From positions 1 to 64,000 of the forward strand of contig NZ_CP101291.1 of the NCBI RefSeq assembly GCF_024300645.1: DNA of 64,000 bases. Reading direction: 5' to 3'. Each line of letters opens with the position of its first letter. Positions within the stretch are counted from its first letter, which is position 1. The notes under the pieces are model-generated. The model ran no database searches, was not told the origin of the DNA, and saw only the letters and a list, made by a program, of their open reading frames with translations. This stretch comes from Alteromonas sp. LMIT006 (GTDB taxonomy: Bacteria; Pseudomonadota; Gammaproteobacteria; Enterobacterales; Alteromonadaceae). The position numbers were made by a program, and so were the translations under genes. Shown piece after piece: positions 1 to 64,000 of this stretch.

Positions 1-4
1 AAAT

Positions 5-42
5 CCCCCTACCCACCCATAGCAATATGAGTAAGTAGGGGG
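5..42 (-). terminator. Possible terminator of the integrase gene
   Basis: A perfect 8-bp inverted repeat (CCCCCTAC at 5-12, GTAGGGGG at 35-42) lies just past the integrase stop. The loop is long (22 nt), and on the minus strand only a short T run follows. The window edge cuts off further context, so this is tentative. Confidence 0.4.
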
Positions 43-49
43 CATTATT

Positions 50-1207
50 TTAAAGCTCAATGGCGGCCACTTGGCAGGCGTTTCTAAGCGTCTCCTGAGA
101 TATTTTTGCATATCTAAGGGTGGTGGTATAACAGGCATGATTCGCTAACTGTTGAACACTCGCTAATGAAACGTTGCTCGATACAAGATTACTACAAAAC
201 GTATGACGTAGGTCATGTATACGCACAGTCTGAGGTATATCAGCCTCCCTTAAAGCACTCTTAAACGACTTTTTAAAATCGTTATATGGCTTTTGCGTCA
301 CAGGATTAATAAACACATAAGTACAATGCATTCCTAACACTCGGGATAAGATATCCATGGCGGTTGTGTTGAGTAAGATCACATTTTGCTTTTTATTCTT
401 AGCGACACTAGGTGGAACCGTTATTGTGCAGCTATTCATATCGACCCAAGACCATTGAAGCGCTTTTGCTACCCCACTTCTTACTCCCGTTACCAGTAAG
501 AATATCATCAATAGGTTAACCGGGCGCTCAGGGTGCTGGATGAGGACTTCGATAAAACGCTGTTGCTCTTGAGGCGTTAAAAAGCGCTCTTTTTGATTAT
601 CAAACTTAATGTACTCAACCTTATCACATGGGTTCTTAGTGACAAGCTCCCATTGTATTGCCAATGTAAACATGCGACTCAATAACTTTAAGTGTCCGGT
701 AATATGACTACCTGATAAATTTTGCTCTAACAAATTAGTTTGAAACCGCTCTATATCTATCACCTTAATCTCCTCAAGCTGCTGACATCCAAAAGTTGGC
801 TTAAGACGAAGTCGCCACATCGACTCAATATTCCTAAATGTGCGCAATCGGGTTTTGACATGTGGCCAATAATACTGCTCCCAAAACGCATTCAAGCTCA
901 ACATTGACATATGACTCGTCTGGGTAATGGGTGGTGAAAGGGGGGAATGAGGGGATTGGCTGGATTGAGGGATGAGCTGAGCCACTTTTTGTAATGCTTC
1001 TTCCAATGAAAGCCTATCGGAACGTCCTAAGTTGTGGTCTTTTTCTTTGGTGCGGTAGCGATATGTCCCCACCCCTTTTGACGTCTGACGTATCTCGATG
1101 CGAAAGCCTTTCGGTAAATTGTCCGCTCGATACTCCGCCTTAATCTTGTCCTTTGGTGTGGGTAAATTATCAATAAAAGCTTGGTCAATATATGAGTATT
1201 TCATCAT
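50..1207 (-). CDS. Tyrosine recombinase / integrase
   Basis: Site-specific tyrosine recombinase of about 385 aa, expected to integrate or excise a mobile element. The N-terminal part resembles the arm-binding domain of phage-type integrases (residues 1-80), a core-binding SAM-like domain spans about 100-200, and the catalytic domain about 205-375. The catalytic set is visible: R243 in TGVRSG, H331 and R334 in HDLRHTF, H357 and nucleophile Y366 in LRYAKI. The start is the ATG at 1207 (or 1204), which has a GGAG Shine-Dalgarno a few bases upstream. The reading frame stays open upstream into the broken recombinase gene, but a terminator-like hairpin and this ribosome binding site show the two are separate genes. 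It probably serves the element whose genes fill 1-7994; its attachment site is unproven. Confidence 0.9.
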   Translation of the reverse strand: MMKYSYIDQAFIDNLPTPKDKIKAEYRADNLPKGFRIEIRQTSKGVGTYRYRTKEKDHNLGRSDRLSLEEALQKVAQLIPQSSQSPHSPLSPPITQTSHMSMLSLNAFWEQYYWPHVKTRLRTFRNIESMWRLRLKPTFGCQQLEEIKVIDIERFQTNLLEQNLSGSHITGHLKLLSRMFTLAIQWELVTKNPCDKVEYIKFDNQKERFLTPQEQQRFIEVLIQHPERPVNLLMIFLLVTGVRSGVAKALQWSWVDMNSCTITVPPSVAKNKKQNVILLNTTAMDILSRVLGMHCTYVFINPVTQKPYNDFKKSFKSALREADIPQTVRIHDLRHTFCSNLVSSNVSLASVQQLANHACYTTTLRYAKISQETLRNACQVAAIEL

Positions 1208-1246
1208 TATCTCCGGTATAAAATGTTGTTTAATGCTTTGAATGAA

Positions 1247-1268
1247 AAGGCAGGGGTGAGCCTGCCTT
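1247..1268 (-). terminator. Terminator after the serine recombinase gene
   Basis: An 8-bp perfect stem (AAGGCAGG at 1247-1254, CCTGCCTT at 1261-1268) with a 6-nt loop and a short T-rich tail on the minus strand. It lies 7 bases past the restored-frame stop of the recombinase at 1275-1277. It separates that gene from the integrase downstream. Confidence 0.6.
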
Positions 1269-1274
1269 GTATGA

Positions 1275-1945
1275 TTAAGCCTGACGCAGTAGTCGTGACA
1301 CGATGGCACTGCTGAAAGGCTTGTTACGATAACTGCATAACCCACGTTGATTGAGCAAGTGGGCCAGTTCGACCGTATTGGCTTGCGGGTACTGAGCTTG
1401 CAGATGATGGATGACCTTGATGATTTTTTGTCGCCAAGCGCCTTGAGCAGACGTACGGGCTTGAGTTGCAGAAATAGTGTCAGTATTACGACAACGCTCA
1501 GTTGGGGGTTACCCAATTTCACACCACGCAACTTTGCCGCACTAAGGGCTGCTTTAGTTCGTTGCGAAATCATCTGCGCTTCATGTTGGGCCATTGCAGC
1601 CAAGATATGAATCGTCAGTTGGTCGATGTCAGGGAAATCAGCGAGTTTAAAGCGGACCCCTTTTTTCTGTAAGTCAGTAATAAAGTGTAAGTCTCGGCTT
1701 AGCCTATCTAGTTTAGCCACTAACAAAACAGCATTAGCCAGTTGAGCATATTCCACAGCCCTTTCAAACTCTGGACGGTCAGAGGCTTTGCCCGAACCAA
1801 CCTCTGTATACTCAGCCACTAAGATGCCATTGTGTAGCCTTAGAAAATCACTTATGGCCTGTTTTTGAGCTTGCATTCCTAAGCCAGCTTTTCCTTGCTT
1901 CACCGTCGAGACTCGGTAATAAGCCACATAGTTAATTTGACTCAT
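1275..1945 (-). pseudogene. Serine recombinase (resolvase family), frameshifted
   Basis: Small serine recombinase. The N-terminal resolvase domain is intact: YYRVST with nucleophile S13, and KLDRLSRD in the middle. After the motif KLGNP the frame breaks. Reading one frame back gives a sensible C-terminal helix-turn-helix ending in SRLLRQA and a stop at 1275-1277. The gene is 671 bases, one short of 224 codons. One extra base in the C run (G run at 1504-1508 on the plus strand) restores a 223-aa protein. It could be a real mutation, a sequencing error in a homopolymer, or a -1 slip site. An AAGGAG ribosome binding site precedes the ATG, which overlaps the stop of the upstream membrane protein gene by 4 bases. 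Confidence 0.8.
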
Positions 1946-2139
1946 GCCTTACTCCTTTTGGCACTCTTATAAAATCGATGGATTTTCGTAATGAGCAAAA
2001 TAAGCAAGCTGAACATACCAAACATGCACTGGCTTAGACGCTCTAGTGCGAGAGGTTTGGTACAAATGAGGTAAATAGTAAATAATGATAGTATCAAGAA
2101 CATCTTTGGTTTCCTTTGAATGTGATACACCCACACCAA
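1942..2139 (-). CDS. Small membrane protein, unknown function
   Basis: A 65-aa hydrophobic protein with two likely membrane segments (about residues 13-28 and 38-53) and a basic tail ending KSAKRSKA. Its stop overlaps the start of the serine recombinase as ATGA, which suggests translational coupling and supports this frame over an overlapping 60-aa alternative frame. I do not recognise a family. It belongs to the mobile block and could be spurious. Confidence 0.4.
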   Translation of the reverse strand: MVWVYHIQRKPKMFLILSLFTIYLICTKPLALERLSQCMFGMFSLLILLITKIHRFYKSAKRSKA

Positions 2140-2208
2140 ACAAATGCATAACGCTAAAAGGACATTTAGTGATATGTATTGATTGGGGTGGGCAAGTTTA
2201 TTGATGAT

Positions 2209-2607
2209 TTAAGACGTCGTCTTGTTAGGGACAACTGCGTGGTTTTTACAGATGGCATCGAGGTTGCCAATTTCGTGTCGATAAACATGCTTTGAGGATG
2301 GGCAAAGCATGCCTTCTTGGCGTAATACTGCTGCTAAAAAAGAAGCGTTATTTGCGCTTTTTCCAACAAACAAGCAATTGAATACCGTTGAGCTAAATAC
2401 TTTCTCTGTTGGGAGTTTCTGCAAAACATCTTTGATTGCTGTTATAGCAATGATGTCCGGGCTAAAAAACCCACCTCCAGAGTTCGATACGAAGCGCAAA
2501 TAGATATTCTGTTTGTCATCATGCAGGATGTCGTAGTTAAGCTTTGCATGCGAACGTGCATTGAGTAGAGGGCATTGTCCCGATGATATTAGAGTATAAC
2601 CCTCCAT
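2209..2607 (-). CDS. Hypothetical protein with HDD / NSGGG motif
   Basis: A 132-aa protein starting at the ATG at 2607, which directly follows the stop of the upstream gene and has a strong GAGGAGG ribosome binding site. A longer frame upstream overlaps the neighbour and is not needed. No known family is recognised. Residues about 28-55 hold HDD followed by a beta-rich stretch ending NSGGGFF, closely echoed in the neighbouring 103-aa protein (HDD then GNAGGGVF). The two are probably paralogues or two halves of one functional pair. The C-terminal half is unlike the neighbour. It lies in the mobile block. Confidence 0.65.
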   Translation of the reverse strand: MEGYTLISSGQCPLLNARSHAKLNYDILHDDKQNIYLRFVSNSGGGFFSPDIIAITAIKDVLQKLPTEKVFSSTVFNCLFVGKSANNASFLAAVLRQEGMLCPSSKHVYRHEIGNLDAICKNHAVVPNKTTS

Positions 2608-2608
2608 G

Positions 2609-2920
2609 TTAGACCTCCTCAGCGTGCAAGATGAGTAAAAACACACCGCCCCCGGCATTACCGGTGATCTGACAGTAAAGTGAACATCCATCATCATGCT
2701 CGACAAAGTCCGGCTCTAATAAACAGCGAGTTTGAGCATCCGTCAAAACAGTTGGATAATCCGATAACTGAATATGCAAGCAGCATTTGGTGTCATGCCA
2801 GAATGCTTTTGACTCCTGCAAGTTATCAAAAGGCGTTACGATGACATCATGTAATAACCGATGCGCATGACTAGAGATTGCCATAGGGGTATCCCATGGC
2901 CACGTGTATGTTGTATACAT
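2609..2920 (-). CDS. Hypothetical protein paired with the downstream gene
   Basis: A 103-aa protein, first of an apparent two-gene operon; its stop sits one base before the next ATG. The C-terminal part (residues 50-100) contains HDD, then an alternating beta-like run ending GNAGGGVF, similar to the downstream protein. There is no signal peptide or membrane segment. The family is unknown to me. A GGA about 8 bases before the ATG is a weak ribosome binding site. It is divergent from the polymerase-like gene at 3113, so both may share the 190-bp regulatory region. Confidence 0.6.
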   Translation of the reverse strand: MYTTYTWPWDTPMAISSHAHRLLHDVIVTPFDNLQESKAFWHDTKCCLHIQLSDYPTVLTDAQTRCLLEPDFVEHDDGCSLYCQITGNAGGGVFLLILHAEEV

Positions 2921-3112
2921 AAGGTATTCCTATAAATGAATAAGATGGAGCAGTGCACGTAATGAAATACCGTGCTCTGTTTGGAAGGAGTTTTCCGATA
3001 TAGATACTGATTTTTTCTCAGTTTAAATAATCAGTTTTTGCGAGCATCTCTGATTATGTTTATTCTATAGCGATACCTATTTTGTAATGTGCATGAACAG
3101 TAAGGAGCTGTG

Positions 3113-4621
3113 TTGACTGATAAACTCGATAGACGCTTTGATTGGTACCCAACTTTTACCAACAAGAGTATCAATAAGCTGGTGGATGAGTTAGCCAATA
3201 CCAGTGTTGAACTATTGAACAAATCTCAGCAAGGGGGTAATGCACAAAAGCGACGAGTTGCATTGGAAGACATTGCCAGACATCTGATATGCGCACTATT
3301 TATTAACTACCAAGAAAAGCAATACCACAGGCATGAAAAGCTCATCAGTATTCCTTTGCACAAGCGCCATTACCACCTCACTGACCCCAACAAAATTCCT
3401 TATGTATACCCCAACAAAGTCGAAGCGGTCTTTAAGGCGCTTGATAGATTAGATTGGATAACGATACAAAAAGGTCAATATCGCTCCTCAGGTCAATCCA
3501 AAGTCACGGTTTTTAAAGCAACACAAATACTGGAAACGGCCTTTTCTCAGTTAAACATACACTGGCTTGCACAACAGCCCATGCCAATGCAAAGAGGCGT
3601 TGAAATCAGAGACAAAGACAAAACAGATAAGGCCGTTGCTATTGCTCATACCCACCCCAATCTTGACCATGAAAAATTGCACACATATCAACAAAATTTG
3701 GCGAAGATAAATGGTCACCTTGTACAACAGTGCATCCACCTTGATGCCACGGACGAGCAGCTCAGGCAAATACTGACACGTGAGCATGTTGACCAACGCA
3801 CTCAACAACCTTACCAACACCATATAGATATCAATATGGTGCAATTACGACGCATATTTGCAAAAGGACGTTTAGATAGAGGGGGGCGATTTTACGGAGG
3901 CTGGTGGCAAGGGGTATCATCAGAGCACCGCCCAGTCATTCGGATCAACAACCGCAAGACCATCGAAATAGATTTCAGTGGAATTGCCATCAATATAATA
4001 TATGCACTTAATAAGACATGCCTGCTTCCTAAAATAGATGTATATGATATTGGATTACCAAACTGGGAGGGGAAAGAGGATAGACGTCGCCCTGTGGTAA
4101 AAAAGGCCTTTAATGCGTTTATCAATGATGAAAAGGGACATTATCGATTAAGTGGAAAAGACATTAAGGCCCTCGGGTGTAACACTCAGGAACTGAAAAA
4201 AAAAATCATACTCACCCACCCTGTTATAGAATCTATATTCAGTACACAAATAGGCCTAGAGGCTCAGTATTACGATAGCTGTGTGGCAGAAGATATCATG
4301 CTGTCCCTCTTGGCACTTGGGATAACCTGCTTGCCCATTCATGACAGCTTTATTGTGACAGCATCACACTGGGATATCCTACAAACACAGATGCAACAAA
4401 GCTTTAAGAAAATAATGGGTGTGGAGATAACAGTAAAACCAGAGGTCATCAAGTCACACCGCACTTTGCATATCCAGAATAAAGATATGGCACTCAGGCC
4501 ACCCCATGAGGACATCCTATCAACACAAGAACTTCATCAAGCATTCCTATTTAAGCAAGAGGGAAACCTCATGCAGAGATATTATGATAGCTATACTGAT
4601 ATCAAGGGAAAGGATATTTAG
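3113..4621 (+). CDS. Polymerase-like protein with N-terminal winged helix (family A palm-like motifs)
   Basis: A protein of about 502 aa (numbering below from the in-frame GTG at 3110). The TTG at 3113 is preferred as start because AAGGAG at 3102-3107 is 5 bases upstream; the GTG is too close. Residues about 50-145 look like a winged helix (a helix with KALDRLDWITIQ, then a basic wing). Residues 255-450 hold three motifs reminiscent of family A polymerase palms: EIDFSG (motif A-like, D288), RRPVVKKAFN (motif B-like R/K/N spacing), and PIHDSFIV (motif C-like, H411 D412). A conserved-looking GGRFYGGWWQ block precedes motif A. No exonuclease domain is visible. An element-encoded replication protein is the likeliest role, but this is inference from motifs. 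It is followed by a CTAATG repeat cluster. Confidence 0.6.
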   Translation: MTDKLDRRFDWYPTFTNKSINKLVDELANTSVELLNKSQQGGNAQKRRVALEDIARHLICALFINYQEKQYHRHEKLISIPLHKRHYHLTDPNKIPYVYPNKVEAVFKALDRLDWITIQKGQYRSSGQSKVTVFKATQILETAFSQLNIHWLAQQPMPMQRGVEIRDKDKTDKAVAIAHTHPNLDHEKLHTYQQNLAKINGHLVQQCIHLDATDEQLRQILTREHVDQRTQQPYQHHIDINMVQLRRIFAKGRLDRGGRFYGGWWQGVSSEHRPVIRINNRKTIEIDFSGIAINIIYALNKTCLLPKIDVYDIGLPNWEGKEDRRRPVVKKAFNAFINDEKGHYRLSGKDIKALGCNTQELKKKIILTHPVIESIFSTQIGLEAQYYDSCVAEDIMLSLLALGITCLPIHDSFIVTASHWDILQTQMQQSFKKIMGVEITVKPEVIKSHRTLHIQNKDMALRPPHEDILSTQELHQAFLFKQEGNLMQRYYDSYTDIKGKDI

Positions 4622-4677
4622 TATTCATCTTCTTTAGATACTATTAAATATTAAAGAGAATAATAAGAATAACTCCC

Positions 4678-4787
4678 CTAATGTTCTCTAAGTAGCACTA
4701 AGGGGCTACTAATGGTCCCTAATGAAAGCCTATGGATGCCTAAGGCTACCTCATTAGTGGCCCCAACTTTGTAATAAGTACCATTAG
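4678..4787. repeat. Cluster of five CTAATG repeats (iteron-like)
   Basis: CTAATG occurs at 4678, 4709 and 4719 on the plus strand and as CATTAG at 4752 and 4782, five copies in 110 bases. Two lie in a 13-bp imperfect inverted repeat: GGGGCTACTAATG at 4702-4714 against CATTAGTGGCCCC at 4752-4764, with 12 of 13 matching. The cluster sits directly after the polymerase-like gene. It could be a binding site for that protein or part of an origin; function is not shown. Confidence 0.5.
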
Positions 4788-4904
4788 GTGATTAAGAGTG
4801 CTTTGTGTCCGTCCGGCAAACCCCGTCTAGCAACACTGGTAAGGCCTGAGACTTCCCGACACTTTTTATGGTAAAAATGTAACTATAACCATAAGAGGTA
4901 AATC

Positions 4905-5240
4905 GTGTCCGTCCATAGTAAAGGCAAAACGCTGACCATCAGGATGTGCATCGTTTCAATTTTTGATGGTGAGGAAATGGTCGGGAAAATTTTATGGGGT
5001 ATATGTGTCGAGGACATGACGTACCGCTTTGCAACCAACGACTACATTAGCACATCAAAAATAGTGGAAATATCACCTAACAATCAGTTAATCAAAACCA
5101 CTAGCGGTAGCCTTTATCAAGTTATTGGCGCAGGCAAAAAAGCCGAAGTGCAGATGAGAGATTTCCAACTCCTTCGGCATGGATTTTCGCCTGAACAGAT
5201 CACCCAATTGAATGTGGCACCAAACGACTATTTTCATTGA
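4905..5240 (+). CDS. Hypothetical protein, mobile block
   Basis: A 111-aa protein starting at GTG 4905, with AGAGG about 7 bases upstream. It has no signal peptide, membrane segment or family I recognise. The sequence alternates short hydrophobic strands and ends with a helix (about residues 84-105). It lies between the CTAATG repeats and a convergent DUF3644-like gene. The first 10 bases of the gene (GTGTCCGTCC) also occur exactly 100 bases upstream at 4805. Confidence 0.55.
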   Translation: MSVHSKGKTLTIRMCIVSIFDGEEMVGKILWGICVEDMTYRFATNDYISTSKIVEISPNNQLIKTTSGSLYQVIGAGKKAEVQMRDFQLLRHGFSPEQITQLNVAPNDYFH

Positions 5241-5289
5241 CCCAAAAAACAAAACCAGTTTCCGCTGGCTTTGGTTTGAGAGCAAAAGC

Positions 5290-6504
5290 TTATTTGTTTC
5301 TCAGTTGTTTTTTACGAAATTCTTTAGCAGAATCCAACCAATTAGGCTGCATTAAATTTTCTACAAACCACACAATAAACTTTTCTGAGTAGCGGGGTCT
5401 CCCATCAATTTCATATCGAAATTCGGATTTCTTTTGCTTTTTGATCTTGTGTTTACTTATTACAGCCTGAAATGCTCCGCTTTTTATAAATGCGATATCT
5501 TGCCGTTTGTTAATCTCGTCTAAAGCTTCTTTCTGATGATATGGATGAGTCAACTCTGGGTCTTTGGTTTTAGTAATTATTATCGCACCTTCACCTTCAT
5601 CTCCCACGCTTAAAGAAAGGTCACTTTCATCCTCTCGCTTAACAAGAGCAAGTCGATAATCAATTGGTATCGAAAATTCAGTTGAATCAACTTCCTTGGC
5701 TGTTTTATCAAACCTATTAATGAATTTAGAAACAGAATTGGCGGTATGCTTGCCATATTGCTTTTGAATAAGGGCTATTTCTGGCTTGGGGCCATCAAGT
5801 ACAAGGCTTAACATACCGACACTTTGCCCAGCCAAAGGCGCATTACCCATTTCATTTTTATATCTGGTTTGATAGTTCAAGACGGTTGCTTGAAACAGCC
5901 GTGATAGCTGCGGTTGCAATTCAGGCATTAACAAATGAACAGCTTGATCTCGCAAGTCTACTAGTGTTTCCAAATTTATACGTACAGGATCTTTCTCTTG
6001 AAGCCTTCGTTTTAAAGCATCGGAAACAGAAAGACTTCTATCATTGTCATAGAAAATCTTGTCATATCCTTCGACCTTTAAGATCTCCGCTTTTAACAAT
6101 AACTCCCAAGCATTAACTATCATAATAGTAAATGCTTCGACTCTATTCTTCATACTTGGACGATTGTATACTTCTAGCGCCAACGTGAACGCATCAAGAC
6201 TTCGACCAATCAATTTCTCGTAAAATTGTTCTTCGGGTGTCTTCTTCTTAGCTTTCGCAGACTGACTCATAACAGCCAGAAACTCTTCATTTGAAAGTGC
6301 TGCGATTCCTTCACACCTATATTTAGTGCGGGAGCCAGCGTGAAAAACATACTTATCTAAAAGCTTTTCATTTATGTATTTATTGACTGAGTTTTTGCTA
6401 TATGTTGTCTGCTCTACAATCATATCAGCAGTGAAAATAGTGCCGTTTACTTCAAATTCTCGTAAAGTTTCTGCTAGTTTTATCTGGTTATAATTCCTTG
6501 CCAT
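5290..6504 (-). CDS. DUF3644-like protein with HEPN-type RX4H motif
   Basis: A 404-aa cytoplasmic protein. An N-terminal helix-turn-helix-like region (about 22-50) is followed by a helical domain (about 95-215) that matches what I know as DUF3644: AFTIMIVNAWELLLKAEIL at 124-142, then RDQAVH at 185-190. That last motif is R-x4-H, the spacing of HEPN ribonuclease active sites. The C-terminal part contains charged strands and a basic end with a KKLQ-type tail. DUF3644 genes often lie in accessory islands. A defence or toxin role is plausible but not shown, and no antitoxin partner is seen beside it. Start ATG 6504. Confidence 0.7.
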   Translation of the reverse strand: MARNYNQIKLAETLREFEVNGTIFTADMIVEQTTYSKNSVNKYINEKLLDKYVFHAGSRTKYRCEGIAALSNEEFLAVMSQSAKAKKKTPEEQFYEKLIGRSLDAFTLALEVYNRPSMKNRVEAFTIMIVNAWELLLKAEILKVEGYDKIFYDNDRSLSVSDALKRRLQEKDPVRINLETLVDLRDQAVHLLMPELQPQLSRLFQATVLNYQTRYKNEMGNAPLAGQSVGMLSLVLDGPKPEIALIQKQYGKHTANSVSKFINRFDKTAKEVDSTEFSIPIDYRLALVKREDESDLSLSVGDEGEGAIIITKTKDPELTHPYHQKEALDEINKRQDIAFIKSGAFQAVISKHKIKKQKKSEFRYEIDGRPRYSEKFIVWFVENLMQPNWLDSAKEFRKKQLRNK

Positions 6505-6555
6505 TTAACCTTTTCCATAAAAAGTTGGTTATTCTTTATCTTCTATGTCAGATAT

Positions 6556-6581
6556 TAAAAAGCCCCGACTAGCGAGGCTTT
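6556..6581 (-). terminator. Terminator after the lipoprotein gene
   Basis: On the minus strand AAAGCC, a short imperfect inner stem, then GGCTTTTT and further T/A bases. It lies 13 bases past the lipoprotein stop and closes the rhs-lipoprotein unit. Confidence 0.7.
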
Positions 6582-6593
6582 GGATTCAAAAGG

Positions 6594-6977
6594 TTACTTC
6601 ACCACATATTTTAACGATAGGCCGCAATTTTCACCATAATCAAACGTTATGAAATTTCCAACTACAAGCTGCTCATCAGCATCATACCAAGAAGAAACTC
6701 TACTGTTTTCAACGTATGTGTTTAAAGGAATGGTAAACACCGTCTGCCCTTTTTCTATTTTATGAAGGAGCACACCTTGCAGTACTTTCCCTTCAATTTC
6801 AGTGGGAGCGGAAAGTTCTACATTTAGCAACGGTCCTCGCTTCGTGAGCGTTATTTTGAATAGTTCTGCATATTTACTACTATTTTCAGCAATACTCTCT
6901 TCAGTAATCAAGCAAGTAGTCGCTTTGCAACCAAAACTAAACGCAAGAAAAGTAATTAAAACTATATATTTAATCAT
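6594..6977 (-). CDS. Small lipoprotein, candidate immunity protein of the Rhs tip
   Basis: A 127-aa protein with a lipoprotein signal: hydrophobic residues 3-16 and the lipobox FSFGC, so Cys17 would be acylated. The mature part is a small beta-rich domain with C22 and C118 that might form a disulphide. Its ATG overlaps the stop of the Rhs fragment (ATGA), so the two are translationally coupled, as is usual for Rhs toxin-immunity pairs. The periplasmic location would suit neutralising a protease delivered to the periplasm. The immunity role is inferred from position only; no family is recognised. Confidence 0.6.
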
Positions 6978-7994
6978 GGATAGACTCGACTCATAACGTG
7001 ATCTGGGTTTTTATAACGTTTCCCTTTAGGCAAGTTTTTAAATGACATCTTTTGTCCAAAACTACCAAATCTATACGGCACAAAACCCATATATTTAGGA
7101 TGTGTTAAACCTACATTATGCAAAGACTCATGCCCAGCCATCCATTGAGTATTTCTATTGTTACCGAATGCAGCATGGTCCGTTGCTACGTTGATGGTTG
7201 TACCACCAACTACAGCATTTCCAAAATTACCGTTAATATCACTGGTTGAAACCGCATTTGCCATGTGCCCACCTGAGCCATCATCATTTAACTTTGCAGC
7301 TCCGGCATCAAGGTCGTTTGCCATAGAGTTTAGCTCTGAGGCTGAATAGCCATCTCCATTAGTTGCTCCATCTTCTAGTCCTGCCGCCTCTTCACGCATT
7401 GATGCAGCACTTGCGGTCATATCTGAAGCTGCTTGTTTTTGAGCTGCATCAAATTGCTCCCATTGCTCATCCGTCCAACCACTTCCTCGACCATACATAC
7501 CCGTTGGGTCAACCATATTAATAGGATCATTCCCCACATATGCATACAGATTCATCTGATCTTCATAACCAATAGGGTCAGTTTGCAGGAATCGCCCAAG
7601 CTTTGGATGATAAATCCGTGCTTTGTAGTAGTATAATTGTAACTCGTTTAAATACAATTGCCCCGTATAGGCAAACAAGGTGTTATTAATGCCAGCAGGC
7701 ACACCAAAAGCATCGTATTGATTGACCTGCGATACTTTGCTATTGCTCAGATTGCTCACCGCAATGACACTGCGTTGGTAATTGGCATGTAAGTATTGAG
7801 TGGCACTGTAACTTGCTGCTGCGCCTTGGTATTGGATGAGCGGCTCATCGATTTGATCGGAGTGAATAAATCGCGCGGTGATATTGTTATTGCCATCCGT
7901 TGTGGCAATTAGCGCATCCCTTGCAAATACATAGTAACTCGTTTTGTCATTGATAATGGTCTTGTATAAACGCCCATTTAGATCGTAGGTAAAA
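6974..7994 (-). pseudogene. Truncated Rhs protein with metzincin-type C-terminal toxin domain
   Basis: The 3' part of an rhs gene. The frame is open from the tRNA end (first codons encode [12 protein letters not shown], a YD repeat) to the stop, 339 codons. It includes the conserved Rhs core end ([20 protein letters not shown] through [11 protein letters not shown]). Beyond that junction a variable tip of about 175 aa follows. It carries [11 protein letters not shown], an exact HExxHxxGxxH zinc-protease motif (residues 210-220 counting from the ATG at 7759). Thousands of bases of Rhs shell and secretion signals are missing upstream, so it is an orphan tip. Translation could still begin at ATG 7759 (261 aa). 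The lipoprotein gene overlaps its stop by 4 bases. Confidence 0.8.
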
Positions 7995-8071
7995 TGGTGG
8001 CCCGACCCCGACTTGAACGGGGGACCTGCCGATTATGAGTCGGATGCTCTAACCAACTGAGCTATCGGGCC
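7995..8071 (-). tRNA. tRNA with CAU anticodon (elongator Met or Ile2)
   Basis: The minus strand folds into a complete cloverleaf: acceptor GGCCCGA pairing with TCGGGCC, D-arm GCTC/GAGC, anticodon loop CTCATAA, T-arm CCCCG/CGGGG with TTCAAGT, and encoded CCA at 7997-7995. CAU fits elongator tRNA-Met or the lysidine-modified tRNA-Ile2. The acceptor start GGCCC is like E. coli ileX, but I cannot decide without a model comparison. Its 3' end abuts the Rhs fragment and is a plausible integration target. Confidence 0.95.
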
Positions 8072-8103
8072 ATTGAGAGGTTCAGCACAGAAGTGCGGGT
8101 CGC

Positions 8104-8132
8104 ATTATAAGGACATTTACAGGCGTTGTCAT
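8104..8132 (-). promoter_or_regulatory. Promoter of the CAU tRNA gene
   Basis: On the minus strand ATGACA (8132-8127), 17 bases, then a perfect TATAAT (8109-8104), followed by the GC-rich discriminator GCGACCCGC typical of stringently controlled stable-RNA promoters. It lies about 32 bases upstream of the tRNA 5' end. Confidence 0.75.
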
Positions 8133-8285
8133 CACAGAATTGTGAAATCCTACACAAAAACCCAATCACCAACATATCAGCCTGATTATAATTAAAGAGA
8201 TCATTGAACACTTTTACTAGGTGAATTGGCATTCCTGAATTATGATTGCTTTAAAAATATTTCATTACTTTAACAAGGACAGAGA

Positions 8286-9191
8286 ATGCGAATTGGTATT
8301 TTATCGCGCAATCCCAACCTCTATTCCACTCGCCGACTGCGTGAAGCGGCTGAGCTGAAAGGCCATGTAATCGACATCATCGATACCATGCATTGCTACA
8401 TGGATATTACCAGTGCCAAACCATCGGTTCGCTATAAAGGACGTGCATTACCTCATTATGATGCGATCATTCCTCGCATTGGTGCATCGGTTACGTTCTA
8501 TGGTACCTCGGTCGTGCGTCAATTTGAGATGATGGGTACCTATTCCATTAATGAGTCGGTTGCGATCAGTCGTTCTCGTGACAAGCTGCGTTCATTACAG
8601 TTACTTTCTCGCAAAGGCATTGGTATGCCGCGTACCGGGTTTGCCAACCATCCAGACAGGATTGACGATTTGATCAAAAATGTTGGCGGTGCGCCTGTGG
8701 TCATAAAATTACTCGAGGGCACCCAAGGTATTGGCGTGGTACTCGCTGATACCAATAAAGCAGCAACGGCCATCATTGAAGCCTTTATGGGGCTGAATGC
8801 CAACATTCTGGTTCAAGAATATATTAAAGAAGCTGGTGGTGCAGACATTCGTTGTCTGGTCGTCGGAGGCAAGGTCATTGCCGCGATGAAGCGTCAAGCC
8901 CCTCCAGGAGAGTTTCGCTCTAATCTTCATCGAGGTGGTACTGCAAGTTTGGTAAGACTTTCTCCTGCTGAACGTAAAACGGCTGTTGATGCAGCCAAAA
9001 CCATGGGCTTAAACATGGCTGGAGTCGATATTTTGCGCTCGAATCACGGCCCTGTGGTAATGGAGGTGAATTCATCTCCAGGCTTAGAAGGCATTGAAAA
9101 AGCGACCGGCAAAGACGTGGCAGGTATGATCATTGATTTTATTGCCAAATCTGCCAAACCCAACGCCACCAAGACTCGAGGCAAAGGCTAG
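8286..9191 (+). CDS. rimK: Ribosomal protein S6 glutamate ligase RimK
   Basis: A 301-aa ATP-grasp ligase, the length of E. coli RimK (300 aa). It adds glutamate residues to the C-terminus of ribosomal protein S6. The N-terminal domain ([18 protein letters not shown]), the glycine-rich ATP-grasp loop (LEGTQGIGV, about residue 143), the segment [14 protein letters not shown] and the metal-binding end [14 protein letters not shown] are all visible. A clear AAGGA ribosome binding site precedes the ATG. Its TAG stop overlaps the GTG of the next gene by one base. It is the first gene of a three-gene operon with two hydrolase genes. Confidence 0.95.
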
Positions 9192-10210
9192 TGAAAATCG
9201 CCCCTTTAACGATTGCGGGACAGACCATTAACGCTGGGGAAACGGTTCGATTGGGGTTGGAGATGCCCCCACTCTACACGGATACAAGCATGCACATCCC
9301 CATTGAGGTAAGACGTGGAAAACGCGCTGGCCCGATTATGTTTGTGAGTGCAGCCATCCACGGGGATGAGTTAAATGGGATTGAAATCATCAATCGTCTA
9401 CAAAAAAGTCGCTCGATTAAGAACCTAAAAGGCACTTTGATTACGGTACCCATGGTCAATGTATACGGTGTGCTGAATCAAAGTCGTTATTTGCCAGACC
9501 GGCGCGATCTGAATCGCTGTTTTCCGGGTAGTCGCAAAGGCTCACTTGGTGGTCGTATTGCGCATCTTTTCGTCGAGGAAATTATTAAAAAATGTGATGT
9601 CGGTATTGATTTGCACACCGGAGCGATTCATCGCTCGAATTTACCTCAAATACGAGCTAACTGTGATGATGCTGAAACGTTGGAGATGGCAAAAGCTTTT
9701 GGTATGCCGGTCATTTTGAACGCTGATTTACGGGATGGATCCATGCGCGAAACCGCTAGCGAGCTTGGTGCCAAAGTGTTGTTGTATGAAGCTGGTGAAG
9801 CCTTGCGTTACGATGAATTTTCGATTCGAGCTGGTGTTAAAGGGATCATCAATGTGATGCGTCAAATCGGTATGCTCAATAAGGTCAAGCGCAAGGGGCA
9901 CCCAATTGCACCATTCATCGCTCGGCAAAGTGGCTGGGTGCGCGCAAATGAAAGTGGCTTAATCAATCATCATGCTCAACTTGGCGATCATGTGAGTAAA
10001 GGCGAAGTGCTAGGCACTATCGCCAATCCTTATGGCGATGTATTGGACAAAATCCTCTCTCCCTCGGAGGGGGTTGTGATTGGCAAACAAAATATCCCGC
10101 TTACTCAAGAAGGGGAGGCGGTCTATCACATTGCGTATTTTCATAAACCCGATACCGTGGCAGAACACGTCGAACTGCTGCAAGATAATTTGGATACGGT
10201 AACACGATGA
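9191..10210 (+). CDS. Zinc peptidase of the succinylglutamate desuccinylase / aspartoacylase (M14) family
   Basis: A 339-aa protein of the AstE/AspA group of M14 metallohydrolases. Zinc ligands are H57 and E60 in HGDE and H142 in DLHTG; a catalytic-type Glu lies in LLYEAGEAL. The C-terminal 80 residues form a biotinyl/lipoyl-like beta domain (GDHVSKGEVLG) common in this subgroup. The start is a GTG overlapping the rimK stop (TAGTG); the stop overlaps the next start (ATGA). Given its operon, the substrate may be glutamate tails on S6 or another RimK product rather than succinylglutamate, but that is inference. Confidence 0.85.
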   Translation: MKIAPLTIAGQTINAGETVRLGLEMPPLYTDTSMHIPIEVRRGKRAGPIMFVSAAIHGDELNGIEIINRLQKSRSIKNLKGTLITVPMVNVYGVLNQSRYLPDRRDLNRCFPGSRKGSLGGRIAHLFVEEIIKKCDVGIDLHTGAIHRSNLPQIRANCDDAETLEMAKAFGMPVILNADLRDGSMRETASELGAKVLLYEAGEALRYDEFSIRAGVKGIINVMRQIGMLNKVKRKGHPIAPFIARQSGWVRANESGLINHHAQLGDHVSKGEVLGTIANPYGDVLDKILSPSEGVVIGKQNIPLTQEGEAVYHIAYFHKPDTVAEHVELLQDNLDTVTR

Positions 10211-10650
10211 ACAAAACCATCATTGGGGCAATTGAACAGTGCAATTTGCCCAAATTAGCCATCAAAGGCTTACATATTCGCGTTGATACTGGCGCCGCCA
10301 CCTCATCTTTGCATGTCGATAATATCGAAGAATTTGAAAAAGACGGCATACCGTGGGTCAGTTTTGACATCCACCCTGACTATCACGATGTCAAACGAGT
10401 CGTGCGCCGTGAAGCACCGGTGGTATCTCGCAAAATCGTCAAAAGCTCAACTGCGACCCGCGAAAGACGGTTTGTGATAACGACCCCGATAACGATGAAT
10501 GACACCACTTGGGACATCCAATTGACCCTCACCGATCGCTCGAACATGACGTATTTGATGTTACTTGGACGTGAAGCGATGCAAGACCGCTTTATTGTGG
10601 ATCCAAGTATTGAGTATATTCTGGGGCGCTTTGCTACAGAAGATAACTAA
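10207..10650 (+). CDS. rimB: RimB-like retropepsin-type protease (Zn_protease / DUF785 family)
   Basis: A 147-aa protein of the family annotated as ATP-dependent zinc protease, structurally a retropepsin-like aspartic protease. The active-site motif DTGA is at residues 27-30, followed by SSLH; a second hydrophobic block ends MLLGREAM. In Pseudomonas the rimABK operon encodes a member of this family (RimB) that acts with RimK on S6. The 4-base overlap with the upstream gene puts all three genes under one transcript. The symbol is assigned by family and context. Confidence 0.8.
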   Translation: MNKTIIGAIEQCNLPKLAIKGLHIRVDTGAATSSLHVDNIEEFEKDGIPWVSFDIHPDYHDVKRVVRREAPVVSRKIVKSSTATRERRFVITTPITMNDTTWDIQLTLTDRSNMTYLMLLGREAMQDRFIVDPSIEYILGRFATEDN

Positions 10651-10743
10651 ATTCAGCTCTTAAATAGGTAATTTGTCACTTTGTCCAAGCTTTAGCTATC
10701 GCCAGGTTTACTTGGAATGATAACGCGTATGGTGCGCCAAGGG

Positions 10744-11610
10744 CTATTGGTTACCATGCTGATTTTGCACCGTTTTCTTTTGGCGAAAGTACAAGACGAT
10801 ACCTACTCCACCCAAAATTGAAATGCTAGCAATGCTCAAACGCAATGTCAGCATTTCATCCAATAATACAACTCCAGCAACGGCCGCAATGACCGGGACA
10901 CTGAGTTGTAAACTGGCCGCTGTACTGGCTTTCATGCTTGGCAACACTGCATACCAAATTGCATAGCCTACACCTGATGTGATCGCACCTGATAATACCG
11001 CATAGATCACGCCATACCCATCCAAGGTTGCATAACTCAAGCCAATCACACTTAATACCAGCGCAAATGGAATACTGTAAATAAAATTTAGAGCCGTCGT
11101 TTGCGTTGGATCACCCCCTTGTTGCCCGCGTAAGGTATACAAGGCCCACGCTATGCCTGAACCTATCATCAACATTGCACTGGTCAGGGGCGGAGCCGTT
11201 ACCCCAGGTAAAAACAAATAAACCAAGCCCAACCAGGCCATAACAAAGCCGAGCCATTGCGGTTTTGAGAAGCGGTCACCTTTCCACCAACTCAAACTCA
11301 ACATGGTGAGTTGCACCGTCGCAAACAAAATTAACGCCCCAGTGCCCGCTGATAGACCTATGTAAGAGAGCGAAAAACAAATCGCATAGACAAATAACCA
11401 CAAAGCCGAACGCCAGCTTTTTTGCGAATAAATTAAGCTCTGCCGCTTAACCAAGTATACAATAAGTAGCAGACACAACGCGCCAGAAACCAAGCGGATT
11501 GTGGTAAACGATACTGGATCGATATTAGTTTCATACAAAGCTATTCGGCACAGTAACGAATTTCCAGCAAACGCTAGAAGCGCCAAAATGGTTAAGATAA
11601 TTAGTCGCAT
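10744..11610 (-). CDS. DMT-superfamily (EamA) transporter
   Basis: A 288-aa integral membrane protein with ten predicted helices in two EamA repeats (about 1-135 and 145-280). Family members export amino acids, nucleobases or other small metabolites across the inner membrane; the substrate cannot be read from sequence. Helix ten ends near residue 278 and is followed by a short charged tail. Start ATG 11610 has an AAGGAG ribosome binding site. It is a single-gene unit, divergent from the metalloprotease gene. Confidence 0.85.
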   Translation of the reverse strand: MRLIILTILALLAFAGNSLLCRIALYETNIDPVSFTTIRLVSGALCLLLIVYLVKRQSLIYSQKSWRSALWLFVYAICFSLSYIGLSAGTGALILFATVQLTMLSLSWWKGDRFSKPQWLGFVMAWLGLVYLFLPGVTAPPLTSAMLMIGSGIAWALYTLRGQQGGDPTQTTALNFIYSIPFALVLSVIGLSYATLDGYGVIYAVLSGAITSGVGYAIWYAVLPSMKASTAASLQLSVPVIAAVAGVVLLDEMLTLRLSIASISILGGVGIVLYFRQKKTVQNQHGNQ

Positions 11611-11732
11611 AACATCTCCTTTACAGTATTTGTAAAGCTTTGTTACAAACTAAGCAATGATTAGTTAGTCGTAGGGGTAGGCATTTGTGGATTGACTCAT
11701 TAGTATATTTGCAGCAAAAATGGAGAATGTAC

Positions 11733-14426
11733 ATGAAGAATATGAGTTTAACCGCCATTGCGGTTGCCCTAGCCCTGTCGCTATCCCCCCAAATTTTAGC
11801 CACCGAGTTACTCGCTGAAGATGCTCCGAAACCACCGAAAGCCGAAAGCTCCAAAGCTCAGGAAGAAGGTGAACAAGCCGAAAAAAACGAAGAAGAAGAA
11901 GACGAGGAGGATGACGCAGAGAAAGAAGAAAAAAAAGAAACCTTTGCGGACAAAGTCAAAGATCTTGACCACCTCCCTGGTTATTTAGAAATTTATCGCG
12001 ACCCTAAAACTGGCTCTGCAAAACTGAGTTTGAGCAAAGACCAGCTTGATACTCCAATTCTATACTTTGCCAAAACCGTCAATGGTGTGGTGGACGTACG
12101 TCATTTTGTCGGAGCATATCGCACCGAGCGTTTAATTGAATTTCGTCAGTACTTTGATCGTCTTGATGTTGTGGCGGTGAATGACTTTTTCTATTTCGAT
12201 CCAGAAAATGCTCTTAGCAAGGCGTCTCACGCCAATACATCAGATGCGATTTTGGTGACCACTAAGATCGAATTTGATGAAGAAGGCAAAATCCTTGTCA
12301 ATTTAGATGATATTTTGTTGAATCAAAATGTGCATCGTATTCAGCCTTACCCAAGTCGCAACCCCAAAGTGGAAAAAGAACGCTTCAAACTCGGCAAGCT
12401 TTCAAAGAATAAAACTCGCCTAAACAGCGTAAACAATTTCCCTGAAAATACGCACGTTACTGTGGATTATGTGTTTGAAAACCCTACCCCGCGCAACTGG
12501 GGCACTGGCGGTAATGCCGATCCCCGTTTTACCACCATTAGCTTGCAACACGCTTTTGTAAAGTTACCGGAGAACAATTTTGAACCTCGTGTAGATGATG
12601 CGCGTGTTGGCTATTTTGGTACGTACAAAGACGACCAAACTACACCTGATACCACACCGTATCGCGACTACATCACGCGCTGGCATTTAGAGAAAAAAGA
12701 CCCAACTGCAGAGGTATCTGACCCAGTCAAACCCATAACATGGTGGATTGAAAACACCACACCTGTCGAGTGGCGTGAGACTATCAAAGAAGGGGTGTTA
12801 GCGTGGAACTCTGCGTTTGAAAAGGCCGGAATTAGCAACGCGTTAGAAGTCAAGATTCAGCCCGACGATGCAGATTGGTCTGCCGAAGATGTTCGTTATA
12901 ACGTCTTACGCTGGACGAGCTCTCCACGCCCTCCGTTTGGCGGCTACGGTCCAAGTCTAGCAAACCCTCAAACAGGGGAAATCATTGCTGCAGACATCAT
13001 GCTTGAATACGTATTTATGACCAATCGTTGGTTGTATGAAGGTATGTTCACGCAAGGTACGATGTTGAATGACAATGACGCACACGATGCGCATGATCAC
13101 AATTCGTTAATGAACGCCTGGGCTGAAGAGACGTTACATTGCTCAAAAGGCCACGAAATCAATATGGGCGTGGCATTAGGTCAGATGATCGGCGGCCAAA
13201 GCACCACTGATATCTATGACCTAGACAATAATGAGATTTTGCGTCAAGGCTTATTACACCTTACTTTACACGAAGTGGGTCACACTCTTGGCCTGAATCA
13301 CAACATGATGGCCTCGCAATTATATTCGCCCAAAGACGTGCATAATGCAGACATCACACAAGGAGCCATCACAGGATCGGTCATGGATTATGCCCCAATC
13401 AATCTTGCGCCAGTGGGTGTTGAGCAAGGCGATTACTATGATTACGCGCCAGGGCCTTATGATGATTGGGCCATTTATTATGGTTACTCTCCCGCACTGG
13501 ATGATCCAGAAGAAGAAGCCAAACGCCTAGAGTCTATTTTGCAAAAATCGACGCAAAAAGCACTCGCCTTTGGTAATGATGCCGATGACATGCGTGCACC
13601 TGGCCGCCACATCGACCCTCGGATCATGACCGGTGATATGTCGAGCGATGCCGTGACCTATGCTGAGCAATACATAGAGCGTTTACACTTTGAGGCCAAA
13701 ACGCTTAAAGACAAAGTGTTACAGCCAGGCGAAAGTCATCAAGATTTGGTGGTAGCGGCCAATATCATTGTCGGCAGCATGGGGACCCAAGCCAACGTGA
13801 TGTCTCGCTATGTTGGTGGTGTTTACATCAATCGTGCGGTGGTGGGCCAAGAAGGATATGACCAGCCGTTTACGCCAGTCCCACGTGAGAAGCAAGTACA
13901 GGCAATGCAAGCGCTCAATAAGCATATTTTTGCACCTGATGCGATTGCTGACTTAGAGCCGCTTTTTGCGTTTTTACAAAAGCAACGTCGTGGATTTAGT
14001 CACTACGGCAACAACGAAGATCCAAAGCCACACTCCATGTTATTGCGCATGCAGTCTCGTGTGATGGACCATCTGCTCCACCCAAATGTCATGATGCGGA
14101 TCACTGACAGCACTCGCTATGGAAACGAATATCCATTAGCCGATATGCTCAATGATTTAACTGATGCGGTGTTTAAAGCGGATATTCGTGGCGATGTGAA
14201 TACGTATCGTCAAATGTTACAAGTGGCCTACGTTGAACGTCTAATTGCCATTGCAGGATTAGAAAAGCCAAGTAAGCATGATTTGATCAGTCAAGCGACC
14301 GCAACTTATATCTTGCAAGAGTTAAATGATACGTTAAAAATCAATCGTGGGGATACCGCGACTAAGATTCATCGGAACTTCTTAAAAGACCGCATGAACC
14401 GAGCGTTTCACAAATCGAAAACTTAA
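11733..14426 (+). CDS. Secreted zinc metalloprotease (DUF5117/DUF5118 type, metzincin motif)
   Basis: An 897-aa exported protein. The start is ATG 11733, with TGGAGA 6 bases upstream; longer in-frame starts lack spacing. A Sec signal peptide covers residues 1-24 (ending ILA-TE). A highly acidic Glu/Lys/Asp linker (about 30-70) follows, then a large domain that leads to HEVGHTLGLNH at 513-523, an exact HExxHxxGxxH zinc motif, and a Met-turn-like SVMDY. The layout matches the large zinc-dependent metalloproteases carrying DUF5117, common in marine bacteria and Bacteroidetes. It probably acts in the periplasm or outside the cell on proteins or peptides. A strong terminator follows. Confidence 0.85.
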   Translation: MKNMSLTAIAVALALSLSPQILATELLAEDAPKPPKAESSKAQEEGEQAEKNEEEEDEEDDAEKEEKKETFADKVKDLDHLPGYLEIYRDPKTGSAKLSLSKDQLDTPILYFAKTVNGVVDVRHFVGAYRTERLIEFRQYFDRLDVVAVNDFFYFDPENALSKASHANTSDAILVTTKIEFDEEGKILVNLDDILLNQNVHRIQPYPSRNPKVEKERFKLGKLSKNKTRLNSVNNFPENTHVTVDYVFENPTPRNWGTGGNADPRFTTISLQHAFVKLPENNFEPRVDDARVGYFGTYKDDQTTPDTTPYRDYITRWHLEKKDPTAEVSDPVKPITWWIENTTPVEWRETIKEGVLAWNSAFEKAGISNALEVKIQPDDADWSAEDVRYNVLRWTSSPRPPFGGYGPSLANPQTGEIIAADIMLEYVFMTNRWLYEGMFTQGTMLNDNDAHDAHDHNSLMNAWAEETLHCSKGHEINMGVALGQMIGGQSTTDIYDLDNNEILRQGLLHLTLHEVGHTLGLNHNMMASQLYSPKDVHNADITQGAITGSVMDYAPINLAPVGVEQGDYYDYAPGPYDDWAIYYGYSPALDDPEEEAKRLESILQKSTQKALAFGNDADDMRAPGRHIDPRIMTGDMSSDAVTYAEQYIERLHFEAKTLKDKVLQPGESHQDLVVAANIIVGSMGTQANVMSRYVGGVYINRAVVGQEGYDQPFTPVPREKQVQAMQALNKHIFAPDAIADLEPLFAFLQKQRRGFSHYGNNEDPKPHSMLLRMQSRVMDHLLHPNVMMRITDSTRYGNEYPLADMLNDLTDAVFKADIRGDVNTYRQMLQVAYVERLIAIAGLEKPSKHDLISQATATYILQELNDTLKINRGDTATKIHRNFLKDRMNRAFHKSKT

Positions 14427-14444
14427 TCTAGGTTAGAAAATTGG

Positions 14445-14475
14445 AAAGGGGCTGAAGATTCAGCCCCTTTTTTGT
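14445..14475. terminator. Bidirectional terminator between the metalloprotease gene and hldE
   Basis: A near-perfect hairpin, AAAGGGGCTGAA then TTCAGCCCCTTT with a 2-base loop, followed by T run on the plus strand and preceded by A-rich sequence for the minus strand. It serves two convergent genes. Confidence 0.9.
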
Positions 14476-14487
14476 CTATTTGACAAG

Positions 14488-15921
14488 TTACTCGCCCGTT
14501 ATCTGCTTGATGATCGCAGTAGTAGATACCCCTTCTTCAAAATGCATGATTTTGACTTCACCACCATTGGCAATCACCTCAGCCCCACCTGCAATTTGCT
14601 CTACGGTATAATCCCCTCCTTTGACCAAGATATCTGGCAACACCTCAGCAATCAATGCCTGTGGCGTATCTTCCCCAAATGGCACGACAAAATCCACAGC
14701 GCCTAACCCAGCCAATACCGCCATCCGACGCGAGACATTGTTCACCGGCCGACCTGCGCCCTTTAAGCGAGTAACCGAAGCATCGTCATTGACCGCCACA
14801 ATCAAACGATCGCCTAATTTTGCCGCTGCTTGTAAATACGATACATGACCTGCATGTAAAATATCAAAGCATCCATTGGTCATTACCACTTTTTTGCCTT
14901 GTGCTTGTAACTGACGAACGGTATACACAAGTTGCTCGGCATTCATAACACCACTGTCTTCGTGCACCACATCTTGTATCGCTAATGATAATTCAGTTGG
15001 AGATACGGTTGATGTTCCAAGCTTACCCACCACGATGCTTGCGGCTTGGTTTGCTAACACACATGCCTGATTTAATTCCAAGCCAACGGCAACGCCTAGC
15101 GCAAGGGTCGCGACAACCGTATCACCAGCTCCGGTCACATCATAAACTTCTTTGGCTTTGGCCGGTAAGTGATAATCAGGGCCCTGTGAAAACAACGACA
15201 TGCCATGTTCCGAACGCGTGACCAAAATATGTTCGAGAGCCAATTGCTCACGCAAAGCTTGTGCTTTGGTGCTCAACTCACTTTCACTATTAACAGAACC
15301 TTGAATTTGTTGGAATTCAGACATATTCGGGGTAATCAACATTGCCCCGCGATAGCCACTGTAATCAGTGCCTTTGGGATCAACAACCACTGGCACTTGT
15401 GCTTGCTTTGCGAGTGCAATCAAAGACGCTGCATCACTTAATGTGCCTTTGGCGTAATCAGAGAGTACCAACACATCAACATCGCCTAATACCGCTGCGA
15501 CTTGTTGCGTCAATACGGATTTATCTACCTGAGCAAATGACTCTTCAAAATCCAAACGCAATAACTGTTGGTTGCGACTCATGACTCGTAATTTGGTGAT
15601 GGTATCCATACCATCAACAAAAGCAAAATGACAGGTCACCCCATGAGCTGACAAACGCTCCTCTAGGATTTTAGCCGCCTCATCCGCAGCGCCTTCTCGC
15701 GCTCCACACAGGCCAACCAAATGCACTTGTGCACCCAATGAAGCTGCGTTAATGGCCACATTTGCAGCCCCGCCCGGCCTAGCTTCATGGTCATTGACTT
15801 TCACCACAGGTACTGGTGCTTCTGGTGAAATCCGGCCAGTATCGCCACTGTAATAGCGGTCAAGCATGATATCGCCGACAATCATAATACGGGTGTTCTG
15901 AAAAGACGGTAAATGAACCAT
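14488..15921 (-). CDS. hldE: Bifunctional heptose 7-phosphate kinase / heptose 1-phosphate adenylyltransferase
   Basis: A 477-aa two-domain enzyme that makes ADP-heptose for the lipopolysaccharide inner core. The PfkB-type kinase domain (1-~320) shows [16 protein letters not shown] and the ATP/active-site block [11 protein letters not shown]. The cytidylyltransferase-type domain (~345-477) begins [16 protein letters not shown], with the HAGH nucleotide-binding motif. The start is placed at the ATG encoding MVHLPSF (15921), which aligns with known HldE N-termini; an in-frame upstream codon adds four residues with no support. It may be cotranscribed with the DUF350 gene 30 bases upstream. Confidence 0.95.
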
Positions 15922-15953
15922 AATGACTAACAACTCTTTATCTTAAAATTTTA

Positions 15954-16859
15954 TTAAAAACTGATGATGCCCAACACAATAAGAGCTATGCCGACGCTTA
16001 AGACCCATTCAAGGGTAGCGATCCCAATGTTTTCTTGCAGATCGACTTCTTGTTTCCAATCGATCCCCAGCAACACCAAACGTTTGGCCAAACCGACAAT
16101 AATGGCTAGTAAGAACGCGCCAACCACACCACAAAACAACCAGCCAGTCACGTTAGTGACATAGGTCGCCGCATCGTATTGCAATATATTCCCAGCACCC
16201 GAGACCACGAGCGCTGTGCCGATTAAGTTACCAGAGTGTTGGATACCAAGCGCCAGATTACCTTTGCGCAACTGGCCTTGTAGTGAATCCACTTGATTGT
16301 TACGCGCAAAGCGCAATTCATAAATACGAGTCGTCACCAGCAATACAGTGAGCATGACAAAAAAGCCCGTAATGATCGCCACAATCGCTTGTGTATCTGT
16401 GCCTTTAACCCAGTTGATTACGCCATAAATCACAATCGCCGAGGCAATGGCGCTCGATGCATCTACTACTGCGACAGCCGTGTTGCGCTTGGCAATCGCC
16501 TCGTCTTTCACTAAGCGATGCAAAATCACTTTATCGTGTGCCACGCGCCCTAATTTGATTAGAAGAATACCTATGGTGCCAAACAACAACATACCCAATG
16601 CGGCGATATCAAACCCTTGTCCAATGTGCCGGCCGACAATCGCAGATAATACAATGCACAACGCAAGCATGCGCCCTGCCACACTGATGCCAAACGCCGC
16701 ATTGTCTTTGCTTGCGAGTTCATCCGACACACTCACCTTACTTTGCGAGCCCGCGAGTAAACGAATGGTTAGAAGTAATGCTAAGACGATGACAATGTCC
16801 ATCAAGACATAAAGCATGAGTGCATTAGGGAAAGCGACCAGAGCAACCAACTGTTCCAT
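15954..16859 (-). CDS. DUF350 family membrane protein (two repeats)
   Basis: A 301-aa inner-membrane protein with about eight hydrophobic helices in two DUF350-type repeats (roughly 15-150 and 165-300), twice the size of E. coli YjfL. Function is unknown. The start is the ATG at 16859 encoding MEQLVAL; the longer frame upstream has a Cys/His-rich head with no homology signs and runs into glnE. It sits immediately upstream of hldE on the same strand. A perfect dyad at 16890-16909 lies between it and divergent glnE. Confidence 0.8.
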   Translation of the reverse strand: MEQLVALVAFPNALMLYVLMDIVIVLALLLTIRLLAGSQSKVSVSDELASKDNAAFGISVAGRMLALCIVLSAIVGRHIGQGFDIAALGMLLFGTIGILLIKLGRVAHDKVILHRLVKDEAIAKRNTAVAVVDASSAIASAIVIYGVINWVKGTDTQAIVAIITGFFVMLTVLLVTTRIYELRFARNNQVDSLQGQLRKGNLALGIQHSGNLIGTALVVSGAGNILQYDAATYVTNVTGWLFCGVVGAFLLAIIVGLAKRLVLLGIDWKQEVDLQENIGIATLEWVLSVGIALIVLGIISF

Positions 16860-16889
16860 ATAAGAATTCTTTTTTTTGCAGGGTTTTGC

Positions 16890-16909
16890 GGTATGATTTG
16901 TATCATACC
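16890..16909. promoter_or_regulatory. Perfect dyad in the DUF350-glnE divergent region
   Basis: GGTATGAT, TTGT, ATCATACC: 8-bp arms with a 4-base centre. Each arm contains TATGAT, which reads as a -10-like hexamer on both strands. It lies 31 bases from the DUF350 start and 27 from glnE. It could be an operator or paired divergent -10 elements. Confidence 0.45.
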
Positions 16910-16935
16910 ATAGCGCATAATAAAAGTGACAAGAG

Positions 16936-19644
16936 ATGACACACATTGCGATTGATTCGCCTTACTCAGCCCAGGTCATAGACCAGTATTCTGAGCAGTG
17001 GGAAAGCTTCGTTGCCCAGTATCCATTGAGCCACCCTCTGCCTCAAGATCTCCACCTCATTCTTGATAACCTGGTAACACAGTGCCAATCAGAAACTGAG
17101 CAACTTCGCGAATTACGTCAATTTAAACACTTGGCCATGGCACATATTACGCATCGTGACCTGTATCATGAGCAATCGATTCAGCAATCCGTACAACAGG
17201 TGTCACTGGTTGCTGATGCTACCATTTTATGTGCTTACAGCATGGCATATCAGCAAATTTCACAGCGCTATGGTGAACCTTTGGGTAGTCATGGCAAACA
17301 GCATTTATACATCTTGGGCATGGGCAAGTTAGGCGGTAATGAGCTCAACTTTTCTTCCGATATTGATTTGATCTTTGCTTATCCCGAAACAGGCGAATTC
17401 AGCGAACGACGCAAACCATTTGAATATCAACAGTTCTTTACCAAAGTGGCACAAAAGCTTATTTATTTGCTCGACCATACCACACTGGACGGCCAAGTTT
17501 GGCGGGTAGACATGCGCTTGCGTCCGCTCGGTGACAGTGGACCTTTAGTCATGCCTTTTTCCGCAATAGAAGAATACTATCAAAGCCAAGGTCGCAGTTG
17601 GGAGCGTTATGCGATGCTAAAAGCACGCATTCTCAATGCACAAGATGACTACAGCAATCAATTAAGCGACATACTGCAACCATTCATTTACCGTCGTTAT
17701 GTGGATTTTAGCGTGCTCGACTCACTGCGCGAAATGAAACGTAACATTGCCCAAGAATACCGTCGTAGACAACTTTCAGACAACATTAAATTAGGTCGAG
17801 GCGGTATTCGTGAAGTGGAGTTCTTGGTGCAATGTTGTCAGCTGATCTATGGCGGGCGACATAAAGACTTACAGACGGCATCATTACAGAACGCTATGCA
17901 ACACATCACCGAACATCAAATTTTGCCGAGCTCAGTGACCTATGAGTTGGAGCGTGATTATTGGATATTGCGTACCGTTGAGCATCGCTTGCAACAGTAC
18001 AACAACCAACAAACTCAAACTCTGCCTCAAGATACGCAGCATAAAACGATTCTAGCTAAACAGTTAGGTTTCGCTTCATGGGCAGAAACGTATGAATATA
18101 TTCAACAAGTTTCACACCGTATCCATGCTCATTTTAGATTGTTTATCCAAGATGAAGATGAACCAAACACAGAACAACACAATGCATATCAAGATATCTG
18201 GGAGCTAGCTTTAAGTGTCGAAGAGATGACCACTATTTGCACGAGCATAGACATTGCATTAGCGGAACAACTTATCCACGATAAAAATACCGCAAAACAA
18301 TGGCAACTTGGTGAGCGAGGTGCGCGAATTTTAAATGCGCTGTGCCCGTTGTTTATCAAGCCGATCAGTGAGCATTCAGGTCGCGAACAAGTGCCGGTAT
18401 GGTGTAGTGTTTTTCATTTGCTACAGGCTGTCTCTAAACGCACTGCTTACTTGGAACTGATGCTCGAAAATCACAATGTGCGTGAGCAGGTCTTATTATT
18501 TTGCAACAAAAGTACTTGGGTGATTGAACAATTATGTCAATTTCCAGTACTTCTTGATGAGCTCATTCATCCACAATATTTGCAACATTCGGAATACGAC
18601 ATGGATGGCTGGCGCACTGATTATCAAGCGCAACTACAACATGCATTACTCCGCATAGAACCGGATGATGTTGAGGCGCAAATTCAGGCGCTACGCCAGT
18701 TTAAACTTGCCCAAATGTTACGTATTGCTGCAGCTGATATTTTGGATGTTTTACCAATAGCGCATGTCAGTGACAAATTGACGTTGTTAGCTGAAACAAT
18801 CCTAGCCAGAGTAGTAAATGATGCTTGGCATCATGTGACTACGCGATACGGTAAGTTACCCAACACCACTGAACAGGATACTGGCTTGGTCATAATTGGA
18901 TATGGCAAGCTCGGTGGCATAGAATTGAGTTATCGTTCGGATTTGGATCTAGTCTGTCTCTTTGACCGTCCCAAAGACGCGGTAACCGATGGCAAAAAAT
19001 CACTCTCTGCTGTAGAGTTTTACACCAAATTTGTTCAGCGTATCATGCACCTTATGCATACCAAAACCCTACTTGGGGATTTGTATGAATGTGATTTGCG
19101 CTTGCGCCCATCTGGCAATTCTGGATTGCTGGTTAGCTCATTCGAAACATTTTTAAGCTATCAACAAACAGAAGCGTGGGTATGGGAGCACCAAGCACTC
19201 TTGCGCGCTCGTCCGGTATATGGGGAGATGCATAGTTGTGCAAAATTTGCAGAGATTCGAAATCAAATATTAAGTCGACCGCGTGACGCTAAAAAACTCG
19301 CAAAAGAGGTATTGAACATGCGCCTCAAAATGCGCGAACACCTCAAAGCCAAAGACAAAGGAGTGATGGCTGATATCGAGTTTTTGACACAATATTGGTG
19401 CCTCGCAAATGCGCATCAACACCCAAATATTATCAATTACAGTGATAACATACGACAACTCGAAGCGTTGTGTAAGGCGAATATCATCTCAGAAACCACC
19501 GCACAGGAACTGACCCAATCTTATTTAACCTGGCGCCATCATCAGCATCATATGAGTATACAGCGCTCCCAAGTACATGATGATACAACATTGGGTTTAC
19601 TCCAAGATGCTGTGCATAAGATTTGGAGACGTGTTTTTGAATGA
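16936..19644 (+). CDS. glnE: Bifunctional glutamine synthetase adenylyltransferase / deadenylase
   Basis: A 902-aa enzyme that adds and removes AMP on glutamine synthetase in response to PII, controlling nitrogen assimilation. Two nucleotidyltransferase domains are evident: GKLGGNELNFSSDIDLIF (about residue 133) and GYGKLGGIELSYRSDLDLV (about 654), each with the DxD metal pair, plus the linker RRYVDFSVLDSLREMK. It is somewhat shorter than E. coli GlnE (946 aa), mainly at the N-terminus. The ribosome binding site (AAGAG) is weak and close to the ATG. Confidence 0.95.
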   Translation: MTHIAIDSPYSAQVIDQYSEQWESFVAQYPLSHPLPQDLHLILDNLVTQCQSETEQLRELRQFKHLAMAHITHRDLYHEQSIQQSVQQVSLVADATILCAYSMAYQQISQRYGEPLGSHGKQHLYILGMGKLGGNELNFSSDIDLIFAYPETGEFSERRKPFEYQQFFTKVAQKLIYLLDHTTLDGQVWRVDMRLRPLGDSGPLVMPFSAIEEYYQSQGRSWERYAMLKARILNAQDDYSNQLSDILQPFIYRRYVDFSVLDSLREMKRNIAQEYRRRQLSDNIKLGRGGIREVEFLVQCCQLIYGGRHKDLQTASLQNAMQHITEHQILPSSVTYELERDYWILRTVEHRLQQYNNQQTQTLPQDTQHKTILAKQLGFASWAETYEYIQQVSHRIHAHFRLFIQDEDEPNTEQHNAYQDIWELALSVEEMTTICTSIDIALAEQLIHDKNTAKQWQLGERGARILNALCPLFIKPISEHSGREQVPVWCSVFHLLQAVSKRTAYLELMLENHNVREQVLLFCNKSTWVIEQLCQFPVLLDELIHPQYLQHSEYDMDGWRTDYQAQLQHALLRIEPDDVEAQIQALRQFKLAQMLRIAAADILDVLPIAHVSDKLTLLAETILARVVNDAWHHVTTRYGKLPNTTEQDTGLVIIGYGKLGGIELSYRSDLDLVCLFDRPKDAVTDGKKSLSAVEFYTKFVQRIMHLMHTKTLLGDLYECDLRLRPSGNSGLLVSSFETFLSYQQTEAWVWEHQALLRARPVYGEMHSCAKFAEIRNQILSRPRDAKKLAKEVLNMRLKMREHLKAKDKGVMADIEFLTQYWCLANAHQHPNIINYSDNIRQLEALCKANIISETTAQELTQSYLTWRHHQHHMSIQRSQVHDDTTLGLLQDAVHKIWRRVFE

Positions 19645-19748
19645 TGACTAGAACTATAATTTGAAGTTCGGTGCAGCGCTACAGTAGTAACAACAAAGGT
19701 ACGTTTGTCAGGGCAAGTCTTAGCCATTACCAGTTCAGGAAAATGATC

Positions 19749-20681
19749 TCAGTAAAAACCAGCCTCCCCTTCGGGGCGTGTTTTGAAGCGTTTATGCATC
19801 CATAAATAACTTTCAGGCTGTTCGAGGACCATCGACTCTATATGTGCATTAAGCTCTGTTAATGCTTGTATATCTTCTTTATCGGCAAAATCTGGTATTG
19901 GTGGATAAAATTTTAATTTATATCCTGTTGCGGTGTATTGTGTACTTAACATGATAGGAATTGCTCCAGATCGACGCGGGAACATTAAGCATGCAGAAAG
20001 AGTTGCAGTAGACTCTACCGCAAAAAACGGGATGAAGTGACTGCCTCGGCGGCCGTAATCTTGGTCGGGTAAATACACACATAATTCACCGTCGCTTAAC
20101 GCCTCAATCAATGCTCTAGAACTGCGTTTATCAATCATATACTTGTTCGAACGCGCGCGACCTCGATATTGCAAATAATCCATCAATGGATTGTTATGCG
20201 GTCTATAAAACGCTACGCTTGGTTCATATAAACCCAACAAACGGCAACTGACCTCCAGGTTCATGTTGTGGATAGCCATAACAAATGCGCCTTTACCTTG
20301 AGCTAACACCTTTTGAATATGCTCTTGGCCCTCTATCTCTAATAATGGTCTAAGACGTCGGTCCGGCCACCACCAGCCCATTGCTGTTTCAAACAAGGCC
20401 ATTCCAGCCACTTTCAAATTCTGCTCAACTAGGTTATCGCGTTTAGCCTGAGGCCAATCTGGAAAGCACTTATCAATATTGACTCGAGCGATATGCACCC
20501 GTTTTTTGGCAAGTGTTTTGAGCAAAAAAGTATTCACTAAAGCGAGCTTGCGCAAAATCGCTAACGGTAATAGGGTAATGAGATACAAACACCCCACCCC
20601 AAACCAAACAGGCCAGTATTGAGGGAGAAAAAAAGCATAGGTAAATTGTGGTTTGTTGATTTTTTGGGGCACGTTAGTCAC
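19749..20681 (-). CDS. Lipid A acyltransferase of the LpxL/LpxM family
   Basis: A 310-aa inner-membrane-anchored acyltransferase that transfers a secondary acyl chain to lipid A or its precursor. A hydrophobic anchor spans about 24-45, and the catalytic HX4E motif is HNMNLE at 138-143. Downstream blocks GELCVYLPDQDYG and ESYLWMHKRFKTRP are typical. Family members differ in acyl chain and acceptor and cannot be told apart here. The upstream region is shared with the divergent kinase gene at 20779. Confidence 0.9.
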   Translation of the reverse strand: MTNVPQKINKPQFTYAFFLPQYWPVWFGVGCLYLITLLPLAILRKLALVNTFLLKTLAKKRVHIARVNIDKCFPDWPQAKRDNLVEQNLKVAGMALFETAMGWWWPDRRLRPLLEIEGQEHIQKVLAQGKGAFVMAIHNMNLEVSCRLLGLYEPSVAFYRPHNNPLMDYLQYRGRARSNKYMIDKRSSRALIEALSDGELCVYLPDQDYGRRGSHFIPFFAVESTATLSACLMFPRRSGAIPIMLSTQYTATGYKLKFYPPIPDFADKEDIQALTELNAHIESMVLEQPESYLWMHKRFKTRPEGEAGFY

Positions 20682-20778
20682 TGTGTTTCAGGTTACTGAA
20701 AAAGGTTTCTAAAACATTATTATATATAAATGCGGATTCACTGCTATAACTATATATGCTAACTCGGTTTTAATTACT

Positions 20779-23700
20779 TTGACGGATGCTATCTTGTCCA
20801 GTACTAATGATTTTCTTAACATTTTAAATGCAAGCTCAGCAGGGATTCTGCAGGTCGATGCAAACTCCATCATTCGCTTTGCGAATCAGCAGATCTGCCT
20901 TATGTTTGGCTACACACAACAAGAATTAAATGGCCAAGCTTTATCCATTTTATTACCCCAAGATATTGATTCTAGTCATAGTAATTGGGTAAAAATATTC
21001 CTACAACAAGGCAAGCGTCGTCCCATGGCCTTTGGTAACGTATTCAAAGGTATGGCAAAGGACGGTCAAGAAATTGCAGTCACAATTGGCTTAAACACCC
21101 TTGAAGTTCATAATGAAAACTTTGTTATTGCGACTATTACTGAGGCCTCTCGTTTATATGCTTCAGAACTGAGTCTAGAGGCTGCAAATATAGGAATGGC
21201 ATCGCAAACTCAAAAATTATCAGAAACACAAAACGCCTTAGCATTAGAACAAGATAAGTACCAACTATTGGCACAAGTAACCGAACAAACTGACAGTGCG
21301 ATTTTGTTGACAGACACCGACCTTAACGTGATCTGGAGCAATCGTGCAGCAGAAGTGATGAGTGGATACTCGCGTAAAGAGCTTGCCAGTATGCATCCAC
21401 TAGATAGAATTTCTATACGAGCTAATCAGATTGATATCAATCGGTTGCGTAATGCCGTCAACCGTGAACAAATGTTCTCTTGCGAAATAGAACTGCTTAA
21501 CAAAACACTCAAACCCTATTGGATAAAACTGTCTTGCCAACCCATTATGACTGAGGGTAAGTGCACCGGCTACATGTTTTTCGAATACGATATCAATGCG
21601 CGAAAATCATTCGAACACCAATTGCGCAATCGCAATAATTTGCAACGCGCTATACTGGATTCGGCCCAACAAATCATCATTTCAACTGATTTAAATGGGA
21701 TTGTAGTGACCTTTAATGAGTTTGCATCAAGTTTATTGGGCTGGGGTTTTTTTGAAACGGTATCAGTATTGTCGATGAATATCTTTTTCGACTACACCTG
21801 TTTAGAGCAATTTGCAGACGAGGTCTCAAAAAAAATGGGTTACCCAGTTAGTGCCAATGTCGAAGCTTTATTACTTGCCACTAGAAAAAAACTATTTTCT
21901 GAGTATACCTTTACCTTCATCACCAAAGATAAGAAATCATTGCAAATATCATTGAATATGAGCGCTCTTTACTCGCGACATAATGATATCGAAGGTTATT
22001 TATTTATTGGACGCGATGTGACTCAATTGATTGCATTAGAAAATGAAAGTAAACGCAGTCATGAGTTAATTGAACAAACCGCCAAGGTCGCTAAACTAGG
22101 AGGCTGGGAATTCGATCTAAACACGAATAGTCTTTATTGGTCGGACGAGGTCTATCGGATCCACGAATTACCTGTTGGCAGTCATATCGATATCGAAGAT
22201 GCGATCAATTATTATACCCCTGAAGCCCGCCCATTAATCCAACGCGCGATTGCCCAAGCTATCGAAAAACAAGTCTCATGGGATCTGCAAGTCCCTTTTA
22301 TGACAGCCAAAAACAACCGTATTTGGGTTCGGGCAATGGGGCAACCTATAGTTGAAAACGGTGAAACCGTTTTACTGAAAGGGACGTTCCAAGACATCAC
22401 AATTTTAAAAAATGCCGAAGAAAAGGCCAAAGAGGCCAATAAAATTAAGGGGCAGTTCCTTGCTAATATGTCACATGAAATTCGCACTCCAATTAATGGC
22501 ATTATTGGTATGAACGAATTACTGCTTGAAACCAAACTCACTAAAAAACAGCGGAATTATGTCAATCTGGCTATGCAAAGTAGTCATTCACTGTTGCGCT
22601 TAATCAATGACATATTGGACTTCTCAAAAATTGAAGCAGGTAAATTAGCACTCCGCAGAGAACCAATTTTTATCCAGGCTTTACTCGAAGAGGTTGTGAC
22701 AACGTGTAAGTTGCAACTCAAAGAAAAAGGATTAAGCTGTATCATCCAAAACGAAGTTTCTGAGCAAATCATCACTGATCCGATACGCTTGCAACAAATC
22801 CTACTAAACCTTTGCACGAACGCTATCAAGTTTACCCATAGTGGGAGTGTGACTCTTCGTGCACACTGGAGTAATACGCAACAAATAGAATTTAGCGTCA
22901 TCGATACTGGGATTGGTATAGAACCAGACAAGCTAGAAGAATTATTTGAAGAATTCACGCAAATTGATGCAACGTCTACACGCGCGTATGGTGGCACTGG
23001 GCTTGGCCTCGCTATCAGCAAACAATTAGTCCAGTTGCTGGGCGGCACGATAAAAGTTTCTTCGATTATTAATCATGGTTCGACGTTCAGTTTTACCATT
23101 GCAACGTCTCTCTCTAAAAGGCAACAACCAACAAACTATAACGCCCTTTGCATTGGTAATGAAGCACAATTTGAGACTGTTTTTGACACACTCAAGCAAG
23201 CACCGAACTGGCAGGTTAAAGTTTCAAACTCAGTTCCAGAGATAATACAAAATCTAATCAAACCATCTTTTGTAAAATTTGACATAATTATAATAGCCGA
23301 ACAAATTAATCAATTTGCAGCTACTGATGTAGTAAAAGCTTTGCGGCAAAATATTCAACAAGATGTTGCCCCAATCGTATTGCTTAGTAATGATCATTCT
23401 CACAACGCGACTTTTTTACAACAAAATGGTTTTGCAGGGCTACTCAATCCGAACTCTATTACTTCACACAACATAGAAGATTTAGCTATTTTAGCGCAAC
23501 AACCCGATGCATTAAACTTGATGCCCATTCATGATCTTGATCCCAGTATGACATCCAGAATTTTACTGGTGGAAGATAATGAAATTAATCAAACCGTCGC
23601 CTTGGAATATCTACTCAAGCTTGGGTTTGAATGCGAGCTCGCGAAAAATGGTATAGAAGCTCTGAATATTCTTAACCAACGTGATAAACAGTTTGATCTA

Positions 23701-23925
23701 GTATTAATGGACTGTCAGATGCCAGAAATGGATGGCTATGAGACCACTAAGAAAATTCGCCAAGACCTTACTTACGCGCATCGCAAACATATACCCGTTA
23801 TTGCATTAACTGCTCACGCGATGGAAGGAGACCGCGAAAAGTGCCTTGCATCCGGTATGAATAGCTACATCAGTAAACCCATTGACAAGGCGCAGTTAGC
23901 TGCAGAAATAAACCGCTGGCTGTGA
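20779..23925 (+). CDS. Multi-PAS hybrid sensor histidine kinase with receiver domain
   Basis: A cytoplasmic 1048-aa hybrid kinase. There is no signal peptide or membrane helix. PAS domains are seen at about 10-120, 165-275, 290-410 and 430-545, followed by a HisKA domain with phospho-acceptor H566 (MSHEIRTP). A HATPase domain has DTGIGI and [10 protein letters not shown], a degenerate receiver-like stretch covers about 790-890, and a complete receiver has D978 in [11 protein letters not shown]. No HPt domain is present, so phosphotransfer to a separate partner is likely. The start is uncertain: TTG 20779 has no strong ribosome binding site, and a second in-frame TTG lies at 20794. Signal and output are unknown. 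Confidence 0.85.
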
Positions 23926-23936
23926 GCTACTATGGC

Positions 23937-24194
23937 CTAATAGTTTTGCGCAATACTTTCAAGCTTACGAGTAAAGGCTTCTTTGTGCTCGGCTTTGTCA
24001 TAATCAAGATGATATTGGTTGTGAAAGCCAACGCGCATTTTGACTTGTGCATCTTCCAAAAACACCGTGTAACCATCGTGATCAGTAAAGGCTTTGACAC
24101 CTTCTAACCTATACGCAAAATCTTTGTACTCACCGTGTTGTCTGATTTTTTCAAACACTGAGAGCAAAAATTTAGTCTCGATATCATTTTTCAT
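23937..24194 (-). CDS. Small conserved protein (DUF3081-like)
   Basis: An 85-aa soluble protein with a helix-rich N-terminus, the central TDHDGYTVFLED block and an aromatic FHNQYHLDY segment. From memory it resembles the gammaproteobacterial family DUF3081; function unknown. The start ATG has AGGAAC upstream. It is convergent with the hybrid kinase (12-base gap) and divergent from fadE. Confidence 0.7.
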   Translation of the reverse strand: MKNDIETKFLLSVFEKIRQHGEYKDFAYRLEGVKAFTDHDGYTVFLEDAQVKMRVGFHNQYHLDYDKAEHKEAFTRKLESIAQNY

Positions 24195-24263
24195 TAAATC
24201 AGTTCCTTTTTGGTATTTGTACGAAAAACTTGCAATTTTGTTTTGGTACTATTAAGCTTATCC

Positions 24264-24280
24264 AACTGGTCAGACATCAG
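24264..24280. promoter_or_regulatory. Candidate FadR operator upstream of fadE
   Basis: AACTGGTCAGAC at 24264-24275 matches the first 12 positions of the FadR consensus AACTGGTCnGACCAGTT; the last five bases (ATCAG) do not. It lies about 50 bases before the fadE start, the expected place for fatty-acid control. Confidence 0.5.
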
Positions 24281-24330
24281 AGGTCTTATGACTAGTCATG
24301 TGTCAACATTTTACATTGAGGCAATTTGTA

Positions 24331-26574
24331 ATGAGCTTACGTACCCAACTTAAAAAAGTATTACCGCCAATTTCTGTTACCGAGCAAGAAGCACTTGATG
24401 CGGGAGACACTTGGATTGAAACATCAATTTATCAAGGTAAACCGGATCTGCATGCAGTACGCGCTCTGCCACAAGCCAAATTAACCGAAGAAGAACAAGC
24501 GTTTTTTGATGGTCCCTTACAAACTTTGTTAGGGATGCTTGATGATCATGCTTTACTGGAAGGTAAGCACATCCCACAACCCATTATGGATTTTTTATGC
24601 GAAAACAAATTTTTTGCCATGATTATTCCCAAAAAATTTGGTGGTCTTGAGTTTTCTCCTTATGCTAACTCGACTATTGTTGCGACCATTGCCACCAAAA
24701 GCGGTTCCATAGCGGTGACCGTCATGGTGCCAAACTCTCTAGGCCCAGGCGAGTTATTGATGCACTATGGTACTGAAGCACAGCAAAACTATTGGTTACC
24801 TCGTTTATCTGCTGGTCAAGATATTCCTTGTTTTGCGCTGACTAGCCCAGAAGCGGGTTCAGATGCTGGTGCTATTCCCGATGCAGGTATCGTGACTAAA
24901 GGTATGTACAATGGTGAAGAAGTATTAGGCTTATCCGTCACTTGGGATAAGCGATACATCACCTTAGCCCCCATTGCGACCGTATTGGGGCTTGCTTTTA
25001 AAGTATTCGACCCAGACCAGTTACTCGGTGACAAACTCGAATTAGGCATTACTTGTGCACTTCTACCCAAAGACCACCCAGGCGTTGAGTTAGGAAACCG
25101 TCACGAGCCGATGGGCATGCGTTTTTATAATGGTACGACACGGGGCACCAACGTCTTTATCCCAATGGACTTCATTATTGGTGGGCAGAAAAACATTGGT
25201 CGCGGTTGGCAGATGTTAGTGAGCTGTCTCGGTGCAGGTCGCGGTATTTCACTCCCAGCGCTCGGCACAGCGTCTGCGCACAGCGCGTTTAAATCAACGG
25301 TTGAATATTCATTCGTGCGCGAGCAATTCGGTGTACCTATTGGTCGCTTTGAGGGTATTCAGGAAAAGATTTCTGATATTGCGGGTAAAACCTTCCTGCT
25401 CGAAGCTATGCGTGTCATGACAACAGAAGGCCTAGGTGAAGGTTTGAAACCTTCTGTTGTGACCGCCATTGCAAAATATCACATGACTGAGCTTGGTCGT
25501 GACGTAGTGAATTCCGCTATGGATGTACAAGCGGGTAAAGCGATTCAACGTGGACCACAAAACACACTTGCCAACGGTTATTGCTCATTACCGATTGCCA
25601 TCACAGTTGAAGGCGCAAATATTTTAACTCGCAATCTGATGATCTTTGGCCAAGGTGCGATGCGCTGTCATCCTTACTTAAAGGAAATGGTGGATTTGAT
25701 TCACTCTGATGATGCCTCTGCTGACAAAGCCTTCCGTAAGGTCTTAGGCAAAACGGTCTGGTTCAGTGTAAAAAATGCGTTTAGAAGTATGCGTAATGCA
25801 TACCTACCTTTCACGCGAAACACCTCTTCTGAATTACCAGAGGTTCGTGTATATGAAAAACGCTTAAATGCCTTATCCGCAAAACTCGCGCCAATGGCCG
25901 ATTTATCACTGCTAGTATTAGGCGGTGAGCTGAAAAAGGCCGAAATGCTATCTGCACGTTTAGGCGATGTGTTGAGTCATGTCTATGCGGCAATGGCCTG
26001 TATTCGCTTCTATGAACAACGCGTTTCAGACCGCGCGGAGGCTCAATTGTATTTTGATTATGCAATGCAGTGGACCTTGACCCAGGGTGAAAAAGCGCTA
26101 GCGGAGTTTATTAACAACTTCCCTAATACGCCAGCTCGTGGCTTGATGCGTTTACTGACAAATACCTACAGCAACCGCATCGATACCATTAGTGATGAAT
26201 TACGTCGTGATTTATCGGTAGCCACAATGCAGGACAACAGCATCAAACGTGAACTGTCACACCTAGTCATTGCCCAGCCAGGCGATGGCAATGATATTAA
26301 CGAGCAAGCGTTTTTGGCTAAGCATGAGGCAATGCCACTGTTAAGCAAGGTGCAAAAAGCATTGCGAAAAGCGCCTGTCGTACCGTTCATTTCATTTGCC
26401 CATGCGGTATCTGAATTGACGCAAAAAGGTGAACTCACCAGTGCCGAGGCTGATACATTGCTCGCCTATGATGAAAAACGCAAACTGGCTGTTCGTGTAG
26501 ATGAGTATACCTTCGATTTGGAACTCATTGATGCCACGCAGGAAAGTCACAAAGTAGCGGTCGACGCAGCATAA
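24331..26574 (+). CDS. fadE: Acyl-CoA dehydrogenase, FadE type
   Basis: A 747-aa FAD enzyme for the first oxidation step of fatty acid beta-oxidation. An acyl-CoA dehydrogenase domain covers about 75-475 (blocks CFALTSPEAGSDAG and REQFGVPIGRFEGIQEK), followed by the C-terminal DUF1974 extension that marks FadE. It is shorter than E. coli FadE (814 aa), which has an N-terminal membrane part not visible here. The start is ATG 24331 (MSLRTQLK); the upstream in-frame ATG at 24298 adds 11 unconvincing residues. A candidate FadR site precedes it and a terminator follows. Confidence 0.9.
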   Translation: MSLRTQLKKVLPPISVTEQEALDAGDTWIETSIYQGKPDLHAVRALPQAKLTEEEQAFFDGPLQTLLGMLDDHALLEGKHIPQPIMDFLCENKFFAMIIPKKFGGLEFSPYANSTIVATIATKSGSIAVTVMVPNSLGPGELLMHYGTEAQQNYWLPRLSAGQDIPCFALTSPEAGSDAGAIPDAGIVTKGMYNGEEVLGLSVTWDKRYITLAPIATVLGLAFKVFDPDQLLGDKLELGITCALLPKDHPGVELGNRHEPMGMRFYNGTTRGTNVFIPMDFIIGGQKNIGRGWQMLVSCLGAGRGISLPALGTASAHSAFKSTVEYSFVREQFGVPIGRFEGIQEKISDIAGKTFLLEAMRVMTTEGLGEGLKPSVVTAIAKYHMTELGRDVVNSAMDVQAGKAIQRGPQNTLANGYCSLPIAITVEGANILTRNLMIFGQGAMRCHPYLKEMVDLIHSDDASADKAFRKVLGKTVWFSVKNAFRSMRNAYLPFTRNTSSELPEVRVYEKRLNALSAKLAPMADLSLLVLGGELKKAEMLSARLGDVLSHVYAAMACIRFYEQRVSDRAEAQLYFDYAMQWTLTQGEKALAEFINNFPNTPARGLMRLLTNTYSNRIDTISDELRRDLSVATMQDNSIKRELSHLVIAQPGDGNDINEQAFLAKHEAMPLLSKVQKALRKAPVVPFISFAHAVSELTQKGELTSAEADTLLAYDEKRKLAVRVDEYTFDLELIDATQESHKVAVDAA

Positions 26575-26595
26575 AGAATTGTTTTGATTTAATCT

Positions 26596-26620
26596 GGGCC
26601 AGTCGTTACTGGCCCTTTTT
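26596..26620 (+). terminator. Terminator after fadE
   Basis: GGGCCAGT, CGTT loop region, ACTGGCCC, then TTTTTG. Rho-independent form, 22 bases past the fadE stop. Confidence 0.9.
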
Positions 26621-26636
26621 GTTTCTGTTGTGCACT

Positions 26637-26646
26637 GTGCTAGAAT
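26637..26646 (+). promoter_or_regulatory. Possible extended -10 promoter of tdk
   Basis: TGCTAGAAT fits an extended -10 element (TGn then TAGAAT at 26641-26646), 31 bases before the tdk start; the -35 region is weak. Confidence 0.4.
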
Positions 26647-26676
26647 CCAATTCTTTTAAAGATCCGAGACGGTTTT

Positions 26677-27267
26677 GTGGCACAACTTTATTTTTATTAC
26701 TCAGCAATGAACGCAGGCAAATCGACCGCCTTGTTACAATCTGCGTACAATTATGAAGAACGTGGTCACAAGATTTTGTTGTACACCGCCCAACTGGATA
26801 ATCGCTATGGCGCGGGCAAGATCACATCTCGATTAGGCATCAGTCGCCCTGCGTTGACCTTTCACGAAGGAACTGATTTATTCAGTGATGTCATTGCCAA
26901 ACGCGAACTCGGCAATATCGACTGTATTTTCATTGACGAAGCTCAGTTTCTGAGTAAGCAACAAGTTATGCAATTAGTTCATATTGTGGACGACTTAGAT
27001 ATCCCAGTTTTGTCTTATGGGATCCGTACAGACTTCTTAGGAGAAACCTTTCCAGGCAGTCAATATCTGTTGGCGTGGTCTGACAAATTAACGGAACTCA
27101 AGACGATTTGTCATTGCGGCCGCAAAGCGAATTTTGTCGTTCGACTTGACGAGCAAGGTCATCCCATCCACGGTGGTGAACAAGTACAAGTCGGGGGTAA
27201 TGAGCGCTATGAATCTGTGTGTCGGAAGCACTTCAAAGATTTGGTGTGGGGGCACTTACCCATTTAA
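26677..27267 (+). CDS. tdk: Thymidine kinase
   Basis: A 196-aa type II thymidine kinase of the salvage pathway, phosphorylating thymidine to dTMP in the cytosol. The Walker A motif is SAMNAGKST (9-17), Walker B with the catalytic Glu is CIFIDEAQF, and the zinc site is formed by the pair CHC(G) and the later CRKH. Size matches E. coli Tdk (205 aa). The start is GTG 26677; the residues [12 protein letters not shown] fit the family N-terminus exactly. It is a single gene between two terminator-like hairpins. Confidence 0.95.
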
Positions 27268-27270
27268 TTC

Positions 27271-27309
27271 GCCGTCTTAACGTTGCAACATTTTGTAACG
27301 GCTTTTTTT
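27271..27309 (+). terminator. Possible terminator after tdk
   Basis: GCCGT at 27271 and ACGGC at 27298-27302 flank an imperfect stem centred on GTTGCAAC, followed by seven T. The stem is irregular, so confidence is moderate. Confidence 0.5.
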
Positions 27310-27386
27310 GTAATCCAATCAAGAGTTTGCCTAGCGAAATTCGATAAGTTTTAGTATCCTTTAGCAAAATGTTAATGGAGTGTTGC

Positions 27387-28619
27387 GTGGATTTTACTTA
27401 TTCAAACAAATGTCAAGAATACTTAAACAAAGTACAAGAATTTATCGACGAGCACATCGCCCCAATAGCATCCGATGTCTACGCATTTATGCACCACCAA
27501 AACAATCATGGTAACTGGCGAGAATGGCAACTTCACCCAGAAGTAGAACGCCTCAAAGTCCTCTGTCGAGAACAAGGGCTGGCGAATTTGTTTTTGCCCG
27601 ATACTGAACTAGGACAAGGTTTAACTACCTTAGAATATGCCCCTCTTGCTGAAGCCATGGGACATTATTTATTTGCTCCTGAGGTATTTAACTGTAATGC
27701 GCCAGATACTGGCAACATGGAAGTGTTATATCATTTTGGTTCAGAAGCACAAAAGACGCAATGGCTCACTCCTCTTCTCAATGGCGAGATCCGTTCGGTG
27801 TTTGGTATGACTGAGCCAGACGTTGCCTCTTCCGATGCCACCAACATGCAGGCCAGCATTGAGTTTGATGGAGATGAGCTGGTGTTAAACGGGCGAAAAT
27901 GGTGGTCTACTGGACTAGGCCATCCAAACGCAAAACTGATTATTTTTATGGGTCTTTCCAATCCTGAAAACGACAGACATGCACAACATTCTATGGTCTT
28001 AGTACCGGTTGATAGCGAAGGTTTAACCATTGAACGCATGCTCACCGCCTACAGCGATTATGACGCACCCTATGGGCATGGACAGATGGTGTTTGAGAAT
28101 GTCAGAGTGCCTAAAGAGAACTTAATTCTCGGCGCAGGCAAAGGTTTTGCCATTGCTCAAGGCCGTCTTGGACCTGGTCGAATTCACCATTGTATGCGCG
28201 CCATTGGCATGGCCGAAGAAGCTTTGTCATTGTCAATGAAGCGGGCTGTATCACGTGAAGCCTTTGGCAAAAAATTATTTGATTTGGGGGGCAATAGCGA
28301 ACGTATTGCCGATGCGCGAATGAAAATTGAGCAAGCTCGCTTACTGACACTGCAAGCTGCATGGAAAATCGATAATTTAGGCGTCAAGAATGCCATGGTC
28401 GATATCAGTGCCATCAAAGTGGTTGTGCCCAATATGCTGCAAGAAGTTGTCGATATGGCCATTCAAATCCACGGTGGTGCAGGTGTTTCAGATGATTTTG
28501 TACTGGCTCGCTTAGCCGGTGCCGCACGAGTATTAAGACTTGCAGATGGGCCAGACGAAGTGCATCGCGCGATGGTCGCTAGATTAGAAAAACGCAAATA
28601 CACAGTGAGCACACGATGA
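27387..28619 (+). CDS. Acyl-CoA dehydrogenase, ACAD10/11-like
   Basis: A 410-aa FAD-dependent dehydrogenase. The start is set at GTG 27387, six bases after GGAG; the in-frame ATG at 27369 would lie upstream of that site. Domain order is the usual helical, beta, helical. Blocks VFGMTEPDVASSDATNM, RLGPGRIHHCMRAIG and IHGGAGVSDD closely resemble ACAD10/11 rather than fatty-acid beta-oxidation dehydrogenases. Its stop overlaps the next gene, an APH-type kinase, by 4 bases. In animal ACAD10/11 both are fused, and in Pseudomonas levulinate degradation (LvaA, LvaC) they are separate genes. The likely substrate is a 4-phosphooxyacyl-CoA made by the kinase; this is inferred. Confidence 0.85.
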   Translation: MDFTYSNKCQEYLNKVQEFIDEHIAPIASDVYAFMHHQNNHGNWREWQLHPEVERLKVLCREQGLANLFLPDTELGQGLTTLEYAPLAEAMGHYLFAPEVFNCNAPDTGNMEVLYHFGSEAQKTQWLTPLLNGEIRSVFGMTEPDVASSDATNMQASIEFDGDELVLNGRKWWSTGLGHPNAKLIIFMGLSNPENDRHAQHSMVLVPVDSEGLTIERMLTAYSDYDAPYGHGQMVFENVRVPKENLILGAGKGFAIAQGRLGPGRIHHCMRAIGMAEEALSLSMKRAVSREAFGKKLFDLGGNSERIADARMKIEQARLLTLQAAWKIDNLGVKNAMVDISAIKVVVPNMLQEVVDMAIQIHGGAGVSDDFVLARLAGAARVLRLADGPDEVHRAMVARLEKRKYTVSTR

Positions 28620-29695
28620 GTCATGCCCAATGGCAAGATCGTGCCCGTTCTGTGAGAAGTGGAGAGGAACTGCCTCTTGATTCGTTGCAACCTTGGTTGC
28701 AAGCGCAATTAGATTTGCCCCATACGGCTCCGGAAGTCACTCAATATAGCGGTGGCGCCTCGAATTGGACGTATTGCTTGAGCTATGCTGAGTGCGAGGT
28801 GATTTTGCGCCGTGCCCCTGCTGGGCGAAAAGCGAAAGGCGCCCACGACATGGCGCGTGAATATCGCTTGCAAAAAGCCCTGGCAGAGGTATTCCCATTT
28901 GTCCCACAAATGCTCGGTGTGTGTCAGGATGATGCGGTGATAGGCAGTGATTTTTATATCATGCAAAAGCTCAACGGCATCATTCCACGAGCGAATTTAC
29001 CCAAAGATCTGGATTTGTCGCGCGATCAGATTGAAAAACTTTGTCTGAACGCGATTGATACACTTATTGCATTACATAAGGTGGATTACGTAAGTGCTGG
29101 CTTAAATGATATTGCTAAGGGAAGTGGCTACGTTTCGCGCCAAATTCACGGCTGGAACGAGCGTTATGTGCAAGCCAAAACATGGCAAGTCCCGTCAGCA
29201 AAAGGGATCCGCGAGTGGCTGGTCGAGAATATGCCGACCACCGAAACCATTTGTCTTACCCACAATGATTTTCGCTTTGATAACTTGGTTTTGGATTTAG
29301 ACGACCCAACACGCATTATTGGCGTCCTAGATTGGGAACTTGCGACTTTAGGTGATCCACTCATGGATTTGGGCAACTCTCTAGCCTATTGGGTAGAAGC
29401 GGGTGATGATCGCATTGCACAAGGGACACGCCGTCAACCTACTCATCTGCCGGGCATGCTAACTCGGCAAGAAGTCATCGAATATTATGCAGAGAAAACC
29501 GGCGCAGATGTATCCAATATGACATTTTATCAAGTGTACGGTTTGTTTCGCTTAGCGGCGATTGTGCAGCAAATTTATTATCGCTATCATCACAAGCAAA
29601 CGCGAAACAAGTCGTTTCGACATTTGTGGTTTTTTAACCATTATTTACAACATCGTTGCCGCCAATTGATCAATCGACACGGTATATCAGCGTAA
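28616..29695 (+). CDS. APH-family phosphotransferase (ACAD11 kinase-like / LvaA-like)
   Basis: A 359-aa kinase of the aminoglycoside phosphotransferase fold. Nucleotide-binding N-lobe: NWTYCLSY and the Lys in RKAKGAHDM. Catalytic loop: LTHNDFRFDNLVLD. Metal-binding segment: GVLDWELATLGDPLMDLG. These blocks are those of the ACAD10/11 kinase domain, which phosphorylates 4-hydroxyacyl-CoAs, not of antibiotic kinases. It overlaps the dehydrogenase gene by ATGA and is followed 33 bases later by an SDR gene. Confidence 0.85.
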   Translation: MSHAQWQDRARSVRSGEELPLDSLQPWLQAQLDLPHTAPEVTQYSGGASNWTYCLSYAECEVILRRAPAGRKAKGAHDMAREYRLQKALAEVFPFVPQMLGVCQDDAVIGSDFYIMQKLNGIIPRANLPKDLDLSRDQIEKLCLNAIDTLIALHKVDYVSAGLNDIAKGSGYVSRQIHGWNERYVQAKTWQVPSAKGIREWLVENMPTTETICLTHNDFRFDNLVLDLDDPTRIIGVLDWELATLGDPLMDLGNSLAYWVEAGDDRIAQGTRRQPTHLPGMLTRQEVIEYYAEKTGADVSNMTFYQVYGLFRLAAIVQQIYYRYHHKQTRNKSFRHLWFFNHYLQHRCRQLINRHGISA

Positions 29696-29728
29696 TAAGC
29701 ATGCATAAAACAACAAAAAGGAAGCACC

Positions 29729-30475
29729 ATGCGACAGAATATTTTAATCACCGGAGCCAGTTCAGGATTGGGCTATGGCATGGCCATCGAATTTGCCAAG
29801 ATGGGGAGAAACCTTGCATTATGTGCTCGTCGGGTGGAAAGATTAGATGAACTCAAAGCCGAACTTAATCACATCAATCCCAATATTAAGGTGGTTTGCA
29901 AAGCGTTAGATGTTAACGAACACGACGATGTGTTTAAAGTATTTAAACAGTTTGATGATGAGATGGGCGGGCTTGATCGGATCATTGTCAATGCTGGGAT
30001 GGGCAAAGGCGCTTCAATTGGGACTGGGTATTTTTATGCCAACAAGCAGACCGCAACGACCAATTTTGTTTCGGCATTAGCGCAGATGGAAGCGGCAATG
30101 GAGCTATTTCGGCAGCGCAACGCCGGACATCTGGTGACTATTTCATCCGTGAGTGCAGTCAGCCCCTATCGTCGAGCGTTAACCGTGTATGCCGCAACCA
30201 AGGCAGCGCTGACATCCATGACGCTCGGGCTGGCAATTGATGTGATGAACACCCCAATCAAAATAACCGCTATCCATCCAGGCTTCATTCGCTCGGAAAT
30301 CAACGAGAAAGTCAAAAAAGTCCCCTTTATCGTGGATACCGAAACGGGGTGTAAAGCCATGGTCAAAGCGATAGAGAAAGAAGGGGAAAGCTATTTTGTG
30401 CCCGCTTGGCCGTGGGCGTGGCTGCAGTATATTTTGCGTATTGCACCCAAATCCATTCTCAAGAAAATGAGTTAG
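29729..30475 (+). CDS. Short-chain dehydrogenase/reductase
   Basis: A 248-aa NAD(P)-dependent oxidoreductase. The Rossmann motif is TGASSGLG (8-15), NAG at 88-90, catalytic S140, Y154 and K158 in YAATK. A cofactor preference for NADPH is suggested by the arginines after beta-strand two (CARRVERL). AAGGAAG lies before the ATG. It sits in the ACAD-kinase cluster, where the Pseudomonas lva route also has an SDR (LvaD). The last residues (about 222-248) are hydrophobic and may touch the membrane. Confidence 0.9.
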   Translation: MRQNILITGASSGLGYGMAIEFAKMGRNLALCARRVERLDELKAELNHINPNIKVVCKALDVNEHDDVFKVFKQFDDEMGGLDRIIVNAGMGKGASIGTGYFYANKQTATTNFVSALAQMEAAMELFRQRNAGHLVTISSVSAVSPYRRALTVYAATKAALTSMTLGLAIDVMNTPIKITAIHPGFIRSEINEKVKKVPFIVDTETGCKAMVKAIEKEGESYFVPAWPWAWLQYILRIAPKSILKKMS

Positions 30476-30483
30476 GAACGACG

Positions 30484-31365
30484 ATGGAAGCTTCTTTTTT
30501 TACCCAAGTGTTACTGCCGTTGTCTCTTGCTGTCATTATGTTTGGGATGGGGCTATCTCTCACTGTAAGTGACTTTAGACGATTATTACAAACGCCAAAA
30601 GCGGTATTTTTAGGTTTGTTTGGACAATTAATCGTTCTACCGGTTGTGGCGATTGGGCTTATCTACATATTTGCGGTACCTGCGCATATCGCAGTAGGGA
30701 TTATGATTTTGGCGGCATGCCCAGGTGGCACATCATCGAATCTATTGGCGCAAATTGCACGTGCCAATCTTGCGTTATCCGTCTCGTTAACAGCCATTAC
30801 AACTGTGTTTTGTATTATCACGACACCATTGCTCATCAAATGGGGGATCAGTCTGTTTTCTGATACACCTGATGAGCAATTTTCACTAATCAAAACCTCA
30901 TTAAGCCTACTCGTCATCTCCTTGATACCCATTGCTATAGGCATGATGATCCGACGTTTTGCTCAAGGGTTTGCTTTGCGTTCCGAAGGCTTTTTTAGGC
31001 ACTTATCGACTTTTTTCCTGTTCTCGATGATCGCAAAAATTGCCTATGACGAACGAGAGATGCTGATGGACTCGTTTCCAACGATATTTATTTTTACGCT
31101 TTCATTGAATCTAATCGCCACACTGGCTGGTGTATTATTGGCAAAATTGGGCAAACTCAAGGTTCACGATGCAGTGACTCTGGGCATTGAAGTCGGTACT
31201 CAGAATGGCTCAATGGCTATTTTAATTGCGGTGACATTTTTAAGTAATTCGCAATACGCTATTGCCGGTGGTGTTTATGGAGTATCCATGTATCTCGGCG
31301 CATTGCTTCTTATTATTCTGAAACGCAAAGGACTGCTCGACAAATTGGGTTTCGTTACAAATTAA
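30484..31365 (+). CDS. Bile acid:sodium symporter family (BASS) transporter
   Basis: A 293-aa inner-membrane protein with about ten helices; the signature ACPGGTSSNLL is near residue 80. BASS proteins import organic anions with sodium. The start is ATG 30484, preceded by AGGA that overlaps the SDR stop; the longer in-frame reading from 30406 overlaps the SDR gene. As the last gene of the ACAD-kinase-SDR cluster it could import the acid substrate, an inference from position. Confidence 0.85.
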   Translation: MEASFFTQVLLPLSLAVIMFGMGLSLTVSDFRRLLQTPKAVFLGLFGQLIVLPVVAIGLIYIFAVPAHIAVGIMILAACPGGTSSNLLAQIARANLALSVSLTAITTVFCIITTPLLIKWGISLFSDTPDEQFSLIKTSLSLLVISLIPIAIGMMIRRFAQGFALRSEGFFRHLSTFFLFSMIAKIAYDEREMLMDSFPTIFIFTLSLNLIATLAGVLLAKLGKLKVHDAVTLGIEVGTQNGSMAILIAVTFLSNSQYAIAGGVYGVSMYLGALLLIILKRKGLLDKLGFVTN

Positions 31366-31402
31366 TCCCATTGTTTGATCGTATATTCATTGGCATTTCA
31401 GC

Positions 31403-31443
31403 ATCCCTCTAGTACTCTATAAACAGAGAATGAATAGAGGGAT
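31403..31443 (+). promoter_or_regulatory. Inverted repeat masking the ribosome binding site of the serine hydrolase gene
   Basis: ATCCCTCTA (31403-31411) and TAGAGGGAT (31435-31443) are perfect 9-bp complements. The right arm contains the AGAGGG Shine-Dalgarno of the gene starting at 31447, so the transcript could hide it in a hairpin. Confidence 0.5.
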
Positions 31444-31446
31444 ATT

Positions 31447-33093
31447 ATGCTGGGTCGTTGGTCAATTGGATTGGTTTCTTTAGGTTTGCTATGTGGTTTT
31501 GCCGCCACTGCTCAAGAGGCAAAGCTTAGCCATAATTTGGCAACACAAATCACATCTATTCACCCAAACCCCAACCCAGAGCTTATTACCCCTGATTCAC
31601 TCAGAAGAGTTGTTGATAAAGCACTACAAACGTTTCACACCCCAGGCGTCGCGGTTGGCATCAGTCACCAAGGTCAAATCGTGCATGCCCAAGGTTATGG
31701 CCATCGCGACTTAGCCAATGAATTACCGGTCAATCCGTTTACTTACTTTCGCTTAGCGTCCACTTCAAAAGCGTTTACCGCTGCGTCAGTCGCAATTTTG
31801 GTGGATGAAGGCAAATTAGCATGGGATGACCACGTGATAGATCACTTGCCAGATTTTCGCTTGCATGATCCGTATGTCACTCGAGAATTTCGTATCATTG
31901 ATTTGCTCACTCATCGCAGTGGCCTTGATGACGGTGCAGGGGATGCGATGATTTGGCCTGAACCGTCAGGATTCACTCGCGGTGAAGTCATTCATAATTT
32001 ACGTTATTTAACCCCGCGTTTTTCCTTTAGACAAACCTATAGTTATTCAAATGTACTGTATATCACCGCAGCTGAAATCGTGGCAAAAGTAGCCCAAATG
32101 CCGTGGGCGCAATTTATTGACGAGCGGATTTTCCAACCTCTAGACATGGAGTGTTATGCTGGTGATATGCCATTAAATGCTTTAAACAATGTGGCAAAGG
32201 GGTATGGTCATAATGACGAACGTGGGATTTATCCCATTCCACGCAACGAAATTCAAGGCAAAGAGCTGATGTCCGCCGCCGCAGGCGGTTTGGTCTGCCA
32301 TGTTGATGGGATGCTCAAATGGATCGAAGCGCTGTTAAACGATGCCAAAGCCCCAAATGGCGAAATGATATTCAGTAGCAAAGCATTAGCCAATATGTGG
32401 CGTTCTCACACCTTATTGAATGTTTCGAGTACCGCTCGCAATCTGCACAAAACCCATTTTAGAGCTTATGGCATTGGTTGGCGCAAAGAAAACATCTACG
32501 GCTATGAGATGCTGTCTCACACCGGAACACTTTCAGGATATCAGGCTTATGTAGCGTTAATTCCAGAATTTGAACTCGGCGTGGTCGTGCTCAATAACGG
32601 TTCCAATTATGGTGTGCGTTCATCTATTATGCAAAGTATCATTAAATCAGTAATGCCTGAGGCGCCACCGATGGATTGGGTAGATTATTATGTTGAGCGG
32701 CAAGCCAAAGCCGAAGCACGATGGCTCGAGCAATATGGTGAAAAACCCGAAGGTAGAGGAAAAGTCAACCTGGCAGCGTCTGCTTATTTTGGTGAATACC
32801 AGAGTGAGTGGTACGGCACCATGCGGGTATTTGCAGATGAGCAAAATACCATTCGTCTAGTATCTGAACGAATGGCTACCCTCACTGGCACGCTAGAGCC
32901 TTTTGCTGATCACTCTTGGGTCGTGCGTTGGGACAATCAAAACGCGGCATCTGATGCCTTTGTACACTTTGTCGTAAACCCCAAACAAGAAGTTATGCAC
33001 TTTACGCTGCATCCTTTTCAAAACAAAATCGAAGACGATCATAATTGGCGTGACATGACGTTTATCAAACTAGTGATGAACGACACGGAGTAA
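31447..33093 (+). CDS. Exported serine hydrolase (beta-lactamase class C / PBP4*-like)
   Basis: A 548-aa periplasmic hydrolase. A signal peptide covers 1-22 (ending ATAQ). The beta-lactamase domain (about 50-400) has S105-T-S-K108, YSN in TYSYSNVLY and the third motif HTGTLSGY. A C-terminal domain of about 120 residues resembles DUF3471. Family members include esterases and peptidases; the substrate is unknown. tamA starts 5 bases after its stop, so the genes may be cotranscribed. Confidence 0.85.
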   Translation: MLGRWSIGLVSLGLLCGFAATAQEAKLSHNLATQITSIHPNPNPELITPDSLRRVVDKALQTFHTPGVAVGISHQGQIVHAQGYGHRDLANELPVNPFTYFRLASTSKAFTAASVAILVDEGKLAWDDHVIDHLPDFRLHDPYVTREFRIIDLLTHRSGLDDGAGDAMIWPEPSGFTRGEVIHNLRYLTPRFSFRQTYSYSNVLYITAAEIVAKVAQMPWAQFIDERIFQPLDMECYAGDMPLNALNNVAKGYGHNDERGIYPIPRNEIQGKELMSAAAGGLVCHVDGMLKWIEALLNDAKAPNGEMIFSSKALANMWRSHTLLNVSSTARNLHKTHFRAYGIGWRKENIYGYEMLSHTGTLSGYQAYVALIPEFELGVVVLNNGSNYGVRSSIMQSIIKSVMPEAPPMDWVDYYVERQAKAEARWLEQYGEKPEGRGKVNLAASAYFGEYQSEWYGTMRVFADEQNTIRLVSERMATLTGTLEPFADHSWVVRWDNQNAASDAFVHFVVNPKQEVMHFTLHPFQNKIEDDHNWRDMTFIKLVMNDTE

Positions 33094-33097
33094 GAAT

Positions 33098-34843
33098 ATG
33101 AAATTCTGGGCATGGAGTTGCCTTTTTTTGACTTCTCTAGCAGTAGCTCAAGTCAATATACAATGGCACCACCCCCCTCCATCAGAGGTTAAAAACAACA
33201 TTGAAATCGCGTTAAAGACCTACTCGGGCTTCGCTGATTGTGACTCAATCAGTCCTCTCGAGCTTGCCCAACAGCGCCAGTCTTTGGGTAGTTTATTGCT
33301 CGATTCGTTTCATGCGTTTGGGTATTTCGATGCTCAATTTACTGAGTTGGAGATGAGCAGTTCGACCCAATGTAATACTTGGTCGGCCACTCTGCGGTTG
33401 GGCGAGCGCGCTCAGCTTTATGCCATTGAGGTTGACGCCGATTCAGCACTCTATGACGACCCAGTGCTCACCAAACGCTATACAGAATTGACGCAACACG
33501 TTGGCAAGCGTTTTAGTCAAAAACATTATACTGCCTTCAAAGATGATATTTACAGTCTAGCAATTGCACGTGGCTATTTTGATATCACAATGGGTCAAAG
33601 TCAGATTGTCGTCGCACAAAACAATCGTGATATCACTTTGCGCTATGATTTTGAGTTTGGCGATAGATATGTCATCAATGCATTGGAACTTCCTGCTAAC
33701 ACCATCAATCAAGCTTTACTCAATAATATTATTGAGCTCAAGCTAGGTGAGCCCTATGCATTGGAACGTATCAACGAGATGCGCAATGCCTTAAATCGCT
33801 CGGGGTATTTTGCAACGGTACAAATCCGGCCAGACCTGGCCAATCGACGTGATGGCAAAATTAATCTCATCGCCACATTAACTGAAAAGCCCAAACACCA
33901 AGTCGAATACGGTATCGGCTTCTCAACCGATGTCGGTCCACGCGCGTCGGTTTCATGGAAACGCGCCAGATTAAATGACAGTGGTCATAGTATACGCTTA
34001 TCCTCCAAAGTATCCGCTCCCGAGCAACAAATCAGCGCGACGTATAAGGTCCCTTTGGCTAATCCAAATCGCGAATACATTAACTATCAACTTGGACTTG
34101 AACGAACTGACTTCAATGACAGCGAAGGCTTATCCTTGAGTTTAGGGGCAACCCGATTTTTCCCAGTCGGTCATTTTCATGAACGCCTTAACGACTGGCA
34201 TGCCAGTATATTTTCTCGGTACACATACTCAGACTTTACCCAAGCGGATGTCAATGCCAACACTAAATTATGGTACTTAGGTGGGAGTTTGCATTATTTA
34301 CAAACCGACGATATGTTATTTCCGTCAACCGGTGAGCGACATGATCTAACGCTAGAAACTGCTCAGAATAGTTTATTGAGTGATTTTACGGTGTATCGTC
34401 TTACGGCTCAAACCAAGTGGTTAAGACCATTATCAAGCGCTTGGACATGGCTCGGGATCTGGCGCGCAGGCTGGATGGACACAGATGATTTTACTCGTAC
34501 TCCGAGCGAACAACGCTTTTATTTGGGCGGTGACCAAAGCATTCGTGGGTTTGGCTACAAAGACATCGCACCTAGAGATACAAATGGTGCTTTGCTTGGT
34601 GGCGAGCAAAGCGTATCGACCCAACAAGAACTCATATATCAAATTAATGACTCATGGGGCGTAGCCGGATTCTTCGATACGGCTCAAATCAGTTACAATG
34701 CTCAATCCTTGTCTGCCTCTAGTGTTGGATTGGGGGCGATTTGGCGCTCATCCTTGGGCCCTGTGCGTTTGTATGCTGCCCGAGGCAGCAGTACTGCAGA
34801 GTCTACTTGGCGACTGCACATTTTGTTGGGGCCGGTATTATGA
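33098..34843 (+). CDS. tamA: Translocation and assembly module subunit TamA
   Basis: A 581-aa Omp85-family outer-membrane protein, near E. coli TamA in size (577 aa). A signal peptide covers 1-17, three POTRA-type domains about 25-265, and the beta-barrel from about 270 to the C-terminus. The Omp85 lid-lock motif appears as RFYLGGDQSIRGF. The stop overlaps the tamB start (ATGA). TamA and TamB span the envelope and help move lipids and insert outer-membrane proteins. Confidence 0.92.
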   Translation: MKFWAWSCLFLTSLAVAQVNIQWHHPPPSEVKNNIEIALKTYSGFADCDSISPLELAQQRQSLGSLLLDSFHAFGYFDAQFTELEMSSSTQCNTWSATLRLGERAQLYAIEVDADSALYDDPVLTKRYTELTQHVGKRFSQKHYTAFKDDIYSLAIARGYFDITMGQSQIVVAQNNRDITLRYDFEFGDRYVINALELPANTINQALLNNIIELKLGEPYALERINEMRNALNRSGYFATVQIRPDLANRRDGKINLIATLTEKPKHQVEYGIGFSTDVGPRASVSWKRARLNDSGHSIRLSSKVSAPEQQISATYKVPLANPNREYINYQLGLERTDFNDSEGLSLSLGATRFFPVGHFHERLNDWHASIFSRYTYSDFTQADVNANTKLWYLGGSLHYLQTDDMLFPSTGERHDLTLETAQNSLLSDFTVYRLTAQTKWLRPLSSAWTWLGIWRAGWMDTDDFTRTPSEQRFYLGGDQSIRGFGYKDIAPRDTNGALLGGEQSVSTQQELIYQINDSWGVAGFFDTAQISYNAQSLSASSVGLGAIWRSSLGPVRLYAARGSSTAESTWRLHILLGPVL

Positions 34844-37800
34844 CGACAGACAATGCTGTTGCAAAACAGGTCACTCCCCCGCATTGGCGCTGGCTACGAC
34901 GCTTGCTATGGACCCTATTTGCTTTAACCCTTGTAACATTAAGTTTATTGGTTGGTTTGCTTAATTCAAACTTAGGTACATTAGCGATTAAGCAAGCCCT
35001 TGAACGCATAGATTGGGTCAGCGTTGAACAGATTGATGGGACGATTTTTCATGGTATGCGCTGGCGTAATGTCCGTGTCGCGCATCCAGCTCTATCGGGA
35101 CAGATCACGCAACTAGACTTTGCGCTATCGCCCATTTGTCTATGGCAAAAGCAAATTTGTCTGGAACAACTGTTTATTGAATCAGCCAGTTTTCAGCTTG
35201 AAGATAATACCACCATCAATTTAGCAAACTGGTCTGCTCTGGTTAACATTAATCTGGAAAATGGCATTGTCATTTATCCTACGCAAATCCAAGGTGACGA
35301 GCTACATGTTTATCTACCTGATAGTCAACCGCTTTCATCAATAGCTGCAGCACCGTCCCCATCGTTCGACTTTAGCTCAAAAGAAGCAATTATTGAGCAA
35401 ATAGAGACCGGAATTGAAACGATTTTCCAGGCCGTTCAGTATTATCAAACAACGCTCTCCAAAACCACTGACTTCGAGTTTAGCCCCGAGCAACTGCAAA
35501 ACGCACTGCCAAAACTAGTTTGGCCTGTATTGGCAGAAGACATTGCACTCTCTATCAGTTCGTTTGCCGTAGTACAAAACCAAACATCCGTTATACCTGA
35601 GAGTATGGTTAAAGGTCACTTTGCACTGACTGAACAACTCAGCATAAAATCGATACTTGTCAGTAACCAATATGGGGAGCTTAATGGTAACGCGACTCTT
35701 GGACCAGACTATAATGTGCGTGCGGATCTTAGCTTATACATCAACGGTCTTTCACTGCCGATTGAAAATGTTGTATTTGCATTAGATGGCTATCTGCTCT
35801 CGCCAGCAATTGCATTTGACACCACTGGCCAATTCATAAGTAATGGGCACTTAAGAGTTGATTTGACTGATAGAGCCATACCCGTCGATGTCTCTCTGAC
35901 TTGGGATAGATTTGTAGAACAAATAAATGATATTCAGATTGACCTTGCCCCAGGTATCTTAATCATACAGGGCAATCGCTATCAAGCTAAAGCAGAGATT
36001 GATGTGTTTTTAGAGCACGTAGTTCAAGAAGATAAATTGGCGATTACTGGAATCAATATTGACTGTTCGCTATCGGTAAGTCTTACTCAATTAAACACGC
36101 AAGATTGCGGTGTTGGCCTAGGCAATACGTACATACCATTGAACCTCCTAATCGACGCTAGAGAGAGTCTGGCCTTCACTGTTACGACGCAGTTCGCTCT
36201 AAACCAACAAAGTGATCTGTTTCAATGGCGCATTCAGGGCACTCCTCTTAAAAATTATTGGCAAGGCTTTTTACTCGATACCTATACGGCTGATATTTCA
36301 ATTACCCAAGATTCGTTTTCCTTGCGTCACACACTTACTGGTGAACTTGGTAAACCACTATCAGTGCATAATGACATGACCGCTGAGCTATTTAATGATG
36401 CGATAAAAATAGACATTTCCAAGCTCAACCTGAGTTACGGTGAGGAAAATCTGGAATTAGCCTCTTTTAGCAGTGCGTTGAATGGTCAAACACTGACTCT
36501 TTCTCCAGTGCAGATTGATTTATATTCTTCAAATAATAGGGTGAGTAGATTATCCGTTACGCTTGATCCTCTGGTATTTGAGCAGATGGATTTAGGAGCA
36601 GAGATTATTTTGGATGACACTGGACTGGCTGAAATTTTCAATTTGGTAAACGGATATTTAACTACGCCAATTCAAATTCACACCGATGCATCAGTTGCGC
36701 TAGAAACGCGCTTGCAATGGAAGGACTATCAGCTCAAAGCAAATACCAATTTACGGGTATCACCAAGTACTTGGGCACTAACTCCAACTTTGCAATTTGT
36801 TTTAGAAGAAGCTCAAATTAAGGGAGACGTAAAGTGGGATATTGAACAGCCTATCAGTACGGCTCAAATCCGTTCACGTGGGCAAATTACCGGCCAAAAT
36901 TTAGGTCAAATTGAACTTGAAATCGACTTCCTAAATACGCTAGCCGTGTATGCTCAGTTGAAAGAAGTAAATTTAGCAATATTCTCTGACTTAGTGCCTA
37001 TGTTTGAGGATTTTAGTGGGTTGGCCTCAGCAAATATTGCGTTACGACAGTTCGATAATGATTTGAATATTAACGGTGTGGTCATAGTACCTGCACTGAA
37101 TCTTGAGCTTGATAAACTGCCCGAGTCACATATTCAATCACACCCTGACCTTGTATTCATCCAGCCACAAAAACAGATCTTTAGCCTTGAGGAAAGTGAT
37201 AAATTCAGTATGCCATTTGGCATTAACCTTGATATCAATGCCATCATCGACCCACTTAAACGTCAAAAAGTACGATTAAAGGCGTTTGACTTTGCCACAT
37301 CTCTACATGGTGCGCTAAACGTACGCCTTGAGGGCACAAACTTAGCGGTATTGGGGGATCTCAATCTAACTGATGGTTTGTACCAAGCATATGGTCAAGA
37401 TTTATTGGTGCGGCGCGGAGTGTTGAATTTTACGGGTCCGGTTGGTTTGCCATATATATCACTAGAAGCCATTCGCAACCCAAAAACCATGAACGAAGAC
37501 GTCATTGCAGGGATTAGAGTTCAAGGTTTGAGCCAGAATTTACGCGCAGAGCTATTCAGTGAACCTGAATTTGAAAATCCCAATATTTTGTCTTACCTGA
37601 TTCGCGGCAAAGAGCTCAATGCTGCATCAGATGAAAACTCGTCTGTGGTGATTACTAATGCCCTGCTCGGTTTTGGTCTGGGGCAAAGCGAGAGTGCATT
37701 GTCGCGCTTGGGTAGTTCATTAGGGGTGGACAACTTACAATTGTCGACTCAAGGTGCTGGCGAGCAAACCCAAATAGGTGTTAGCGGTAAGCTCAATGAG

Positions 37801-38001
37801 CGACTGAGTGTCGAATATCGAGTTGGCGTGTTTGAAGAAATTGCCGAATGGGGACTGCGCTATCAATATCGTCCCAACCTTTATATCGAAGCAACCAGCG
37901 GTGCACATAATGCATTGGATGTATTTTACCAGATCGCGCGGGGCACTCGCTCCGAAACAGAATCGAATCAGGTACTTGAGTCAACGCCTAGTGAGCAGTA
38001 G
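34840..38001 (+). CDS. tamB: Translocation and assembly module subunit TamB
   Basis: A 1053-aa AsmA-like bridge protein. An N-terminal membrane anchor (about residues 20-42) is followed by a very long repetitive beta-strand region and the C-terminal DUF490/TamB domain (about 800-1035), with the block GLYQAYGQDLLVRRGVLNFTG. The start is ATG 34840 overlapping the tamA stop; a longer frame from 34741 overlaps tamA. It is shorter than E. coli TamB (1259 aa), as common outside enterics. Confidence 0.92.
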   Translation: MTTDNAVAKQVTPPHWRWLRRLLWTLFALTLVTLSLLVGLLNSNLGTLAIKQALERIDWVSVEQIDGTIFHGMRWRNVRVAHPALSGQITQLDFALSPICLWQKQICLEQLFIESASFQLEDNTTINLANWSALVNINLENGIVIYPTQIQGDELHVYLPDSQPLSSIAAAPSPSFDFSSKEAIIEQIETGIETIFQAVQYYQTTLSKTTDFEFSPEQLQNALPKLVWPVLAEDIALSISSFAVVQNQTSVIPESMVKGHFALTEQLSIKSILVSNQYGELNGNATLGPDYNVRADLSLYINGLSLPIENVVFALDGYLLSPAIAFDTTGQFISNGHLRVDLTDRAIPVDVSLTWDRFVEQINDIQIDLAPGILIIQGNRYQAKAEIDVFLEHVVQEDKLAITGINIDCSLSVSLTQLNTQDCGVGLGNTYIPLNLLIDARESLAFTVTTQFALNQQSDLFQWRIQGTPLKNYWQGFLLDTYTADISITQDSFSLRHTLTGELGKPLSVHNDMTAELFNDAIKIDISKLNLSYGEENLELASFSSALNGQTLTLSPVQIDLYSSNNRVSRLSVTLDPLVFEQMDLGAEIILDDTGLAEIFNLVNGYLTTPIQIHTDASVALETRLQWKDYQLKANTNLRVSPSTWALTPTLQFVLEEAQIKGDVKWDIEQPISTAQIRSRGQITGQNLGQIELEIDFLNTLAVYAQLKEVNLAIFSDLVPMFEDFSGLASANIALRQFDNDLNINGVVIVPALNLELDKLPESHIQSHPDLVFIQPQKQIFSLEESDKFSMPFGINLDINAIIDPLKRQKVRLKAFDFATSLHGALNVRLEGTNLAVLGDLNLTDGLYQAYGQDLLVRRGVLNFTGPVGLPYISLEAIRNPKTMNEDVIAGIRVQGLSQNLRAELFSEPEFENPNILSYLIRGKELNAASDENSSVVITNALLGFGLGQSESALSRLGSSLGVDNLQLSTQGAGEQTQIGVSGKLNERLSVEYRVGVFEEIAEWGLRYQYRPNLYIEATSGAHNALDVFYQIARGTRSETESNQVLESTPSEQ

Positions 38002-38042
38002 CATAGTATCTTATTAACACGTATTTTTACTAGGTCATTTTC

Positions 38043-38462
38043 ATGTGGGTGCAGCATCAACTTACTTTACCAGCTTATCAACGGGGGTTTCACCTCATTA
38101 CAGATAGGATAGCCTCTCAAATCCCTCAGCTAGCACTGTGTAAAACAGGTCTTTTACATGTATTTATCCAGCATTCTAGTGCATCTCTCACCATTAATGA
38201 AAATGCCGATCCGACCGTGCGAATCGATTTTGAATCGCACTTCAATGTCATCGCTCCTGAAAACCAACCCTATTATCGCCACACCTATGAAGGCCCAGAT
38301 GATATGCCGGCACACCTTAAAGCGAGTCTCCTTGGTTCATCTGTAACTATTCCCGTCGCTAATGGCAAACTTTTACTTGGTACATGGCAAGGAATATATT
38401 TAGGGGAACATAGAGATCATGCATCACCACGAACACTGGTCTTGACCTTGCATGGAGAGTAA
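38043..38462 (+). CDS. YjbQ / UPF0047 family protein
   Basis: A 139-aa single-domain protein. Conserved blocks HVFIQHSSASLTINENADP and GTWQGIYLGEHRD are present, with His and Glu residues of the proposed metal site. Some members show weak thiamine-phosphate synthase activity; the true role is not established. It lies 41 bases after tamB and abuts the convergent small gene without a spacer. Confidence 0.9.
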   Translation: MWVQHQLTLPAYQRGFHLITDRIASQIPQLALCKTGLLHVFIQHSSASLTINENADPTVRIDFESHFNVIAPENQPYYRHTYEGPDDMPAHLKASLLGSSVTIPVANGKLLLGTWQGIYLGEHRDHASPRTLVLTLHGE

Positions 38463-38678
38463 TCAAAAGTCACTGTGCGCTTCACGTTGCTCATGTAATC
38501 TCTCAATTTCTTTAATCACGATTTCTTTTAATAGTGGACGCGCACTTGAATTCAGGTAAAGACAGGTTCGCTCAACATTCGTAAATTCTTCCTCTGAAAA
38601 AAACAAGGTAATGCGTTTTTTAGGAGACGACGATATATGGTTATAGTTACTTTTGGAAGTAGTCGGAATCAATTGCAC
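38463..38678 (-). CDS. Probable ribbon-helix-helix protein
   Basis: A 71-aa protein. A short strand (KKRITLFF) followed by two helices (SEEEFTNVERTCLYLN and ARPLLKEIVIKEIERL) fits the ribbon-helix-helix DNA-binding fold. It is divergent from an MscS gene, and two dyads lie between the two starts, which suits an autoregulator. Its role is inferred from fold and position. The stop codon directly abuts the yjbQ stop. Confidence 0.55.
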   Translation of the reverse strand: MQLIPTTSKSNYNHISSSPKKRITLFFSEEEFTNVERTCLYLNSSARPLLKEIVIKEIERLHEQREAHSDF

Positions 38679-38760
38679 TATGGTTCTCTCTTGGGGTGTA
38701 TTATCCAGTGATTTAATGATACCGAACGCTATTCTTGTGCCTACTGGTCAAAAGCTCTGA

Positions 38761-38807
38761 TTTCACAAAATATACTTTGTGAAAAACGCATTTTAGTCAA
38801 TAATGCG
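38761..38807. promoter_or_regulatory. Two dyads between the RHH gene and mscS-like gene
   Basis: TTTCACAAA (38761-38769) and TTTGTGAAA (38776-38784) form a perfect dyad with a 6-base centre; TATACT at 38771-38776 inside it is a -10-like hexamer for the channel gene. A second dyad, CGCATT (38787-38792) and AATGCG (38802-38807), follows at once. Candidate operator for the adjacent RHH protein. Confidence 0.5.
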
Positions 38808-38830
38808 CAAAAGCGACAAAAGGAAGCATC

Positions 38831-39703
38831 ATGCTCGACACGTTAAACGAATTTTTATTATATCTAGACTCCATTTCCCTATCCCTTGGTGCTGTATCTA
38901 TATCGGTTTTGGATGTGTCTAGGGCCTTATTTTTAGGAGCTTTGGTTATTTGGGCAGGTATTTGGATCAACCGTCGAGGTATCAATACAATCAAGCGCCA
39001 AAAACGCTTTGATGTACGAACCAAAGAAGTGTTGAGTAAAGTCTATCAAGTGCTTATCTTTTGTTTTGTCGCCATTACCTTATTACAACTGTTGGGTATA
39101 AACCTGACAACCCTCGCTGTATTTGGTGGTGCAGTAGGTGTCGGACTCGGTCTGGGCTTACAGTCCATAGCGTCGAACTTTATTTCAGGCATTATTATTT
39201 TAATTGACAAATCCGTTACCGTTGGTGATTACATTGAACTAGATGATGGCAGCAAGGGGTGGGTACGCGAATTTAGAATGCGTTACACCATCCTTGAAAC
39301 CTATGACGGAAAAGACATCGTAGTGCCCAATGAAAAATTTATCAGCTGCACCTTTATCAATTGGTCACACAAAGACCCACTACAGCGCTATCGCGTGGAT
39401 TTTTCTGTGGCGTACAAAACCGATATTAGGCATGTTGTGGAAATCATAAAAGAGGCAGTTGCACAGCACCCTCAGGTTTTGAGTGGCGAAGATATTGCAA
39501 TTGAACTGCGCCCTGATTGTGAAATCGACTCATTTGGTGACAGTGGCGTGAATTTGTTTGTTGAGTTCTGGATCGAAGGGATTGACGATGGCAAAAACCG
39601 GGTCGGCGGGGATTTGAATCTCATTATTTTTGAAACATTACGCGAACATGGTATCGAAATTCCATTTCCGCAAAGGGAAGTGCGCTTGCTTGAAAACAAA
39701 TAA
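38831..39703 (+). CDS. MscS-family mechanosensitive channel
   Basis: A 290-aa inner-membrane channel that opens under membrane tension and releases solutes at osmotic downshock. Three helices occur in the first 130 residues. The pore helix is recognisable by its Gly/Ala pattern (TLAVFGGAVGVGLGLGLQSI), followed by SNFISGIIIL. The beta domain and C-terminal alpha/beta cage fill the rest. AAAAGGAAG precedes the ATG. A strong bidirectional terminator follows. Confidence 0.9.
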   Translation: MLDTLNEFLLYLDSISLSLGAVSISVLDVSRALFLGALVIWAGIWINRRGINTIKRQKRFDVRTKEVLSKVYQVLIFCFVAITLLQLLGINLTTLAVFGGAVGVGLGLGLQSIASNFISGIIILIDKSVTVGDYIELDDGSKGWVREFRMRYTILETYDGKDIVVPNEKFISCTFINWSHKDPLQRYRVDFSVAYKTDIRHVVEIIKEAVAQHPQVLSGEDIAIELRPDCEIDSFGDSGVNLFVEFWIEGIDDGKNRVGGDLNLIIFETLREHGIEIPFPQREVRLLENK

Positions 39704-39777
39704 CCTATAAAGAGTATTATTTATATTTATAAATTTCACTTTTATGAAGGAATACTCATTGTTTCGTTAATTTATAG

Positions 39778-39804
39778 AAAAAGGGAGCTTCACGCTCCCT
39801 TTTA
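39778..39804. terminator. Bidirectional terminator between mscS-like and amidohydrolase genes
   Basis: AAAAAGGGAGC, loop TTCAC, GCTCCCTTTT; A-rich on one side and T-rich on the other, serving two convergent genes. Confidence 0.9.
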
Positions 39805-39811
39805 TATCTTT

Positions 39812-41455
39812 TTAATATTTGCGCTTTCCTGCGACCCAAGTTTCCAGTACTTGTGTATCTCGGATCAGCCCTTCGTCCACGGTAAAAATATCACGGTCAA
39901 TGACGATAAAGTCCGCTTGTTTTCCTACTTCTAACGAACCAATCATGTCCTCTTGGAATGCGGCATAAGCAGCATCTAAGGTAAAGCCTTTAAATGCTTG
40001 CTCACGGGTGACTGCCTCGTGTCCTAACCATCCACCTTTAGGCTTTCCTTCAGCGTTTTGACGAGTGATCGCAGCGTGTAAACCATGAAACGGATTCGCT
40101 AATTCGACTGGAAAATCGGAGCCAAACGCAATATCCGCCCCCATCTCTAGTAGCGTTTGCCAGGCGTAGGCGCCTTGTAAGCGATGTTTGCCCAATCGGT
40201 CTTCAGCCATATTCATATCTGATGTGGCATGCGTCGGTTGCATCGAGGCGATGATGCCATATTTAGGAAATAAAGAGAGGTCCTCGGGCGCAATCACCTG
40301 AGCATGTTCGATTCGATGACGAGCGTTGTTCTCAGGAAAAATCTTAAACGTCTGTGCAAACGTTTCTAAGCCAAGGCGGTTCGCTCTATCGCCAATTGCA
40401 TGATAGTTAAGCTGAAATCCAGCGCCAATGACCTCGCGAAACAAGTCTGGCATGGCTTCTTCAGAAGTTACTAACAAACCCACATTATCTGGATCATCCG
40501 AATACGGTGCGATTAAAGCCGCTCCCCGACTGCCCAATGCACCATCACCATAAACCTTAACACTGCGAATGCTCAACATGCCTGCGTCATCTGCGATATG
40601 ACCTTTTTGCAACAGCTGTGACAACTGCGGATCAGTTGCGGCAATCATAGCATAGATACGAAAATCCAAATCAGGCGCGGAGCGCGTAAAGAAATCTACC
40701 ACTTGCGCACTGATCCCGGCGTCATGAGCAGAGGTGATCCCCAAACTCAGTAAATGCTCAGACGCTTTATCCAAATATTTTGCTAACAAACGGTCATCAA
40801 CGGGTGGAATGTTTTTTTCAACGATATACATCGCATTGTCAATCAACAAACCGGTCGGCTGGCCTTGTGCATCTTTCACAATTTCGCCACCACTAGGAGA
40901 AGTCGTTGCAGAATCAATCCCTGCCACTTGTAAGGCGGCGCTATTTACCCAAGATGCATGCCCATCAATGCGTGATAACACTATGGGTTTATCGATATTT
41001 AACGCATCTAAACTGCTTTTTGAGGGGAATTGCTGATTATCCCATAACACCTGATTCCAACCTCTGCCAACTACCCAGTCAGCTTGTGGGTTCAGACCAA
41101 TAAAATCCTTCACGCGCTTTACGGCTTCTGCTTCAGAACGTGTACCACGTAAATCGATTTCAAAGAGACCCTGTCCTAAACCTAAGATATGGCCATGCGC
41201 ATCAATCAAACCTGGTAACACCGTCTTACCTTGTGCATCAATGACTTGAACCCCTTCTGGAATCGCGATTGCGTTACCTATCGCAACAATTTTATCGTCT
41301 TCTATCATCATCTGACGAAACTGAGTGAGTTTTCCATCTGCACCAATGGTATAGCCGTTGGCGTTTACCCAAGCGGTTTTTTCAGATGCACTAGCCGCCC
41401 CTAGTAACACACTCACAAACAGTAGAATGACCGATCCAGTCCATCGAAATTTCAT
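39812..41455 (-). CDS. Exported amidohydrolase (YtcJ-like)
   Basis: A 547-aa metal-dependent hydrolase of the amidohydrolase_3 group. A signal peptide covers 1-23 (ending ASAS). The metal motif is DAHGH near residue 86, the central segment has LNYHAIGDRANRLGLE and HRIEHAQV, and AFGSDFPVE carries the late Asp. Family members hydrolyse N-acyl or amide substrates; the substrate is unknown. The ATG at 41455 has GAGG five bases upstream; an in-frame GTG at 41461 is less likely. Confidence 0.85.
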   Translation of the reverse strand: MKFRWTGSVILLFVSVLLGAASASEKTAWVNANGYTIGADGKLTQFRQMMIEDDKIVAIGNAIAIPEGVQVIDAQGKTVLPGLIDAHGHILGLGQGLFEIDLRGTRSEAEAVKRVKDFIGLNPQADWVVGRGWNQVLWDNQQFPSKSSLDALNIDKPIVLSRIDGHASWVNSAALQVAGIDSATTSPSGGEIVKDAQGQPTGLLIDNAMYIVEKNIPPVDDRLLAKYLDKASEHLLSLGITSAHDAGISAQVVDFFTRSAPDLDFRIYAMIAATDPQLSQLLQKGHIADDAGMLSIRSVKVYGDGALGSRGAALIAPYSDDPDNVGLLVTSEEAMPDLFREVIGAGFQLNYHAIGDRANRLGLETFAQTFKIFPENNARHRIEHAQVIAPEDLSLFPKYGIIASMQPTHATSDMNMAEDRLGKHRLQGAYAWQTLLEMGADIAFGSDFPVELANPFHGLHAAITRQNAEGKPKGGWLGHEAVTREQAFKGFTLDAAYAAFQEDMIGSLEVGKQADFIVIDRDIFTVDEGLIRDTQVLETWVAGKRKY

Positions 41456-41493
41456 AAGCACCTCTTTTATATTTTTATTGTGTTATATTGTGT

Positions 41494-42675
41494 TTAAAGT
41501 TTCACTTGGCAGTTTTGTTTCATACGCAGTCCTTTCGCAACGGCCTCATCACAGTTCTCCCCTCGTGCTAACATGACAGCCATGCGCCGAGTACCCGAGA
41601 CGGCTGGCTTTCCAAAAATGCGTAAATCGGTTTGCGCCTCACTCAAGACTAGCGCTAAGTCAGAAAACGCCACTTGTTCACTATGACCTTGAACCACCAA
41701 AGCAACCGAGGCAGATGGTCCGTATAATTCGATATTGGGGATCGGTAGCCCCAAAAACGCGCGCACATGTAAAGCAAACTCACTCAGATTTTGGGAAATC
41801 AACGTCACCATACCAGTATCGTGGGGGCGTGGTGATACTTCACTAAAGTACACTTCATCACCTTTAATGAACAATTCAACACCAAACAAACCGCGACCAC
41901 CCAGCGCATCGGTCACTTGTTTTGCGATGCCTTGTGCTTTTTGTAATGCGGTATCGGACATGACTTGAGGTTGCCAAGATTCTTGATAATCCCCTCCGGA
42001 TTGACGATGCCCGATGGGTGCACAAAAACAGGTACCATCAATATGCCGAATCGTGAGTAAGGTAATTTCATAATCAAAATCCACCATGCCCTCGACAATC
42101 ACCTTACCTTGTCCCGCACGCCCGCCTTGTTGCGCATAATCCCACGCGCCTTTCACCTCATCAGCGGCTTTCACTAAAGATTGGCCTTTGCCAGAAGAAC
42201 TCATAATGGGTTTGACAAAGCAAGGATAGCCTATTGCTTCAATTGCTTGATGAAACTCCGATTCGTCTGCAGCAAAGCGATAGTCAGACGTTGCGATTTT
42301 GAGCTCTTCAGCAACCAGTCTGCGAATCCCCTCGCGATTCATGGTGAGATGAGCAGCTTTAGCACTTGGAACAATATTAACGCCCTCGCTTTCTAATTCT
42401 AATAAGGTGGCGGTGGCAATTGCTTCCACCTCTGGGACAACAAAATCAGGTTGTTCTAATTCAATTACGCGGCGTAGTTCAGCCCCGTCCAGCATAGAAA
42501 ACACATGAGAGCGATCCGCAACTTGCATCGCTGGTGCATTGACATAACTATCACAGGCAATGACTTCACAGCCGAGACGCTTGAGCTCAATCACAACTTC
42601 TTTGCCAAGCTCGCCTGAGCCACATAGTAAAACTTTGCTTGTAGAGGGAGAAAAAGGGGTACCAAGAACGGTCAT
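41494..42675 (-). CDS. purT: Phosphoribosylglycinamide formyltransferase 2 (formate-dependent)
   Basis: A 393-aa ATP-grasp enzyme that makes formyl-GAR from GAR, formate and ATP in purine synthesis; E. coli PurT has 392 aa. Seen: [14 protein letters not shown], the ATP-grasp lid around [26 protein letters not shown] and [16 protein letters not shown]. The start is ATG 42675 (MTVLGTPFS), matching the family; the longer frame to 42708 lies within the leader hairpin. The AAAGG ribosome binding site is inside a 13-bp inverted repeat. Confidence 0.95.
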
Positions 42676-42681
42676 AGAGAA

Positions 42682-42721
42682 AACCTTTGTTATTATGATG
42701 ATACGCACAATAACAAAGGTT
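42682..42721 (-). promoter_or_regulatory. 13-bp inverted repeat in the purT leader
   Basis: AACCTTTGTTATT (42682-42694) and AATAACAAAGGTT (42709-42721) are perfectly complementary, 14 bases apart. In purT mRNA the 3' arm holds the AAAGG Shine-Dalgarno seven bases from the start, and TTTTCTC follows. It could hide the ribosome binding site, act as a weak terminator for ybiT, or be an operator. Confidence 0.6.
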
Positions 42722-42743
42722 ATCAGATTTGCCTAGCCTAGAA

Positions 42744-44336
42744 TTAACTCAGCTGTTTATGGCTCATATACTCATCAAACGAGCCTTGAAAATAATGTAG
42801 GTTTTGCTCGCTAATTTCGATAATACTGTCGGCGAGCGACGACACAAACTCACGGTCGTGGCTCACAAAAATCAACGTACCGTCAAAGTCAGTGAGTGCT
42901 TTATTGAGGGCCTCAATCGACTCCATGTCCATGTGGTTAGTAGGCTCATCCATAATCAAAACATTGATGTCCTGCATCATCAACTTACCAAACATCAAGC
43001 GGTTCTTTTCTCCACCTGAACAAACGGACACTTTCTTGTTAATTTCATCTGAGGTAAATAATAATCGGCCTAAAATCGCTCTAACCGCCAAATCATCATG
43101 TTGTGGGGTACGCCACTGCGACAACCATTCAAATAAGGTCAAATCGTTAGCGAAATCTTTTGAGTTATCTTGTGGACAATACCCAATCGTGGCGTTTTCA
43201 GACCATTTCACCACACCAGCATTCGCGCTGATTTCATTGACTAAGCACTTTAAGAATGTGGATTTACCTGCGCCGTTTTCGCCAATCACCGCAAGTTTTG
43301 CGCCCGCTTCGAGCAAAATATCTCCGGAGGTAAATAAGGTTTCTCCGTCAAAGCCATGGCTGATTTTTTCTAGCTCAAGGGCCTGACGATGGAGTTTTTT
43401 ATGCTGTTTGTACGTAATATATGGCATTTGGCGAGAAGATGGTTTGACTTCTGCAAGTTCGATTTTTTCTAAGCGTTTGGCACGAGAGGTCGCTTGTTTG
43501 GCTTTCGACGCATTGGCAGAAAAGCGTGCAACGAAGGCTTTGAGCTCTTCCATTTCAGCGGTCTTCTTGGCGTTTTCGTTGAGCAGCTGCTCTTTGGCGA
43601 GCATTGACGCGGCCATGTATTCATCGTAATTACCTGGATAAATACGTAGCTCTCCGTAATCGATATCCGCCATGTGGGTACACACGCGGTTCAAGAAGTG
43701 TCGGTCGTGCGAAATAATGATCATAGTGCACTTGCGGTCATTTAACACATCAGCAAGCCAGTTAATGGTGTAGATATCGAGGTTGTTGGTCGGTTCATCT
43801 AACAACAAAATATCGGGGTCAGCAAATAGCGCTTGTGCCAATAACACACGAAGCTTTACGCCAGGCGCCAGCTCCGACATCAAACCAAAATGATATTCCT
43901 CCGCAATCCCAGCTTCAATCAATAACTCCCCTGCCCGACTCTCCGCCGTGTAACCATCGAGCTCCGCAAATTGCGTTTCAAGCTCCGCGACAAGCATACC
44001 GTCTTCCTCGGACATTTCAGGTAGACTGTAGATGCGGTCACGCTCCACTTTGATTGGCCAGAGCTGAGTATCGCCCATGATCACTGCATCCACCACCGAA
44101 TATTCTTCAAACGCATACTGGTTCTGACTCAATATCCCCAAACGTTCACCGGGTGTAATCGAAACATTACCTGAAGAGGGCGTTAACTCTCCCGATAATA
44201 TTTTCATAAAGGTGGACTTGCCACAGCCATTAGCGCCAATAAGGCCGTACTTGTTACCATTACCAAATTTAGCAGAGATATTTTCAAATAAGGGTTGCGC
44301 ACCAAATTGCATGGTGATGTTTGCAGTAGTAATCAC
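42744..44336 (-). CDS. ybiT: ABC-F family ATPase YbiT
   Basis: A 530-aa soluble protein with two ABC ATPase domains, the exact length of E. coli YbiT. Walker A motifs are GANGCGKST and GENGAGKST; Walker B motifs are [12 protein letters not shown] and [12 protein letters not shown]. The ABC-F linker lies between them (about 240-310). ABC-F proteins bind ribosomes and influence translation; there is no membrane part. The start ATG at 44336 encodes [17 protein letters not shown], the family N-terminus. Confidence 0.93.
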
Positions 44337-44609
44337 GAGTTATTCCAGATGATGTTGCGAGCGGATTTGCGTAAGCGCGAGATTATACAGTAAGCCGCTA
44401 GTAGTAGCGAAACAAACCCCTTAATAATGTCGTTTTTTTTTCCAATCGCTTGATCACACTGTTGCCTTAGTAGAAGTCACGTTTGATCATATATGGCCCT
44501 TTTAAATCGTTAACTATTAATAATCATAAGTTTGCACGAGTATCAGACCAAAAAGTTCAAAGACATAAAAAGAAAAAGGGCCTGTCGGCCCTTTCGTCAA
44601 TTTTATGGG
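44337..44609. other. ybiT-gcvP intergenic region
   Basis: 273 bases without a gene. It contains the gcvP terminator at its left end and the ybiT promoter region at its right, with a TATAAT-like hexamer on the minus strand at 44387-44382 but no clear -35. Nothing else was recognised. Confidence 0.5.
44566..44594 (-). terminator. Terminator of the gcv operon
   Basis: On the minus strand AAAGGGCC, a 4-base loop, GGCCCTTTTTC and more T. It lies 16 bases past the gcvP stop. Confidence 0.9.
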
Positions 44610-47519
44610 TTACTCCGCAGACTCGCGATAGCTATCCAAATCCGGACAACTACAGACCAGGTTGCGATCCCCGTACACATCGTCAATACGATTCACAGTG
44701 GGCCAGAACTTATTGCGCTTCACCGCTTCAACTGGATAAGCAGCTAACTCGCGTGAGTAGCTACGATTCCATTCACTATCAATGATGTCATCCAGCGTAT
44801 GCGGCGCATTGTGTAATGGATTATCGATGCTATCCCAATCACCCGACTCGACTTTAGCGATTTCTTGGCGAATGCAAATCATCGCTTCGATAAAGCGGTC
44901 AAGCTCTACTTTGGCTTCGGATTCCGTCGGCTCAATCATCAAGGTCCCTGCAACAGGGAAAGACATGGTCGGTGCGTGGAAACCATAGTCATTTAAGCGC
45001 TTGGCTACATCCATCTCGGTGACGCCTGAGGCTTCTTTGAGCGGGCGCAAATCGATAATACACTCGTGTGCAATGCGACCATTGGCACCGGTATACAGAA
45101 TTGGGTAATGGTCAGCGAGTTTTTTTGCGACATAGTTTGCGTTTAACATCGCCACTTCTGTCGCTTTGCGCAACCCCTCTGAGCCCATCATTTTGATGTA
45201 CATGTAGCTAATTGGTAAAATCGAGGCACTGCCAAAGGGGGCTGCTGACACTGCGCCATTGTCCCCTAAATCCTCACCTGTACCAGCAGCTTTCAATGGT
45301 TGCATAGTATGGCTTGATAAGAATGGGGCTAGGTGAGCTTTTACGCCAATCGGTCCCATACCTGGGCCACCGCCACCGTGCGGGATACAGAAAGTTTTAT
45401 GTAGGTTCAAATGCGAGACATCTGAGCCAATCAGACCTGGTGAGGTCACCCCGACTTGCGCATTCATATTCGCGCCATCCATATACACCTGACCACCGTG
45501 CTCATGCACGATGTCACAGATTTCTTTGACGGTTTCTTCATATACGCCGTGCGTCGATGGATAGGTGATCATGGCACACGATAAATTATCTGAGTGTTCT
45601 TCGGCTTTAGCTCGAAGATCAACCAAGTCCACATTACCCTTTTCATCACAGTTCACGACAACCACTTTAAGTGACACCATTTGCGCCGACGCTGGGTTGG
45701 TACCATGTGCAGACTGTGGAATCAAACAGATATTACGATGCGCATCGCCACGGCTGATGTGATAACGCTGAATAGCTAAGAGGCCAGCATATTCACCTTG
45801 CGCGCCAGAGTTAGGCTGCATGGATAAAGCATCATAGCCAGTAATATCAATTAACCAATCAGACAACTCGTCAATCATTTCCTTATAACCAAGTGCTTGG
45901 TCAACTGGCGCAAATGGGTGCAGTTGACCAAACTCAGGCCATGTCACCGGGATCATCTCAGCGGTTGCATTGAGCTTCATCGTACAAGAACCAAGTGAAA
46001 TCATGGAATGGTTCAGCGCCAAATCTTTGTTTTCCAGCGATTTGATATAACGCAACATCTCAGTTTCTGAGTGGTATTGATTGAATACTGGCTTGGTCAA
46101 AAACTCACTTTCACGAACCAACTCAGTTGGAATAGCTAGTGTGGCAGACACTTGTGCATCCAGCGCTTCAATATCCAAGCCGTGGTCAGCACCGATAAAT
46201 GCGGTGAACAAATCATTAATATCCCCACGAGTTGTGGTTTCATCAACGCTTACACCCAACACATCAGCTTGGTCGATGCGTAAATTCATATCCATGCTTT
46301 GCGCGGCAGCAAGAACTGCATCGCGGTCAACTGGTTTGACGGTGACGGTATCAAAGAAATGTTCATGTGCCACAAAGACGCCTTTGGCTTTCAGACCAGC
46401 CGCCAAAATTTGCGCCAAACGATGCGTGCGTAATGCGATGTTTTTTAAGCCCTGCGGGCCGTGATACACAGCATAAAAAGAGGCCATGTTGGCGAGTAAT
46501 ACCTGTGCAGTACAGATATTAGAGTTGGCTTTTTCACGACGAATATGCTGTTCACGAGTTTGTAATGCCATGCGCAGTGCAGGACGGCCACGGGTATCTT
46601 TGGATACACCGATGATACGACCTGGCATAGAGCGCTTGTACGCATCGCGTGTACCAAAGAATGCTGCATGTGGACCTCCATAGCCCATGGGCACACCAAA
46701 GCGCTGAGCTGAGCCAAACACCACATCTGCACCTAGCTCACCTGGAGATTTTAATAAGGTTAATGCTAATAGATCGGTTGCAACTGCAACAATCGCTTTG
46801 TTCGCTTGCAGTGCGTGAATGATTTCTTCGATGTTGTGAATCTCACCTTGGGTGCCAGGATATTGTAACAATGCGCCAAATACATCGTGCTCTGCGGCAT
46901 TCACCGCAGGACCGATAATGATTTCAAAACCGAACATTTCTGCGCGTGTATTGACCACATCTAGGGTTTGTGGATGCACATTATCTGCCACATAAAACGC
47001 ATTGGCTTTTTTGTTTTTAGACACGCGCTTGGCTAATGCCATCGCTTCTGCCGCGGCAGTGGCTTCATCTAACAATGAGGCCGAAGCTAAATCCATTCCC
47101 GTCAAATCCAGCGTAACTTGTTGGAAGTTCAAAATCGCTTCCAAACGACCTTGTGCAATCTCCGGTTGATACGGCGTGTATGCGGTATACCACCCCGGGT
47201 TCTCTAATACATTGCGCAAAATCACATTGGGCGTATGCGTGTTGTAGTAACCCATACCGATGAAAGAACGTTTGATTTGGTTTTTGCTTGCCACGGCTTT
47301 TAACGCGTTTAAAGCATCAACTTCGGTAACGGCTTCACCAACATTTAAACCTTCAGACCGAATACCGGCAGGAACGGTTTGCTCCATCAAATCATCTAAA
47401 GACGATGCGCCCACTTCTGCCAGCATGGCTTCAATTTCTGGACGGCCTGGGCCGATATGGCGGCGAATAAAATCAGTATTGTGCTCTAGATCAGCTAGAG
47501 AAAATGGAGTATTTGACAT
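44610..47519 (-). CDS. gcvP: Glycine dehydrogenase (decarboxylating), P protein
   Basis: A 969-aa PLP enzyme of the glycine cleavage system. It decarboxylates glycine and passes the aminomethyl group to lipoyl-GcvH. Both halves of the single-chain form are present: an N-terminal half ([18 protein letters not shown]) and a catalytic C-terminal half with the PLP-lysine block [19 protein letters not shown]. coli GcvP has 957 aa. It is third in the gcvT-gcvH-gcvP operon, 78 bases after gcvH, with an 11-bp hairpin in that gap. The ribosome binding site before ATG 47519 is weak. Confidence 0.97.
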
Positions 47520-47554
47520 AGTAAAGCGCTTCGTTGGTTAATACGTAAAATGTG

Positions 47555-47582
47555 CGTATGGTCATCGGCACATGACCATACG
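47555..47582 (-). promoter_or_regulatory. 11-bp hairpin between gcvH and gcvP
   Basis: CGTATGGTCAT (47555-47565) and ATGACCATACG (47572-47582) pair perfectly around a 6-base loop. There is no T run after it on the minus strand, so it is not a classic terminator; it may stabilise or process the mRNA and set the gcvH to gcvP ratio. Confidence 0.55.
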
Positions 47583-47597
47583 GTTTAGCTTGATCGA

Positions 47598-47987
47598 TTA
47601 TTCGTCGGCGATGCTTTCTGCGTATCCTTCCGCATCTAATAGCTCGTTGACTTCTGCTTCATCTTCCGCTTTGATTTTGAATAACCAACCGTCTCCGTAC
47701 GGGTCAGAATTCACTAGCTCAGGGGAATCTTCTAGGTCTTCATTTACCTCAACAATGGTGCCACCGATTGGGGCATACACATCCGAGGCAGCCTTCACCG
47801 ATTCAGCTACTGCGGCATCATCTCCTGCACCATATTCATCATCTACATCCGGTAGATCCACAAACACCATATCGCCCAAAAGATCTTGAGCGTGCTCGGT
47901 AATACCGACAGTGTAAATACCATCACCTTCTGGACGGACCCATTCATGGGTCGTGGCATATCGTAATTCTGCTGGAATGTTACTCAT
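47598..47987 (-). CDS. gcvH: Glycine cleavage system H protein
   Basis: A 129-aa lipoyl carrier that shuttles the aminomethyl group between GcvP, GcvT and the lipoamide dehydrogenase. The N-terminus ([13 protein letters not shown]) and the lipoylation site [12 protein letters not shown] (K near residue 65) are clear. The C-terminus is acidic. E. coli GcvH also has 129 aa. TTAGGAAA precedes the ATG. Second gene of the operon. Confidence 0.97.
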
Positions 47988-48038
47988 ATTTTTTTCCTAA
48001 CACTGGTTGTTAAAGATTAATTTCAAATATTGTTTTGC

Positions 48039-49115
48039 TTATAGAACGCTTTTGCCATTGCGCACAAAACTGGGCTTTACGACATTCACTGTAACCCATT
48101 TTTTGCGCATTTCAACCTCGGCGGTTTCACCCACAGGCTTTGGCACTCTAGCCATGGCGATTGCATGTCCTAATGTTGGTGAAAAGGTGCCTGACGTAAT
48201 CACGCCGTCACCACCGTCCACTTTCACTTTTTGACCCGCTCGCAAAACGCCTTTTTCGGTCATAACTAAGCCAATCAATTGCTCAGTACCTTGCTCGCGC
48301 TGTGCTTCTAATGCAGCACGACCAACAAAGTTACGTTCTGCCGGTTCCCATGCAACGGTCCACCCCATATTCGCCGCTAGTGGCGAAATGGTTTCGTCCA
48401 TATCTTGGCCGTAAAGATTCATTCCCGCTTCTAAACGCAACGTATCCCGCGCCCCCAAACCACATGGCGCTACGCCTGCCGCGATCAGTTTGTCCCAAAA
48501 ATCGCCTGCTTGGGCATTGGGCACCATGATCTCGTATCCCGCTTCACCGGTATAGCCGGTGGTCGCAATAAATAAATCTTCCGCTTGCACGCCAAAGAAT
48601 GGTTTCATATCCGCAACGGCTTCTTTTTGTGCATCCGAAAAGAGCTCTGCCGCTTTGGCTTTTGCATTTGGGCCTTGCACGGCGATCATAGCAAACTCGT
48701 CACGCTCAGTAATGCTGACGTCAAAATCTGAAGCGTGTTGATTTAGCCAATCCAAATCTTTTTGCTTGGTGGCTGAGTTTACAACTAAGCGATAATTCGT
48801 CTCGTCAAAGAAGTACACAATCAAATCGTCAACCACACCACCGGTTTCATTGATCATGCCCGAGTACAATGCTTTGCCTTTGACTTGTAACTTATCCACA
48901 TCATTCGCTAACAAGTAACGCAAGTAGTCTTTTGCTTGCGCGCCTTTAACGTCTACTATAGTCATATGCGACACATCAAACATACCTGCATCTTGTCGGA
49001 CAGCGTGATGTTCTTCGATTTGTGAGCCATAGTTAATCGGCATGTCCCAGCCAAAAAAATCCACCATTTTGGCGCCTGCTTCAAGGTGTTTTGCATGGAG
49101 TACGGTTTTGTTCAT
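48039..49115 (-). CDS. gcvT: Aminomethyltransferase, T protein
   Basis: A 358-aa tetrahydrofolate-dependent enzyme that releases ammonia and forms methylene-THF from aminomethyl-GcvH. Blocks [23 protein letters not shown] and [14 protein letters not shown] are present; the Asp in [12 protein letters not shown] matches the family. E. coli GcvT has 364 aa. First gene of the gcv operon and divergent from a LysR gene. I see no glycine riboswitch in the 158-bp leader region. Confidence 0.97.
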
Positions 49116-49273
49116 GATGCGTCTTCTTTTTGTTTGATGTTCGAATTCTACAAATTGGAATTCAAAACTCTAATTAAAAAAACAAAAGTCATGATAAGTT
49201 TTTTAAATATATGCTATATTCGTGATTACTATTTTTTATATAACTAAATTATATAACGGCGTGAGGACAGGCG
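49116..49273. promoter_or_regulatory. Divergent gcvT / LysR promoter region
   Basis: 158 AT-rich bases between divergent starts. Two GAATTC boxes lie 15 bases apart (49144 and 49159), near gcvT; a TATGCTATATT stretch at about 49210 could serve the LysR gene. LysR proteins usually bind such divergent regions. No glycine aptamer-like structure was recognised. Confidence 0.4.
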
Positions 49274-50122
49274 ATGAAACAGTTATCCATGGATGCCATT
49301 CGCACATTTGTCACTGTGGTTGAGCTAGGTGGATATGCCAAAGCAGGAGACGTATTGGGGCGGTCACAACCTGCAATCAGTTTGCAACTTAAAAAACTTG
49401 AACAACAAATCGACAAAACCTTATTCGTCAAAGTTGGGCAGCGCCACGTTTTGAGCAATGATGGACAATGGTTTATGCCTTATGCCAAAAAGCTCCTTGA
49501 AGTAAACGACGAAGTGTTTCGTGCTGTCGAGCAAGATCCGCTCAAAGGACGTTTACGGCTAGGGATCCCCAGTGAATTTGCCTCGACTTTACTGCCCAGT
49601 ATTATTGGCGAGTTTTCTAAGCGCTATCCGGATGTGTCACTTGATGTGACATCGGCTTTGTCACAAAATTTGCTAGGTCAACAACACAAAGACGATTTTG
49701 ATTTGATTTTAGCTCTGGTACCGCCTGACACAGAGACTCAAGGTGAAGTATTACGGGAAGACGAGTTAGTGTGGGTGGGTGATATTCGTCAACCTCTCAA
49801 AACAGATCCGTTATCGCTGGTGCTTGCCCCAAATGGTTGTATGTATCGCTCTCGTGTTATAGAGCAACTCAAACAGCAGACCAATATGTGGAAGATTTCG
49901 TATACCAATGCGGATTTATACGGCTTGATTGCTGCGATACAGCAAGGTCTAGGGATCACCGCATTGGCAAAAAGTTCTGTGCCTCCGAGCTTATCCGTAA
50001 TACAACATCCTGCATTACCCTATTTAGGCAAAATCAAAATTGCATTATTTGACTACGATACGCAACATCCTGAAGTGTCAAAGACACTTTCAGAGTTTAT
50101 TCGTAAGAGGTTGAGTGATTAA
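49274..50122 (+). CDS. LysR-family transcriptional regulator
   Basis: A 282-aa regulator. The helix-turn-helix is at about 18-40 (YAKAGDVLGRSQPAISLQLKKLE), and the effector-binding domain at about 88-280 starts GRLRLGIPSEFA. It is divergent from the gcv operon, so it may control glycine cleavage or its own gene. It does not obviously look like E. coli GcvA, and the target is inferred only from position. GTGAGGAC precedes the ATG. Confidence 0.9.
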   Translation: MKQLSMDAIRTFVTVVELGGYAKAGDVLGRSQPAISLQLKKLEQQIDKTLFVKVGQRHVLSNDGQWFMPYAKKLLEVNDEVFRAVEQDPLKGRLRLGIPSEFASTLLPSIIGEFSKRYPDVSLDVTSALSQNLLGQQHKDDFDLILALVPPDTETQGEVLREDELVWVGDIRQPLKTDPLSLVLAPNGCMYRSRVIEQLKQQTNMWKISYTNADLYGLIAAIQQGLGITALAKSSVPPSLSVIQHPALPYLGKIKIALFDYDTQHPEVSKTLSEFIRKRLSD

Positions 50123-50127
50123 TACAC

Positions 50128-50526
50128 TTATGATGCCTGAGGAACGGGCTCTTGTTGTGTTAATTCTTTGGCTAAGAGTTTGTGCGTTAAATAATGCAAA
50201 ATCTCCGCTTCACGCTCGCTGCGATCTCCGTCTATACCGGTGATCCCCATCGCCACTTCAACCACATGATTGGCGTCAAAATTCAAATCATTGGCCATAT
50301 CACGAACAAATTCTACTGCTTCATCGTTGTCTACGGCTTCTCTAGCGAGATGAATGGCCTCGTTACAAAATGCGGTGATTGAAATAGGACTTTGCCATCT
50401 CATTTTACTGATGACGCCTTCTAGGTAGTCTTGTTCAGACAATGTGATTTTGCCATCTACTTGGTACAATAATACGGCAAGTTTAATTAACGACTGATTA
50501 TAACGCTGTAGGGGGGATAACTGCAT
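50128..50526 (-). CDS. TerB-like protein
   Basis: A 132-aa all-helical soluble protein resembling the TerB/DjlA-N fold: repeated acidic helix turns (YQVDGKITLSEQDYLE and ITGIDGDRSEREAEIL) with the spaced Asp/Glu residues typical of the family. The role is unknown; TerB family members are linked to metal or membrane stress. It converges with the LysR gene with a 5-base gap. Confidence 0.75.
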   Translation of the reverse strand: MQLSPLQRYNQSLIKLAVLLYQVDGKITLSEQDYLEGVISKMRWQSPISITAFCNEAIHLAREAVDNDEAVEFVRDMANDLNFDANHVVEVAMGITGIDGDRSEREAEILHYLTHKLLAKELTQQEPVPQAS

Positions 50527-50837
50527 AAAATACCTCTCGCTTATCCTTTTTTAATATTCACACTGTTGAATGACGGTTCTGTCCTCAACGACCAATGTGT
50601 GCGTCCGTTCTTGCTGGTCTTGCGTACTTCTTAATTATTATTGTTCTTATGCTTTTATTATTGTTATCGCTAAGAAAGAAATGGTATTGCTTTGTTGTTA
50701 AGGATTCGCATTATACTGAAAAGTTTCAGAAAATGGTGAAAATTAACATTTATTTAATCAATATATTGAATTTATTCACATTATCTTCACAAATAAAGAT
50801 ACTCCATTTTTACTATATCGACTGATTTTTCAACACT
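50527..50837. other. AT-rich intergenic region
   Basis: 311 bases between two minus-strand genes. It holds the promoter region of the TerB-like gene. A 76-codon hydrophobic frame on the plus strand has no ribosome binding site and low-complexity composition; I do not call it a gene. No hairpin or repeat was recognised. Confidence 0.5.
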
Positions 50838-51743
50838 TTAATTTTCCATGTATACCCCGGCAGCACGATAAAGTTGGAGATGCACCTTTACTAAAGCATC
50901 AATATCTCGTTGATAACCTCCCCCAATCACCGCAGCAATGGGTGTATCTAATTGAGCGGCTCGTTCAAACACATATTTATCACGAGCATAAACGCCTTCA
51001 GTGCTTACGGCCAAATGCCCCAAGTCATCATCAACATGCACATCCACCCCCGCATCATAAATAATCGCATCTGGCCGGTGTAGTCTAACCGCTAGCTCGA
51101 ACGCTTCTTCTACACAGGCCAAGTACTCGGCGTCGCCTGTTCCTTTGGGTAAACCAAAATCAAAATCCGATACTTGTTTACGATACGGAAAGTTTTTCTC
51201 GCCGTGAATTGATAAGGTGATAATGGCGTCATTGCCTTGAGCTAATTTTGCCGTGCCATCGCCTTGATGTACGTCACAGTCAAAAATTAATACTTTATCA
51301 ATAGCCGAATTCTGCAGCATCGTTAACGCGGCAAGATACAAATCGTTAAACAAACAAAAACCTGAACCAAAATCGGCAAACGCATGATGATAACCTCCTG
51401 TTAGATTTAAGGCTTTGCCATGTTCTAATGCTTTTTGTGCGGTCAATACAGTGCCAGCACACGCTGTCAATGAACGTTTAATGAGCTGTTCAGACCATGG
51501 GAAGCCAATGCGACGCATGGATTTTGTATCCAATGTGCCAGTGGTCAGCTCTTTTATGTAAGTAGGTTGAAACACTTGACTTAATTTTTCAGGAGTTAAT
51601 GGAGTGGGTGTTAAGAACCACTCAGTAGGAACGTTTTTTTGAATCAAGGCATCATAGATCCCTTGGTATTTTTCAATTGGAAAGCGATGTCGAATCGGCA
51701 AATGTAATTCTGAATAGATCGGATGAAATATCAGTGGAATCAT
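50838..51743 (-). CDS. Histone deacetylase-like family protein
   Basis: A 301-aa zinc hydrolase of the HDAC/acetoin utilisation superfamily. Catalytic blocks: TGGYHHAFADFGSGFCLFND, FDCDVHQGDGTAKL, and DAGVDVHVDDDLG with the metal-binding Asp/His set. Bacterial members deacetylate polyamines, lysines or other amides; the substrate is unknown. Start ATG 51743 lies in a short AT-rich leader. Confidence 0.88.
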   Translation of the reverse strand: MIPLIFHPIYSELHLPIRHRFPIEKYQGIYDALIQKNVPTEWFLTPTPLTPEKLSQVFQPTYIKELTTGTLDTKSMRRIGFPWSEQLIKRSLTACAGTVLTAQKALEHGKALNLTGGYHHAFADFGSGFCLFNDLYLAALTMLQNSAIDKVLIFDCDVHQGDGTAKLAQGNDAIITLSIHGEKNFPYRKQVSDFDFGLPKGTGDAEYLACVEEAFELAVRLHRPDAIIYDAGVDVHVDDDLGHLAVSTEGVYARDKYVFERAAQLDTPIAAVIGGGYQRDIDALVKVHLQLYRAAGVYMEN

Positions 51744-51858
51744 GTTTACTATTGGTGGTCAGCAAAGATTGTTCTACAATATACCCTCTTATCTATCTTT
51801 TTTGTATAGCTATGTCAGGGCAGCCTTTGAACCTCAATGTAAACATTTGCGAATCAAT

Positions 51859-52127
51859 ATGAACAGCCCATTTATGAATTTGAAATTATCCAAAAAAGTT
51901 GGTCAAAACGGCGCCGCTTTGTGCCTGAGCCAAAGCCTTTAAACGTCATCATCGATGACTTTCGTTTACGCGATAACAGCTATTGTACTATGCATGTAGA
52001 ATATGATGATGGTAGCAATCGAGAGCTATTATCACGGGTGATTCACAATCCCAATACTGGTGAATGGAAAGTTGACGGCATGCACGTGGCGGTAAAGGTC
52101 ATCATTTCGAGTCAAAAATTCCCTTAG
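51859..52127 (+). CDS. Small conserved-looking protein, possibly frameshifted
   Basis: The clear part is the 68-codon frame from GTG 51921 (VIIDDFRLRDNSYCTMHVEYD and so on). It has no ribosome binding site, and the same frame runs upstream without a usable start. A second frame from ATG 51859 (MNSPFMNLKLSKK) ends in an A run (51892-51897). One extra A would join both into an 89-aa protein with a basic linker (WSKRRR). It could be a homopolymer error, a mutation or a slip site; alternatively only the short form is made. No family is recognised. Confidence 0.5.
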
Positions 52128-53083
52128 AGTGTCCTGAGCATTTTTCTTAATTCTTTATATAACTGCTTATCTTGAGTCTCTATCGCATTTAAAATGTTTT
52201 TTCCTTTCTTTATCTCCCCTGAACGGGCAAGCAACACTCCGTAGCGATATTGTGCCCACTGAGCAAATTGTGGGTTGCGATATTGAGGCGATTGCTTCAT
52301 AAATAGCTCAATACTGACCAGTGCTTCGTCATAATATTGATTCGCCATCATTGCCAGCTTTGCCATTTGATACTGAGCGCCATAATATGCCTCACGTTGT
52401 GACTCTGTTGCTTCACTAGGTAATTGAATCTTGCTGAATGTTGCAAAACTCTGCTCGAACGCTTGCTGATTCATTAATAAGATACCTGCGCTTAATAACA
52501 CCTCTGGTTCAGAGCTATGTTGTGCTGCGCTCAAGACGAGTTGAGAGAGGGATTCAGGTTGTTCGGTCACTTGGTAATAGGCTACTTTAGCTTGAAAGGC
52601 CATAACGCTGTCAAGCTCCTCTAAGACTTGAATCTGTTTCCATGCTTGCTCTTTATCTCCCCCTGCGAATCCAGGCGCTTGCAAGTAAAATTGAACTAAA
52701 TCCATGCGATATTGGGAATTTTGCGGTGCAAGCTCCACCGCTTTGGCAAATCCGGCTTTGGATTTTTTGGCATAACTTAACGCAGAGAACACCGCGCCCA
52801 TGGCTTGACGGCTCATGATGACGCCTTTTACATTGTATAAATCAGGGTTATCAGGAAACCGTTTTATTCCTGCGACAATTATATCCTCGGCATCATCCAA
52901 TTCGTCTTCTTTCATATAAAAATACGCCAGCGCTTTAATACCCTCTGGTGTATTTTCTACCGCTTTGTAATAAGCTAATGCCCCGACTTTATCTCCTTGA
53001 GCATAAGCTTGGTCGCCTTTTTGTACATCAGCGCTCACCTCAGAGGCGACTAACAAAAATGCAATAATTACAATGTATTTCAC
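52124..53083 (-). CDS. Exported TPR-repeat protein
   Basis: A 319-aa periplasmic protein. A signal peptide covers 1-18 (ending VSA-DV), followed by several degenerate TPR helix pairs (for example GDQAYAQGDKVGALAYYKAV, and LYNVKGVIMSRQAMGAVFSA). TPR proteins scaffold other proteins; the partner is unknown. It overlaps the end of the convergent small gene by 4 bases and follows the exonuclease gene by 9 bases, so they are probably cotranscribed. Confidence 0.8.
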   Translation of the reverse strand: MKYIVIIAFLLVASEVSADVQKGDQAYAQGDKVGALAYYKAVENTPEGIKALAYFYMKEDELDDAEDIIVAGIKRFPDNPDLYNVKGVIMSRQAMGAVFSALSYAKKSKAGFAKAVELAPQNSQYRMDLVQFYLQAPGFAGGDKEQAWKQIQVLEELDSVMAFQAKVAYYQVTEQPESLSQLVLSAAQHSSEPEVLLSAGILLMNQQAFEQSFATFSKIQLPSEATESQREAYYGAQYQMAKLAMMANQYYDEALVSIELFMKQSPQYRNPQFAQWAQYRYGVLLARSGEIKKGKNILNAIETQDKQLYKELRKMLRTL

Positions 53084-53092
53084 TTGTTTTCC

Positions 53093-53596
53093 TTATTCGT
53101 TGGCCACAATAGCCAGATACGTTTTTTGTATAATTTCAGCATCATTACTGGCGCGATGCCTAGGCAATTTTAAAGTGTGTGTCACTTGCGCCTTCGTTGC
53201 ATCCCAATTAGCGAGTTGCTCTTCGCTCAGTAACATTTCGATGGCGCTTACACGAAACTGCATCTCGATTTGAGCATGCGCAAATAACTCGCGTACCCAA
53301 GGATAGTCAACCACCCAAGCATCGCTATATAAAGTACGATCGCTGTAGAGCCGGTTGAGTTCCTGACACACCTCCAAACCAAGGCTTCCATTTTGTATCA
53401 AGATATCTCGAGTGATTCCATGCAAGGTTTCGGCTTCTTTATCCCAAAACTGCCAATCTTGGAATGGCTTTATCATGCGACAGTAGCGAGAGCCATCTGC
53501 AGTCACCACACCCACTTCAATGGGGTAGGAAGTACTACCAAAACCAATGGCTTCAACGTCTAACACATCTGGAACAAATATTGGATAAGTTGGCAT
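53093..53596 (-). CDS. DEDDh-type 3'-5' exonuclease-like protein
   Basis: A 167-aa protein of the DnaQ/RNase T exonuclease fold. The catalytic set is readable: D13 and E15 in LDVEAIGFG, D97 in VVDYPW, H147 and D152 in HRASNDAE. ETLHGIT at 56-62 is also typical. It acts on single-stranded nucleic acid 3' ends if the family holds; the exact substrate is unknown. Start ATG 53596. Confidence 0.8.
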   Translation of the reverse strand: MPTYPIFVPDVLDVEAIGFGSTSYPIEVGVVTADGSRYCRMIKPFQDWQFWDKEAETLHGITRDILIQNGSLGLEVCQELNRLYSDRTLYSDAWVVDYPWVRELFAHAQIEMQFRVSAIEMLLSEEQLANWDATKAQVTHTLKLPRHRASNDAEIIQKTYLAIVANE

Positions 53597-53652
53597 ATCA
53601 AGGTCACACAGGATTTTATTTAACCCTAGACCTTGATAGCCCTCTGCGCAAA

Positions 53653-55179
53653 TCAGCCTTTGAGTTTTAACAGTATATTAATCACTTTATCGGCGAGTTT
53701 TCCATACGGTGGTGCTAATAATTTGAGGCTGGATATATTCGCTTGTTTAAAAATAGGACGTAATTTGGAGAAGGTCAAAAAGCCTTCATAACCATGATAA
53801 TGCCCCATTCCGCTTGGGCCCACGCCACCAAATGGCAGGTCATTTTGGCCCACGTGGAATATCGCGTCATTAACCGTCACACCACCTGACATGACCTTCT
53901 CAATGTACATGTCCACAAGCTTATTGTCTTTGCTAAATGGATAGAATGCCAATGGTCGGTCATGGGACAAAATATAATCAATGACTTCTTGTGGCTCACG
54001 ATAGGTTTTGACCATCAAAATTGGGCCAAAGGTTTCGCGGTTTTCGATGATCATATCCGCTGTGGTATCTAGCATTAACGTCAATGGATATTTGCGCAGC
54101 TCTGAATTTGGCTCTTGATGGTTAAGTACCTCAATACGAGCGCCTTTCTCCGCCGCATCGGCAACGGTGGCTTCCATTCTTTGGAATGCTCGCATATCGA
54201 TAAGCGAGGTATAGTCTTTGCTATTGATATCCGGAACGTGTTTGGCTACCCACTCTTTGGCTGCCACAACAAACGCTTCTTTTTGTTTTTCGTGGACAAA
54301 CACATAATCGACATTGGTACAAATCTGCCCGGCATTATACTGTTTAGCAAACATAATGCGTTCAACCGCTTTATTAAAGTCATAGTTCGGATCAATCACC
54401 GCGGGTGACTTACCACCTAGCTCCAAGGTCACTGGGGTTAGGTTTGCCGCAGCATTGGCCATGACTTTGCGACCGGTTGCGCCAGAACCTGTGAACATCA
54501 AATGATCAAATGGGACGCGCGAAAACTGCTGACCAACAATACCTGTTTCTTTGAAAAACTGTAATTTGTCTGCAGCAAAATATTTCGGCGTGATCTCAAT
54601 TAATAAATCCGTCAGTGCGAGAGAATTCTCGGACATTTTGACCATCGCTCGATTCCCTGCAGCAAACGCCGCCGCCAAGCCGATAAAGCTCAAATTAATC
54701 GGAAAATTCCACGGAATAATTAAGCCCACCACACCCAAAGGTTGCGGCACGACTTTGTTAGAGCCTCCAAAATACATAGCGTAATCAATTTTGCGACGCT
54801 GGACTTTCATCCACTTTTTTAATGCTTTCTTGGTATGGCCGATGTCATCCATCGCCACAATCAGTTCTGCCAGCATGGTTTCATGATACGCGCGGTTGCC
54901 GTAGTCTTTATTAATCGCTTCGGCAATGGCGTCACGATTTTCAGAAAGTAATCTTTTGAGATTACTCAAGTGCTCTAAACGCTCTTCACGAGACTCGTAA
55001 GGGTGCACGTCAAAAGCCGTTCGCTGCATTGTATAATGCGCTAATAACGCTTGATAGATAGTTTCCGGGTCGTTATCAGGTACAGGAATATTGCTATCAG
55101 TGGCACTAGCATGGGTTGATTGTGAGTCCAATGCTTCTGTGTGTTGCACTTCCGTAGTTAGGGTATCACTGTCGATCAT
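53653..55179 (-). CDS. Aldehyde dehydrogenase, coniferyl aldehyde dehydrogenase type
   Basis: A 508-aa NAD(P)-dependent aldehyde dehydrogenase. Catalytic C287 in YNAGQICTNVDYV and E253 in TLELGGKSPA; IIPWNFP at 154-160; FTGSGATGRKVM binds cofactor. It resembles CalB-like enzymes, which also act on long-chain or aromatic aldehydes. The first 35 residues are a Ser/Thr-rich extension not needed for the fold; the true start could be further in. The C-terminal tail is basic and amphipathic, possibly a membrane contact. Confidence 0.88.
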   Translation of the reverse strand: MIDSDTLTTEVQHTEALDSQSTHASATDSNIPVPDNDPETIYQALLAHYTMQRTAFDVHPYESREERLEHLSNLKRLLSENRDAIAEAINKDYGNRAYHETMLAELIVAMDDIGHTKKALKKWMKVQRRKIDYAMYFGGSNKVVPQPLGVVGLIIPWNFPINLSFIGLAAAFAAGNRAMVKMSENSLALTDLLIEITPKYFAADKLQFFKETGIVGQQFSRVPFDHLMFTGSGATGRKVMANAAANLTPVTLELGGKSPAVIDPNYDFNKAVERIMFAKQYNAGQICTNVDYVFVHEKQKEAFVVAAKEWVAKHVPDINSKDYTSLIDMRAFQRMEATVADAAEKGARIEVLNHQEPNSELRKYPLTLMLDTTADMIIENRETFGPILMVKTYREPQEVIDYILSHDRPLAFYPFSKDNKLVDMYIEKVMSGGVTVNDAIFHVGQNDLPFGGVGPSGMGHYHGYEGFLTFSKLRPIFKQANISSLKLLAPPYGKLADKVINILLKLKG

Positions 55180-55256
55180 AGGTTAAGTCCTTATTGTTAT
55201 ATTCACTTTATACAATAGTTGGCCATGACAGTTCAAATTTTATCCTCGTTCGAGAC

Positions 55257-55281
55257 AAAAAACCCAGCCGAAGCTGGGTTT
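55257..55281 (-). terminator. Terminator of rnpB
   Basis: On the minus strand AACCCAGC, TTCG loop, GCTGGGTTTTTTG. A textbook hairpin just beyond the RNase P RNA 3' end. Confidence 0.93.
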
Positions 55282-55286
55282 CTCAA

Positions 55287-55637
<351 letters not shown>

Positions 55638-55694
55638 AGCATTTTACGGGGTTCGATACGCAGAGTCTAAAGGTTTATGCGATAATTGACCGTA

Positions 55695-56417
55695 TTATTC
55701 TGGTAACACTGCGTTGTGATAGACATTTTGCACGTCATCACAATCGTTGAGCATTTCGATGAATTTTTCAAACATCGGCAAATCATCCACGCTGATTTCC
55801 GTTTCTGTCTGTGGCACAAAGGTGATTTCATCAACGTCTAACGTTGTGTCAGGATAAGCATCTGCTAAAGCGTTTTTCACCGCAAAATACTCTGTATGTG
55901 GGGCAAAAACAGTAATCTTGCCATCTTCTGATTCAACGTCTGTCACATCGACATCCGCTTCTATCAAAGCTTCTAATACGGCATCTTCATCATCGCCATC
56001 GAACGAAAAAATCGCACTGTGATCGAACATATGTGCCACCGCACCTGGGGCGCCAATTTTGGCTTTGGTTTTGGTAAAGCAATTACGAACATCTGTGATG
56101 GTACGGTTGTTATTATCGGTTAAACAATCCACAATGACCATACAGTTACCTGGACCAAAACCTTCATAACGCGCTGGAACAAAGTCTTCACCCGCGCCAC
56201 CAACCGCTTTGTCGATAGCCTTATCAATCACGTGCCCAGGGACTTGGTCTTTTTTGGCTTTTTCGATTAAACGCTTTAAAGAAAGGTTGGCTTCAGGATC
56301 CGTTCCACCATTTTTGGCGACCACGTAAATCTCTTTACCGTATTTGGAATAGACTTTGGTTTTTTGCCCAGCGGTTTTCGCCATGGCATTTTTGCGAACT
56401 TCAAATGCGCGACCCAT
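55695..56417 (-). CDS. YebC/PmpR (YeeN-like) family protein
   Basis: A 240-aa protein of the YebC (TACO1) family, which includes DNA-binding regulators and factors that help ribosomes pass proline runs. The N-terminus MGRAFEVRK and the blocks [36 protein letters not shown] and VAHMFDHS follow the paralogue known from Vibrio and E. coli YeeN, rather than canonical YebC (MAGHSKW). Role here unknown. Confidence 0.88.
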
Positions 56418-56476
56418 AAGAACTCTCTTAATATTATAATTTTAGATATCAGTTAATAGTATTAGTTTATCACGGC

Positions 56477-57601
56477 TTAAGGCAAATGCGCTAACGCAAG
56501 GTAGTCCTCAGATTGCATCTCTTGTAATCGTGATAAGCAACGACGAAATTCAAAATTCAATCGCCCTTCGGTATACAACTCCAACAAGGGCACTTCGGCG
56601 GAGATAATAAGCTTTACGTTGCGCTCATAAAATTCATCGACCATCGCGATAAAACGCCTAGCAATGTCATCCGTCGCCAACCCCATTTGTTCAACGTTGG
56701 CTAACAGTACCGTGTGATACAACCGAGATAACTCCATATAATCTGCTTGGGACCGCGGTCCGTCACACAGTTCTCGGAAACTGAGCATGAGTACCCCATC
56801 GGCATTGCGCATACTTGTAATAGGACGATTCTCAATGGTGATCACTTCATCGACTGTACCGGCTTCAGGCGCAAGTTGCGCAAAGTAGGTGTCCAAATTC
56901 AATTGCGCTTGCGCGTCTAACGGATGATGATAAATCTCGGCTTGTTGTAAGGTGCGCAAACGATAATCCACCCCACTATCCACGTTCACAATGCGCGTAT
57001 TTTGATTGATTAAATCAATGGCGGGTAAAAAACGTGCCCTTTGCAAGCCATTGCGATACAGGTCATCCGGAACGATATTGGATGTCGCTACCAAAACAAT
57101 ACCTTGAGCAAATAAGTTCTCCATCAAGGTGCCCAAAATCATGGCATCCGTGATATCGGAGACAAAAAACTCATCAAAACAGATCACTCTCGCCTCGTTG
57201 GCTAAACGCGCAGCGACGATTTTAAGTGGATCGGATTGACCGTCTAGGGTTTTGAGTTCACTGTGGACACGGTGCATAAAACGGTGAAAATGCACGCGCA
57301 TTTTGCGCTCAAACGGCAAGCATTCATAAAACGTATCCACGAGATAGGTTTTGCCGCGGCCCACGCCACCCCAAAAGTAAATCCCTTGGATGCTGGGTCT
57401 TTGCATGCCTTTACCAAAACGCGCTTTGATTTTGACGCGCCAGGTGAGTTTTTTCTGAGGCTGAGTTAACTCATTATACAGGCGTTGCAATTCACGCACC
57501 GCGTTCTCTTGCGCGGGATCGTGACTAAAATCATCGCGTTGTAAATCAGCTTGATATTTTTGCCAGGGGGTTAACTGCTCGGACACACAGAACTCATACA
57601 A
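56477..57601 (-). CDS. zapE: Cell division protein ZapE (AFG1-like ATPase)
   Basis: A 374-aa P-loop ATPase that associates with the Z ring in E. coli. Walker A GGVGRGKT at 78-85 preceded by GIYFWGGV, Walker B VICFDEFFV near 144, and DVLVATSN-like sensor GIVLVATSNIVP. The start is ATG 57601; an in-frame GTG five codons later is equally free of a good ribosome binding site. It is divergent from zapG, as in many gammaproteobacteria. Confidence 0.92.
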   Translation of the reverse strand: MYEFCVSEQLTPWQKYQADLQRDDFSHDPAQENAVRELQRLYNELTQPQKKLTWRVKIKARFGKGMQRPSIQGIYFWGGVGRGKTYLVDTFYECLPFERKMRVHFHRFMHRVHSELKTLDGQSDPLKIVAARLANEARVICFDEFFVSDITDAMILGTLMENLFAQGIVLVATSNIVPDDLYRNGLQRARFLPAIDLINQNTRIVNVDSGVDYRLRTLQQAEIYHHPLDAQAQLNLDTYFAQLAPEAGTVDEVITIENRPITSMRNADGVLMLSFRELCDGPRSQADYMELSRLYHTVLLANVEQMGLATDDIARRFIAMVDEFYERNVKLIISAEVPLLELYTEGRLNFEFRRCLSRLQEMQSEDYLALAHLP

Positions 57602-57731
57602 GGTAAAAGAAAGCGGTTATAATAATACGAAATGAAATTTTTTTGAAATCCGACACAGGTAGCAAGGACAAAAAAAATATATAGTGCTATAGTGCCGTTG
57701 TATTATGAAAAAAGTAGTTTGAGATAGCGTT

Positions 57732-58157
57732 ATGCAAGACATTTTTATTTATGCCAGTTTGTTGATTGTCGGTGTGATTGTTGGTGTGGTCATCACAAAG
57801 ATTGCAGTAAAAGACAATAATGACAGCGCTGCCGCGACACAAAAAGAACAAGCCACAGCCATGACTCATGCCCAACTACGTGAGCAATTAGTGGTTGCTA
57901 ACCAAACTTTAGAAGAGTTTGAAACACAAATAGAAATGTTCAAAAATCATCTCACTGAGTTCGATTATATATTAACTTCACATGAACAAAGTGAAGATCA
58001 GCCGCGGATTGCTTTTTTTGGCGAACATGCATCTCCATATATACGTATGAGTCAGAAAACGCCGAAAGAACAGGCTAATCCAGAACATCAGCCAAGAGAT
58101 TTTTCAAACTCTAGCTCAGGACTTTTTGCAGGCGAGCCCACCGACAAAGCAAAATAA
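57732..58157 (+). CDS. zapG: ZapG / YhcB (DUF1043) membrane protein
   Basis: A 141-aa inner-membrane protein with one N-terminal helix (about 5-24, containing LLIVGVIVGVVITK), then a coiled-coil stretch (about 45-80) and an unstructured tail. YhcB/ZapG links cell division and envelope growth. The context, between zapE and degQ, is the usual one for the family. GenBank names vary (YhcB, ZapG). Confidence 0.88.
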   Translation: MQDIFIYASLLIVGVIVGVVITKIAVKDNNDSAAATQKEQATAMTHAQLREQLVVANQTLEEFETQIEMFKNHLTEFDYILTSHEQSEDQPRIAFFGEHASPYIRMSQKTPKEQANPEHQPRDFSNSSSGLFAGEPTDKAK

Positions 58158-58229
58158 ATCTGAACTATTCATCTTGGCCTCGAGTCTGTTGTTAGGCATT
58201 TAACCCAAAACAATAGGAGAACGGTTAAG

Positions 58230-59597
58230 ATGAATAAAAGGTTGCGAACAGCCTGTTTGACAGGCGTGCTTACTGCCCTGACCCTTGCCCCCATTAGCCA
58301 AGCCACAGCGGTTGGTTTGCCTTTTTTTGGCGATAATAAACAAACGCCATCACTTGCGCCCATGCTTGAACAAACCATGCCGGCCGTGGTGAGTATAAAA
58401 GTCGCCGGGACACAAACTTCTAAACAACAAATTCCAGAGCCATTTCGCAAGTTTTTTGGTGCGCCACAAGCGACCGAGCGCCCGTTTCGATCATTGGGTT
58501 CTGGGGTTATTATTAACGCCAATGAAGGCTATATTGTTACCAACGCCCATGTGGTAGCAGAGGCCGATGAGATTGTGGTTACGCTCAATGACGGACGAGA
58601 GTTTACGGCAAGTAAAGTTGGTTCCGATGAGCAATCGGATATCGCTCTAATTCAAATCGAAGGCGAAAATTTGTCTGAAATCCAAATAGCGGATTCGGAT
58701 AATCTACGCGTAGGTGATTTTGTTGTCGCCATTGGTAATCCATTTGGTTTATCGGCGACTGTCACATCTGGTATCGTCAGCGCATTAGGACGAACCGGCA
58801 TCAACCGCGGAGGGTTAGAAGATTTTATTCAAACCGACGCAGCCATCAATCGCGGCAATTCTGGCGGGGCTTTGATTAACCTCAAGGGCGAACTCGTTGG
58901 CATCAATGCGGCGATTTTTTCTACCGATCAGAACGGCGGTAACGTCGGCATTGGCTTTGCTATTCCTTCTAAAATGATGCAAAACTTGGTCAACCAAATG
59001 ATTGAATTTGGTGAGGTTCGTCGCGGCTTGTTGGGCATCGCTGGCAATGATGTAGATGCGGGCTTGGCCGAAGCGTTTGCCTCCACAGTGAGTAAAGGTG
59101 CCTTTGTTGCCGAAGTCACGCCAGACTCTGCCGCGAGCAAAGCGGATATTCAACCTGGTGATATTATTACTCGTGTTGACAACGATGTTATTGAAAGCTT
59201 TGCCGAGCTTCGCGCCAAAGTGGCTAGTATGGGTGCTGGCGCCGAAGTGACCCTAGGTATTATACGCAAAGGTGAAGAGCTTGATATCACTGTCGTGTTA
59301 GGGGATGCAGGCACTGTGACCATGACGGCCGCAGAAATTCATCCTGCATTTGCTGGCGCGACTTTTGAAAATGGCACTGATTTAGCCGGTAATCGAGGCG
59401 TTGAAGTCACGGATATTGAGCCACGCTCACCAGCTGTACAGCTAGGCTTGAAGCAAAATGATGTGATCATCGGCGTGAACCGCCAACGAGTCAACAATGT
59501 TCAAGAATTGCAGGAACGCATGGAAGACAGCAAAGATAATGTCATTGCACTGAACATCCGTCGCGGTAACGCCACCTTGTTTGTCATTATTCGCTAG
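58230..59597 (+). CDS. degQ: Periplasmic serine protease DegQ
   Basis: A 455-aa HtrA-family protease/chaperone for misfolded periplasmic proteins; E. coli DegQ also has 455 aa. A signal peptide covers 1-27 (ending SQATA). The catalytic triad is H107, D137 and S211 (GNSGGAL). Two PDZ domains follow at about 255-345 and 365-450. AGGAG precedes the ATG. A terminator separates it from degS. Confidence 0.95.
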   Translation: MNKRLRTACLTGVLTALTLAPISQATAVGLPFFGDNKQTPSLAPMLEQTMPAVVSIKVAGTQTSKQQIPEPFRKFFGAPQATERPFRSLGSGVIINANEGYIVTNAHVVAEADEIVVTLNDGREFTASKVGSDEQSDIALIQIEGENLSEIQIADSDNLRVGDFVVAIGNPFGLSATVTSGIVSALGRTGINRGGLEDFIQTDAAINRGNSGGALINLKGELVGINAAIFSTDQNGGNVGIGFAIPSKMMQNLVNQMIEFGEVRRGLLGIAGNDVDAGLAEAFASTVSKGAFVAEVTPDSAASKADIQPGDIITRVDNDVIESFAELRAKVASMGAGAEVTLGIIRKGEELDITVVLGDAGTVTMTAAEIHPAFAGATFENGTDLAGNRGVEVTDIEPRSPAVQLGLKQNDVIIGVNRQRVNNVQELQERMEDSKDNVIALNIRRGNATLFVIIR

Positions 59598-59621
59598 ACA
59601 ACAGATGACGTAAATTAACGT

Positions 59622-59658
59622 GGCGCATTTTGCCAATCAACGACAAAATGCGCCTTTT
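59622..59658 (+). terminator. Terminator after degQ
   Basis: GGCGCATTTTG (59622-59632) and CAAAATGCGCC (59644-59654) form a perfect 11-bp stem followed by TTTT. It separates degQ from degS. Confidence 0.92.
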
Positions 59659-59714
59659 GTTATTTAGCCTTTCACATGGCATAATTAACCCATAATAAAT
59701 CTAAAACGAAGTTC

Positions 59715-60785
59715 ATGGCGATTCAGCGTTTAGCAATCTTTTTTTTACGTTCTATGGTAATTGGCAGCATTGTTGCGGTCTTAATTTTGTTACTGGTGCC
59801 TGAATTGCGCCACGGCAGTGGCATTGATATTCGTAATTTGTTCAACGCAGAGACGACACCCAAACGCGCCAGCTATTACGATGCGATTTCTCGTTCAGCT
59901 CCTTCTGTTGTCAATATTTATTCAGTCAGTATCGAGTCCAATGGCTTTTTGAGCAATAGCTCTAGAGAACGAACGAATCTGGGGTCTGGGGTGATCATGA
60001 CGAACGACGGGTACATTTTGACCTGCCATCACGTGATCAACGGCGCAGCATCTATATTCATCGCATTACAAGACAGTCGTTTGTTTGAAGCCCAAATTGT
60101 CGGATATGATTTGTTTACTGATTTAGCGGTACTCAAAATCAACGCGGATAATCTCATTCCTATTCCACAATACCTCGATCCACAAATTAAAGTGGGCGAT
60201 GTCGTGATGGCAATTGGTAATCCCTACAACCTTGGACAAACCATAACCCACGGTATCATCAGCCGAACTGGTCGCAATGGATTGGCAAATTATGTTGATT
60301 TTATCCAAACTGACGCAGTACTCAATCAAGGTAATTCAGGTGGTGCATTGGTTGACTCGGAAGGCTATTTGCTCGGCATCACCAATGCCAATTTTCGTAC
60401 TTTAGATGCACAACGCCGAGTCCTCAATGTGGATGGCGTGAACTTTGCAGTACCTTATCCTTTGGCCTTGCGCGTCATGCAAGAGCTTATATCCAACGGC
60501 AAGGTGACTCGAGGTCAATTAGGATTTTCGGGCAACGAATTCGCTGGCCAAGAAGGGATCATGATCACCAATGTCAGTCCCAATAGCCCAGCTGATTTAG
60601 CCGGCTTGCAAGTCGGTGATGTGTTGTTAGCGATCGATAATGAGCGGATCACAAGTGCCAGTAAAGCACTAGATATGATTGCCGAAACTCCACCAGGCAC
60701 TTTACTCCAATTAAGTATTTTACGAGATGACAGTCCATTGCTGATCCAAGTGACCGTGGGTGAATTACAGGCTGTAACACGATGA
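59715..60785 (+). CDS. degS: Membrane-anchored serine protease DegS
   Basis: A 356-aa regulatory protease that cuts the anti-sigma factor RseA when outer-membrane protein C-termini bind its PDZ domain, starting the sigma-E response. N-terminal membrane anchor about 6-27; triad H106, D136, S208 (GNSGGALVD); one PDZ domain at about 260-350. E. coli DegS has 355 aa. Its stop overlaps the idi start (ATGA). Confidence 0.94.
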   Translation: MAIQRLAIFFLRSMVIGSIVAVLILLLVPELRHGSGIDIRNLFNAETTPKRASYYDAISRSAPSVVNIYSVSIESNGFLSNSSRERTNLGSGVIMTNDGYILTCHHVINGAASIFIALQDSRLFEAQIVGYDLFTDLAVLKINADNLIPIPQYLDPQIKVGDVVMAIGNPYNLGQTITHGIISRTGRNGLANYVDFIQTDAVLNQGNSGGALVDSEGYLLGITNANFRTLDAQRRVLNVDGVNFAVPYPLALRVMQELISNGKVTRGQLGFSGNEFAGQEGIMITNVSPNSPADLAGLQVGDVLLAIDNERITSASKALDMIAETPPGTLLQLSILRDDSPLLIQVTVGELQAVTR

Positions 60786-61324
60786 GCCACGATGCACTGG
60801 TCGTTTTAGTCTCACCCAATGGCGATATTATTGGCACACAAGGTAAATTGGCGGCGCATCAGGACAATGCTTTACATCTGGCTTTTTCGGTCATGCTGTA
60901 TCGCAAAACACGCTCTGGCATTGAAGTATTGATGCAACAACGCGCATTGGACAAATATCATTCAGGCGGACTTTGGGCAAATACCTGCTGCTCACACCCG
61001 ATGCCTGATGAAGCCATTTTAAGTGCGGCGCAACGACGCATTGCAGAAGAACTCAACATCACAAATCCCATAGAATGGCAGATTTGCGGTGAGTTTATTT
61101 ATCAGGCAAGCTTTGCTAATGGTTTGCACGAACATGAACTTGATACCGTATTAATTGGAGAGTTTGACGAGAACCTACCAATAGTTAATCCAGAAGAAGT
61201 GGCTCAACTCAAGTGGTTCGAATTAAGCGAACTCAATCAAGCGGTTGCCAAAACACCAGAGCAATATGCAGTATGGGTACCTTTTGTGTTGGCCAAAGTA
61301 AACGAGTCACTGGCGACGCTTTAG
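60782..61324 (+). CDS. idi: Isopentenyl-diphosphate delta-isomerase, type I
   Basis: A 180-aa Nudix-fold enzyme that interconverts IPP and DMAPP, balancing the isoprenoid precursors. The active-site Cys block WANTCCSHP (about 60-68), the Nudix-like run AAQRRIAEELNI and the later HELDTVLIGEF (with the catalytic Glu) are present. E. coli Idi has 182 aa. It overlaps degS by 4 bases, an unusual pairing that suggests cotranscription and coupled translation. Confidence 0.93.
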   Translation: MSHDALVVLVSPNGDIIGTQGKLAAHQDNALHLAFSVMLYRKTRSGIEVLMQQRALDKYHSGGLWANTCCSHPMPDEAILSAAQRRIAEELNITNPIEWQICGEFIYQASFANGLHEHELDTVLIGEFDENLPIVNPEEVAQLKWFELSELNQAVAKTPEQYAVWVPFVLAKVNESLATL

Positions 61325-61361
61325 TTAATCACCATAATTGTGTATCACGCCACCTAGGAGA

Positions 61362-63713
61362 TTAAATCGCAAACGATTGTTCGGCCATCCACTCTTTGAG
61401 AACGCCCACGTCATTGGCGATGGCTGCTTCCAAATCATCGACCCACTCATTGACGTTTTCCCACCAAGCAGGATGATCGCCTTGTTGGATCTCATTGGCA
61501 ATGCGCTGAATGCGAATTAGACCAAGTGAACTTGCAGCACCTTTTATCTTATGGGCTTGCGAACACACTTCGTCTTTTTCTTTGGCTGCTAGATTAGTCT
61601 GTAAAATCTCAAGATATTCTGGGATCTTCTCTTCAAATACCGCTAAGCTCGTTGTCACCATTTCAGCACCAATCGTGTCAGCAAGCGTTCTGACCAGTTC
61701 CGTATCCATGATTTTATCTAACCCTTTATCGGATTCTGGCTCTTCAACCGGTAGTACCGGGAATTCGTCGATATTATTTGCAAATAATTCATTGAACACT
61801 TGGATAACACGAGATTTTTTTATCGGTTTTGCAATGACGTCATCCATGCCATTTTGCAAGTATTCTTCGCGTTTTTTGATCACATTAGCCGTCAAGGCCA
61901 CTATCGGTGTTTGCATCACCAAGTCTTCGTGAATCACCGTATCGGCAACATCAAAGCCTGTCATATCCGGCAATTGAATATCCAATAAAATTAAATCGTA
62001 GCGAGTGGAGCGAATTTTATCTATAGCCTCTCCCCCAGTCATTGCCACATCGACGTGCATACCAAGTTTTTCTAAAAGTGCTTTAGCCACCATGACATTA
62101 AGTTCAATATCTTCTACCAATAAGATATTTAGCCCGCTGACCTCAAGCTCCTCACGAACGCGTTCTTGATGGCTGATCTCTAATGGGATTTCGACAATAA
62201 AGCGCGTACCTTTACCCACCTCTGAAGTAACCTTAATATGACCATCCATGCGTTCAACCATTTCTTTACAGATTGCCAAACCGATCCCGGTGCCAGTTGC
62301 AGACTGGTGATCAGGGTGATCAACTTGATAATACATGGCAAAGATTTTATCAATATCCGCTTGCGGAATACCCACGCCAGTATCCTCGATAATGAAGCGC
62401 ACATTGGCTCTGGTGTTGTCAATGTTAGTCGCCTCGACCGCTAAAGAGACGTGTCCTTTAGCCGTAAATTTGACAGCGTTGAACAATATATTCCACAAGA
62501 TCTGGCGCAGGCGCGTACCATCAACCATGACATATTTTGGTAACGGCTCATGAATAATGGTTCTAAAACCAAGATTTTTGTCCGCCGCAAGTAATTTGAT
62601 AACGCTGCCTAATTCTTCAGTGAACGTCGCCAGCGATAGGGTTTTGTAAGACAACTCAATCTTGTCACGCTCTAATTTATCCAAATCAATAATATCGTTG
62701 AATATATTCCCGAGGGTAATCGCACTTGCGTAGATGGTACTGACCCAGCCGAATTGCTCGTCATTGAGTTTAGTATCGCGCAACATTCTCGACAAGCCGA
62801 CTATGCCATTTAATGGTGTACGCAACTCATGAGAAATAGTCGCGATGAATTTGGTTTTGTCTTTACTGGCTTGTTCTGCAGCTTTTTCAGCTTTCATACG
62901 CTCAGTCATATCTCGACCAAATGCAAGCAGACCAAGGCGATTGCCATCGTGATCAAAGAATGGAACTTTGCGCATTTCAAAATAACGACGGCGCCCATCG
63001 TGAAAGCGTAACCACAACTCTTCAGTCAAAGACACGTTTTTCTCTAATACTTCATTGTCCGAAGTGACCACCTGACGAGCGAGTTCCTCATCGTACACTT
63101 GATGCGGAGTAAGTCCGAGTAACTCATCTTGGGTTCGCCCCGTTAAGTCCTCTGCCACTCGGTTACAGCCGGCAAACTTGCCCTCTTCATTGCGATAATA
63201 AATTAAATCTGGTGAAGCATCGATGATGGAACGTAACAGCATAGATAAGCGACGTGCTTGAATTTCTTGTTCTGATTTATCGCGAATTTCTCGTTCGAGC
63301 TCTTCAAACACTTTTTCTCGCTCAAGTTGAGCATTACGGCGTTGTTCAATTTCGTAGTTGAGCTGTTTGATATTATTCTGAAGTTCTTTGTTGAGAAGAA
63401 CGTCTTCCTCTCGAAGACTTTCTAATTCTTCAATCACTTCTTTTAAATGAGCTCGAGAATGTTCTAACTGCTTGACCAATTCGCTAAAAAAATACAACAC
63501 CCACGGTGCACTCAGCATCGTTAAGATAATTGCGCTCATAAAATCTTCGAGCGTCGGCTCACTGTCCAAACTCACTCGGATTACGTAGGAACCGCCAATG
63601 GTAAAGCCGAGTGTTAATAAAACAAAAAAGAGACTGAGCTTTAACGTACCGTACCGTTCGACAAAGCTAGCAAAACGAAAAGCCCAAGTGTAACGTGATT
63701 GAGATGAATGCAT
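61362..63713 (-). CDS. arcB: Anaerobic/redox sensor hybrid kinase ArcB
   Basis: A 783-aa hybrid kinase (E. coli ArcB 778 aa). Two membrane helices lie at about 25-45 and 60-78, then a coiled coil (about 85-150), a PAS domain (about 155-265), and HisKA with H295 (SHELRTP). HATPase, a receiver with D578 (LLDIQLPDMTG) and a C-terminal HPt domain with H721 (AHKIKGAASSLG) follow. It senses the quinone redox state and drives ArcA phosphorylation. No cysteines match E. coli's redox pair clearly in the PAS region. AT-rich DNA upstream holds its promoter. Confidence 0.93.
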   Translation of the reverse strand: MHSSQSRYTWAFRFASFVERYGTLKLSLFFVLLTLGFTIGGSYVIRVSLDSEPTLEDFMSAIILTMLSAPWVLYFFSELVKQLEHSRAHLKEVIEELESLREEDVLLNKELQNNIKQLNYEIEQRRNAQLEREKVFEELEREIRDKSEQEIQARRLSMLLRSIIDASPDLIYYRNEEGKFAGCNRVAEDLTGRTQDELLGLTPHQVYDEELARQVVTSDNEVLEKNVSLTEELWLRFHDGRRRYFEMRKVPFFDHDGNRLGLLAFGRDMTERMKAEKAAEQASKDKTKFIATISHELRTPLNGIVGLSRMLRDTKLNDEQFGWVSTIYASAITLGNIFNDIIDLDKLERDKIELSYKTLSLATFTEELGSVIKLLAADKNLGFRTIIHEPLPKYVMVDGTRLRQILWNILFNAVKFTAKGHVSLAVEATNIDNTRANVRFIIEDTGVGIPQADIDKIFAMYYQVDHPDHQSATGTGIGLAICKEMVERMDGHIKVTSEVGKGTRFIVEIPLEISHQERVREELEVSGLNILLVEDIELNVMVAKALLEKLGMHVDVAMTGGEAIDKIRSTRYDLILLDIQLPDMTGFDVADTVIHEDLVMQTPIVALTANVIKKREEYLQNGMDDVIAKPIKKSRVIQVFNELFANNIDEFPVLPVEEPESDKGLDKIMDTELVRTLADTIGAEMVTTSLAVFEEKIPEYLEILQTNLAAKEKDEVCSQAHKIKGAASSLGLIRIQRIANEIQQGDHPAWWENVNEWVDDLEAAIANDVGVLKEWMAEQSFAI

Positions 63714-64000
63714 GGCAATAAATAGTTATTGAACAACAAATACATTGTATCAGAATCTAGTTCTAAGGACACTTTTCAGGTTTGAATAAAAATTGACGTT
63801 AAACCCACCATCAAAACAAGCATTAAAACCCAGTAATAATGAATAAAAATTCATAAAAATGAATAATGTTACAAATTTGTGAACGCATTTGATTAGAATA
63901 AATTCATTTTTTCTACGTTTTTTTTAGAATATTCATCACTATCTATTAGCCCCAATAAAAAAATTAAACAATTGATTTCATTATAAAAAAAGTTTATAAA
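63714..64000. other. AT-rich region upstream of arcB, to the window edge
   Basis: 287 bases with no gene seen; very AT-rich, with repeated AATAAAAATT-like runs (63783-63870). It likely carries the arcB promoter and the upstream region of a gene outside the window. No clear terminator or RNA was recognised. Confidence 0.4.

Follow-up and report, generated by a model that had tools for sequence, protein, structure and literature searches.

The beginning of contig NZ_CP101291.1 of Alteromonas sp. LMIT006, of which the first 64,000 nucleotides (the window) were analysed, raises the question of what enzyme, if any, is encoded by a gene lying beside recombinase domains, whose product resembles the family A polymerases in three short motifs, and what such an enzyme would do for the element carrying it. 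The original prediction, made by eye, described a mobile-element protein that joins a probable winged helix to family A-like palm motifs and lacks an exonuclease, and suggested a compact replicase or initiator-polymerase. The gene and the parts of its product are the following:

3113..4621, plus strand: predicted TV-Pol/divPolA2-like family A polymerase, 502 aa.
3242..3553, plus strand: N-terminal domain (about residues 44-147), a possible winged helix by its helix-strand pattern and weak matches to regulators.
3881..3898, plus strand: strand 257-262 with R259, in the place of TGRLSS of DNA polymerase I (Pol I) by the Pol I alignments.
3971..3973, plus strand: motif A aspartate D287, at the end of strand 281-288 of the model.
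4088..4102, plus strand: motif B, R326xxxK330, in helix 326-338 of the model.
4340..4351, plus strand: motif C, HDSF 410-413, with D411 between strands 407-409 and 412-416.

The TTG at 3113 is taken as the start codon, with AAGGAG upstream ending 5 nt before it; because of the alternative start, the GTG at 3110, the aspartates first numbered D288 and D412 are D287 and D411 here. The 2.53-Mb contig carries, at 2529281-2530786, a second and 99% identical copy of the gene. Two trivial explanations were ruled out, namely the host Pol I, since the genome has its own at 707700-708833, and an error of assembly where the contig begins, since the stretch spanning its end and start is also contiguous at 967-1216 of L036, the locus of the second copy.

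With the single window protein as the query, Pfam at E up to 10 returned no family, neither an exonuclease nor PF00476, and the searches of NCBIfam and of the PDB sequences gave nothing useful. In PHROGs, the single protein matched phrog_4756, of unknown function, with E 2.8e-43, and the same group was matched by all 44 members of the family. None of these members matched PF00476 at E <= 0.5, and no exonuclease is among the Pfam matches of the window protein or of the 44, so that the predicted lack of this domain holds. The members form alignment A2, whose 44 rows were taken from two scans of viral contigs, one scan of genome contigs (16 loci) and the genome searches. The invariance of GRFYGG and HDSF in A2 is partly built in, because 25 of the rows came from a pattern scan for GRFYGGW or LP[IV]HDSF[IV]; D287, R326 and K330 fall outside both patterns and are thus free of that selection bias. 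Identical in all 44 rows are R259, D287, R326, K330, H410, D411 and F413, and D309 in 43 of them, which bears out the family A-like motifs A, B and C; both aspartates, whose loss from homologues had been named as a possible refutation, are kept throughout. The published relative AUR84708, found by profile, keeps the arginine, both aspartates and RxxxK, and differs in motif C, which reads FDE as against HDS here. The conservation together with the fold described below rules out a chance match of motifs. For the three pairs among the loci L005 (a Glaciecola metagenome-assembled genome, MAG), L006 and L007 (both Glaciecola HTCC2999), dN/dS amounts to 0.105, 0.132 and 0.133, and the polymerase gene is, by this measure, under purifying selection.

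Relatives were found in bacteria and in many large phages. The genome searches found them in 4 of 98 related genomes, and the A2 profile, run over 369 genomes of the class, matched 6, including the own genome and one Pol I; by tblastn (E limit 10), 251 phage records were found, 115 of them of Rheinheimera. In the record MG592441, the profile matched at 25490-26725, the exact place of AUR84708, with E 7.1e-41 over 401 of 441 positions. In a tree of 45 rows the phage and bacterial labels need 6 changes, of which the starred branches force at least 2; AUR84708 stands there on a very long branch, and the split between phages and bacteria is left unsettled by that tree. Several outliers were seen besides. 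ORF100 of Vibrio phage ICP1 (NC_015157.1, 53458-54723) is a distant relative with 20% identity (E 1e-7, with the protein of locus L029 as the query), the viral contig L060 encodes at 3215-5539 a relative of 775 aa, far longer than the others, and the HTCC2999-like genome G006 contains broken remnants of the polymerase gene (L025, L026, L027 and L028, the last at C8:498658-501192), with stops in some of the pieces.

The AlphaFold2 model of the protein has pTM 0.83, with pLDDT mostly about 90 or above in the palm, and its order of elements (strand 281-288, helix 291-299, fingers helices 326-375, helix 380-401, strands 407-409 and 412-416, helix 417-435) shows, as far as a model can, that of a polymerase palm. 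The Foldseek search of the full model against PDB listed 469 entries at E <= 10, of which the 43 ranked highest are all family A DNA polymerases, as judged for most of them from their titles; none of the 469 reaches E 0.001, and the TM-scores by query length are low, 0.13-0.33 for the best 50. Against BFVD, 21 matches were obtained at E <= 0.001, including a "DNA polymerase" of Rheinheimera phage Barba31A, and the replication protein of the Zamilon virophage stands at rank 28 (E 3.5e-3, prob 1.00). The sequence comparisons point the same way: hhalign against 30 Pol I sequences scored 22.9 on the expected stretch, which is not significant alone (probability 0.5, E 0.12), and in 0 of 20 column shuffles was this score reached (best 17.9). 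The A2 profile reaches a cellular Pol I in only 1 of the 369 genomes (G269, E 5.4e-4), where the alignment falls on the expected part of the protein and sets GGRfY against TGRLSS and ElDYS against DYSQ; in the profile search of PDB, 12 of the 19 chains listed are Taq Pol I, at E 0.7-2. From these several weak, independent lines in agreement, namely the model, the fold search, the conservation and the profile match to a cellular Pol I, the predicted family A-like palm is taken as established. The family is among the smallest forms of this palm, which DNA polymerase I shares as its core with the T7-like RNA polymerases.

An alternative reading of the protein is a single-subunit RNA polymerase transcribing the genes of the element or of a phage, a possibility named for divPolA2 by Yutin et al. 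2024 (PMC11348598). Mitochondrial RNA polymerases do enter the PDB list from rank 44, and phage RNA polymerases are among the BFVD matches; however, DNA polymerases rank first in the fold search, the sequence match of motif A is to DNA Pol I, and the N-terminal model gave no confident match to a promoter-binding domain, T7 RNA polymerase being found at rank 30 with prob 0.21. The transcribing enzyme is therefore considered quite unlikely, and the DNA polymerase is preferred.

The identity of the N-terminal domain is less firm. The five best matches of the family profile in PDB, covering residues 50-152, are transcription regulators (E 0.096-0.54), which we presume to be of the winged-helix type, and the model of residues 1-163 (pTM 0.79) contains, after a helix, strands 116-120 and 131-136, arranged as a two-stranded wing. 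In the Foldseek search of this model, 0 of 533 matches fell at E <= 0.001, the first rank being an RNA ligase with prob 0.16, and regulators are numerous among the matches, reaching a probability of 0.82 at most. The winged helix of the original prediction is thus likely, though weakly supported: the regulators among the best profile matches speak for it, and the best E of 0.096 and the fold search do not.

The genes around the polymerase form a module, of which two copies are found in the genome:

1..4807, no strand: copy 1 of the module, sharing 99.4% identity with copy 2 (L036 12971-17775).
50..1945, minus strand: serine resolvase and tyrosine integrase domains in one 631-aa frame (PF00239, E 1.1e-25; PF00589, E 6.6e-23).
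2209..2607, minus strand: small conserved ORF, homologue of a 124-aa ORF in the Glaciecola copies (alignment A3; phrog_28971, E 2.8e-17).
2609..2920, minus strand: small conserved ORF of 103 aa, present in 5/5 Glaciecola-type copies.
2982..3036, no strand: conserved non-coding block in the interval between the divergent small ORFs and polymerase gene, a candidate origin or operator.

In copy 2 the resolvase and the integrase are two separate ORFs, of 223 and 483 aa. The gene order integrase, resolvase, two small ORFs and polymerase is common to copy 2, L006 and L007, and L005 also has all five genes. By BLAST with one query for each recombinase, a resolvase or integrase was found beside the polymerase in 12 of 18 bacterial loci and none in the other 6. 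Both small ORFs were followed as possible single-stranded DNA-binding (SSB) partners: the 124-aa family has no Pfam match and no relative in the viral contigs or phages, and the 103-aa ORF has no Pfam match at E up to 1. The block 2982-3036 shares 89% identity with its counterparts in L006 and L007, as against about 67-72% for the genes; 49 of its 56 columns are conserved, against 33 of 72 and 36 of 102 in the flanks, and it contains an 11-nt inverted repeat (3006-3016/3025-3035).

Among the element ORFs searched by family, neither a helicase nor an SSB was recognised, and the lack of a recognised helicase favours a polymerase that is not a replicase and that fills gaps or repairs DNA, completing recombination or filling in the single-stranded incoming DNA. 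Repair is the other role suggested for divPolA2 (PMC11348598), and second-strand synthesis after uptake was suggested for the PolA-SSB primases (PMC10061031). The conserved non-coding block beside the gene, such as an origin or operator would form, argues against it as weak evidence, and such a filling enzyme is considered unlikely. A role as replicase or initiator-polymerase is plausible.

The limits of the island lie beyond the module and are as follows:

4808..7990, no strand: island cargo with a DUF3644 candidate defence gene, an Rhs-like ORF (by eye) and small ORFs.
7995..8071, minus strand: tRNA-Met (CAT), with the core GATTATGA at 8031 and a repeat of its 3' half at L036 19703-19750.

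The 8-bp core is the anticodon-loop sequence of tRNA-Met, and the copy 1 island measures 8210 bp from core to core. The 3'-half repeat, of 48 bp, lies on the left side of copy 1, and a shorter piece of 31 bp is found near L036 967 (967-1000); in HTCC2999, the complete tRNA-Met is preceded by two copies of 49 bp. In both genomes, therefore, islands stand in tandem at tRNA-Met, a shared hot spot. The best proof of the island ends in the compared sequences is L005, in which the core occurs exactly twice, at 4779 and 14893, 10,114 bp apart, and in which the island (4779-14900, 10.1 kb) interrupts the T2SSF gene of the Glaciecola MAG. Each flank holds one half of a single T2SSF gene (Pfam E 2e-26 and 5.2e-28); aligned with one homologue from the genome of the window, the two halves account for residues 2-183 and 195-401, and joining them gives an open frame. 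The 4.8-kb module itself is not bounded by terminal repeats of at least 10 nt, direct or inverted, in copies 1 and 2, L006 and L007, and one 10-nt inverted match was found in L005; the attachment repeats are those of the whole island and not of the module. The attachment repeats at tRNA-Met and the adjoining resolvase and integrase domains agree with the prediction that the polymerase is element-encoded.

The cargo differs by copy, being a DUF3644 gene in copy 1, a non-specific endonuclease beside L006 and a cytochrome c peroxidase in L005. The DUF3644 ORF, of 404 aa (5290-6504, minus strand; E 6.3e-45), matches the candidate defence family PDC-S19 of PADLOC (E 2.3e-76). Repeats of about 0.5 kb, 96% identical and with Rhs-like coding by eye, are found at 7498-7992 of the window and at L036 2655-3123 and 4399-4893, that is, to the left of tRNA-Met and within the neighbouring island. 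With the candidate defence gene in the cargo and relatives in so many large phages, the polymerase itself might serve in the conflict with phages or other elements, as defence or counter-defence, and defence is mentioned as possible for the PolA-SSB primases (PMC10061031). However, the gene belongs to the conserved recombinase module in 5/5 Glaciecola-type copies, while the cargo varies, and such a role is highly improbable.

The predicted polymerase of the element is of a known kind: its architecture and gene company fit TV-Pol, and the branch found in phages has been known since 2024 under the name divPolA2. The TV-Pols are transposon-virus polymerases, for which a primase-polymerase activity was predicted (Iyer, Abhiman, Aravind 2008, PMC2579912), so that the idea of a primase or replicase dates from that work; a subset of them has an N-terminal domain, and resolvase and integrase neighbours are found in integration hot spots. 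The likeness includes the palm with two aspartates, the beta-hairpin arginine, the fingers RxxxK and Asp, the lack of a nuclease, and the neighbourhood of gamma-delta resolvase and lambda-type integrase in proteobacterial mobile elements (PMC2579912). The arginine, absolutely conserved in TV-Pol, is matched by R259, D309 would be the conserved fingers Asp, and helices 186-203 and 214-221 of the model lie at the position where TV-Pol has a thumb of two antiparallel helices. The differences are the D5-like helicase, none being recognised among the ORFs searched here, and the N-terminal domain, predicted as all-helical there (PMC2579912) and given a wing in the model here. Of the TV-Pol carriers, phage Ma-LMM01, named in 2008, gave no profile match at E <= 10 over the whole record and none in the ORF scan of bases 1-149,999 (the last 12 kb lying outside), and Zamilon, a kin of Sputnik, was matched by fold, as given above.

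The divPolA2 branch, with AUR84708 as representative, was described for phages by Yutin et al. (2024). The window protein belongs to the same sequence family, and divPolA2 likewise is without an exonuclease and has a globular N-terminal domain where a known thumb would be (PMC11348598); in contrast, the carriers described there are Caudoviricetes phages with a regular main DNA polymerase, and the carrier here is a chromosomal integrative element at tRNA-Met. That paper mentions TV-Pol a single time, in its Background, and the words resolvase, integrase and winged are absent from it; the preprint likewise has a single mention, in its Introduction, and no paper joining the two was found in the accessible literature on TV-Pol and divPolA2. 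In the PolA-SSB primases, such as CCPol-MP of the SCC elements, a family A polymerase of a mobile element likewise stands beside recombinase genes, as far as the available parts of PMC7581432 and PMC10061031 describe. CCPol, a TV-Pol member, primes and extends DNA with its partner MP (Bebel 2020, PMC7581432, in the text available); unlike the window element, where neither was recognised among the ORFs searched, that system has an OB-fold SSB partner and a helicase (PMC7581432; Rice 2023, PMC10061031, both in part), and the polymerase domain of CCPol is described as close to Pol I, whereas the window protein is unrecognised by PF00476. What is new here, as read from the DNA, is the gene in an 8.2-kb tRNA-Met island with resolvase and integrase domains but no helicase recognised, together with a related 10.1-kb copy exactly delimited.

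Taken together, the protein is probably an exonuclease-less family A-like polymerase of the TV-Pol/divPolA2 kind, which on a cargo-bearing tRNA-Met element would prime or extend its DNA. Going by what is established for such elements, the tyrosine integrase would excise the element by crossover at GATTATGA in the anticodon loop of the tRNA, the polymerase would prime and/or extend the DNA on the excised element with the help of the host, its N-terminal domain perhaps guiding it to the block 2982-3036, the serine resolvase might resolve multimers or aid the integration, and the element would re-integrate after the synthesis on the excised circle. A wider proposal, rather doubtful as a whole, is that the TV-Pol elements and the phage divPolA2 constitute one self-sufficient primase-polymerase family, in which the N-terminal winged helix would take over from thumb, SSB or helicase the task of bringing the enzyme to the origin (the block 2982-3036), one protein both initiating and copying a tRNA-integrated element.

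Joining the TV-Pols to divPolA2 would give both a testable role, in which they would prime and copy small replicons; the exactly delimited 10.1-kb copy with its 8-bp core offers a concrete element for the test. If the protein were to prime unaided, it would be a primase that belongs to neither the DnaG nor the AEP family and does without the SSB partner that CCPol needs.
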